In this document: piece by piece, positions 1-34,408 of the stretch
Position numbering within the stretch: position 1 is the first letter of the stretch
How the letters are laid out: every line of letters starts with the position of its first letter
Source: an uncultured Lachnospiraceae bacterium
GTDB lineage: Bacteria; Bacillota; Clostridia; Lachnospirales; Lachnospiraceae
Length of the DNA stretch: 34,408 nt
Assembly (NCBI GenBank): GCA_949287925.1
Contig: CASEIR010000077.1
Coordinates: forward strand, 1-34,408
Reading direction: 5' to 3'
The notes under the pieces: model-generated
The model's database searches: none
The model's input: the letters and a program-made list of their open reading frames with translations, nothing else
What the model was told of the DNA's origin: nothing
Made by a program: the position numbers and the translations under genes

Positions 1-68
1 TTTTCTTCGCAGTCCATCTGGGAAGTTATTTTGTCATGTCTAATTTTGATGTCACCTGCTTCTCATCT

Positions 69-95
69 TAGGAATCCTGCATTGCAGGATTCCTA
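69..95. repeat. Perfect inverted repeat, possible terminator for a gene to the left
   Basis: TAGGAATCCTGCA is followed after one base by its exact reverse complement. On the plus strand the hairpin is followed five bases later by a run of five T, so it could end a plus-strand transcript entering from the left. On the minus strand there is no T run, so it is a poor terminator for trmO. A second 7-bp hairpin (ATTGCGA/TCGCAAT, 113-133) also lacks a T run. Nothing else is visible in 1-139. Confidence 0.4.
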
Positions 96-139
96 CCGCA
101 TTTTTAATCAGGATTGCGACCTTGTTTCGCAATTACCTA

Positions 140-829
140 TTACATTAACCGTTCAACCTGTATTACCGTCAGCTGTTTTCCTCTGATCTGAAACCGAATC
201 TCCATTCCTGCATATTCCATCCCGTAGACACGATCCGGATCATCCTGATAGGAAGGTCTGGGATCCTGGCTGAGTATGGAATTCAGGTTTTCTCTTTCTT
301 CTTCCGACACAACACTCTGACAGTGTTCAGACCACTCTACCTGAAGCGCATATTCCTTTACCTGTTCTGAAAATCCCCCTTTCGCCTCCGGGATACTGTC
401 CACATATGGAAGGTATGGCTTTATATCATAAATTGGAGTCCCATCCATCATATCGATTCCCGAAACATAGAGCACAGGACCTTCTGCCTCATATGCCAGC
501 CTCTCCAAAGACACACAGGAAAGTCCGATAGGATTGGGTCGGTATGGAGAACGGGTGGCAAACACACCCACTCGCCGATTCCCTCCCAGTCTCGGTGGAC
601 GGACCGTTGGGCTCCAGGTTTCCCGAACCGCTTTCGAGAATTTCCACACAATCCACAGATGTGAATATTCTTCTATTCCACGAAACGCTTCCGGATTCCG
701 GTATTCCCGTTCAAACACGATACGTCCTCTGCATCCGGACAACCGGCTTTGCCGGGGAATTCCAAACTTTTCCGGAAAATCCGTCTCGATACGGGCAATG
801 ATTTTCATCTTATCCTGTTCTTTCCTCAT
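140..829 (-). CDS. trmO: tRNA (N6-threonylcarbamoyladenosine(37)-N6)-methyltransferase TrmO
   Basis: The protein belongs to the TrmO/TsaA (YaeB) family, which uses S-adenosylmethionine to methylate the threonylcarbamoyl-modified A37 of certain tRNAs in the cytoplasm. The sequence shows the family signatures in order: KFGIPRQ near the N-terminus, EYSHLWIVW, the core SPYRPNPIGLS, and DIKPYLPYVDS. At 229 residues it matches the usual length of bacterial TrmO with its C-terminal extension. The first ATG (829) follows the nfo stop by two bases. A second in-frame ATG at 808 has an AGGA just upstream and gives the more typical N-terminus MKIIARI, so the true start may be 808. It probably forms a two-gene unit with nfo. 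The assignment rests on the motif and is firm. Confidence 0.9.
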   Translation of the reverse strand: MRKEQDKMKIIARIETDFPEKFGIPRQSRLSGCRGRIVFEREYRNPEAFRGIEEYSHLWIVWKFSKAVRETWSPTVRPPRLGGNRRVGVFATRSPYRPNPIGLSCVSLERLAYEAEGPVLYVSGIDMMDGTPIYDIKPYLPYVDSIPEAKGGFSEQVKEYALQVEWSEHCQSVVSEEERENLNSILSQDPRPSYQDDPDRVYGMEYAGMEIRFQIRGKQLTVIQVERLM

Positions 830-831
830 CT

Positions 832-1671
832 CTATTCTCTGCTTTCTATATATTGACGAATCACTCTGATCTCTTCAGCATGCCCGAGATCATCCTGTGG
901 CGTTTCCAGATAAAACGGAATGTCTTTGAGCGCCGGATGCATAACCACCCGCATCAGCGCATCCATCCCAATTTCTCCTCCGCCAAATACTGCATGCCGG
1001 TCTTTTTTTGATGCATAAGGCATCATACTGTCATTGAGATGAATTGCCCGGAGCAACTTCAGTCCGAGGACCCGGTCAAATTCTTCCAGCACCTCATCCA
1101 GATTTTCTGCGATGTCATAGCCGGCTGAGTACATGTGACAGGTATCCAGACAGATCCCGATCCGTTCCGGATGCTGCGTCCCATTCCGGATGTCTCGCAG
1201 TTCTTCCATCCGGCTGCCGATCTCTGTTCCTTTCCCCGACATAGTCTCCAGCAGCACCGTGATCTTTTCCTCCCCCGTAATTGCCTGATCCAATCCTTTT
1301 ATGATATTCCGGATTCCTTCTTCTGCTCCGATTCCGGTATGATTTCCCGGATGAAGCACCAGATTTTCAATACCAAGCGCATCCATTCTGGCTACATCTT
1401 CCCGTATAACCGTACATGCAAACTCATATACCTGCGGCCTCGCACTTGCCAGATTCATCGTGTACGGCGCATGTGCAAGCAGTGAACCGAAGCAATGCTC
1501 TTCCCTGACTTTCAAAAATCTTTCAATTTCTTCTTCCGTATATTGTTTAAAGCTGGAGCCCCGCGGATTTCTGCTGAATATCTGCATAGTGTTGGCTCCT
1601 ATCCTGACCGTATCTTCCGCAGCCTTCACCAGGCCGCCCGCAATCGACATATGTGCTCCGATTGTCAACAT
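832..1671 (-). CDS. nfo: Deoxyribonuclease IV (AP endonuclease IV)
   Basis: This is endonuclease IV, a three-zinc TIM-barrel enzyme that cuts DNA 5' of abasic sites in base-excision repair. The 279-residue length is typical. Family motifs run in order: GAHMSIAGG, LAHAPYTMNLAS, NLVLHPGNHTG, LLETMSGKG, GICLDTCHMYSAGYD, HLNDS, KDRHAVFGGGEIG and FYLETP. These carry the histidine, aspartate and glutamate zinc ligands. The start at 1671 is supported by AGGAGG about ten bases upstream. The gene lies downstream of the dnaJ-like gene but after a good terminator, so it is probably transcribed separately and leads into trmO. Confidence 0.95.
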   Translation of the reverse strand: MLTIGAHMSIAGGLVKAAEDTVRIGANTMQIFSRNPRGSSFKQYTEEEIERFLKVREEHCFGSLLAHAPYTMNLASARPQVYEFACTVIREDVARMDALGIENLVLHPGNHTGIGAEEGIRNIIKGLDQAITGEEKITVLLETMSGKGTEIGSRMEELRDIRNGTQHPERIGICLDTCHMYSAGYDIAENLDEVLEEFDRVLGLKLLRAIHLNDSMMPYASKKDRHAVFGGGEIGMDALMRVVMHPALKDIPFYLETPQDDLGHAEEIRVIRQYIESRE

Positions 1672-1735
1672 ATCTATATTCCTCCTGCATTCATTTTATC
1701 TTATCCGGCTTCTTGATGAAATACAAACTTTACAC

Positions 1736-1773
1736 AAAAAAACAGGATGTGGTTTGTCAAAAACCGACATCCT
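1736..1773 (-). terminator. Rho-independent terminator after the dnaJ-like gene
   Basis: On the minus strand AGGATGT(C)GGTTT pairs with AAACCACATCCT with a single bulged base and a five-base loop. A run of seven T follows (A on the plus strand at 1736-1742). It sits 20 bases past the dnaJ-like stop and separates that gene from nfo. Confidence 0.85.
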
Positions 1774-1792
1774 ATCCATAGCATGCACTCCG

Positions 1793-2743
1793 TCAGGCTG
1801 CATGCTTTCCATTTTGCTGATTCTTATACTCCCTCGCAAACTCTCTTAGTTTCTGTTCGGCCAGCGGCGTCAGATCTCTTGGCACTTCGATCTGCACGAC
1901 CGCATAATGGTCTCCATACACAGACGGATGATTCATATCGACAATCCCTTTATTTTTCAAACGAATCTTCGTACCCGGCTGCGTCCCTTTAGATATTCTG
2001 CAGATTACATTGCCATATAATGTCGGTATCACAGCCTCCCCTCCCAGCACGGCAGTACTGTAAGGTATCTGTACCGTTGCATACACATCCAGTCCACGCC
2101 GTTCATATCCCGGTTTTTTCTTCACATGGATCCGGAGCAACAGATCACCTGACTGTCCTCCTCCGATCCCCGCCATACCTTTTCCACGGAGCCTTACACT
2201 TTTCCCCGAATCGATACCGGCAGGAATATGAACCTGGAGCGTCTGAAGATTTCCTTCAAAAGATGCCGCATCCTGAATTGAAATTCTCTTTTCGCATCCA
2301 AACACTGCTTCCTCAAAACTGACCGATACATCCGCATACAGATCCCTTCCCCGTTTCTCTCTTTCTGTATAAAAATCCGTTCCTTCATGAAAAAAATTGC
2401 CAAAGAAATCTCCAAAGAGATCCTCCATATTGTCTTCCTTGTAATAATACGTATGATAGCCATTTTTTTGCCGTTTATAAAAACCCCCATCTGTTTGATG
2501 ATAGGAAGCCCCCTCTTCGAATGCCGACATTCCATATTGATCATATAATTTCTTTTTCTTTGGATCACTAAGGACTGCGTATGCTTCTGTAAGCTCTTTA
2601 AACCTTTGCTCCGCGCCGGGATCTTCCCCGTTCATATCCGGATGAAATTTTTTCGCCAGTCTCCGGTATGCTTTTTTTATAGCAGCTTCGTCCGCCGTTC
2701 GATCCAGTCCTAATATTTCATAATATTCACGTTTTTCTTTCAT
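1793..2743 (-). CDS. DnaJ-like co-chaperone without zinc finger (CbpA-type)
   Basis: The protein has an N-terminal J domain (about residues 5-70) with the HPD tripeptide in KKFHPDMNG, which stimulates the DnaK ATPase. A linker with aromatic and charged residues replaces the Gly/Phe region. Two C-terminal substrate-binding beta domains follow (VSVSFEEAVFGCEKRI, then DVYATVQIPYSTAVLGGEAVIPTL). The four CxxCxGxG zinc-finger repeats of classical DnaJ are absent, so this is a type II (CbpA-like) member and not the main dnaJ. An in-frame GTG at 2752 directly abuts the ribosome site and is unlikely. The ATG at 2743 lies eight bases after AAGGAGG and is preferred, giving 316 residues. It has its own strong promoter and terminator, so it is a single-gene unit. 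Confidence 0.88.
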   Translation of the reverse strand: MKEKREYYEILGLDRTADEAAIKKAYRRLAKKFHPDMNGEDPGAEQRFKELTEAYAVLSDPKKKKLYDQYGMSAFEEGASYHQTDGGFYKRQKNGYHTYYYKEDNMEDLFGDFFGNFFHEGTDFYTEREKRGRDLYADVSVSFEEAVFGCEKRISIQDAASFEGNLQTLQVHIPAGIDSGKSVRLRGKGMAGIGGGQSGDLLLRIHVKKKPGYERRGLDVYATVQIPYSTAVLGGEAVIPTLYGNVICRISKGTQPGTKIRLKNKGIVDMNHPSVYGDHYAVVQIEVPRDLTPLAEQKLREFAREYKNQQNGKHAA

Positions 2744-2792
2744 GGCGTCCACCTCCTTGCAAGATACGCCAAACCAACATTAAGAATTACGG

Positions 2793-2819
2793 AAAAAGAC
2801 CCAACACAAAGCCAGGTCT
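2793..2819 (-). other. Leader hairpin with T run upstream of the dnaJ-like gene
   Basis: On the minus strand AGACC pairs with GGTCT (extendable with G-T pairs) around a loop, and five T follow. It lies downstream of the 2841-2869 promoter and upstream of the ribosome site. It could therefore be an attenuator for the dnaJ-like gene, or a weak terminator for read-through from the ABC transporter. No ligand-binding fold was recognised. Confidence 0.35.
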
Positions 2820-2840
2820 AATTCTATCTGTTCTATATGG

Positions 2841-2869
2841 AATATAACACGTTTTTTGCAATATGTCAA
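2841..2869 (-). promoter_or_regulatory. Sigma-A-type promoter of the dnaJ-like gene
   Basis: On the minus strand a consensus TTGACA is followed after exactly 17 bases by TATATT. It gives a leader of about 90 bases before the ATG at 2743. No CIRCE heat-shock operator (TTAGCACTC repeat) is visible beside it. Confidence 0.85.
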
Positions 2870-2897
2870 TAACTATCCCCATTCATTCGTTTTATTT

Positions 2898-5800
2898 CTA
2901 TTCTGTACGAAGCGCCGTCACCGGATCACTTTTCGCTGCTTTTCCAGATGGGATCAGTCCTCCGATCAGTGTAAGGCATACACTCAGAAGAATCAAAACC
3001 ACAGCCGGCACAACGGGCAGGAACGCACTGACTTCTTTACTATCTGCCAGATGGTGAATCAATGCATTTCCAGGAAGCAGCGCAAGCAGAGTAAGCCCGA
3101 TACCGATCAATCCGGCACAAAAACCAATGATCACAGTCTCTGCATTGAACACCTGGGAGATATTTCGCTTTGAAGCCCCGATTGCCCTGAGAATTCCAAT
3201 TTCTTTTTTACGTTCCAGCACGCTGATATAAGTAATTACACCAATCATAATCGATGAAACGATCAGGGATATGGCCACAAACGCAATCAGAACATAACTG
3301 ATTGTATCAATTATATCTGTCACAGAGGACATCAGCGCACCCACCATATCCGTATATGTGATTACTTTATCTTCTTCCCCTGACGTTTCCATCTTTTCAT
3401 TATACGTATCCAGAATCTCTATGATCTTTTCTTTACTCTCAAAATCAACCGGATAAATGGCAATCTCGCTTGGTTTATCAAAATCGGCATACCCCAGCTT
3501 CTGGAGATTGCCGTCGTAAGTAGCATCTTCCGTCATTCCCATCGACATCATAAGTTCTGATAATTCTTCCGCGCTCATATTCATCTGGAACGCCTCCGCA
3601 AATGTATCAGCATCTATATTCATGACATTCTGAAGGCTGTTTCCGATCTGCGTCATCGCCTGCCTCATTGCTCCTTCCATTCCGGATGCCAGTGCAGTCA
3701 TCATCTGCTCCATCCCGGCACCGATCTTCTCCTGAAGCCCTTCAGCGGCAGCCCCCATATAAGACGCCATTATCTGCTGCAGATACTGTTCCAGAGCCGA
3801 CATCAGGCGGTTCTCGATTTCATCCAGATCCAGCATCTCTCCCAGACCGTCAATCAGGATCTGACGCGCTTCTGACGTGGCAAGATATTCCACAAGATAT
3901 TCCTGCATCTGTGCCGGATTCTTAAATCCATTTTCCCTGCAATATTCCCGGTATCCATCCATCAGAAGTCCCGCCAGTTCATCCAGAGCATCTGCCGTAA
4001 TCTCTTCCCCGCTGTCGATCAGATTATTCATAAAATCTGTTATTATTTTCTGTCCCTGGCCAGAGGCCAGAAAATCCTGGAAACTTTCCTCCAGTCCCGG
4101 CTGATTCGCCCCCGTCTGTTCTTTTACATACTCCTGATAACCCGCCATCAGTTTTTCCGCAAGATCCTCCAATCTCTCCGGCGTAACTTCAATTTCAAAC
4201 CCCTGTATCAATTCCGTCAGATCAATCTGCGGCAGCTTCGCCGGATCCATCTCAATCTGACTAAAATCAATCGCTCCGGCCAGATCCAAAGAATTTCCAG
4301 CCGACTGGAACGCATCCGCAAAATTAAAATCTATATCCAGACCATTGCCAATCGCATTCGGATCAAAGCCAAACGCCCGTTTCAAAGCCTCTTCATCTAC
4401 CGTAAATAAAGACGCCATATCAAACGCCTCATCCTGGGATTCCTCCCCGAATAATTCATTAGTAAAAACATCTGTATCCGGCGCTGCGAGCTGCTGCCGC
4501 ACAATATCGCTGGTCTTTGCCTGTTCTACCACATATTCTGTCAGCGACGGTAAATACCAGACTCCCATCATCAGAAGCGTTCCTTTCGCATCCTCCGATG
4601 GTTGTACCACTCCCACAACTTTCAGATCTTCACCGTTTTCCACCAGATTTTTCATATAACCGGCATCTTCCCGTTTATCCTTCCATATCTGGTACTGGCT
4701 GTCGTATACATAGTAATCCGCACTATTTACCATTTTAAAAGATGCCCCCAGCAGATCTTCATAACTGTATTCTCCCATTTCTGCCGGAATATCCACATTT
4801 TCTTCTTTTACAAATTGATCTACCATGGTATCCAGCTCTTCATAATCTCGAAGCCCTAATGTATACAGCATATAGTCGCTGATTCCGCCCCCGGAAGATA
4901 AAACCACGATACATTCATGTTCATTTCTGGGCCAGCGTCCCGCTTTTACTTCATACTGTTCTTCATACAAAGATTTCTCCTCTGGCATCTCATAGAAGAC
5001 ATCCGTACTCATCATAGAAGACATCATACTGTTACTGCTGGTGGACGAGCCAAGTCCCATGGCCGCAAACGACGAATCCGGGTGGACCTGCCGGACTTCA
5101 TCCTCTCTTTGAAGATAGATCTGAGGCGTGACACTGTAAGAATATTCAATGGCATTGGTATAAGCTTCTATTCCGCTATCCCCTTCTTCCAGATATGTTT
5201 TTAAAGAGCACAGATCATTGGAATCCATACTGGAAAACATATCCGTTACCATATCAATCACTTCAACCTCACCTTTTTCCTCATCTGGAGATACTCCCAT
5301 TCCCGCAGCCATCATAGATGTCAGATCCATTCCGGTCTTCTGGATCTGAAGAGGATATTCTGACAGCGTTTCCTTTTCAATAGATTTGATATATGCATTC
5401 ACTCCGGTAGACAAGGATAAAATCAGGGCAATCCCAATAATTCCGATAGATCCCGCAAACGAAGTCAGAAGTGTTCTTGCTTTCTTTGTCTTCAGATTAT
5501 GAAAGCTCAGATTAAGCGCTGTCAGAAAAGACATAGAGGATTTCCCCATATTAGTGTACCGGGGAGTCTCCATCTCTGTATCACTCGGAACGTAAGGATG
5601 AGAATCTGAACGGATTCTGCCATCACGAAGTTTTACAATCCTCGTTGCGTATTCCTGTGCCAGTTCCGGATTATGGGTCACCATGACAACCAGACGGTCT
5701 TTCGCCACTTCTTTCAGCAATTCCATGACCTGTACACTGGTATCGCTGTCCAGCGCTCCGGTAGGTTCATCTGCTAACAGGATATCCGGATCATTTACCA

Positions 5801-6266
5801 GCGCCCTGGCAATCGCCACCCTCTGCATCTGGCCGCCGGACATCTGGTTTGGTTTTTTATGAATCTGATCTCCAAGCCCTACCTGCTCTAACGCTTCCGC
5901 AGCCCGTCTCCTGCGCTCGGACTTCCCAATTCCGGAGATGGTGAGCGCAAGCTCCACATTCGAAAGCACCGTCTGATGGGGAATCAGATTATAACTTTGA
6001 AACACAAAACCGATGGTATGATTCCGGTAAGAATCCCAGTCCCGGTCTTTATATTTTTTCGTAGAGATTCCATTGATGACCAAATCCCCGCTGTCATACC
6101 GGTCCAGACCGCCAATAACATTCAAAAGCGTCGTTTTCCCGGATCCGCTGGGGCCAAGAATGGCCACAAACTCGTTGTCTCTCAGGTTCAGGCTCACATC
6201 GTCCAATGCTTTTTGCACCAGGCCGCCGGTTCTATATTCTTTACAAATATGGCTGATTTGAAGCAT
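2898..6266 (-). CDS. MacB-like ABC exporter, ATPase fused to FtsX-type permease with a large extracellular domain
   Basis: The first ~230 residues are an ABC ATPase: Walker A GPSGSGKTT (38-46), signature MSGGQMQRVAIARAL, Walker B ILLADEPTGALD and the H-loop MVTHNPE. A membrane segment near residue 275 is followed by about 700 residues predicted outside the cell. Three C-terminal membrane helices with FtsX/MacB features follow (ERKKEIGILRAIGASKRNISQVF, PSGKAAKSDPVTALR). The family uses ATP to drive conformational change across the membrane and exports peptides, lipids or antibiotics; the substrate here is unknown. The extracellular part contains two related ~58-residue segments. A TTG at 6296 is possible as start but has no ribosome site. 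The ATG at 6266 has AGAGGG upstream and gives 1122 residues. It stands alone. Confidence 0.9.
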   Translation of the reverse strand: MLQISHICKEYRTGGLVQKALDDVSLNLRDNEFVAILGPSGSGKTTLLNVIGGLDRYDSGDLVINGISTKKYKDRDWDSYRNHTIGFVFQSYNLIPHQTVLSNVELALTISGIGKSERRRRAAEALEQVGLGDQIHKKPNQMSGGQMQRVAIARALVNDPDILLADEPTGALDSDTSVQVMELLKEVAKDRLVVMVTHNPELAQEYATRIVKLRDGRIRSDSHPYVPSDTEMETPRYTNMGKSSMSFLTALNLSFHNLKTKKARTLLTSFAGSIGIIGIALILSLSTGVNAYIKSIEKETLSEYPLQIQKTGMDLTSMMAAGMGVSPDEEKGEVEVIDMVTDMFSSMDSNDLCSLKTYLEEGDSGIEAYTNAIEYSYSVTPQIYLQREDEVRQVHPDSSFAAMGLGSSTSSNSMMSSMMSTDVFYEMPEEKSLYEEQYEVKAGRWPRNEHECIVVLSSGGGISDYMLYTLGLRDYEELDTMVDQFVKEENVDIPAEMGEYSYEDLLGASFKMVNSADYYVYDSQYQIWKDKREDAGYMKNLVENGEDLKVVGVVQPSEDAKGTLLMMGVWYLPSLTEYVVEQAKTSDIVRQQLAAPDTDVFTNELFGEESQDEAFDMASLFTVDEEALKRAFGFDPNAIGNGLDIDFNFADAFQSAGNSLDLAGAIDFSQIEMDPAKLPQIDLTELIQGFEIEVTPERLEDLAEKLMAGYQEYVKEQTGANQPGLEESFQDFLASGQGQKIITDFMNNLIDSGEEITADALDELAGLLMDGYREYCRENGFKNPAQMQEYLVEYLATSEARQILIDGLGEMLDLDEIENRLMSALEQYLQQIMASYMGAAAEGLQEKIGAGMEQMMTALASGMEGAMRQAMTQIGNSLQNVMNIDADTFAEAFQMNMSAEELSELMMSMGMTEDATYDGNLQKLGYADFDKPSEIAIYPVDFESKEKIIEILDTYNEKMETSGEEDKVITYTDMVGALMSSVTDIIDTISYVLIAFVAISLIVSSIMIGVITYISVLERKKEIGILRAIGASKRNISQVFNAETVIIGFCAGLIGIGLTLLALLPGNALIHHLADSKEVSAFLPVVPAVVLILLSVCLTLIGGLIPSGKAAKSDPVTALRTE

Positions 6267-6317
6267 AGCTGTCCCTCTTTCCTGCAAAATAATCAAACAC
6301 TCCGCAAAAATACGGAG

Positions 6318-6353
6318 AAAAAATCGCCTATACTATCATAGTATAGACGATTT
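6318..6353 (-). terminator. Rho-independent terminator after the alpha-glucosidase
   Basis: A long near-perfect palindrome (AATCG, then CTATACTAT and its complement, then CGATT) is followed on the minus strand by six T (A at 6318-6323). It lies 27 bases past the glucosidase stop. Confidence 0.88.
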
Positions 6354-6379
6354 CCCCCCCGGTTCACAACCGAAACTGT

Positions 6380-8056
6380 CTATTTTATCAATACGGCAAA
6401 TGCCTCATAAGGGTTCAGACTCATTCCCTTCTTTGGCCTGCATTCCTGATAATTACTAATCAGAACTTCTCCTTTTTCTGCCATTTCAAGTTCCGGCAAT
6501 TCATAAGTAATCTCCTTTTCAGTAAAATTACAGACTACCAGAAGCTGCTGCTCATCCAGTATTCTCCAATATGCATACACATCCGGATTATCTGCATCCA
6601 ACAACCGATACGCTCCATATACGATAATCTCATATGTTTTCCGAAGACGGATCAGCTTCCGATAATAGTGAAATATAGAATCCGGATCACCAGTCTGCTG
6701 CCTGGCATTGATGCTCCTATAATTCGGGTTTACCCCGATCCAGGGCTCCACATCCGAGAATCCGCCGTATGGAGCGTCCGACCACTGCATGGGGGTCCGT
6801 GCATTATCCCGGCTCTTGTATGCCAGACAGCTCATCATATGCTCGTGGGTAAAGACTCCGGTCTGGGCAAAATCCCGGTATGCATTCAACGTTTCTATAT
6901 CCCGGTACTGGGACATGTCTGTGAAATAAGCATTGGTCATGCCCAGTTCCTCTCCCTGATAAATATATGGGGTTCCCTGCATCATATGGAGACAGGTTGC
7001 CAGCATTTTTGCCGACTCCACACGATATTCCCGGTCATTTCCAAAACGGGATACAATTCGCGGCTGATCATGATTACTCCAGAACAGGCTGTTCCATGCC
7101 TTTCCGTACAACTGCGTCTGCCATTTGCTCATAACTTCCTTGATCTTAATCAATGCCGGCGGGACATCATTCCACTTCCCTTTTTCCCCAAAATCCAGAT
7201 CCATCAGTTCAAACTGGAATACCATATTCAGTTCCTGCGTGTCGAATCCAGCATACTTCTTAGCTTCTTCCACTGTCACGCCGGCCGTTTCTCCCACAGT
7301 CATGATATCATGCTTCGACAGCACCTCCCGGTTCATCTCCTGCAGATACTCATGCACACGCGGTCCATGGATCACGTAAGGGGACAGGTCTCCATACTGA
7401 TGTCCTTCTTCTACAACACCGTCTGCAAATTCCGGAGTTTTGGATATCATACTGATGACGTCCATCCGGAATCCATCGATTCCTTTGTCACACCACCAGT
7501 TCATCATATCGAAGACTTCTCTTCGCACCGCCGGATTGTCCCAGTTCAGATCTGGTTGTTTCTCTGCAAACACATGCAGATAGTACATGTCACGTTCTTT
7601 GCAATAGGTCCATGCCGGTCCGCTGAACCAGGATTCCCAATTGGTTGGTTCTTTTCCGTCTCTTCCTTCTCTCCATATATAATAATCATGATAAGGATTC
7701 TTTTCCGATTTCCTGCTTTCCACAAACCAGGGATGCTCATCAGAAGTATGATTGACAACCAGATCCATAATGACACGGATTCCCCTGTCGTGCGCTTCCT
7801 TGAGCAGATGCTCAAAATCCTCCATCGTACCAAAATCTTTCATAATCCTACGATAGTCACTGATATCGTATCCATTATCACAGTTGGGGGACTGGTATAC
7901 CGGGCACAGCCAGATTACATCAATCCCCAAAAGTTTCAGATAATCCAGTTTCGATACAATTCCAGAAAGATCTCCGATCCCATCGTGGTTACTGTCGCAA
8001 AAACTGCGGGGATATATCTGATATACAACACTTTCTTTCCACCAAGTCTTCTTCAT
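6380..8056 (-). CDS. malL: GH13 alpha-glucosidase, predicted oligo-1,6-glucosidase
   Basis: This is a 558-residue cytoplasmic GH13 enzyme of the oligo-1,6-glucosidase/alpha-glucosidase subfamily. It removes glucose from the non-reducing end of isomalto-oligosaccharides or related sugars. The (beta/alpha)8 motifs are complete: DLVVNHTSDEHPW (~98-110), GIDGFRMDVI with nucleophile Asp199, TVGETAG with acid/base Glu256, and WSNHDQPR with Asp330. Val200, directly after the nucleophile, is the residue known to favour alpha-1,6 over alpha-1,4 linkages in this subfamily. The start has AAGGAGG ten bases upstream. The LacI regulator is divergent and probably controls the gene. A remnant suggests that the sugar permease genes once between them were lost. 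The class is certain; linkage preference is inference. Confidence 0.92.
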   Translation of the reverse strand: MKKTWWKESVVYQIYPRSFCDSNHDGIGDLSGIVSKLDYLKLLGIDVIWLCPVYQSPNCDNGYDISDYRRIMKDFGTMEDFEHLLKEAHDRGIRVIMDLVVNHTSDEHPWFVESRKSEKNPYHDYYIWREGRDGKEPTNWESWFSGPAWTYCKERDMYYLHVFAEKQPDLNWDNPAVRREVFDMMNWWCDKGIDGFRMDVISMISKTPEFADGVVEEGHQYGDLSPYVIHGPRVHEYLQEMNREVLSKHDIMTVGETAGVTVEEAKKYAGFDTQELNMVFQFELMDLDFGEKGKWNDVPPALIKIKEVMSKWQTQLYGKAWNSLFWSNHDQPRIVSRFGNDREYRVESAKMLATCLHMMQGTPYIYQGEELGMTNAYFTDMSQYRDIETLNAYRDFAQTGVFTHEHMMSCLAYKSRDNARTPMQWSDAPYGGFSDVEPWIGVNPNYRSINARQQTGDPDSIFHYYRKLIRLRKTYEIIVYGAYRLLDADNPDVYAYWRILDEQQLLVVCNFTEKEITYELPELEMAEKGEVLISNYQECRPKKGMSLNPYEAFAVLIK

Positions 8057-8084
8057 ATGTCTCGTGCCTCCTTTTTCGTCTATT

Positions 8085-8135
8085 TTACCCCTTTACCGCT
8101 CCATCAGCAACTCCAACATTACATATTACTGAAAG
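8085..8135 (-). pseudogene. Possible C-terminal remnant of a MalG-type sugar permease
   Basis: The minus strand just upstream of the alpha-glucosidase reads, in one frame, GVADGAVKG followed by TAA (8085-8114). This resembles the conserved C-terminus of MalG-family permeases (GLTAGGVKG in E. coli). The frame stays open a few codons further upstream without recognisable MalG sequence. No permease or binding protein is present between lacI and the glucosidase, where such operons often carry them. The match is only about nine residues, so chance is possible. Confidence 0.35.
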
Positions 8136-8159
8136 AAGAGAAATAATACTCCGAATCTG

Positions 8160-8188
8160 ATAACAGAAATATCACTCTACAAAGTCAA
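8160..8188 (-). promoter_or_regulatory. Probable promoter of the alpha-glucosidase gene
   Basis: On the minus strand TTGACT and TGTTAT are separated by 17 bases, leaving a leader of about 95 bases to the ATG at 8056. Confidence 0.6.
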
Positions 8189-8227
8189 AGATCCTAATTC
8201 ATACATTTTGACTATATAACTCATTTT

Positions 8228-8243
8228 AGTTATGCACATAACT
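8228..8243. promoter_or_regulatory. Palindrome AGTTATG-CA-CATAACT, candidate operator
   Basis: Seven-base arms match perfectly around a CA centre in the divergent region between the glucosidase and lacI. It lies between the two predicted promoters without touching either -10/-35 pair. It lacks the central CG usual for LacI-family operators, so the link to this LacI protein is only positional. Confidence 0.4.
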
Positions 8244-8262
8244 TACTATGATTCTCATTCTT

Positions 8263-8291
8263 TTGCCATTGAAGTTTAAATATGTTACACT
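8263..8291 (+). promoter_or_regulatory. Probable lacI promoter
   Basis: TTGCCA and TACACT are separated by 17 bases. The -10 lies 30 bases before the ATG at 8321. Confidence 0.6.
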
Positions 8292-8320
8292 ATTTGCATA
8301 GAAAAAAAGGAGCAGACATT

Positions 8321-9358
8321 ATGGTTACAATTAAAGAAATTGCTGATCTGGCAAATGTAAGTACTACTACCGTTTCTAATGTAATACATGGAAAAACAGA
8401 AAAGATGGCGCCCGCCACACGCGACAGAATCACAAAGATTTTAAAGGAAAAAAACTATGTAATGAATATGGGAGCACGCCTCATCGCCTGCAATAATTCC
8501 CGTCTGATCGGAGTTATCATTAACAATCCCAGCACCGAGGACAAAAACGCCCTGCAGGATCCTTATGTCAGCGAATTGTTCGGAGCCATGGAACGTCAGA
8601 TCCGCCAGAAGGGTTATTATATGCTTACCTATATAGCAGAACAGGAACAGTCCCTCACCGGCCACCTGGACAATATCGTTAAGACCGCTCAGAGCTGGAA
8701 AACTGACGGGCTGGTGATTCTCGGTGTGGATTCACAGGAAAGCGAATTTCTGCTTGAAGCGCTGGATATTCCTCTCGTTTTTATCGATAACTTCAGTTCC
8801 CATCCCCATTGTCTGAATGTTGGTATTGAAGATGAAGAGGGCGGATATCTGATTACCCGCCATCTGCTGGAAAATGGACATAGAAAAATCTGTTTTCTGG
8901 CAGACCGGAAAGATCCAATTGATGTAGACGCGGCCCGTCTTGCCGGGCATAAACGTGCGCTGAGGGAATATCATCTTCCTTTTTCCACACAGGATATTTT
9001 TGCCATACCTCGTGAACGCATAAGCCGGCAGAAAACTTTTGAAGACCTTTACAAAAAACTTCACCGCTATACAGCCCTTTTCTTTTCGTCCGATTATTAT
9101 GCTTCTGACGCTATGCATTTCTTTCAGGCAAAAGGGCTGAATATACCGGAAGATATTTCCATCACCGGATTTGATGATAACTATTTCTCACAGATTGTCA
9201 CTCCACCCATTACAACCATCCACCAGGATATTACTGAAAAGGGCCGGGCTGCTGTTGAAAAACTCATTGCGGTGATCGAAGGACGTCCGGTAACAGAAAC
9301 GAGGACCATACTTCCCGTACGCCTGGTTCCTCGATCCTCTGTAAAAAAAATGATCTGA
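8321..9358 (+). CDS. LacI-family transcriptional regulator
   Basis: The N-terminus (residues 2-25, TIKEIADLANVSTTTVSNVI) is a typical LacI helix-turn-helix, followed by the hinge-helix region. A periplasmic-binding-protein-like sugar sensor spans about residues 60-335 (RLIGVIINN, GLVILGV, PLVFIDN, HLLENGHRKICFL, ISITGFDDNYFSQIVTPPITTI). The start at 8321 has AAGGAG eight bases upstream; an earlier ATG at 8282 overlaps the promoter. At 345 residues it has normal length. It is divergent from the alpha-glucosidase and probably regulates it in response to an alpha-glucoside; the effector is unknown. A bidirectional terminator follows. Confidence 0.92.
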   Translation: MVTIKEIADLANVSTTTVSNVIHGKTEKMAPATRDRITKILKEKNYVMNMGARLIACNNSRLIGVIINNPSTEDKNALQDPYVSELFGAMERQIRQKGYYMLTYIAEQEQSLTGHLDNIVKTAQSWKTDGLVILGVDSQESEFLLEALDIPLVFIDNFSSHPHCLNVGIEDEEGGYLITRHLLENGHRKICFLADRKDPIDVDAARLAGHKRALREYHLPFSTQDIFAIPRERISRQKTFEDLYKKLHRYTALFFSSDYYASDAMHFFQAKGLNIPEDISITGFDDNYFSQIVTPPITTIHQDITEKGRAAVEKLIAVIEGRPVTETRTILPVRLVPRSSVKKMI

Positions 9359-9436
9359 TCAATCGGCCGTAAACCAGCTGAGGTTCACGTCAGAAAGGAG
9401 AGCGTTCTTTGGAACATTCAATATCTTCCCGTCACG

Positions 9437-9480
9437 ATAAAAAGAGGCAGAAACCTGTAAGCTTCTGCCTCCTCATTTTT
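9437..9480. terminator. Bidirectional terminator between lacI and mpfA-like gene
   Basis: GAGGCAGAA (9444-9452) pairs perfectly with TTCTGCCTC (9463-9471). T runs follow on both strands (T at 9476-9480, A at 9437-9443). It serves the convergent lacI and CorC-family genes. The preceding ~75 bases (9359-9436) show no supportable gene. Confidence 0.88.
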
Positions 9481-10813
9481 ACTCTTCTTTTGCTTCCGGT
9501 CTGATCTCCAGTCTCACTTTTGTGATCCTGTTATCTCTGACTTCCTCGATCTGGAATCTAAGGCCTTCCTCGGCCAGATCCACTTCATCCCGGCTATTCT
9601 CCTGCGGAATATATCCCAGCTGTTCTACCAGATATCCGGACAGCGTATCATAATTGGACGTCTCCAGTTTTAATCCCAGCTCCTCATTCAGATCCCACAG
9701 CAGAATCCCCCCATCTACCAAATACGTCTGCGGGTCAACCGGAATAATCTTTGGCTTCACTTCTTCGTATTCCTCATTGATGTCTCCCATGATCTCTTCC
9801 ACCAGATCTTCGATGGTGATGATTCCGGAAAATCCTCCGTACTCGTCCACCAACACCGCCATACGCTTCCGCTCCTTCTGCATCTGCCGGAACAGTGCGT
9901 CCGCTTCCTTTGTCTCCGGTGCAAAAAACGGTTTGTGAAGCATACCGCGGATATCCATCTGACCGGCATCCGATTTCCGCAGCTCTATCATCACATCTTT
10001 TACATAGAGTATTCCGATGATATTATCGATCTGTTCTTCATAGACTGGGATTCTGGAATGTCTGGCAGCCAGGATCTCATCGATCATTTCATCCAGCGGC
10101 TCATGAATGTCCAGCATATATACTTCACGTCTGGGCACCATCAACTCCCTGGCCGTCCGGTCATCAAATGCAAAGACGGAATCGATCATCTCCCGCTCCT
10201 CATCATCGAAAGCTCCTGTTTCCGCTCCCATCCTGAGCAGCGCTTTAATCTCCTCTTCTGTCACCGCTTCTTCCTGATCTTCCGTCTTCATGTGCAGCAG
10301 CTTCAGAACCAGTTTTGTAGATACGGAAAGCAGCTTGATAAACGGCGACAGGATCACGGAAATATAATGAACCGGCATCACAGTCAGCATACAGAACATT
10401 TCCGCTTTCTGCAGCGCGATCCGCTTAGGCACCAGCTCTCCAAACACCAGATTAAAAAACATCAGTATCAACGTCAATCCATTTCTGGCAATTCCATCGC
10501 TGTAGGGAACCTGAAGCGACCGCAGCCACTCCGCCACATAAGGCGCCAGTCCGGCCGCAGCAGAAGCACTGGAATAGAATCCAGCGAATGTGATCGCTAC
10601 CTGAATCGTAGAAAGAAACTTTGTGGAATCTTCAAATAGGCTTTCCACCCGCTTCGCCTTTTTATTCCCTTCCGAAGCCAGCGTCCGGATCCGGGTTTTA
10701 TTCACCGACACCACCGCCATCTCAGCTCCGGCAAAGTATGCGTTCATCAATGTAAAAAATATAAGTAACAATAAGTTGAATAAAATAGTGTTGCCCGCAG
10801 GGTCTGCGTCCAT
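9479..10813 (-). CDS. CNNM/CorC-family membrane protein with DUF21 and CBS pair (MpfA-like)
   Basis: Residues ~10-190 form the DUF21 (CNNM) transmembrane domain (FTLMNAYFAGAEMAVVSVNKTRIR, FNLVFGELVPKRIALQ). A CBS pair follows (RELMVPRREVYMLD ... RIPVYEEQIDNIIGILYVKDV; VLVDEYGGFSGIITIEDLVEEIMGDI). The C-terminal CorC_HlyC domain includes the motif YLVDGGILLWDLNEELG. Relatives such as MpfA of Staphylococcus aureus and eukaryotic CNNMs are linked to magnesium export; the older hemolysin label is not supported. The start at 10813 is set by AGGAGGAG eight bases upstream, giving 444 residues. That ribosome site lies in the 3' arm of a strong hairpin. Function as a cation exporter is inferred from family. 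Confidence 0.88.
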   Translation of the reverse strand: MDADPAGNTILFNLLLLIFFTLMNAYFAGAEMAVVSVNKTRIRTLASEGNKKAKRVESLFEDSTKFLSTIQVAITFAGFYSSASAAAGLAPYVAEWLRSLQVPYSDGIARNGLTLILMFFNLVFGELVPKRIALQKAEMFCMLTVMPVHYISVILSPFIKLLSVSTKLVLKLLHMKTEDQEEAVTEEEIKALLRMGAETGAFDDEEREMIDSVFAFDDRTARELMVPRREVYMLDIHEPLDEMIDEILAARHSRIPVYEEQIDNIIGILYVKDVMIELRKSDAGQMDIRGMLHKPFFAPETKEADALFRQMQKERKRMAVLVDEYGGFSGIITIEDLVEEIMGDINEEYEEVKPKIIPVDPQTYLVDGGILLWDLNEELGLKLETSNYDTLSGYLVEQLGYIPQENSRDEVDLAEEGLRFQIEEVRDNRITKVRLEIRPEAKEE

Positions 10814-10820
10814 AAAAATA

Positions 10821-10852
10821 ACTCCTCCTAAAAATAAGATTTTAGGAGGAGT
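10821..10852 (-). terminator. 13-bp hairpin: operon terminator that also masks the mpfA ribosome site
   Basis: On the minus strand a 13-base arm starting ACTCCTCC pairs perfectly with an arm ending AGGAGGAGT around a six-base loop. TATTTTTATGG follows. It lies 45 bases past the fumB stop and has a T tract, so it can terminate the fumarate operon. The 3' arm is the Shine-Dalgarno sequence of the mpfA-like gene. Confidence 0.75.
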
Positions 10853-10878
10853 ATAGCATGTACGACGCATCAGTTCAA
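10850..10878 (-). promoter_or_regulatory. Probable promoter of the mpfA-like gene
   Basis: On the minus strand TTGAAC and TATACT are 17 bases apart, with an extended TGC before the -10. The expected start point (about 10843) falls inside the 5' arm of the hairpin, so transcripts from this promoter would lack much of that arm and leave the ribosome site open. Confidence 0.65.
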
Positions 10879-10896
10879 GTTAAAAAAATGCTAATT

Positions 10897-11454
10897 CTAT
10901 TTTCTGGATTCCAGATACGCCTTTTTCCCATCTTCATAGAGGTTGTTGCCCTCACTGTCGATAATGACAACCAGAGGCATCTCCTCCACATAAAGCTTAC
11001 GGAGAGCTTCCGCACCCAGATCCTCATATGCGATCAGTTCCGCCTTCTTGATACATTTTGCCAGCAGAGCTCCTGCCCCGCCGATGGCTCCGAAGTATAC
11101 GCCGCTGTATTTCTTCATAGCCTCTACCACTTCCGGAAGTCTTGCGCCTTTGCCAATCATGCCTCTGGCGCCTACTGACATCATAGTGGGAGCATAGGCG
11201 TCCATACGTCCGCTGGTTGTAGGTCCGGCGCTTCCAATTACCTGTCCCGGTTTCGCCGGAGTAGGTCCCACATAATAGATGGTAGCGTCCTGCGGATCAA
11301 ATGGGAGTTTCTCCCCTTTCGCAAGTGCCTCGCACATTCGTTTGTGTCCTGCATCTCTGGATGTATAGATAGTGCCGGTAAGATATACCGTATCACCGGC
11401 ATGAAGCGTTTTCGCGATTTCTTCTGTCAAAGGTAATGTAATATGTTTTTCCAT
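10897..11454 (-). CDS. fumB: Class I fumarate hydratase, beta (C-terminal) subunit
   Basis: This is the beta subunit of the two-subunit, iron-sulfur class I fumarase, which interconverts malate and fumarate. The family core is present: GTIYTSRDAGHKRM, YYVGPTPAKPGQVIGSAGPTTSGRMD, MIGKG, and YFGAIGGAGALLAKCI. Its 185 residues are normal for a split beta subunit. The start follows the fumA stop by one base and has the full GGAGGTGATC ribosome site. As the last gene of a thirteen-gene operon containing a fumarate reductase-like pair, it probably supplies fumarate from malate. Confidence 0.93.
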   Translation of the reverse strand: MEKHITLPLTEEIAKTLHAGDTVYLTGTIYTSRDAGHKRMCEALAKGEKLPFDPQDATIYYVGPTPAKPGQVIGSAGPTTSGRMDAYAPTMMSVGARGMIGKGARLPEVVEAMKKYSGVYFGAIGGAGALLAKCIKKAELIAYEDLGAEALRKLYVEEMPLVVIIDSEGNNLYEDGKKAYLESRK

Positions 11455-11455
11455 C

Positions 11456-12298
11456 CTAGATCACCTCCGTTTTATGGCGTGTTACATGGCAATTGATATT
11501 GATGGCACATGGCATACCTGCAATGTGGGTAGGCAGGGTCTCGATATTCAGTCCGATAGCAGTGGTCTTACCGCCAAATCCCTGAGGTCCGATGCCAAGC
11601 TCGTTGATCTTTTCCAGCATTTCTTTCTCCAGATCTGCATAGAACGGATCCGGATTGGAAGAATCAACGGGGCGCATCAGCGCTTTTTTCGCCAGCAGCG
11701 CTGCCTTATCGAAAGTTCCCCCGATTCCTACACCCACTACCATCGGCGGACATGGATTCGGTCCGGCCGTCTCTACGGCTTCAATGATGAAATCCTTGAT
11801 TCCCTGCAGTCCGGCTGAAGGCTTGAACATCCGGATCTGGCTCATATTTTCACTCCCAAATCCTTTCGGCCCTACCGTAACCTTGATCTGCTCCCCGGGA
11901 ACGATCTCGGTATATAGCATAGCCGGCGTGTTATCTCCGGTATTACCTCTGCGCACCGGATCTTTTACCACTGATTTCCGCAGATATCCTTTATCATAGC
12001 CGCGGCGTACACCTTCATCCACTGCCTCCGCAAGATCTCCACCCACAATATGGACATCCTGTCCGATCTCCAGAAATACACAGGCCATACCTGTATCCTG
12101 GCAAATCGGAACATCTTCTTTCTCCGCGATTTCAAAATTCGTAATGATCTTATCCAATACTCCCTGAGCAATTTCCCAATCTTCACATGCGCGGCAATTT
12201 TTGATTGCACACTGCACATCTTCCGGAAGATACTGGTTTGCCTCGATACATAATTTTTCCACAACATCTGTAATCTGCTGTGCCTGAATTTCACGCAT
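11456..12298 (-). CDS. fumA: Class I fumarate hydratase, alpha subunit
   Basis: This is the [4Fe-4S]-binding alpha subunit of class I fumarase. Candidate cluster ligands are Cys66 in VPICQDTGMA, Cys183 in NPCPPMVVGVGIGGT and a Cys in GMPCAININCH (264 or 270). Other family blocks are RRGNTGDNTPAMLYTEIVPG and KGFGSENMS. At 280 residues it is full length for a split alpha subunit, and the partner follows immediately. AGGAGGTAAGGAG precedes the ATG. In this operon it most likely dehydrates malate to fumarate for the downstream reductase. Class I fumarases are oxygen-sensitive, fitting an anaerobe. Confidence 0.93.
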   Translation of the reverse strand: MREIQAQQITDVVEKLCIEANQYLPEDVQCAIKNCRACEDWEIAQGVLDKIITNFEIAEKEDVPICQDTGMACVFLEIGQDVHIVGGDLAEAVDEGVRRGYDKGYLRKSVVKDPVRRGNTGDNTPAMLYTEIVPGEQIKVTVGPKGFGSENMSQIRMFKPSAGLQGIKDFIIEAVETAGPNPCPPMVVGVGIGGTFDKAALLAKKALMRPVDSSNPDPFYADLEKEMLEKINELGIGPQGFGGKTTAIGLNIETLPTHIAGMPCAININCHVTRHKTEVI

Positions 12299-12316
12299 AA
12301 CTCCTTACCTCCTGAT

Positions 12317-13480
12317 TTATAAAAAGATTCCGATAAACTGGCATGCCAGCACCACCATGACAAGCGCCACCGGATAAGTAGCCGCATAGGCGGACGCTAC
12401 ATCGTCGGTTTCCGTCACACGGATCAGTGTTCCCAACGCGGGGGTACTGGTCATACCTCCGCAGATAGAGCCAAGGGAATTGAAAAGACTTAGTTTCAGC
12501 ACTTTCACTGCGAAGAGATATCCAAGCAGCATAGGGATCAGTGTGATCAGCGCTCCATATACAAATAACAGTACTCCCTGTTCTTTCAAGATCTCTACAA
12601 ATCCTGCGCCGGCCTGCACGCCTGCGCCGATCAGGAATAAAGCCAGCCCAAATTCCCGCAGACATTCCAGAACATGTTTTTCTACTTTCACGCTCAGTTT
12701 TCCAATTTTCCCAAAATGTCCCAGAATCAGTCCCGCAATCAGCGGGCCTCCGGAGGTTCCAAGAGAAAATACCGCGCCTCCCGGAAGCGGAATCGTAATC
12801 TTCGCCAGAACGATTCCCAACACAATCGCCAAGGAAAATGGGAAAAATCCCATACTGTCTGCATAAAACAGCTCTTCTTTCTTTGTCTTATGATACTCGT
12901 CTTCCTGTACATTGACTGCCGCTTCAAATTTTGCCCGTTCTGCAGCCATGTCCGTCTTCAAGATCTTGGGTACCAGCTGAACAAACAGAACAACACCGAC
13001 CACTCCAAAGGGGTATGCGATTCCATATCCGACGGAGGCTGCCGCCGACTTCGTTGCTTCCAGAGCCGCCGCCAGTCCAGGAGTACTGGTCAGAGCGCCC
13101 GCCATCATTCCCACACAAACGTCCGTAGGAACGCCGAATATAGCAATGATCCCGCTGCAGGTCAACGCGCCTGCAGCGATAATAATCACGCCTAGTAATA
13201 TATAGGATTTGGCATTCAGCTTAAAGTTCCGGAAAAACTTGGGTCCGGCAATAAACCCGACGGAGGTGACAAAACAGATCAGACCCAGTTCCCGGACCAG
13301 ATCCGGGACCTCAAATCCAAAGTGTCCGAACACCAACGCCACCAGCAGAATACCAGCCGTTCCCAGCTCAATTCCGCAAATCTTGATACTGCCCACCAGA
13401 TAGCCGATGACAGCGATCAAAAATACGATCATCAGCGTGTTGACCATCACACTGTCCCAAAACCATCTAATAATACTCAT
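12317..13480 (-). CDS. AspT/YidE/YbjL-family membrane transporter, candidate succinate/C4-dicarboxylate exporter
   Basis: The 387-residue protein has about ten hydrophobic segments in two repeated halves. Each half carries the family signature: GALTSTPGLAAALEA ... YGIAYPFGVVGVVLF (~130-165) and GGMTSTPALGTLIR ... AYAATYPVALVMVVL (~343-380). This is the aspartate:alanine exchanger/YidE fold. The usual cytoplasmic TrkA-C (RCK_C) pair between the halves is missing; only a charged ~45-residue linker is seen, so it is a compact form. Known members exchange aspartate for alanine or export succinate (SucE1 of Corynebacterium, family knowledge). Its place between the reductase and fumarase genes suggests export of succinate or dicarboxylate exchange; that substrate is inference. 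Confidence 0.85.
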   Translation of the reverse strand: MSIIRWFWDSVMVNTLMIVFLIAVIGYLVGSIKICGIELGTAGILLVALVFGHFGFEVPDLVRELGLICFVTSVGFIAGPKFFRNFKLNAKSYILLGVIIIAAGALTCSGIIAIFGVPTDVCVGMMAGALTSTPGLAAALEATKSAAASVGYGIAYPFGVVGVVLFVQLVPKILKTDMAAERAKFEAAVNVQEDEYHKTKKEELFYADSMGFFPFSLAIVLGIVLAKITIPLPGGAVFSLGTSGGPLIAGLILGHFGKIGKLSVKVEKHVLECLREFGLALFLIGAGVQAGAGFVEILKEQGVLLFVYGALITLIPMLLGYLFAVKVLKLSLFNSLGSICGGMTSTPALGTLIRVTETDDVASAYAATYPVALVMVVLACQFIGIFL

Positions 13481-13522
13481 CTTCTATTCCTTCCTTATTC
13501 TCTCACATTCCATCCGGTCTGT

Positions 13523-15124
13523 CTATCTCTCATGCCTTGCGTATTTCGGAAGCAGCAACGGAGACACATCTCCGGTATCGATTCCTGCTTCTTTCAGTTC
13601 TTCTGCATATACGGCTACATGATCCAGATTCATGGTGCCAAGTTCCACATCTTTCGCTTTTGCGGCAGCTGCTTTTCCTGCATTCCGTCCGAATACGATA
13701 ATATCCAGAAGGGAATTGCCCATCAGACGGTTTCTTCCATGAATTCCTCCAACAGCTTCTCCGGCAACCAGAAGATTATCGATTGCTTTTGTAAATCCAT
13801 CTCCTCCAATCTCCAAGCCGCCATTCTGATAATGCAAAGTAGGATATACCAGGATCGGAACTTTTCTCATATCAATATCGTAGTTCAGATACATACGAAG
13901 CATAGCAGGAATCCGTTTCTCAATCGTTCCTTCTCCGCCGATCAGTTCAATCATCGGAGTATCCAGCCATACACCGCTTCCAATCGGAGTGGTTACACCC
14001 TTTCCTCTCGCAGTACACTCGCGGATAATAGACGCTGCAGATACGTCACGTGTCTCCAGAGGATGCATGAACGCTTCTCCTTCTGCATTCACCAGCATGG
14101 CTCCCAGAGAACGTACCTTCTCCGTAACCAGCGCTCCAAAAATCTGTGAAGGATACGCCACACCTGTAGGATGATACTGGATCGTATCCTGATAGAGCAG
14201 CGACGCCCCCGCACGATATCCCAGAATCAGTCCGTCAGCAGTTGCTCCGTAATGGTTGGATGTAGGGAAATTCTGGTAATGCATCCTCCCAGCTCCGCCG
14301 GTAGCAATAATGACAGTCTTTGCTCTCGCCACCAGGTAATCATCCGTTTCCATATTCTGAAGAACAGCTCCGGCCACCTGTCCTTTTTCATCTTTGATCA
14401 GCTCCACTGCGGATGTAAATTCCACAACCGGGATCTTACGGTTCAATACTTCGTCTCTGAGAGTACGCATAATCTCTGCCCCGGAATAATCTTTGCAGGC
14501 ATGCATACGTTTTCTGGATGTTCCGCCGCCGTGGGTAGTGATCATACGCCCGGTCTCGTCTTTGTCAAACATCACGCCCAGTTTGTTCAGCCACTGGATC
14601 GCATCGGGCGCCTCCATGACCAGTCTTCTTAACAGTTCCGGCCTTGCGGCAAAGTGTCCGCCGCCGAAAGCATCCAGATAATGCTGAACCGGAGAGTCGT
14701 TTTCCTTATCCGCCGCCTGGATACCGCCTTCTGCCATCATGGTATTGGCATCACCGATCCTGAGCTTCGTCACGATCATAACATCTGCTCCTGCTTCATT
14801 TGCCTCAATAGCCGCAGAGGCTCCAGCCCCGCCGCCGCCGATTACCAGAACGTCCACATCATAGTCCACCTTATTCAGGTCTACATCTTCTGTCAGGATC
14901 CGGCTATTGGAGTGAAGAAGGTGTACCAGCTCTTCCGGCGCCTTCTGTCCTTTATTGGGTCCGATTTTAATCTCTTTAAATGCATCTTCTTTGTAATCCG
15001 GATGGAAAGCCTTCAGAAGGGTATCCTTTTCTTCTGCCGTCATACGTCTTGGCTCGTTTGCCATACGTTCTGCTCTGGTGGCTTCCACTTTCTTCACGGA
15101 TTCCATCATTTCCGGTGTAAACAT
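13523..15124 (-). CDS. FrdA/TfrA-like fumarate reductase flavoprotein subunit
   Basis: This is a soluble FAD-dependent fumarate reductase/succinate dehydrogenase-type flavoprotein of 533 residues. The FAD fingerprint VLVIGGGGAGASAAIEA starts near residue 93. Active-site blocks match FrdA: DTIQYHPTGV, TEKVRSLGAMLVN, LETRDVSAASIIREC, LHYQNGGLEI and GEAVGGIHGRNRLMGNSLLDIIVFGR, with the expected His and Arg residues. Two oddities stand out. About 88 residues precede the FAD domain, and the flavin-linking His of membrane FrdA is replaced by Asn127 (GDANTMMAEGG). Non-covalent FAD, as in thiol:fumarate reductase TfrA, is therefore predicted. An upstream ATG (15130) abuts the ribosome site; the ATG at 15124 is spaced seven bases from AGGAGG and is preferred. 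No membrane anchor gene is present. Confidence 0.88.
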   Translation of the reverse strand: MFTPEMMESVKKVEATRAERMANEPRRMTAEEKDTLLKAFHPDYKEDAFKEIKIGPNKGQKAPEELVHLLHSNSRILTEDVDLNKVDYDVDVLVIGGGGAGASAAIEANEAGADVMIVTKLRIGDANTMMAEGGIQAADKENDSPVQHYLDAFGGGHFAARPELLRRLVMEAPDAIQWLNKLGVMFDKDETGRMITTHGGGTSRKRMHACKDYSGAEIMRTLRDEVLNRKIPVVEFTSAVELIKDEKGQVAGAVLQNMETDDYLVARAKTVIIATGGAGRMHYQNFPTSNHYGATADGLILGYRAGASLLYQDTIQYHPTGVAYPSQIFGALVTEKVRSLGAMLVNAEGEAFMHPLETRDVSAASIIRECTARGKGVTTPIGSGVWLDTPMIELIGGEGTIEKRIPAMLRMYLNYDIDMRKVPILVYPTLHYQNGGLEIGGDGFTKAIDNLLVAGEAVGGIHGRNRLMGNSLLDIIVFGRNAGKAAAAKAKDVELGTMNLDHVAVYAEELKEAGIDTGDVSPLLLPKYARHER

Positions 15125-15135
15125 GATCATCCCTC

Positions 15136-15810
15136 CTATTTCTCGATCTCTCTAGAATTATAAAGCTCCTGCATCTCTTCAATGGGCTTTTCCATGATCT
15201 GCTCGATCAGATCATCGTATGCGCCGCTGTGGATCTCTTCCACACGGTTTTTCAGATGCTCGGTTTCCGGTGCAATATACTTGCCTGTCAGTCTTCTTGC
15301 CAGCAGGCCAACCATCGGATGAGAGATGCCGGCAGGACATCTTACGGAACAACATCCGCAGCCTACGCAGTCAAAAGATTCTTCCGCACATTTTTCGAAG
15401 TCTCCTCTCTGTGCATAAGCGATATACTGCATAACGTTCAGGTCCTGGGTACAGGCTTTGGTACAGGCATTACATCCGATACAGCTGTAGATCTCCGGAT
15501 AGAGTTCCATCATAACTCTCTGTTCCGGACGGATCTCTTCGATATCATAAGTTCTTTTATCTGTGGGAAAGAACGGAATACTTGCCACATACATTCCTTC
15601 TTCCACCTGTGTCTGACAAGCCAGACATGTTTTCAGTTCGTTCTTTCCTTTAATTCTATAAATGGTTGCGCACGCTCCGCAGAATCCATGCCGGCATCCG
15701 CATCCTCTTTTTAATGTATACCCTGCATATTCCATGGCAGTCATGATCGTAAGATCAGCGGGCACACTGTATTTCTTTCCGAAAAAATATACATTTACCA
15801 TATTTTCCAT
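15136..15810 (-). CDS. FrdB-like iron-sulfur subunit with 2Fe-2S and two 4Fe-4S motifs
   Basis: The 224-residue protein starts with a plant-ferredoxin-like [2Fe-2S] domain as in FrdB/SdhB (Cys37/39, Cys44, Cys47 and Cys62 in GCGCRHGFCGAC ... KTCLAC). Two CxxCxxCxxxC motifs follow (Cys110-120, CIGCNACTKAC; Cys148-158, CVGCGCCSVRC). Classical FrdB carries one [4Fe-4S] and one [3Fe-4S]; here both C-terminal motifs look like full [4Fe-4S] sites, closer to HdrC or the N-terminal half of TfrB. It should pass electrons to the adjacent flavoprotein. The start at 15810 is set by an AAGGAAG ribosome site 17 bases after the flxA stop; longer readings upstream have no such site. The electron donor is inferred to be the HdrBC or Flx proteins. 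Confidence 0.87.
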   Translation of the reverse strand: MENMVNVYFFGKKYSVPADLTIMTAMEYAGYTLKRGCGCRHGFCGACATIYRIKGKNELKTCLACQTQVEEGMYVASIPFFPTDKRTYDIEEIRPEQRVMMELYPEIYSCIGCNACTKACTQDLNVMQYIAYAQRGDFEKCAEESFDCVGCGCCSVRCPAGISHPMVGLLARRLTGKYIAPETEHLKNRVEEIHSGAYDDLIEQIMEKPIEEMQELYNSREIEK

Positions 15811-15826
15811 GAGATTACTTCCTTTC

Positions 15827-16681
15827 CTAGTATTCATTCGGCATCTCATCGATCTCGTCGCACCGAAATACCGGACCGTCTTTACATACATACTTTGATC
15901 CGATGTTGCATCTTCCACATTTGCCGACTCCGCACTTCATACGAAGTTCCAGAGTGGTGTATACCTGATCCTTCGAAAATCCCAGTTCTTCCAAGCCGGC
16001 CAGAACGAATTTGATCATGATCGGCGGTCCGCAGACCAGAGCAGTCTTGTTCACATCGAAACCAAGTTCTTTCACATAGTTCGGCACGAATCCCACATGG
16101 CCGTCCCAGCCTTCCTGTTCACGGTCGATCGTAAGATATACATTCACGCCCTCTGTTTTCATCCACACTTCCTGGATCTCTTTGAGCTGCACCAGATCAT
16201 CCGCGGAGCGGGATCCGTAAACAATATCTACCGTTCCGTAATTCTCACGGTTATCCAGTACATAGTTGATCACGGAACGCAGCGGAGCAAGACCGATACC
16301 ACCTGCAATAAACAGCAGGTTCTTTCCTTTCAGTTCATCCTCTACCGGGAAATGATTACCATAAGGTCCACGGACGGTGATTTCATCCCCGACTTCCAGA
16401 CTGTGGAGATAATCGGTCAGCATCCCACATTTCTTAATGCTGAACTCCTGATATTCTTTATTCGTAGGCGAAGAAGTAATGGAAAACATACCTTCGCTGA
16501 TTCCGGGCGCACACAGCATTGCACACTGTCCCGGCATATGTTCAAACAGTTTTCCGCCTTCCGGAGCATTCACACGGAAGGTTTTTACGTCCGGCGTCTC
16601 TTCCCGGATATCGGTAATAATTCCCACCTGGGGAATCAAAGTGTCCAGTTTATAATTCTTGTGGCAGGTACATTCGCTCAT
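15827..16681 (-). CDS. flxA: FlxA-like FAD/NAD(P)H-binding subunit with 2Fe-2S
   Basis: The protein belongs to the PyrK/HydG/AsrB ferredoxin-reductase-like family. It has an FAD-binding beta barrel (MFSITSSP, ~65-72), an NAD(P)-binding domain (AGGIGLAPLRS, 126-136; VCGPP, 217-220) and a C-terminal PyrK-type [2Fe-2S] site (Cys250, 255, 258, 266). In the FlxABCD-HdrABC complexes of sulfate reducers FlxA is the NADH-oxidising entry point. At 284 residues the length fits. Its ATG overlaps the flxB stop by one base. The gene name rests on family plus context (flxB, flxC, flxD and hdrABC adjacent). The anaerobic sulfite reductase AsrB is the main alternative, but no asrC is present. Confidence 0.87.
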   Translation of the reverse strand: MSECTCHKNYKLDTLIPQVGIITDIREETPDVKTFRVNAPEGGKLFEHMPGQCAMLCAPGISEGMFSITSSPTNKEYQEFSIKKCGMLTDYLHSLEVGDEITVRGPYGNHFPVEDELKGKNLLFIAGGIGLAPLRSVINYVLDNRENYGTVDIVYGSRSADDLVQLKEIQEVWMKTEGVNVYLTIDREQEGWDGHVGFVPNYVKELGFDVNKTALVCGPPIMIKFVLAGLEELGFSKDQVYTTLELRMKCGVGKCGRCNIGSKYVCKDGPVFRCDEIDEMPNEY

Positions 16682-17718
16682 TACTGCTCACCTCCCTGTT
16701 TCTGAAATGCTTTCACTACCTTTACAATATTCAGCGCTGACGGACATTTTTCCACGCATCTTCCACATCCCACACAGGAATACATTCCGTCATTGTTGGC
16801 TGGGAAATATACCAGTTTATGCATAAATCTCTGACGGAAACGTTCTTTCTGGGAATTACGGTTATTACCGTGAGCCATCATGGTAAAATCGGAATACATA
16901 CACGAATCCCAGCAGCGGTAACGTTTTACCCCATGTCCCGTGTCATAATCCTTGATATCGTAACACTGGCAAGTCGGACATACAAAGGTGCAGGTACCGC
17001 ACGCCAGACATGGTTTATACAATTCTTCCCAGACTGGAGAATCGAATTTTTCCATAAGTACATCCCCGTTCCATCCTTCCAGTGAAAGATTTGAATAGGG
17101 AAGTTTTTCAATAATTCCACGAATCTTGCCCTTTTCTTCTTCTACTTTCGCATCCGCATCATCGTCTGGAATCAACAGATCTGCAACCTTAGCAGTCAGT
17201 GTCTCCCCTTTTTCCGTAAGCGGTTTCCAGCAAAGGTCTCCTTCGATCATCCATACAGCCACGTCTGCCGCCGGATCAGCCGCATCCACTCCAAACACCT
17301 TGCAAAAACAGGTTTCTTCCGGCTCATGGCAGGCCATAGCAACGATGATTCCATGCTCCCTTCTGGCAGCATAAAAAGTATCTATGGGATCTGCCAGGAA
17401 CACTTTGTCCAGCACCTCTATTCCCTTGATATCACAGGCTTTCATGCCAAAAACCACAAAATCCTGTTCTTTCAGGCATTCCGGTTCGATACTGATCTTC
17501 TTCCCATCTTTCACACAGGTATACAAGTTCTCGCTCTGAGGGAAGAAAACGTCTTTTGGAGATTTTACGCTTTTCAATGTATCAAGATCTACCTCTGCGT
17601 CTTCACTCCAAACGCCGAAATTCACTTGTCCGGCAGTCTTCACCGGCAGGTATAATTCCTGTTCTGCGGCAATCTTCTGAAATAATGCCGTCAGATTTTC
17701 TTTTGCTATCTTGTACAT
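16681..17718 (-). CDS. flxB: FlxB-like (AsrA/HyhB family) 4Fe-4S subunit
   Basis: This 345-residue protein has the AsrA/HyhB-type architecture. An N-terminal domain is followed by two [4Fe-4S] motifs, Cys237-247 (CLACGTCTFVC) and Cys315-325 (CVGCGRCVEKC). The family block RCWDSCMYSDFTMM ... ERFRQRFMHKL (~268-301) lies between them. Proteins of this kind relay electrons between the FAD/NAD subunit and further iron-sulfur partners in sulfhydrogenases, sulfite reductases and Flx complexes. It overlaps flxA by one base and follows flxC by three. In this operon it is read as the FlxB relay. It is soluble, with no signal peptide or membrane segment. Confidence 0.85.
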   Translation of the reverse strand: MYKIAKENLTALFQKIAAEQELYLPVKTAGQVNFGVWSEDAEVDLDTLKSVKSPKDVFFPQSENLYTCVKDGKKISIEPECLKEQDFVVFGMKACDIKGIEVLDKVFLADPIDTFYAARREHGIIVAMACHEPEETCFCKVFGVDAADPAADVAVWMIEGDLCWKPLTEKGETLTAKVADLLIPDDDADAKVEEEKGKIRGIIEKLPYSNLSLEGWNGDVLMEKFDSPVWEELYKPCLACGTCTFVCPTCQCYDIKDYDTGHGVKRYRCWDSCMYSDFTMMAHGNNRNSQKERFRQRFMHKLVYFPANNDGMYSCVGCGRCVEKCPSALNIVKVVKAFQKQGGEQ

Positions 17719-17721
17719 ACA

Positions 17722-18696
17722 TTATCTCCTTTCTGCCACGATTCCAGGCTCAACATCTTCGAATACATAACTGGTGAGAGGCCCTCTTTCTTCCATATCT
17801 GCTCCCGCCTGATATTCTCCGTAGAATTCATTGATATCTTTGATAAACTTGCGGTTGAACAGATGAAGCGGAATCCCCTGCGGACAGACTCTGCTGCACT
17901 CACCGCAGTCCGTACATCTTCCGGCCACATGGAAGGCACGGATAATATGGAACATTTTCTCTTCAAAAGAATCCACATTCGCCTTCTGTGCACTGTCAAA
18001 TTTTGTACTGTCGAAGACACATTTCCGGCAGCTGCAGGCCGGACATACGTTACGGCAGGCGTTGCAGCGGATACATTTGCTTAATTCCTTCTGGAAATAC
18101 GCGAACTTTTCCTCCGGACTCATGGCCTCGATCTTTTCAACCTCTGTAAACCGGTCGGCATCCTTCGTCTCTTTGGATTCGCCGATCAGCTCGTCATAGA
18201 TCATATGCTCCTTGCCTTTACATACATGGCATCTCTCCAACATAGCGTCCCCATAAGCACAGGTCTTCTCTCCATAAATAGTCTGGATCGCAAGCGTATC
18301 TGCTTCCTCTTCGATCTCTGCGCCGGATATGCTCTGAATTCCCTTGATTCCCATGGCACGGATCTTCTCAATATCCAGCTTACCTTTGCATCCCACACCG
18401 ATGATATAAGCTTTCTCCCTGTCTACACGGTGTTCTTTCATCAGCTGTTGGAAACTGTAGGTATCACAGGGTTTCAGACAAACCAGTGTTTTCCCTTCCA
18501 GTTTGGAAGCCTCAATCATATATTTACTCAGATTTGCTCCGCAGAAACCGTTATATACAAAATCTGCAAAGTCTTCTTCTTTCTCAAAATAAGCCGGCTC
18601 CGGATTGTAAGGCAGGTCTCCGGCTTTCCATCCAAGCACTCTGGCTACACTGCCGTCTGCCAGAAGCTCTTTCGCTCGGTTGATTAATTCCTGCAT
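17722..18696 (-). CDS. flxC: FlxC-like 4Fe-4S subunit
   Basis: The 324-residue protein has an FdhB/FrhB-like N-terminal part (VYNGFCGANLSKYM, LVCLKPCDTY, IIGVGC, ERCHVCKGKEH). Two C-terminal [4Fe-4S] motifs follow: Cys208-218 (CIRCNACRNVC, then further Cys in PACSCRKC) and Cys261-271 (CTDCGECSRVC). It fits FlxC, the third subunit of the NADH-oxidising Flx module. Its ATG lies inside the end of flxD (13-base overlap), with GGAGG in the flxD coding sequence as ribosome site, implying translational coupling. The distinction between FlxB and FlxC rests on the AsrA-like block being in the neighbour, so the letters could be debated. Confidence 0.82.
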   Translation of the reverse strand: MQELINRAKELLADGSVARVLGWKAGDLPYNPEPAYFEKEEDFADFVYNGFCGANLSKYMIEASKLEGKTLVCLKPCDTYSFQQLMKEHRVDREKAYIIGVGCKGKLDIEKIRAMGIKGIQSISGAEIEEEADTLAIQTIYGEKTCAYGDAMLERCHVCKGKEHMIYDELIGESKETKDADRFTEVEKIEAMSPEEKFAYFQKELSKCIRCNACRNVCPACSCRKCVFDSTKFDSAQKANVDSFEEKMFHIIRAFHVAGRCTDCGECSRVCPQGIPLHLFNRKFIKDINEFYGEYQAGADMEERGPLTSYVFEDVEPGIVAERR

Positions 18697-19127
18697 CTTA
18701 AATCCTCCAATCTTACATTCTTTCCGAGGGAGCGGATCTTATCTACAAACTCATGCATGGTCTGTGAAAATTTCACACCCTCTGCCGCGGATACCCATTC
18801 TACACGGGTACGTCCATTTTCCACTCCGATATAATCCAACATAGAGAATAAAAGGGTCATTCTCCTTCTGGCATAAAAGTTACCGGACGTATAATGACAG
18901 TCTCCCGGATGGCATCCGCACATGATTACACCGTCAGCGCCTTTTTCAAAAGCCCGGAGAATAAACATGGGATTTACACGGCAGGAACAGGGAACACGGA
19001 TGATCTTTACATCTGCCGGATAGGACAGACGGCTGCTTCCCGCCAGGTCAGCGCCCGCATAACTACACCAGTTACAGCAGAACGCCACAATCTTTGGTCT
19101 GAATTCTTCTTTTGCTTCTATCGACAT
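18684..19127 (-). CDS. flxD: MvhD/FlxD-like 2Fe-2S electron-transfer subunit
   Basis: This is a 147-residue MvhD-family protein (hydrogenase iron-sulfur subunit/FlxD). In methanogens MvhD binds a [2Fe-2S] cluster and docks the electron-input module onto HdrA. Family features are FCCNWCSYAGADLAG (Cys17, 18, 21), RVPCSCRVNPMFILRAFEKGADGVIMCGCHPGDCHY (~45-79, five Cys) and SGNFYARRR. The ATG at 19127 overlaps the last ten bases of hdrA and has GGAGGT nine bases upstream. No hydrogenase catalytic subunits (MvhA/G) are present, so its partner is the Flx NADH module, as in FlxABCD-HdrABC. Confidence 0.9.
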   Translation of the reverse strand: MSIEAKEEFRPKIVAFCCNWCSYAGADLAGSSRLSYPADVKIIRVPCSCRVNPMFILRAFEKGADGVIMCGCHPGDCHYTSGNFYARRRMTLLFSMLDYIGVENGRTRVEWVSAAEGVKFSQTMHEFVDKIRSLGKNVRLEDLRCRN

Positions 19128-21106
19128 ATCGCATCCACCTCCGCTAGAATCTGTCTGTTCGAGAATCCCTGCAGGTCCATAGCTCCGGACGGACATGTTA
19201 CGGTACATGCTCCGCAGCCCTGGCACAATGCGTCATTGACAACCGCAATGCGTCTGGTCTCCCGGATTCCGTGATCATTCACTTCCTTCTCTTCATAGCT
19301 GATTGCTCCATAAGGACATACGTTTGCACACTGGGAACATCCATTACACAGAAGCTCATCTGAGTGAGCGGTACATGGATTGGTCATCAGCTTATCTTTC
19401 GCCAGCAGTCCGATTGCCTTAACCGCTGCAGCTCCCGCCTGGGATACGGTTTCTGGAATATCTTTCGGTCCCTGGCAGACACCAGACAGAAAGATTCCTG
19501 CCGTAGGCGATTCTACAGGACGAAGTTTTGCATGTGCTTCTGTCAGGAAGTTATTGGTATCGATACTTGCCGTCAGCATGGTTGCAATCTCTCTGACATC
19601 CGGATTCGGTTCGATAGCTGCCGCAAGGACTACCATATCCGCTTCCTTCAGGATCTGTTTGTTATCCAGAAGATCTGCTCCCTGCACCAGAAGCTTTCCA
19701 TCCGGCTGGGGAATGACCTTTCCTACCTGTCCTTTGATATAGTTAACGCCATATTCTTCTACAGCTCTACGATAAAATTCATCAAAATTCTTACCTGGTG
19801 TACGCACATCAATATAGAACACTGTCACATTCACATCCGGATACTTATCCCGGATCAGCATGGCATGTTTTGCCGTATACATACAGCAGATCTTGGAACA
19901 ATAACTCTTTCCTCTATTGTCTGCGCAGCGGCTTCCCACACACTGGATGAATACAATTTCCTTCGGAGCTTTTCCGTCAGACAGACGCTCCAGATGTCCT
20001 TTGGTTGGTCCAGCCGCGTTCATGACACGTTCCAGTTCCAAAGATGTAATTACATCCTTGCTCTGGCTATAGGCATATTCATCATAGTTATCCAGTTTGA
20101 TCATATCAAAGCCGGTGGCTACTACAATAGCGCCGTATTTTTCTGTAATAATCTCATCTTTCTGTTCATAGTCTATGGCCCCTGCCTGACAGACTTTAGA
20201 ACAAATTCCACATTTTCCCGTCTTAAACTTGATGCAAGCTTCCCGGTCAATCACTGGAACATTCGGAATCGCCTGGGCAAACGGCGTGTAGATGGCGCTT
20301 CTGTTATTCAGTCCCCGGTTAAATTCACTTGGAGTTTTTTTGCTGGGACATTTTTCCTGACAGACTCCGCATCCGGTACATTTGGACATATCCACGCTTC
20401 TTGCCTTTTTACGGATATCTACGGTAAAGTCACCTACAAAACCGGATACTTTTTCTACTTCACTATATGTATAAATGGTAATATTTTCGTGGGCGCTCGC
20501 CTCCACCATCTTCGGGGTCAGGATACATGCGGAACAGTCCAATGTGGGGAAGGTCTTGTCCAGCTGGGACATTCTTCCTCCGATACTTGGAGTCTTCTCC
20601 ACGATATCCACAGGATATCCGGCATCAGCAATATCCAGTGCCGTCTGGATTCCTGCAATACCGCCTCCGATTACCAGAGCACGTTTGGTAACGCGGCTCT
20701 CTCCCGGTTTCAGCGGCGTGTTCAGATTTACTTTGGCAACGGCTGCACGCATCAGGATTACGGCCTTCTTCGTTGCCTCCTCTATATCTTTATGAATCCA
20801 GGAACAATGCTCCCGGATATTTGCGATCTCGACCATATACGGATTCAGTCCGGCGCGGTCTGCCGCATTACGGAATGTAGTTTCATGCATCCGCGGCGAA
20901 CAGGAACATACGACGATTCCTGTCAGTTTCTTTTCCTGAATGGCAGTACGGATCTTTTCCTGTCCTGCTTCGGAACACATATACTGGTAATCTTCCGCAT
21001 GGACTACTCCAGGCTCCTTCAATGCCATCTCTGCTACTTTCTTCACGTCTACCGTTGCGGCAATATTACTTCCGCAATGACAGACAAATACTCCGATCCT
21101 CTGCAC
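19118..21106 (-). CDS. hdrA: HdrA-like flavin-bifurcating heterodisulfide reductase subunit
   Basis: This 662-residue protein has the complete HdrA layout. The N-terminal domain carries CHCGSN and CSCSPRMHE motifs (~9-75). The thioredoxin-reductase-like FAD domain has GGGIAG at 147-152 and GGRMSQLDKTFPTLDCSACILTPKM. An inserted ferredoxin (~243-306, CTGCGVCQEKC and CGICSKVC) is followed by a C-terminal ferredoxin with CNGCSQCANVC and CQGCGACTVTC. In characterised complexes the HdrA FAD splits electron pairs, sending one to ferredoxin and one to HdrBC. Translation begins with GTG, eight bases after AGGAGGT. It is coupled to flxD by overlap. That it bifurcates here is inferred from the intact architecture and the Flx context. 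Confidence 0.93.
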   Translation of the reverse strand: MQRIGVFVCHCGSNIAATVDVKKVAEMALKEPGVVHAEDYQYMCSEAGQEKIRTAIQEKKLTGIVVCSCSPRMHETTFRNAADRAGLNPYMVEIANIREHCSWIHKDIEEATKKAVILMRAAVAKVNLNTPLKPGESRVTKRALVIGGGIAGIQTALDIADAGYPVDIVEKTPSIGGRMSQLDKTFPTLDCSACILTPKMVEASAHENITIYTYSEVEKVSGFVGDFTVDIRKKARSVDMSKCTGCGVCQEKCPSKKTPSEFNRGLNNRSAIYTPFAQAIPNVPVIDREACIKFKTGKCGICSKVCQAGAIDYEQKDEIITEKYGAIVVATGFDMIKLDNYDEYAYSQSKDVITSLELERVMNAAGPTKGHLERLSDGKAPKEIVFIQCVGSRCADNRGKSYCSKICCMYTAKHAMLIRDKYPDVNVTVFYIDVRTPGKNFDEFYRRAVEEYGVNYIKGQVGKVIPQPDGKLLVQGADLLDNKQILKEADMVVLAAAIEPNPDVREIATMLTASIDTNNFLTEAHAKLRPVESPTAGIFLSGVCQGPKDIPETVSQAGAAAVKAIGLLAKDKLMTNPCTAHSDELLCNGCSQCANVCPYGAISYEEKEVNDHGIRETRRIAVVNDALCQGCGACTVTCPSGAMDLQGFSNRQILAEVDAICR

Positions 21107-21112
21107 CTTCTA

Positions 21113-21502
21113 TCACCTCCTGTACCTTCTGAATGCGCTGACCAGCAACTGCTGCGGTGTTTCCGGATCCAGCAGTTCCGGAATCTCGTCGGGAGTCAGA
21201 TAATCCTGTCCCTTTTCACGAATCACGATCTGCCTTGCAGCGTCAATCAGTTTACCCGGTTTTACATCACGGGGACATCTCTCCACGCAGGCAAAACAGG
21301 AAAGGCATTTCCACAATGACTTAGACTGTACCAGCGATTCGATGTCTTCGTTAATAACATAAGACACAAACTGATGTGGTTTAATATCCATTTCATTATA
21401 AGACGGACAGGATGCGGAGCATTTTCCACACTTCATACACTTCAGGGGATTGACGCCGCTGATCTCTTTGATCAGTTCCGCCTGTTTTTTCTTTGTCGTC
21501 AC
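21113..21502 (-). CDS. hdrC: HdrC-like 4Fe-4S subunit
   Basis: This 129-residue small ferredoxin-like protein has two complete [4Fe-4S] motifs, Cys22-32 (CMKCGKCSASC) and Cys66-76 (CLSCFACVERC). Both match HdrC, which relays electrons from HdrA to HdrB. The start is GTG, overlapping the hdrB stop as GTGA, with GGAG in the hdrB tail. It lies six bases before hdrA. Confidence 0.9.
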   Translation of the reverse strand: MTTKKKQAELIKEISGVNPLKCMKCGKCSASCPSYNEMDIKPHQFVSYVINEDIESLVQSKSLWKCLSCFACVERCPRDVKPGKLIDAARQIVIREKGQDYLTPDEIPELLDPETPQQLLVSAFRRYRR

Positions 21503-22296
21503 TGCTCCTTCACCTCACCTTTCACACCGAGCGCCTCTGCCAGTAATTCTGTAAAATAATAAACCGGCAGGTTCTCATTATTATTTTTATTCAGATTATA
21601 CATGCACAGCGGACAGGCTGTAATCAGCATATCTGCACCGAATCCCTGAGCGCTGTTCTCGATCTTCTTACACATCTCGTTTGCCATATCTGGTTCTTTC
21701 AAAGAGATATATCCGCCGCAGCACTCATTCCGATACGGATAAATCACTGGTTCCGCACCAATGGCACGGATGAAGTCTTCCATAACCTTCGGATTCTCCG
21801 GATTATCGAATGCCAGGATCTTACCAGGACGAAGCAAAAGGCATCCGTAATATGCGCCGATCTTCTTCCCCGTCAGCGGATTTGTTACTTTTTCTTTTAG
21901 CACATCAAAACCAATCCTGTCCCGCAGCACCTCCAGAAAATGCAGCACCTTTGTTTCTCCGGCATAAGGTTCTTCCAGCCCCATATAATTATTGGCTCTG
22001 GTCCGGATATCTTCCACATTCTTCATATCGTCATTCACTCGTTTCAGCACATGATGACAAGCAGAACATAAAGTAACCAAGTCCTGTCCCTTTTCTTTTG
22101 CGTCGTTTAACGCACGAACGGAAGAGAGCTTGGTGGCTATCTCGTCGCTTCCCAGTGGATATACACCGCCGCAGCACTGCCACTCACTGATCTCTTCCAG
22201 TTCAAATCCCAATGCTTTGGCAGAAGCTCTGGCGTAAGCATCCAGATCTTCTGCCTTATTTTTCAAGGTACAGCCGGGATAATAACTGTATTTCAT
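21499..22296 (-). CDS. hdrB: HdrB-like subunit with two CCG iron-sulfur sites
   Basis: The 265-residue protein has two complete CCG domains: Cys9, Cys41-42, Cys77/80 and Cys152, Cys192-193, Cys228/231. In crystal structures of methanogen HdrB this arrangement binds two noncubane [4Fe-4S] clusters that reduce the CoM-CoB heterodisulfide. No coenzyme M/B or DsrC genes are in view, so the acceptor here is unknown. With an FrdAB-like pair in the same operon, HdrB may deliver electrons to fumarate reduction, much as the HdrB-like half of TfrB connects to TfrA. AAGGAGGG precedes the ATG. Family assignment is firm; the acceptor is inference. Confidence 0.92.
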   Translation of the reverse strand: MKYSYYPGCTLKNKAEDLDAYARASAKALGFELEEISEWQCCGGVYPLGSDEIATKLSSVRALNDAKEKGQDLVTLCSACHHVLKRVNDDMKNVEDIRTRANNYMGLEEPYAGETKVLHFLEVLRDRIGFDVLKEKVTNPLTGKKIGAYYGCLLLRPGKILAFDNPENPKVMEDFIRAIGAEPVIYPYRNECCGGYISLKEPDMANEMCKKIENSAQGFGADMLITACPLCMYNLNKNNNENLPVYYFTELLAEALGVKGEVKEQ

Positions 22297-22326
22297 AGTT
22301 CTCCCTCCTTGTCTGTCTCCATAATC

Positions 22327-23274
22327 TTAAATATCTAACTGAGCGATCACTGACTTCAGTACATCTGCGCTTGCTTTCAGCTTGGCAACCTCTTCATCCG
22401 TCAGACGCATCGGAATCTTGCCCTGCACACCATGAGGGCCTACCAAAGTCAACGTACTCAGACACACATCTTCAATTCCGTACTCTCCATGCATCATAGA
22501 GGAGACCGTTGCAACCGAATCAGAAGCCGCAAGCACCATGTTACACAGATAAACCACCGCAATCGAAATCGCATAGAAGGTAGCACCCTTCTTGGCAATG
22601 ACCTGCCCGCCGGATTTATGCACATGCTCTTCCATCGCAGCTTTATCCAATTCTTCAATCTCAATACCGTTTGCCTTCATCGTCTCATAATAATCATCAA
22701 TATTTACAGTAGAAATATCTGCTCCGGACCATGGAACAAAGGAGGAATCACCATGCTCGCCGTACACGTACGCATGAATATTTTTCTGCGCCACATGGAA
22801 ATGTTCCGATAATCCCTGGCGAAGCCTTGCCGTATCCAGGATTGTACCGGAACCGATGATCTGGTTTTCTGGAAGTCCTGAAATCTTGGTAAACACATAG
22901 GTCAATACGTCAACCGGATTGCTGACGATAATATATAAAGCATTTGGCGCTGCTTTTACAATCTCTGGAGTAATTTCTTTGATAATATTCACGTTTGTCT
23001 GTGTAAGTTCAATTCTGGTCTGTCCAGGCTTACGCGCGATTCCGGAAGTGATGATGACAATATCCGATCCAACTGCATCTTCATAATCTCCGGCAATGAT
23101 GGAAATTGGATTGCGGAAACAGGTACCCTGTTTGATATCCATCACTTCTCCTTCTACCTTTTCCTTGTTGATGTCAATAAGTACAATCTCAGAAGCAAAA
23201 TCTTCACCGGATAATTTGTATGCGATTGTAGCTCCGACACTTCCTGCGCCGATAATAGTGATCTTACTGCTCAT
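22327..23274 (-). CDS. LDH-family dehydrogenase with malate-specific arginine (predicted malate dehydrogenase)
   Basis: The 315-residue NAD-dependent enzyme is of the lactate/malate dehydrogenase fold. It has GAGSVGATIAY (9-19), Asp34 for NAD, Asp147/Arg150 and catalytic His174 in YGEHGDSS. Overall it resembles bacterial L-lactate dehydrogenase (GSGTILDTARLR, KKGATFYAIS). The specificity loop, however, reads GIARKPGQTR: Arg81 sits where LDH has Gln102. Q102R is the classic change that turns LDH into an oxaloacetate reductase. Thr232 (LDH Thr246) is kept. As first gene of an operon with fumarase and fumarate reductase-like genes, it is read as malate dehydrogenase; automated pipelines would probably call it ldh. 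AAAGGAAAGG precedes the ATG. Confidence 0.85.
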   Translation of the reverse strand: MSSKITIIGAGSVGATIAYKLSGEDFASEIVLIDINKEKVEGEVMDIKQGTCFRNPISIIAGDYEDAVGSDIVIITSGIARKPGQTRIELTQTNVNIIKEITPEIVKAAPNALYIIVSNPVDVLTYVFTKISGLPENQIIGSGTILDTARLRQGLSEHFHVAQKNIHAYVYGEHGDSSFVPWSGADISTVNIDDYYETMKANGIEIEELDKAAMEEHVHKSGGQVIAKKGATFYAISIAVVYLCNMVLAASDSVATVSSMMHGEYGIEDVCLSTLTLVGPHGVQGKIPMRLTDEEVAKLKASADVLKSVIAQLDI

Positions 23275-23311
23275 AATTTTCCTTTCCTTTCAAAATTGAT
23301 AATTTTTTATC

Positions 23312-23340
23312 ATAGTATCATATCGTTAATAATTTGACAA
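23312..23340 (-). promoter_or_regulatory. Promoter of the mdh-hdr-flx-frd-fum operon
   Basis: On the minus strand TTGTCA and TACTAT are separated by exactly 17 bases, with the -10 ending 38 bases before the mdh ATG. It is the only clear promoter seen upstream of the thirteen-gene run. Confidence 0.75.
23323..23340 (-). promoter_or_regulatory. Predicted Rex operator overlapping the -35 box
   Basis: On the minus strand the 18-mer TTGTCAAATTATTAACGA matches the Rex consensus TTGTTAA-N4-TTAACAA at 12 of 14 defined positions, one mismatch per half. It covers the -35 and half the spacer of the operon promoter. Rex represses fermentation genes in Clostridia and lets go when NADH is high. The binding is predicted from sequence only. 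Confidence 0.7.
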
Positions 23341-23422
23341 GCAATTTTTATCGTTTTTTATAACAATTTTTATAAATTTATACTATTATTGAAAAGCTTT
23401 GGCAACAAATCACCCGGCATTC

Positions 23423-23442
23423 AATACTACATATGTAATATT
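23423..23442. repeat. 20-bp AT-rich palindrome upstream of the operon
   Basis: AATA-C-TACATATGTA-A-TATT is symmetric except for one base pair. It lies between the cyclo-ligase stop and the operon promoter, about 83 bases upstream of the -35. It could be an operator or chance in AT-rich DNA. No terminator with a T run is evident for the cyclo-ligase gene. Confidence 0.3.
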
Positions 23443-23463
23443 TAAGCCCATACTAAATCTCCC

Positions 23464-24027
23464 CTAAACTTTCATCCATCCCTTCTCTGTTACTACAACG
23501 TCCATCCTGCAATCTGTATTTTCCGACGGAACCTTTTCCGACAGAACATCTTCCCTGCACAATACCGCTTTTAGAAATCTGCTCCGCTTCAAGTATCGGT
23601 CATAATACCCCCCTCCATATCCAAGACGGTTCCCTTCTCTGTCACAAGTAAGACAGGGAATCAACACAAAATCTATTTTCTCTGGCGAAACATAGTCACA
23701 GGAAACAGACGGTTCCAGAGCCCCAAAGTTCCCCGGTTGAAGATCTTCCATCTTTCGAATCTGAAATGCTTCCATCCGCCCCTTCTCCATGCACTTTGGA
23801 ACGCATACCCCTTTTCGGTCTCTCAGAGCCGTTTTCAATATAGAAAACGTATCCACTTCTTTCTCCATACTTACATAACAGAAAATCATAGAAGCTTTCT
23901 TATATTCTTCCGAAGTTATAATCTTCTCCATAATCTGACGGTCCGCTTTTTCACAATATGCAGTTTCCAGTTCATTTCTCTTCTGTTTCATTTGTTTTCT
24001 TAGTTGTTTCTTTTCTTCCTGAATCAT
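23464..24027 (-). CDS. 5-formyltetrahydrofolate cyclo-ligase
   Basis: This enzyme converts 5-formyl-THF to 5,10-methenyl-THF with ATP, returning folate to one-carbon metabolism. The 187-residue protein has the family hallmarks: N-terminal KKQLRKQMKQKRNEL, YVSMEKEVDT, VPKC, and the conserved C-terminal DREGNRLGYGGGYYDRYL with the glycine-rich phosphate loop. The ATG at 24033 touches the AGGAG ribosome site. The second ATG at 24027 is spaced correctly and is chosen. It stands alone between the cupin terminator and the mdh operon promoter. Confidence 0.92.
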   Translation of the reverse strand: MIQEEKKQLRKQMKQKRNELETAYCEKADRQIMEKIITSEEYKKASMIFCYVSMEKEVDTFSILKTALRDRKGVCVPKCMEKGRMEAFQIRKMEDLQPGNFGALEPSVSCDYVSPEKIDFVLIPCLTCDREGNRLGYGGGYYDRYLKRSRFLKAVLCREDVLSEKVPSENTDCRMDVVVTEKGWMKV

Positions 24028-24142
24028 GGACATCTCCTCTTTCTTCCATTTTTATTTTTCTTACATCTTACTTTATCAGATTCAAAGCTATTATCAAAAT
24101 TATTCTTTCTATCTTTTCCCGGATTTTTAATTGTCGCCAGCA

Positions 24143-24178
24143 CAAAACAAGGCGCCGGATATCCTACCAGGCACCTTG
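24143..24178 (-). terminator. Terminator after the cupin gene
   Basis: On the minus strand CAAGGTGCC pairs with GGCGCCTTG (one G-T pair), with GGATATCC in the loop. TTTTG follows. It lies 37 bases past the cupin stop. The T tract is short but the stem is strong. Confidence 0.65.
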
Positions 24179-24214
24179 CTAAATTCTGATAATCACACGC
24201 CATGTTCAGGCCCG

Positions 24215-24628
24215 CTATGCCTCTTCTTTCATCCGCTGTAGCGTTCCCGCCGGATGATGAGGCGGCGCATAGATGGAGGATACCTTCAGCGGACCGCATC
24301 CGTTGTTGATGATATTATGCCAGATACCGGCCGGCACAAACATTCCGTCACCCCGGCATAGTTTCTTCTGATAATCTAGCCGGTTCTGACATTTTCCCAT
24401 CTTGACCACTGCAGTTCCCTGTTCGATCCGGATAAACTGGTCTGTATCCGGATGGATCTCTTCTCCAATGTCCCTACACGGTGGAACGCACATTACCGTC
24501 ATCTGCAGATAACAACCGGTCCAGACAGCTTTTCGAAAGTATGCATTGCCGGCGGCCGCCTTTTCCACAGAAAACGCACAAGCCTCCGGTCCTCTGTCCT
24601 CTGAATTTACAAAATGACAATCATTCAT
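24215..24628 (-). CDS. Single-domain cupin protein
   Basis: This 137-residue protein folds as one cupin beta barrel. The first cupin motif spans GEEIHPDTDQFIRIEQGTAVVKMG (His59 region, with Glu in place of some usual ligands). The second is GDGMFVPAGIWHNIINNG with the metal-binding His. Such stand-alone cupins bind a metal and small ligands; many are annotated only as cupin-domain proteins, and the substrate cannot be read from sequence. Eight cysteines in 137 residues is unusually many. AGAGGG precedes the ATG. It is divergent from the lipoprotein gene and is followed by a terminator, so it is monocistronic. Confidence 0.85.
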   Translation of the reverse strand: MNDCHFVNSEDRGPEACAFSVEKAAAGNAYFRKAVWTGCYLQMTVMCVPPCRDIGEEIHPDTDQFIRIEQGTAVVKMGKCQNRLDYQKKLCRGDGMFVPAGIWHNIINNGCGPLKVSSIYAPPHHPAGTLQRMKEEA

Positions 24629-24698
24629 GACAACAATCCCTCTTTTTTATTATATATATGCCACATTTTCTTTCCTGTTCATCTGCCGGGACTGCATA

Positions 24699-24727
24699 TG
24701 GCAATACTTTCCGGTTTCTGCTATAAT
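24699..24727 (+). promoter_or_regulatory. Extended -10 promoter of the lipoprotein gene
   Basis: A perfect TATAAT preceded by TGC (extended -10) lies 17 bases after a weak -35, TGGCAA. It is 27 bases before the ATG at 24755. Confidence 0.7.
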
Positions 24728-24754
24728 AACAAAAAAATTAATGACGGGGGAAAC

Positions 24755-25849
24755 ATGAAAAAAAGATATAACTGCTCTGTGATTCTACTATTTCTGATCT
24801 GCATCCTTTTTATGACCGGATGTACTACGAATTATACAAAAGAAGATATTGAAAAATATGTACGGCAGAATGTTGGCCTCCATGATTTTACCGTATCAGA
24901 CGAGTATCGTATCCGGACAGATGATGATGGATACGATGACAGGATCTGGGCGGCAAAAGACAATCACACCGGCATGACATTTCATATTATCGACAATTAT
25001 TACTGGTCTGCCGAATGGATGGCTAACCGGCTGGAAGACGACTATGATTCTGCCTTCCTGTATTTTATCAAAAAGGATCTGCCGGAAACGCCCGCCCTGA
25101 GCATCGATCTGGACATAGAAGACGGCATTTATTCCGCCGGTATCTCCGGCAGCTTCACCGATGAAAATGGCTTAAAAGAACTCTGGAAAGACCTTCTGCA
25201 GCTGCAGCTTTACTTCCGCAAAATCCAGCAGCCGGATCTGTCTGTCCGTTACCAGTTTCAATACCTTCATCCTGTACGGAACGCGACAAGCCATGAATGG
25301 ACCCAGGGTGACACCTGGGGATGGACAGATGAAATGGCCGATTATTCCGAAATGCTGAACAGTTACATACAGATGGCAATGGAATACCGCTACCCCGGTA
25401 CCTATGAAAACCTGCCAGCAGACCAGTTAGAACACGCACTGAAAGATTACGAATTCAGAGTCCGCATCCAAAGAGCCGACGGATCCATCGAATGCTACGA
25501 TAATATCATCGCTAACCCCTTCTATTACGGAATCAGTTATGGAGCACTGTACGAGATCCTGCTGCAGGAAGGCTTCGCCCCGGAAGGGAACCCGGGCCAT
25601 TACTCCTTTACCGGTATGGACGGATGCAGTTATGAGATTTCCTATGATTATACAGATTATCCCTACCCCCAGACAGACGGCACAGTCCAGTACGGGTATT
25701 ACTATCTGAAAGACGGGGAACAAACTCCCATGGACTTTTATTTTTATCATCATTTTGAAACCGACGAAATCAAGGACATGACCGGCCTCCAGCTGTATGA
25801 CAACGCAATCACAGAACCGGCGGCCGAACAATCCGTGGAAACGGAATAA
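24755..25849 (+). CDS. Predicted lipoprotein of unknown function
   Basis: The 364-residue protein begins with a lipoprotein signal: MKKR, a hydrophobic stretch and the lipobox LFMTGC, giving lipidated Cys23. The mature part is acidic and rich in Tyr, Trp and Asp (for example DDDGYDDRIW, NYYWSAEWM, YDYTDYPYPQ). No family was recognised, so only surface attachment is claimed. The start at 24755 follows ACGGGGGAAAC; a longer reading from 24614 would bury the signal and cover the promoter. Its last 41 bases overlap the end of the convergent GNAT gene, and no terminator is seen between them. Confidence 0.85.
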   Translation: MKKRYNCSVILLFLICILFMTGCTTNYTKEDIEKYVRQNVGLHDFTVSDEYRIRTDDDGYDDRIWAAKDNHTGMTFHIIDNYYWSAEWMANRLEDDYDSAFLYFIKKDLPETPALSIDLDIEDGIYSAGISGSFTDENGLKELWKDLLQLQLYFRKIQQPDLSVRYQFQYLHPVRNATSHEWTQGDTWGWTDEMADYSEMLNSYIQMAMEYRYPGTYENLPADQLEHALKDYEFRVRIQRADGSIECYDNIIANPFYYGISYGALYEILLQEGFAPEGNPGHYSFTGMDGCSYEISYDYTDYPYPQTDGTVQYGYYYLKDGEQTPMDFYFYHHFETDEIKDMTGLQLYDNAITEPAAEQSVETE

Positions 25850-26396
25850 ACGGTTCCGGTTCTGCTTCGTGCGCTCCGATATGCTTTTCCAGCCATGCCA
25901 GATCGTACCATCGCCCGAATTTGTATCCGCACCGGTCAAATCTTCCTACCAGACGATAGCCCATATGCTGATGGAACTGTATACTGTTATTGGTCAGGTA
26001 TTCATCCTCCGTATTGGTACAGGCAACACACGCGTTTACATTCTGGATGTTCTGCAGTTTTAAAAGTCTTTCCAAGGTATCATACAGCAGTCTCCCAAGC
26101 CCCCTGTTTTTTACATCCTCTCTCAGATAAATGGACACTTCCACGCTCCAGTCGCAGGCGGCACGCCCGATAAAGGTCCCCGCATAGGCATATCCAAGGA
26201 TATTTTCTTCATACTCCGCGGCAATATAAGGATATTTTTGCAGTGTGTGCCGGATCCGTTCCCGGAATTCTGAAACATCAGGCACTTCATATTCAAACGT
26301 GATCGCGGTTTTCCTGACATAAGGCGCATAAATCGCAAGCAAACTGTCTGCATCGTCTTCCGTGACGGTTCTGATTCTGATTTTATTCGTATCCAT
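25809..26396 (-). CDS. GNAT acetyltransferase, phosphinothricin/methionine-sulfoximine acetyltransferase-like
   Basis: This 195-residue GNAT enzyme transfers acetyl from acetyl-CoA to an amino group. It has the PAT/MnaT subgroup pattern: AIYAPYVRKTAITFEYEVPDVSEF, GYAYAGTF, WSVEVSIYLREDVKNRGLGRLLYDTLE (acetyl-CoA loop with RGLGR), NNSIQFHQHMGY and GRFDRCGYKFGRWYDLAWLEK. Relatives act on methionine sulfoximine or phosphinothricin, but many have unknown natural substrates. GGGAG lies about ten bases before the ATG. The C-terminal 30 or so residues extend past the family core and are where the gene overlaps the lipoprotein gene. Confidence 0.88.
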   Translation of the reverse strand: MDTNKIRIRTVTEDDADSLLAIYAPYVRKTAITFEYEVPDVSEFRERIRHTLQKYPYIAAEYEENILGYAYAGTFIGRAACDWSVEVSIYLREDVKNRGLGRLLYDTLERLLKLQNIQNVNACVACTNTEDEYLTNNSIQFHQHMGYRLVGRFDRCGYKFGRWYDLAWLEKHIGAHEAEPEPFIPFPRIVRPPVL

Positions 26397-26548
26397 TTTC
26401 TTCCATCTCCCTGATCTTTCTGGTAAGAACTATATAATATACACTTTTAAATACCACTGCCAACCATAATACCTTTTCATCCTATCATCCAGATTTTATC
26501 CGGATCCGTCTGTTTCCATTCTGGTAACATAACCTGCCTGTCCGGTTT

Positions 26549-27451
26549 TTATTTTATGATTCCCGTTCCGTCAAAATCCGGTATAAAACTTTCTTTTGCC
26601 GTATCGCCTTCCTGGATATATCCCTGTCCGACTCCCAGATTCAATGCATAGTCCACCAGTTTCTCATATTCCTTTTTAGTCACTTTGCGTCCGAGTTCCG
26701 GATAAATAGCTGTACCTGACTCCATCGGTGTATATTGATTCATCAGGCTGAGCAGTACCTGATCGCCATACGTTTCATGAACATATTTTACGACAGCTTT
26801 TCCATTTCTGACGCAGGAAGGAAGTAATAAATGCCGGACAATCACGCCCCGCATTAACATTCCCTGCTCATCAAATACTGGAGATCCCGCCTGTCTTACC
26901 ATCTCTTCAAGCGCCGCCTTCGCTGCATCCGGGTAATCCGGCGCCCTGGAATAGCGGTCCGCCAGATCAGTTTCCATGTATTTGAAATCTGTCAGGTAAA
27001 CATCCACGATTCCTTCCAACAGCTTCAGCGTCTCCACTTTCTCATAGCCGCTGCAATTGTAGACAAAAGGAACCTTCAGCCCGGTTTTTCTTGCCCGCTC
27101 CGCCGCTTCCACAATCTGAGGTGTATAATGGGTCGGAGTTACCAGATTAATGTTTGCCGCTCCCTGCTGCTGCAGATCTATAAAAATCTTAGCAAGTCTA
27201 TTTACACTGACCTCGATCCCAGTTTTTGCATGTGCAATCTCCCGGTTCTGACAATAGACACATTTCAAAGGACAGCCACAAAAAAAGACGGCGCCGGAAC
27301 CTGTATCGCCGGAGATACAGGGTTCCTCCCATCTGTGCAGCGCCGCCCTTGCAATCTTGATCTTCTCACCGGATACGCCGCAGATTCCATATGCCCCTGC
27401 CTGCCGGTCTGCTCCGCATTCCCTCGGACAAAGGCTGCATATTTCTGACAT
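26549..27451 (-). CDS. Radical SAM protein, PflX type (COG1313)
   Basis: The 300-residue protein carries the radical-SAM motif CPLKCVYC (residues 60-67), which binds a [4Fe-4S] cluster and S-adenosylmethionine. Before it lies a second Cys cluster, CSLCPRECGADRQAGAYGICG (5-25). The order matches the PflX group, distantly related to pyruvate formate-lyase activating enzyme. No glycyl-radical enzyme lies nearby, so it is not assigned as a specific activase. Other family blocks are NLVTPTHYTPQIVEA and LTDFKYMETDLADRYSRAPDYP. AAGGTGGAG precedes the ATG. The gene is single, with no clear partner; the intergenic sequence 26397-26548 shows nothing I can support. Confidence 0.88.
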   Translation of the reverse strand: MSEICSLCPRECGADRQAGAYGICGVSGEKIKIARAALHRWEEPCISGDTGSGAVFFCGCPLKCVYCQNREIAHAKTGIEVSVNRLAKIFIDLQQQGAANINLVTPTHYTPQIVEAAERARKTGLKVPFVYNCSGYEKVETLKLLEGIVDVYLTDFKYMETDLADRYSRAPDYPDAAKAALEEMVRQAGSPVFDEQGMLMRGVIVRHLLLPSCVRNGKAVVKYVHETYGDQVLLSLMNQYTPMESGTAIYPELGRKVTKKEYEKLVDYALNLGVGQGYIQEGDTAKESFIPDFDGTGIIK

Positions 27452-27516
27452 CTGTTCTCCACCTTTTCTGAATTCATTTTGTTCAGTATAGCATATCCTT
27501 CTGTATTCTGTCTTCT

Positions 27517-28164
27517 TTATCTAAAACATCGGATTGTAATTCGCTCTACAATCCAATTCCCCATCTGCTTTGCCACCAAACCTACGCATAGCGCCGCAGC
27601 CACTGTTCCTTCTCTGACTCCTGCAAGACGGCCCAGAAATACCAGACTTAATATTACGGAAATTCCTACTAATGTACAATCAAATCCGATCTTGGTCTTC
27701 GGAAAGGGCAGATGAAAGGTCTGGCAGACCGCCAGTACCATACCTTCTCCTGCCAGCGTAACGACTCCCGCGTTCACTTCAAAGCTGACTCCGATTCCCA
27801 CCAGCAGGATCCCCAGAAGGCACAGGAGCCAGGAACCCAGATAAGACTCTGCATGCACATTCCCAATAACCCACAAAGCAAAGTCTGTCAGATAACCAAA
27901 CAGCAGCGCCACCGGAAACTGCATCAGCTGTACCGGCTGAAACCTGCTCCGCAACAACAGGATCTGCAGCAGAATCAACGTCACATGCATAACGATGGTG
28001 GCAGTACCCACGGTTAGCGGCGTCAGAAGGCTCAGAACATAAGGGAGACTGGATATGGGGGAAGTTCCCAGCTCTGCCTGAATGGAAAACGCCACTCCAA
28101 AGGCCATGATCACAAGTCCGGCGCACAGCAGCAGATATCTGAATAACAACTGCCTATGCTTCAT
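27517..28164 (-). CDS. YczE/YyaS/YitT-family membrane protein
   Basis: The 215-residue protein has about five to six hydrophobic helices and matches the YczE/YyaS/YitT group. Typical blocks are GLVIMAFGVAFSIQAELGTSPISSLPYVLS (~16-45), GIGVSFEVNAGVVTLAGEGMVLAV and KTKIGFDCTLVGISVILS. The function of the group is not established. The ATG overlaps the last 11 bases of the MarR gene, so the two are co-translated and presumably co-regulated. A weak hairpin (GGATTGTA/TACAATCC, 27531-27554) overlaps the stop and precedes a short T run. Confidence 0.87.
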   Translation of the reverse strand: MKHRQLLFRYLLLCAGLVIMAFGVAFSIQAELGTSPISSLPYVLSLLTPLTVGTATIVMHVTLILLQILLLRSRFQPVQLMQFPVALLFGYLTDFALWVIGNVHAESYLGSWLLCLLGILLVGIGVSFEVNAGVVTLAGEGMVLAVCQTFHLPFPKTKIGFDCTLVGISVILSLVFLGRLAGVREGTVAAALCVGLVAKQMGNWIVERITIRCFR

Positions 28165-28594
28165 GGGAGTTCGCCTCCTCTGCGCATCCTAAAGATATAC
28201 AGAACTTGTCCAGCAGTTCCCGTAGCTGCCGGATTTCTTCCCTCTCCATCCGGATGCAGGCCAGCTCTTCCTGGTCCCGGAAAATCTGTTCCATTCGTTT
28301 TGCCGCGGATACCCCCTGTTCTGTCAGCCTTACATACAAAGACCGCCGGTTCCCCTCACGCCTTTCGCGCGTGATCAGTCCAGCGGCCTCCATCCCCGTC
28401 AATATGGTCCCTGCCGTAGCCTGTTCGATCTCACAGTAATCCGCAATTGCTTTCTGGTTATTCTCTCCGTAACGCCAGAGATATTCCAGAATCTTCGGCT
28501 GTCCGGAAGTCAGACCGACCTTGCCCGCTTCCGATACGATCCGGCGGTTCAAAACAGAATGTGACTTCATCAACAGATAGTGCAATGTCTCCAT
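28154..28594 (-). CDS. MarR-family transcriptional regulator
   Basis: This 146-residue winged-helix regulator has the MarR core: LTSGQPKILEYLWRYGENNQKAIADYCEIEQATAGTILTGMEAAGLITRERREGNRRSLYVRLTEQG (~25-95), with the wing at REGNRRS. It is followed by the C-terminal dimer helix. Three in-frame starts lie close together (28603 GTG, 28600 and 28594). The ATG at 28594 is best spaced from GGGGTGAT. It is co-transcribed with the YczE-type gene, whose expression it probably controls, and a good operator lies on its own promoter. The ligand is unknown. Confidence 0.9.
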   Translation of the reverse strand: METLHYLLMKSHSVLNRRIVSEAGKVGLTSGQPKILEYLWRYGENNQKAIADYCEIEQATAGTILTGMEAAGLITRERREGNRRSLYVRLTEQGVSAAKRMEQIFRDQEELACIRMEREEIRQLRELLDKFCISLGCAEEANSHEA

Positions 28595-28611
28595 TTCCAT
28601 CACCCCATTTG

Positions 28612-28646
28612 ATACTAAGTTTTCTTATTATTTCAACACTTAGTAT
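28612..28646. promoter_or_regulatory. MarR-type inverted-repeat operator
   Basis: ATACTAAGT (28612-28620) and its perfect reverse complement ACTTAGTAT (28638-28646) are spaced by 17 bases. The distal arm overlaps the -10 box of the marR promoter and the proximal arm lies just before the ribosome site. Autorepression is inferred. Confidence 0.65.
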
Positions 28647-28670
28647 ATTCCCGATATTTCAGCCTGTCAA
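28642..28670 (-). promoter_or_regulatory. Promoter of the marR-yczE unit
   Basis: On the minus strand a consensus TTGACA and TATACT are separated by 17 bases. The -10 ends 48 bases before the chosen ATG. Confidence 0.8.
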
Positions 28671-28705
28671 GAACCGGTTTGTTCTTATCCATTTTTCCGT
28701 TCCAT

Positions 28706-29566
28706 TCATATCCTGGTTACTGACAGGCCAAATGCCTGTGGCCCGATATGGCATCCGATACTAATTGACAACGGTTCGTAATGAACCGAATGATCTGGAA
28801 AAGCAGACTGTACCGTCTTGATAAGATTCTCGATCTTCTCTTCAGACAACATCGTACCGGCAATACCAATCGGCAGCTCCTGAGGCGAAGCGTCCGCAAA
28901 CCGGTGATGAATCTCATCATCCAGCGCCTCAATCATCCGTTTCAATGCTTTTTTCATCCCACGGGCCTTGGCGTAAGAGTCCAGTTTTTCTCCCTGTATC
29001 GTCAACACAGGCTTAATGTTCAAAGCAGACGCAAGCGCTGCTCCTGCCGGAGTCACTCTTCCGCCCTTTTTCAGATACTCCAGCGTATCCACAGCTATAT
29101 AAATAGATGCGTTTAACCCATCCTGTTCCAGATATTCTTTAATCTCTTCTCCGGACACATTCTGCTGTGCCAGTTTTCGTGCAGTATAGACAGATTCTTT
29201 CAGCGGTACAGAGATTCGATGGTTATCCACAACGTACACCTTTTTCCCATATTCTTTTGCCAGCACAGTTGCCGCCTGACAGGAATTACTCAATCCACTG
29301 GACATGGGTATATATACGATCTCATCATACCCTTGTTCCAGAACAGAATCCCACCGTTCCAGCAGGTCTCCCGGCGCAGGCATGGACGTAGTCACTTTTC
29401 TGCCGGAACAGAGTGCTTCATAGAAGTCCCTTTCCGCAATCGTTTCTCCTTCAAAAAATGTCTGTTCATCGATGATAACAGGCATCGGAATCACAAAAAC
29501 TCCCAGGCTGGCAGCTTCTGTATGATTCAATCCTGAATTCGTATCTGTCATAATAGCAGTCCGCAT
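28706..29566 (-). CDS. DegV-family fatty-acid-binding protein
   Basis: DegV (FakB-like) proteins bind a fatty acid and, in Firmicutes with FakA, present it for phosphorylation. The 286-residue protein shows the family blocks: MTDTNSGL, VIPMPVIIDEQTFFEGE, TSMPAPGDLLERW, YIPMSSGLSNSCQAA (Ser-Gly lipid-carboxylate site), VVDNHRIS, and DTLEYLKKGGRV. Several paralogues per genome are common, so the lipid preference is not predicted. The ATG at 29566 has GGAGGG four bases upstream; an in-frame ATG at 29578 is an alternative. It is divergent from a TetR gene, with shared palindromic operators between them. Confidence 0.9.
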   Translation of the reverse strand: MRTAIMTDTNSGLNHTEAASLGVFVIPMPVIIDEQTFFEGETIAERDFYEALCSGRKVTTSMPAPGDLLERWDSVLEQGYDEIVYIPMSSGLSNSCQAATVLAKEYGKKVYVVDNHRISVPLKESVYTARKLAQQNVSGEEIKEYLEQDGLNASIYIAVDTLEYLKKGGRVTPAGAALASALNIKPVLTIQGEKLDSYAKARGMKKALKRMIEALDDEIHHRFADASPQELPIGIAGTMLSEEKIENLIKTVQSAFPDHSVHYEPLSISIGCHIGPQAFGLSVTRI

Positions 29567-29623
29567 AAATCCCTCCATAAAACAACTGATCCCCTTGTTT
29601 TTTCTTTTCAAAAACATTACAAT

Positions 29624-29644
29624 AGTGTTACAAATTGTAACACT
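29624..29644. promoter_or_regulatory. TetR-type operator 1, perfect palindrome
   Basis: Ten-base arms AGTGTTACAA and TTGTAACACT flank one central A. It covers the -10 box of the predicted degV promoter, so a bound regulator would block degV. Confidence 0.7.
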
Positions 29645-29662
29645 TGTAGATAAATTTATCAA
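29634..29662 (-). promoter_or_regulatory. Probable degV promoter
   Basis: On the minus strand TTGATA and TACAAT are separated by 17 bases, 68 bases upstream of the chosen ATG. The -10 lies within operator 1. Confidence 0.6.
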
Positions 29663-29669
29663 TGCTATC

Positions 29670-29708
29670 TGTAACAACTGTTACATTCTCACCGCAGTTG
29701 TAACAACT
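29670..29708. promoter_or_regulatory. Two further TGTAACA palindromes upstream of tetR
   Basis: TGTAACA-AC-TGTTACA (29670-29685) and AGTTGTAACAACT (29696-29708) share the GTAAC core of operator 1. The second ends 16 bases before the tetR ATG, so it would lie at the tetR transcript start or ribosome site. Autoregulation is inferred. Confidence 0.6.
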
Positions 29709-29724
29709 TTTGGGAGGTATATCT

Positions 29725-30267
29725 ATGAGCCAGGAGCGAAAAAATAATGCCAATCTATTTGCAAGAGAATGTATCGTAGATGCTTTGCTGCGTCTGACGA
29801 AATCAAAACCTCTCAGCTCCATTTCCATCTCAGAGCTGACCAAGCTGGCCGGCGTATCCAGAATGACATTTTACCGGAATTACACATCCAAGGAAGATGT
29901 CTTCAGCAGCTGTCTGGATGATATTCTTGCTTTATATCAGAAAGAAGAACCCAACTTTCCTGACAGCAAAAATTACTACGACCTTGTCCGCTTGAAACAC
30001 TGCTTTCAATATTTCTCCCACTATAAAGATTTTCTTGAAGGAGTCTTCCGGTGCGGCTTTGGCACCATACTTTTGCAGAAACTTACATTCTATATTGTAA
30101 ACAAATGGCATCTGCCAGACCAAAGCAACGAATATGAGCTATTTGCCTTTGCCGGAGCTCTTTATAATCTCTATATCGGCTGGGCATATGGCGGATATCA
30201 GGAATCTGTCGATGAAATGGCTCAGATTCTGAACCGGATCTATACAAAAGAAAACATCCCTCAATAA
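29725..30267 (+). CDS. TetR-family transcriptional regulator
   Basis: The 180-residue protein has an N-terminal TetR helix-turn-helix (~10-55): ECIVDALLRLTKSKPLSSISISELTKLAGVSRMTFYRNYTSKEDVF. A divergent all-helical ligand domain follows, as expected. The ATG at 29725 follows GGGAGGTATATCT. It is transcribed away from the DegV gene, and three palindromes with one core lie between them, so it probably represses degV and itself. Given DegV's fatty-acid binding, a lipid-related ligand is possible but not shown. A strong terminator follows. Confidence 0.9.
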   Translation: MSQERKNNANLFARECIVDALLRLTKSKPLSSISISELTKLAGVSRMTFYRNYTSKEDVFSSCLDDILALYQKEEPNFPDSKNYYDLVRLKHCFQYFSHYKDFLEGVFRCGFGTILLQKLTFYIVNKWHLPDQSNEYELFAFAGALYNLYIGWAYGGYQESVDEMAQILNRIYTKENIPQ

Positions 30268-30271
30268 TAGG

Positions 30272-30323
30272 AAAAGCAAGAAAAACAGAGAGCTTTTTTC
30301 AGTTCCCTGTTTTTCTTGCTTTT
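30272..30323. terminator. Bidirectional terminator between tetR and the ABC permease
   Basis: A 17-base arm (30272-30288, starting AAAAGCAAG) pairs perfectly with 30307-30323 around an 18-base loop. A/T tracts at both ends serve both convergent genes. It directly abuts the permease stop. Confidence 0.88.
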
Positions 30324-30324
30324 T

Positions 30325-31125
30325 CTAAATATGGAGATCCTTTTTTGAGAATATCACAATCCCCAAACTATACAGTAGAATGGCTCCTGCCAGTAAAATC
30401 ACGCTGCCAGTCAACGCTTCTTTGTGGCCGGCTATGATTCTTCCCGGATCAAACAGTGTAAAAAACGTGAAATACTTTGCATTTTCTGCTTTCCCGCCAG
30501 TGTTCGCAAGCATCTGCAGCACATACATGAAAATTGGAATGCCTGCTCCGAATCCTATGCTGTATCTAGATTCCGAGAATATGCAGGACGCGAGAAAACA
30601 CACGCCGCCGATGAACAACTGAAGGCAGAGCAGCCCTCCATTTAGTGAAAGCAATTCTCCCGTATCCAATTCGCCTGGGAAATAGTAATGAGCACAGCCA
30701 ATCTCCAGAATCGTACTGTATGCCACAAGCAACAGGATTCCGCTGACCAGAACCATCATCTGTGTAAACGCAATGGTACTCCGTCTGACAGGCGCCGCCA
30801 CAAGAGCCGCCATGGAACCTTTGTCCATGTATTTACAGACCAGACTGTGACCTCTCAAGATACAAAACAGCATGGGAAAAATCAACAGGATAAATCCATA
30901 CAGATACGAGGACATAAAACCGATCAACGTAGATGCTCCCGCACTCATTCCCACCGCAGACATCAACTGCGGCATCATTTCCACATAGCTATCCAGAAGC
31001 TTGGTCATTTCGGGATCGTACATACTGATAATAATAGAAATATACATAGCAAGTACCGCCGCCAGAATAATAAAAAGGCGGATACTTCCTTTCATTTCCC
31101 GGCGGTACAACGTCAGATTCATCAT
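30325..31125 (-). CDS. ABC-2-type exporter permease
   Basis: The 266-residue membrane protein has six hydrophobic helices typical of ABC-2 permeases. These include SIRLFIILAAVLAMYISIII, YGFILLIFPMLFCIL, a helix near MMVLVSGILLLVAYST, LQLFIGGVCFLASCIF and a final AILLYSLGIVIFSKKD. The intracellular turn KYMDKGSMAALVAAPVRRSTIAFTQ fits the coupling region. Its ATG overlaps the stop of the upstream ATPase gene (ATGA) and shares GGAGGTGAGGA as ribosome site. With that ATPase it forms a two-gene exporter of unknown substrate, of the kind often used for antimicrobial peptides or drugs. Confidence 0.88.
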   Translation of the reverse strand: MMNLTLYRREMKGSIRLFIILAAVLAMYISIIISMYDPEMTKLLDSYVEMMPQLMSAVGMSAGASTLIGFMSSYLYGFILLIFPMLFCILRGHSLVCKYMDKGSMAALVAAPVRRSTIAFTQMMVLVSGILLLVAYSTILEIGCAHYYFPGELDTGELLSLNGGLLCLQLFIGGVCFLASCIFSESRYSIGFGAGIPIFMYVLQMLANTGGKAENAKYFTFFTLFDPGRIIAGHKEALTGSVILLAGAILLYSLGIVIFSKKDLHI

Positions 31126-31934
31126 TCCTCACCTCCGTAATATTCCATAAATATTTCTTCCAGACTCTGCTTTTTCGCCACCGTCACAAACCTGCCCTCA
31201 GCAGTGCCGTCAAAGTCGCTGGCAAATGCCCTGGCGGCCTCTTCCGTTTCCAGGGTTACGGTATAGGGATGCACATGCCTCTGGCGAAGAGCGTCCACAG
31301 GACCTTCCTCCACCAGCCGGCCCTTTCGGATAATTCCGATCCGGTCGCAGGTACGCTCCACTTCTTCAAACATATGACTGGACAGCAAAATCGTTTTACC
31401 CCTCCCCTTCTCCGCCGCTATCAGATCCACAAATCTTCCTTGCATCAGAGGATCCAGTCCGCTGGTCGGCTCATCCAGAATCAATATCTGCGGATCATGC
31501 ATCAAAGCCGCCACGATTCCCAGCTTCTGCTTCATTCCCTTACTCATCTTCTTCATCTTTCCCCGGGGATCCAGTTCAAACAACTCTAAAAGTTCATCCT
31601 TGCGGCTGCTTCTTCCCACTTTCCGGTACTTCTCTATGAAATGAAGAAACTCAACTCCTGTCATATCATCAAAAAAATTAATCTCTCCGGGAATATATCC
31701 CACGTGTTCCTGGATACGAAAACTCTCCTTCCAACAGTCAAGACCATCGATAGTACATTTCCCCGCCTGTGGTCTCAAAAAACCCATCAAATGACGGATC
31801 GTCGTGGTTTTTCCAGCGCCGTTCGGCCCCAAAAAGCCAAACGCAGTTCCTTCTTCAATTCCAAAAGACACATCAAACACGCCTTTACCCGAACCATAAT
31901 CCCGGGTCAGATGCTCCACACCAATTCGATTCAT
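31122..31934 (-). CDS. ABC transporter ATP-binding protein (CcmA/drug-export type)
   Basis: The 270-residue ATPase has Walker A GPNGAGKTTT (~36-45), Q-loop region EHVGYIPGEINFF, the signature MSKGMKQKLGI, Walker B ILILDEPTSGLDP and H-loop LLSSHMFEE. The signature differs from LSGGQ, as is common in this exporter group. The C-terminal ~55 residues form the usual CcmA-like extension. It energises the permease encoded next, by translational coupling. AAGGAGGAG precedes the ATG, directly after a REP-like hairpin in the leader. Confidence 0.92.
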   Translation of the reverse strand: MNRIGVEHLTRDYGSGKGVFDVSFGIEEGTAFGFLGPNGAGKTTTIRHLMGFLRPQAGKCTIDGLDCWKESFRIQEHVGYIPGEINFFDDMTGVEFLHFIEKYRKVGRSSRKDELLELFELDPRGKMKKMSKGMKQKLGIVAALMHDPQILILDEPTSGLDPLMQGRFVDLIAAEKGRGKTILLSSHMFEEVERTCDRIGIIRKGRLVEEGPVDALRQRHVHPYTVTLETEEAARAFASDFDGTAEGRFVTVAKKQSLEEIFMEYYGGEE

Positions 31935-31947
31935 GCTTCTCCTCCTT

Positions 31948-32012
31948 AATTGGGGACGTAGTATTTTTGAATTGGGGACAGGTCATTTTGCAAAAATGCT
32001 ACGTCCCCAATT
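31948..32012. repeat. REP-like palindromic element with GGGGAC motifs
   Basis: A 22-base arm beginning AATTGGGGACGTAG pairs with the opposite arm ending CTACGTCCCCAATT with one mismatch. A third copy of the motif (AATTGGGGACAGG) lies inside. Such GGGGAC palindromes resemble ends associated with REP-type/Y1 (RAYT or IS200-like) transposases. No transposase gene is in the window, so this would be a solo, mobilisable remnant. Confidence 0.65.
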
Positions 32013-32018
32013 TGTTTC

Positions 32019-32046
32019 ATTATACTAAAACTACATGTTAATTCAA
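32019..32046 (-). promoter_or_regulatory. Promoter of the ABC-2 exporter genes
   Basis: On the minus strand TTGAAT and a perfect TATAAT are 16 bases apart. The expected start is about 32012, so the REP-like palindrome would form the 5' end of the mRNA. Confidence 0.7.
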
Positions 32047-32070
32047 ATTGAAATGTTGGAACGTGAGCAC

Positions 32071-32118
32071 AAAAATAACCTGTAGCATAGCTTTTAGTGC
32101 CACACTACAGGTCATTTT
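32071..32118. terminator. Terminator after the RNHCP gene
   Basis: ACCTGTAG (32078-32085) pairs with CTACAGGT (32105-32112). On the minus strand TATTTTT follows, ending the CD3324-RNHCP unit. A T run is also present on the plus strand. Confidence 0.7.
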
Positions 32119-32146
32119 TCTTTTTTCAATCCTTGTCATCTCTGCT

Positions 32147-32587
32147 TTACCGGAACTCGCCATCTCCACTCATCATTTTTGTCATTTCTTGAATCCGTTC
32201 TATGGGGAATGGCGGCTCTGCCAGCGGCTTCATTGCCAACGACATCAGTTTCATTGGATTATCATCTGCCGCAATCCGGTTTGCACTTATCTTTCCGCAT
32301 CGTCTACATCGGTGAATAATCGCCCATTCGCCATTCTTTTTCACCCAGACAGCGACTGGTTCCATATGTCCTCCACAGTCTGCGGCACGGTCTCCCGGCT
32401 CTTTATCCACATGTATACTTGTAAGGCAATTGGGACAGTGGTTTCTGTGTGTACTTCCTGCTCCTTCCGGAATCACCTGCCGCCCGCAGACTTTGCAGGT
32501 AAATATTTCCTTACATGGATGTTTTTTATAATATCCTTTTTCATATTGTTTTCTTTTATTTTCTCTGTTCAATGTCATGCCCTCCAT
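32147..32587 (-). CDS. RNHCP-domain zinc-ribbon-like protein
   Basis: The 146-residue protein contains the RNHCP domain, named for its RNHCPNCLTSIHVD motif (~48-61). It is followed by PGDRAADCGGHMEPVAVWVKKNGEWAIIHRCRRCGKISANRIAADDNPMKLMSLA. Cys pairs CKVCG, CPNC and CRRCG suggest one or two zinc sites. The role of the family is not known. Three starts are possible: ATG 32587 (weak ribosome site), ATG 32578 and TTG 32572. The last is seven bases after GGAGGG and would give 141 residues. It lies six bases after the CD3324-type gene. Confidence 0.85.
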   Translation of the reverse strand: MEGMTLNRENKRKQYEKGYYKKHPCKEIFTCKVCGRQVIPEGAGSTHRNHCPNCLTSIHVDKEPGDRAADCGGHMEPVAVWVKKNGEWAIIHRCRRCGKISANRIAADDNPMKLMSLAMKPLAEPPFPIERIQEMTKMMSGDGEFR

Positions 32588-32593
32588 AAAAAA

Positions 32594-32875
32594 CTATTTT
32601 TCCAAGGAGGGTCGCCTGTTCCGCAGGATGTGCTGGATACTTTTTTCTGAAAGATAATACCGAACAGCCAGTGCTGAGACCGGGATTCCGGATTCATATT
32701 CTTCCCATATATTCTGATTCCGCTGCCTTAACTTCTCTCTTGTTCCACATTGTTCGCCCCATCCGGAACGCTGCAGCCCTTTTTTGGGAATATACAACAC
32801 CTCGCCCTCGGCGTATTGTTGTACCTCAGAAAGCAGTCTTTCCGGCAGGACATCCGCTGCATTTTTATAGCCCAT
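32594..32875 (-). CDS. CD3324-family small protein
   Basis: This 93-residue protein begins GYKNAADVLPERLLSEVQQYAEGEVLYIPKK, the hallmark of the CD3324 family. It ends in a helix-turn-helix-like segment (RNQNIWEEYESGIPVSALAVRYYLSEKSIQHILRNRR, ~52-88), so DNA binding is plausible but unproven. The ATG at 32875 has AGGAGGG five bases upstream; a longer reading from 32911 has none. It is co-directional with and six bases from the RNHCP gene, suggesting a two-gene unit. Confidence 0.82.
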   Translation of the reverse strand: MGYKNAADVLPERLLSEVQQYAEGEVLYIPKKGLQRSGWGEQCGTREKLRQRNQNIWEEYESGIPVSALAVRYYLSEKSIQHILRNRRPSLEK

Positions 32876-32908
32876 CTGTGCCCTCCTGATCTTGATTTTC
32901 AGGAACTG

Positions 32909-32948
32909 CAATGGCTATAACATTTCATTTTCAATGCAATAGCCACTG
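32909..32948. repeat. Inverted repeat upstream of the CD3324-type gene
   Basis: CAATGGCTAT (32909-32918) and ATAGCCACTG (32939-32948) pair with one mismatch across a 20-base spacer. There is no T run, so it is not a terminator. It could be an operator or leader stem for the gene starting at 32875. Confidence 0.35.
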
Positions 32949-33121
32949 CTATCGCACAATCACATGATACCGTTTCAAACTATCACCTGAAATCCTTTCT
33001 TTTTGATAACACAAGCATAACAAGACAAACTGTATTCTGCAACCTCATTTTTAGTTTTAATTATTCTTGAGAAATTCCAAAACCACTTTTTCCAAATTCT
33101 ACTTCTAAGGGCTGTCTTTTT

Positions 33122-33338
33122 ATGGGTCTATTCGATATGATGAAGTTACAAAAGTTGCAGAATTGTCCTATTCCAGTCTGGATTCCACAGGAGAAGGTAG
33201 ATTTCTCTTATTCCTGATTTTGACCGCTTTGAGATCCAGCTGATCATCATTGATGATTATGCAAATATTCTACCGCCATCCCTATTCTTGAAAACAGAGA
33301 GTTTAATCGTAGAACCCTATCTCAGATTGAAGATATAA
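33122..33338 (+). pseudogene. Unrecognised broken reading frames in an AT-rich gap
   Basis: Between 32912 and 33358 no intact gene is seen. On the plus strand ATG at 33122 opens a 31-codon frame (MGLFDMMKLQKLQNCPIPVW...) ending at TGA 33217. Another frame, open from 33201 to TAA 33338, reads IPDFDRFEIQLIIIDDYANILPP and beyond. The two overlap in different frames, as if one gene had been shifted and truncated. I do not recognise a family, and chance cannot be excluded. The rest of the gap (32950-33120) shows nothing I can support. Confidence 0.25.
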
Positions 33339-33358
33339 TTCCGTTTCAGACAGGTTTA

Positions 33359-33760
33359 CTACTTTGTCATTTTCATCTTAAGTTCAATTATCCGTTTCTC
33401 TATCTCACTAATAATAAATCTGAAAACTTCGTCCGATTTCCCTGTCGGATCTTCAAGTTCCCAATTATCATCAAACTCTCTTCCTATAAATGGGCAGCCA
33501 ACATTGCACCCCATAGAAATGGCAATATCAACATCTGGAATCTCGGAAAACAATTTGCTATACTGTCCCTCTGCTTCCATATCTATACCATAGATTTCTT
33601 CCATCAATCTCACTGCGTCCTGATTAATCTGTGGTTTCGTTTCTGTTCCTGCCGAATAACTTTCAAAAGCATCTCCTGCCAAATACTTTCCAAGAGCCTC
33701 TGCAATCTGGCTTCTGCAGGAATTATGCACACAAATAAATGCTATTTTTTTCTTTTCCAT
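33359..33760 (-). CDS. arsC: ArsC-type arsenate reductase (low-molecular-weight phosphatase fold)
   Basis: The 133-residue protein has the P-loop FICVHNSCRSQIAEAL with nucleophile Cys10 and Arg16. It also has SAGTETKPQINQDAVRLM, SMGCNVGCPFIG and ELEDPTGKSDEVFR with the conserved Asp-Pro. This is the thioredoxin-linked ArsC/LMW-PTP family that reduces arsenate to arsenite. Cys85 and Cys89 can form the relay disulfide; the spacing (CxxxC) is shorter than the six-residue gap of plasmid pI258 ArsC. AGGGGAG precedes the ATG. It lies 28 bases after a Cys-rich thioredoxin-fold gene, a pairing typical of arsenic clusters. Efflux genes are not in the window. Confidence 0.88.
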   Translation of the reverse strand: MEKKKIAFICVHNSCRSQIAEALGKYLAGDAFESYSAGTETKPQINQDAVRLMEEIYGIDMEAEGQYSKLFSEIPDVDIAISMGCNVGCPFIGREFDDNWELEDPTGKSDEVFRFIISEIEKRIIELKMKMTK

Positions 33761-33788
33761 AACCGCTCCCCTAAAAACACCTTATTCC

Positions 33789-34235
33789 TTAACAGCCAAG
33801 TTTCTTCAAAAGTTCTGCCACCTGAGCTGCCTTTAACACTTTACCCATAGATACCACCTGCTCATTCACAACAATGGCAGGCATACTTATAACACCATAA
33901 CTCATAATTTTTTCCATATCTGTGATGTACTCAATTTCTGCATCCAGATTCATGTCAGCTACCGCTTTATTTACATTTTCGTGCTGCTCATGACAGGACT
34001 TACATCCGGCACCTAAGACCTTAATATGACATCCATTCCCTCCACATATACAGCAATCTTTTTCCCCCACATAAGTTTTTTCTTCACTGACAGGACCATT
34101 ACATCCACATTCCGGTTGCTCCGCAGCCGCCGTACCACTATGGCATTCGTTAGCGTGCTCCTTCTCAGGTGAGGAACCACAACAGCATCCTCCCTTTACT
34201 TCTTTTTTTCTCTTATCAAATCCAAATAATCTCAT
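33789..34235 (-). CDS. Cys-rich thioredoxin-fold protein (redox-active disulfide protein 2-like)
   Basis: The C-terminal ~78 residues form a small thioredoxin-like domain with IKVLGAGCKSCHEQHENV (active CxxC, Cys78/81) and the cis-Pro segment GVISMPAIVVNEQVVSMGKVL. The N-terminal ~65 residues are unusual: GGCCCGSS, CHSG, CGCNG, CCICGGNGC, a low-complexity run of Cys pairs that could bind metal or metalloid. Relatives are common beside ArsP-type permeases and arsC, suggesting reductant supply to ArsC or metalloid binding; that is inference. AAAGGAG lies ten bases before the ATG. Confidence 0.85.
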   Translation of the reverse strand: MRLFGFDKRKKEVKGGCCCGSSPEKEHANECHSGTAAAEQPECGCNGPVSEEKTYVGEKDCCICGGNGCHIKVLGAGCKSCHEQHENVNKAVADMNLDAEIEYITDMEKIMSYGVISMPAIVVNEQVVSMGKVLKAAQVAELLKKLGC

Positions 34236-34271
34236 GCTTGATGATCTCCTTTCTTTTTAATTAAAATAATA

Positions 34272-34316
34272 GGCGTTTGCGAAACGCCAAAAGCCGCATA
34301 AATACGGCATTTTTTG
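34272..34316. other. Two small hairpins upstream of the thioredoxin-fold gene
   Basis: GGCGTTT-GCG-AAACGCC (34272-34288) is perfect. GCCG(34293)...CGGC(34308) is followed by six T on the plus strand and, read on the minus strand, by TTTT. They could terminate transcripts entering from the right. They leave little room for a promoter in front of the gene at 34235. Confidence 0.4.
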
Positions 34317-34329
34317 TTGCCAAAATAAA

Positions 34330-34408
34330 ATATCTCCTCAAGGTTTATGGTAAAATAGAGTTGACTAGAAACTATTAACCAATCCACCTTAAAGGAGATA
34401 TACCTATA
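34330..34408 (+). promoter_or_regulatory. Promoter-like and ribosome-binding sequence for a gene beginning beyond the right edge
   Basis: TAAAAT at 34351 resembles a -10 box. AAGGAG at 34392-34397 is followed by eleven bases and then the window end, placing a start codon at or just past 34409. ATATCTCCT (34330-34338) is the reverse complement of AGGAGATAT (34393-34401), so the ribosome site could be masked in a longer transcript. Such leaders are often seen before transposases, but none can be identified here. Confidence 0.45.

Follow-up and report, generated by a model that had tools for sequence, protein, structure and literature searches.

Thirteen genes on the minus strand of the window, by which we mean the whole 34,408-nt stretch of DNA analysed from an uncultured Lachnospiraceae bacterium, probably encode a soluble, quinone-free fumarate reductase together with its substrate supply, fed by NADH and bifurcating through HdrA to ferredoxin and fumarate. 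The idea of a bifurcating fumarate reductase is already in print for other bacteria, as a hypothesis and without proof; new in this analysis is that FrdA travels with its own subtype of HdrB and HdrC.

The operon and its substrate supply

The thirteen ORFs run from 23274 to 10897 (Table 1), and their family names agree with the Pfam and NCBIfam matches. The single-strand operon proposed by the first-pass annotation is thus confirmed, with two start codons to shift, the mechanically called ORFs beginning too early for flxD and frdB. Precisely, flxD most likely starts at 19127 instead of 19226 and frdB at 15810 instead of 15918; in most of the 60 listed relatives FrdB starts with the matching Met or close to it. 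After these corrections the intergenic gaps from mdh to fumB are 30, -4, 6, -10, -13, 3, -1, 16, 5, 42, 18 and 1 bases. As had been claimed, no terminator is seen between the genes: the minus-strand terminator-like sites in the operon fall within genes and none at a junction (the two strands together have 20 sites of this kind, against 11.6 expected). A promoter-like site before mdh, at 23340-23312, is plausible, in a region where the number of such sites is not above chance (25 against 24.4 expected). An Rfam search of the window gave no match.

Table 1. Features of the operon, in the order of transcription
Feature	Coordinates	Strand	Remarks
mdh, LDH-like malate dehydrogenase	22327..23274	-	Ldh_1_N/Ldh_1_C; substrate-loop Arg, 'SGIARKPGQTR'
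hdrB, Frd-associated subtype	21499..22296	-	two CCG domains, all ten cluster cysteines
hdrC, short Frd-associated subtype, 129 aa	21113..21502	-	two 4Fe-4S motifs
hdrA, candidate bifurcating subunit	19118..21106	-	FAD and several 4Fe-4S clusters; end-to-end alignment with 5odc_A
flxD (MvhD family)	18684..19127	-	PF02662; corrected start
flxC, iron-sulfur subunit	17722..18696	-	Pfam, NCBIfam
flxB, iron-sulfur subunit, sulfhydrogenase beta / AsrA-like	16681..17718	-	Pfam, NCBIfam
flxA, input subunit that binds FAD and NAD(P)H and has an Fe-S binding domain	15827..16681	-	PF00175, PF00970, PF10418
frdB-like	15136..15810	-	one 2Fe-2S and two 4Fe-4S motifs; corrected start
frdA-like flavoprotein, TfrA-like	13523..15130	-	Pfam, NCBIfam; N-terminal extension of ~88 residues
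AAEx-family transporter, candidate succinate exporter	12317..13480	-	PF06826
fumA, class I fumarase alpha subunit	11456..12298	-	PF05681; NF004885 above cut-off
fumB, class I fumarase beta subunit	10897..11454	-	PF05683; NF005310 above cut-off
hairpin of 13 pairs directly after fumB (10852-10821)	10821..10852	-	possible terminator at operon end

The product of the first gene passes the NCBIfam cut-off for L-lactate dehydrogenase models. Arg at the substrate-loop position is the rule by which malate dehydrogenase is told from LDH, and it is present in the window and in 49 ORFs of related loci (47 through the KPG motif, 2 by eye; duplicates kept), so that malate dehydrogenase is favoured, in line with the original label and despite the NCBIfam naming. 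Together with the class I fumarase it would make fumarate, and the claim that the locus encodes its own substrate supply stands. The transporter matches PF06826 strongly and scores 168 bits with the AspT equivalog, below its cut-off of 547; SucE1 of C. glutamicum is assigned to the same AAEx family (PMC9527358), and the window's protein may export succinate.

FrdBA and the dedicated HdrB/HdrC subtype

In FrdA, H320, E337, R361, H433 and R468 are shared by all 132 distinct sequences of the family, and T336 by 131 of them; we take these His/Thr-Glu/Arg/His/Arg positions to be the catalytic set of fumarate reductases. The position of the covalent-FAD His is Asn in all 132, and E. coli FrdA without covalent FAD is spared in fumarate reduction and loses succinate oxidation. 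The best NCBIfam match of FrdA is TfrA, at 327 bits far under the cut-off of 718. All 125 distinct FrdB sequences contain both of the four-Cys 4Fe-4S motifs; at the third-cluster site of FrdB, Val in E. coli FrdB, its family has Cys, and the 3Fe-4S motif is absent. Pfam detected neither a CCG domain in the frdB-like protein nor a membrane anchor or cytochrome b encoded in the operon, and among the displayed ORFs of related loci there is no HdrB-FrdB fusion of the TfrB kind, hdrB and frdB being separate genes. Sequence and comparison support the first-pass interpretation in part, namely that the fumarate reductase is soluble, receives its electrons from Flx-Hdr and has neither a cytochrome b nor a quinone anchor encoded with it.

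The hdrBCA-flxDCBA-frdBA block retains all its genes and their order in 59 of the 80 close related loci, and the remaining 21 are cut at a contig end; the arrangement is therefore not due to chance. None of these relatives shows frd separated from hdr-flx, against the proposed union of the two parts; in several of the more distant FrdA genomes they do lie apart, and 7-9 of those keep a dedicated HdrB elsewhere in the genome. Within the window's family, FrdA and HdrA of at least 69% identity coincide exactly, in 34 of the 298 genomes, and on the FrdA tree linkage to Flx-Hdr is found in three distinct regions, with three gene orders. Around frdBA of the relatives the electron donor varies, and fumarase, malic enzyme, aspartase or pyruvate carboxylase recur. 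The 16 phylum-sample genomes listed under the family, order or class to which the window belongs showed no FrdA. We considered and dropped contamination or a misbinned contig, since a 99%-complete genome of the same genus (L149) carries the operon.

Scoring the best 3-6 candidates per genome, we found Frd-type HdrB (at least 355 bits) in 27 of the 398 genomes of the phylum sample. Every one of these 27 has FrdA as well, and no Frd-type HdrB was found among the 359 genomes without FrdA. This pairing persists even where hdrB and frd genes lie far apart. A 100/99 branch splits the Frd-type from the remaining HdrB in a tree that omits L204, L222, L230 and L234 (of 34 loci) and L153, which have no usable hdrB ORF. 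Conversely, a top-scoring Frd-type HdrB is missing from 12 of the 39 genomes with FrdA: four have cytochrome-type proteins adjoining frdBA, one has a HdrB of 300 bits within the cluster, in one the cluster is cut at a contig end and six show none of these. The 11 held-out genomes come from four families that supplied rows of the HdrB model as well and are therefore not independent lineages, and the p-values ignore kinship.

Both CCG cluster sites are complete in HdrB, which could still reduce a disulfide. A regular expression for its cysteines failed on 6 of the 95 Frd-type rows and on 1 of the 26 others; three of the six (L092, L103, L106) are short 4.6 kb loci, and in L205, L207 and L211 the alignment shows all ten cysteines, which differ in spacing alone. 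Frd-type HdrB also differs from the others by residue switches at V83 (Arg in the others), T10, H119 and Y196. A closer resemblance of Frd-type than of other HdrB to SdhE of methylmenaquinol:fumarate reductase was rejected, the NCBIfam scores failing to tell the subtypes apart (7 Frd-type against 8 others), and so was HdrA as a marker of FrdA outside the window's family, FrdA-free genomes carrying HdrA of 60-62%; HdrB and HdrC do discriminate.

Proposed electron path and alternative readings

All seven FlxABCD-HdrABC subunits, of the right families, lie in one cluster. HdrA aligns end to end with 5odc_A (E 3e-205), with C389, C403, C407, C408 and K413 facing C386, C399, C403, C404 and K409 of Mt HdrA, and has the FAD domain, the inserted and C-terminal ferredoxin domains, and the ligands and Lys of the latter; Lys409 presumably lies near the flavin. 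Homology of Etf, Hdr and Nuo alone does not establish bifurcation (PMC5861303).

We infer the following electron path, including its donor specificity and stoichiometry. FlxA would accept the hydride from NADH, and FlxB, FlxC and FlxD would pass the electrons on to the FAD of HdrA, which would send one to ferredoxin and one via HdrC, HdrB and FrdB to FrdA, where fumarate would be reduced. The net reaction would be 2 NADH + Fd(ox) + fumarate -> 2 NAD + Fd(red) + succinate. The dedicated HdrB/HdrC subtype would be the adaptor joining HdrA to FrdB, and HdrB, FrdB and FrdA would fill the role of the methanogens' fused TfrB plus TfrA, with electrons from HdrA and not from thiols. Rnf, whose genes rnfCDGEAB are present in the window's genome, would convert reduced ferredoxin to an ion gradient.

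The same path might belong to a soluble NADH:fumarate reductase in which HdrA is no more than a conductor and the energy is dissipated as heat. We consider this unlikely, because the match to HdrA of the bifurcating methanogen complex includes the cluster ligands and the Lys taken to be near the flavin, and so many clusters would be superfluous in a plain NADH enzyme; still, coupling is unneeded, since NADH to fumarate alone yields -68 kJ/mol (computed). Moreover, the theoretical pathway of a 2026 study of Blautia luti has an NADH-dependent fumarate reductase without energy coupling (PMC12773636). Another reading, in which the electrons of Flx-Hdr go to a small thiol carrier or a diffusible disulfide, with FrdBA fed otherwise and the genes merely co-regulated, agrees with the intact CCG sites of HdrB and with the Flx-Hdr loci common in FrdA-free genomes of the phylum sample. 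It is nevertheless very unlikely: the FrdA-linked HdrB and HdrC are a subtype apart from those of FrdA-free genomes, FrdB lacks a thiol-oxidising CCG domain, and in four FrdA genomes without Frd-type HdrB other electron carriers adjoin frdBA.

Two further readings concern FrdA itself. Redox complexes can in general be reversible, but oxidation of succinate with re-oxidation of ferredoxin is hardly credible given the FAD histidine missing throughout the family. It is highly improbable, too, that FrdA is an aspartate oxidase or another enoate reductase. In fact, it is 32% identical to E. coli FrdA and to E. coli NadB alike, but the position of NadB Glu121, which we take to be the residue that tells L-aspartate oxidase from FrdA, is occupied by His in 149 of the 152 rows of the family (window included), by Phe in 2 and by Lys in 1; the fumarate site is full, and fumarase, malic enzyme and aspartase are among the neighbours. 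B. luti carries the block (locus L080), with its only strong FrdA match there and the others at most 75 bits; the species' fumarate:MV activity of 504-989 mU/mg in extracts argues against an aspartate oxidase or another enoate reductase, and its 0.42 succinate per glucose against the reverse reaction (PMC12773636). Both also count in favour of the main reading.

Known systems and energy conservation

The quinol:fumarate reductase FrdABCD of E. coli has active-site residues in common with the window's FrdA, but the window lacks a membrane anchor in the operon, the 3Fe-4S motif and the FAD histidine; UbiA, moreover, was not found in its genome, a result weakened by the genome being 83.6% complete (controls positive, 14 of 14). 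With FlxABCD-HdrABC of Desulfovibrio, reportedly described in Ramos 2015 and for which we take DsrC to be the proposed acceptor, the window shares all seven subunits and NADH input; unlike it, the window encodes FrdBA alongside, and its HdrB/HdrC subtype differs from that of FrdA-free Flx-Hdr loci of its phylum. Methanogen TfrAB has the same kinds of domains as HdrB, FrdB and FrdA together, whereas in the window the CCG part is a separate protein and the proposed donor is not CoM-SH/CoB-SH.

The 'succinate operon' of Pseudoclostridium thermosuccinogenes, with coupling to ferredoxin as a hypothesis, is in print (PMC7282089), and the hypothesis is reportedly also in a preprint cited there (10.20944/preprints201912.0288.v1). 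Like the window, it unites fumarase and Flx-Hdr with a fumarate reductase and a putative transporter in one operon; compared by description, the window has mdh first and fumarase last, and the excerpt does not mention the dedicated HdrB/HdrC subtype. In tubeworm symbionts and Thioflavicoccus tfrAB is interspersed with flxABCD-hdrABC, and a complex delivering electrons to a Tfr-type fumarate reductase is likewise proposed, but for rTCA carbon fixation with korABCD inside, not for a fermentative succinate pathway (PMC6315080). MvhADG-HdrABC (shown to bifurcate) and MetFV-HdrABC-MvhD (proposed to) are, like the window's complex, HdrA-based with swapped input and output modules (PMC5861303), the window's output being fumarate. 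An FrdA screen of rumen genomes is, in its excerpt, silent on a link to Hdr (PMC6776011), and in the literature we came across no assay addressing whether any member of the Flx-Hdr-Frd group depends on ferredoxin or NADH.

The bifurcating reaction is exergonic, at about -49 kJ/mol for Fd at -420 mV, its crotonyl-CoA counterpart giving -40.5 (both computed). We lean slightly towards the broader view that FrdBA is a plug-in which has its own HdrB/HdrC adaptor and draws on more than one kind of HdrA-Flx unit, and that quinone-free gut Lachnospiraceae, B. luti included, conserve energy by bifurcation at fumarate reduction. If this is true, the ATP balances published for fermentations of this sort fall short by about 0.56 ATP per succinate. 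B. luti, in which the question of bifurcation is approachable in culture, would gain about 0.23 ATP per glucose under the stoichiometries given in PMC12773636 (2 H+ for every 2 electrons passing through Rnf, and 3.6 H+ for each ATP). The HdrB/HdrC subtype would serve as a genome marker for fumarate-feeding Flx-Hdr complexes. Bifurcation here would mean that energy is conserved at fumarate reduction without quinone or cytochrome, as a counterpart of Bcd/Etf.

Operon architecture and encoded proteins

The first-pass annotation had described thirteen genes on one strand as an operon lacking an internal terminator. We found all of them in the order mdh-hdrB-hdrC-hdrA-flxD-flxC-flxB-flxA-frdB-frdA-transporter-fumA-fumB, with intergenic distances of -13 to 42 bases once the starts of flxD and frdB were corrected, and no terminator-like sites at the operon junctions. 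The nearest gene upstream of mdh is 189 bases away. The hairpin following the operon holds, in its 3' arm, a Shine-Dalgarno-like AGGAGG just 5' of the likely start of a CNNM/CorC-type gene; hence, beyond merely closing the operon, it may control this gene. The window makes up an entire contig of its source assembly, which has a completeness of 83.6% and a contamination of 6.4%; a misbinned contig is unlikely, since the operon is also present in a same-genus genome of 99% completeness (locus L149).

Coordinates of the features discussed (positions without a locus prefix refer to the window)
Feature	Position	Strand	Remark
Thirteen-gene operon	23274 to 10897	-	
hdrB	21499-22296	-	
flxD	start 19127	-	corrected start
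frdB	start 15810	-	corrected start
frdA	13523-15130	-	
Hairpin	10821-10852	-	directly 3' of fumB
411-aa ORF	24614-25849	+	zero Pfam matches; divergent from adjoining cupin gene
frdBA cluster with two HdrA-like proteins	L115:12531-17900		
NrfH-like cytochrome c next to frdBA	L120:6713-8015		
NrfH-like cytochrome c next to frdBA	L132:11834-12253		

HdrA aligned end to end with the Methanothermococcus HdrA (5odc_A, E 3e-205), its C389, C403, C407, C408 and K413 corresponding, as counted on the alignment, to C386, C399, C403, C404 and K409. HdrB has two CCG stretches, its ten cysteines being invariant across 25 aligned rows of the Frd-type (the HdrB/HdrC subtype accompanying FrdA), and FlxA combines domains that bind FAD, NAD and Fe-S. 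In the phylum sample, one in-frame TGA, probably encoding selenocysteine, is present in many HdrA genes from other Flx-Hdr clusters; none occurs in the window HdrA nor in the HdrA matches of its family. The first gene exceeds the NCBIfam cut-offs as L-lactate dehydrogenase; despite this match, the window and 49 related ORFs alike have Arg as the substrate-loop residue, which points to malate as the likely substrate.

FrdB carries motifs for one 2Fe-2S and two 4Fe-4S clusters (125/125 distinct sequences); at the position of the Val in the third cluster of E. coli FrdB it has Cys. FrdA is TfrA-like (327 bits against a cut-off of 718). Its catalytic residues are kept in 132/132 distinct sequences, bar one Thr to Ser, and the covalent-FAD histidine of E. 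coli FrdA is Asn in all 132. Without this histidine, E. coli FrdA is spared in fumarate reduction and not in succinate oxidation. A conserved N-terminal extension (about residues 1-88), common to the whole family, lies outside the reach of sequence matches to FrdA/SdhA/NadB structures; no solved structure was matched by sequence over residues 1 to 80-90.

Gene neighbourhoods of FrdA relatives

As the close set we considered the best 80 FrdA relatives among the matches listed (80-92% identical), hosted by Lachnospiraceae and other Clostridia. The nine genes hdrBCA-flxDCBA-frdBA occurred in order in 59 of them (tblastn), and in the other 21 loci the block met a contig end. We looked for separation of the frd and hdr-flx parts and found it in 0/80, two cut loci being uninformative because only frdA is visible there. 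Beyond the nine-gene block, fumA was found in 69/80, a relative of the candidate exporter in 48/80 and mdh (>50% identity) in 42/80, contig-end loci counted. Within the window's family, FrdA was found in 34 of 298 genomes, the same 34 that had HdrA of at least 69% identity; four further genomes had HdrA of 55-56% identity and no FrdA.

Across the 398 phylum genomes the limits of the FrdA family are sharp: 39 genomes contain 40 places scoring at least 686 bits, and the next match scores 284. We viewed the surroundings of 38/40: those of the window, 25 further ones across stretches of up to 20 kb, and 12 across at most 4.6 kb, leaving out G067 and G089. Neighbour families were confirmed on representatives and otherwise assigned by ORF size or pattern. 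Around frdBA, dicarboxylate enzymes are recurrent and the electron donor is variable. Malic enzyme and fumarase adjoin frdBA in G370 and G010 (by ORF pattern also in G169, G337, G193 and G119), and pyruvate carboxylase does so in G345 (by ORF size also in G270; G067 is of the same genus). Flx-Hdr accompanies frdBA in two further gene orders (G048/G005/G052, and G236), with aspartase adjoining frdBA in G048 and a similar-sized ORF in G005. HdrB-HdrC alone stand with frdBA in G231, G331, G273 and, viewed over 4.6 kb, G040. In G113 and G045 the partners are HdrB, HdrA, a double-length HdrA and FlxC, with FlxD too in G113; short flanks and HdrB position indicate that others of that family probably have such a cluster, and that of G257 is related.

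Loci L115, L116 and L129 have frdBA with two HdrA-like proteins, one double-length, which in L115 carries a pyridine nucleotide-disulfide oxidoreductase domain; no FlxA or FlxB was seen in these three clusters. They are a possible second HdrA-based donor for FrdBA. NrfH-like cytochromes, under the family cut-off, adjoin frdBA in G036 and G347, and such neighbours (L120, L132) suggest that this fumarate reductase also exists in a form linked to quinol. An HdrC-cytochrome b561 fusion adjoins frdBA in G030, with a similar ORF in G075. Mapped on a tree built from 66 selected members of the FrdA family, the linkage to Flx-Hdr requires three changes, all on branches with good support; each could be a gain or a loss.

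HdrB/HdrC subtype accompanying FrdA

The Frd-type HdrB and HdrC are the proposed adaptor between HdrA and FrdB. In seven genomes (G319, G169, G010, G337, G193, G217, G085) frdBA lies far from any hdr gene, and Flx-Hdr is found elsewhere as hdrB-hdrC-hdrA-flxDCBA, its HdrC being short (131-143 aa). The frdBA-linked Frd-type HdrC is mostly of 126-167 aa (one ORF 208); the 15 FrdA-free loci compared have the order hdrC-hdrB-hdrA and a long HdrC (189-227 aa). In the HdrB tree a 100/99 branch of length 1.01, its bootstrap not fully settled, parts 42 Frd-type rows from 24 others (the 15 FrdA-free loci, eight rows from second clusters in genomes with FrdA, and L129). Beside the cluster cysteines, HdrB differs between subtypes at T10, V83, H119 and Y196, the V83 position being Arg in 96% of the 24 other-subtype rows.

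Since the FrdA-free loci were picked from top HdrA matches, we also made an open search with a profile of 25 Frd-type HdrB against the 398 genomes, scoring at most six candidates per genome. At least 355 bits were reached in 27 genomes, followed by G257 at 300 and the rest at 280 or less. FrdA was present in 27/27, including 11/11 outside the profile, all from four families represented in it; 0/359 FrdA-free genomes scored above 280.2 bits. The HdrB and FrdA genes are far apart or on different contigs in nine genomes, which in G252 and G333 may be an effect of contig ends. In G085 the two genes are 1.5 Mb apart and their trees agree, both placing it beside G048, G005 and G052. In G231, G331, G273 and G040 an Frd-type HdrB lies with frdBA, and the HdrA-Flx cluster that was found is elsewhere and has a separate HdrB/HdrC pair belonging to the other subtype; this is the pattern expected from a dedicated adaptor. 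Against an adaptor, no HdrB reaches 355 bits in 12/39 FrdA genomes: in four, cytochrome-type proteins adjoin frdBA, G257 has its 300-bit HdrB inside the cluster, the G370 cluster ends at a contig end, and six (G345, G270, G067, G233, G063, G119) are not so explained.

Energetics, physiology and earlier proposals

From standard potentials, NADH plus fumarate yields -68 kJ/mol; if the reaction bifurcates to ferredoxin (-420 mV), the yield is -49 kJ/mol (-18 in a harsh case). The window's genome has rnfCDGEAB; no UbiA-family match was found in it (83.6% complete; controls 14/14 positive). Blautia luti strain MSK.16.34 (locus L080) has hdrBCA-flxDCBA-frdBA-fumAB, without mdh beside it, and a second strong FrdA match was not found. 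For their own B. luti strain, Trischler and Muller (2026, PMC12773636) gave 0.42 succinate per glucose, MDH of about 1070 mU/mg, viologen:fumarate reductase of 504-989 mU/mg and high frdAB transcript, with an NADH-dependent fumarate reductase in the theoretical pathway; its main text has no word beginning with 'hdr' or 'heterodisulfide'.

The basic idea of Flx-Hdr-coupled fumarate reduction is already in print. In Pseudoclostridium thermosuccinogenes, succinate loss under H2 was read as consistent with ferredoxin coupling, the sulfide effect being opposite and confusing (PMC7282089), and for tubeworm symbionts it was suggested that tfrAB and flx-hdr possibly form one complex (PMC6315080). Biochemical proof of Flx-Hdr-Frd coupling was not found in the open-access literature searched.

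Genes and comparison support the first-pass reading of the parts and of their coupling. On this evidence Flx-Hdr very probably feeds FrdBA, and the whole proposed mechanism, bifurcation included, is reasonably likely. In the open-access literature found we did not meet the occurrence across gut Lachnospiraceae, the B. luti connection, the exchange of donors around FrdBA or the dedicated HdrB/HdrC subtype.
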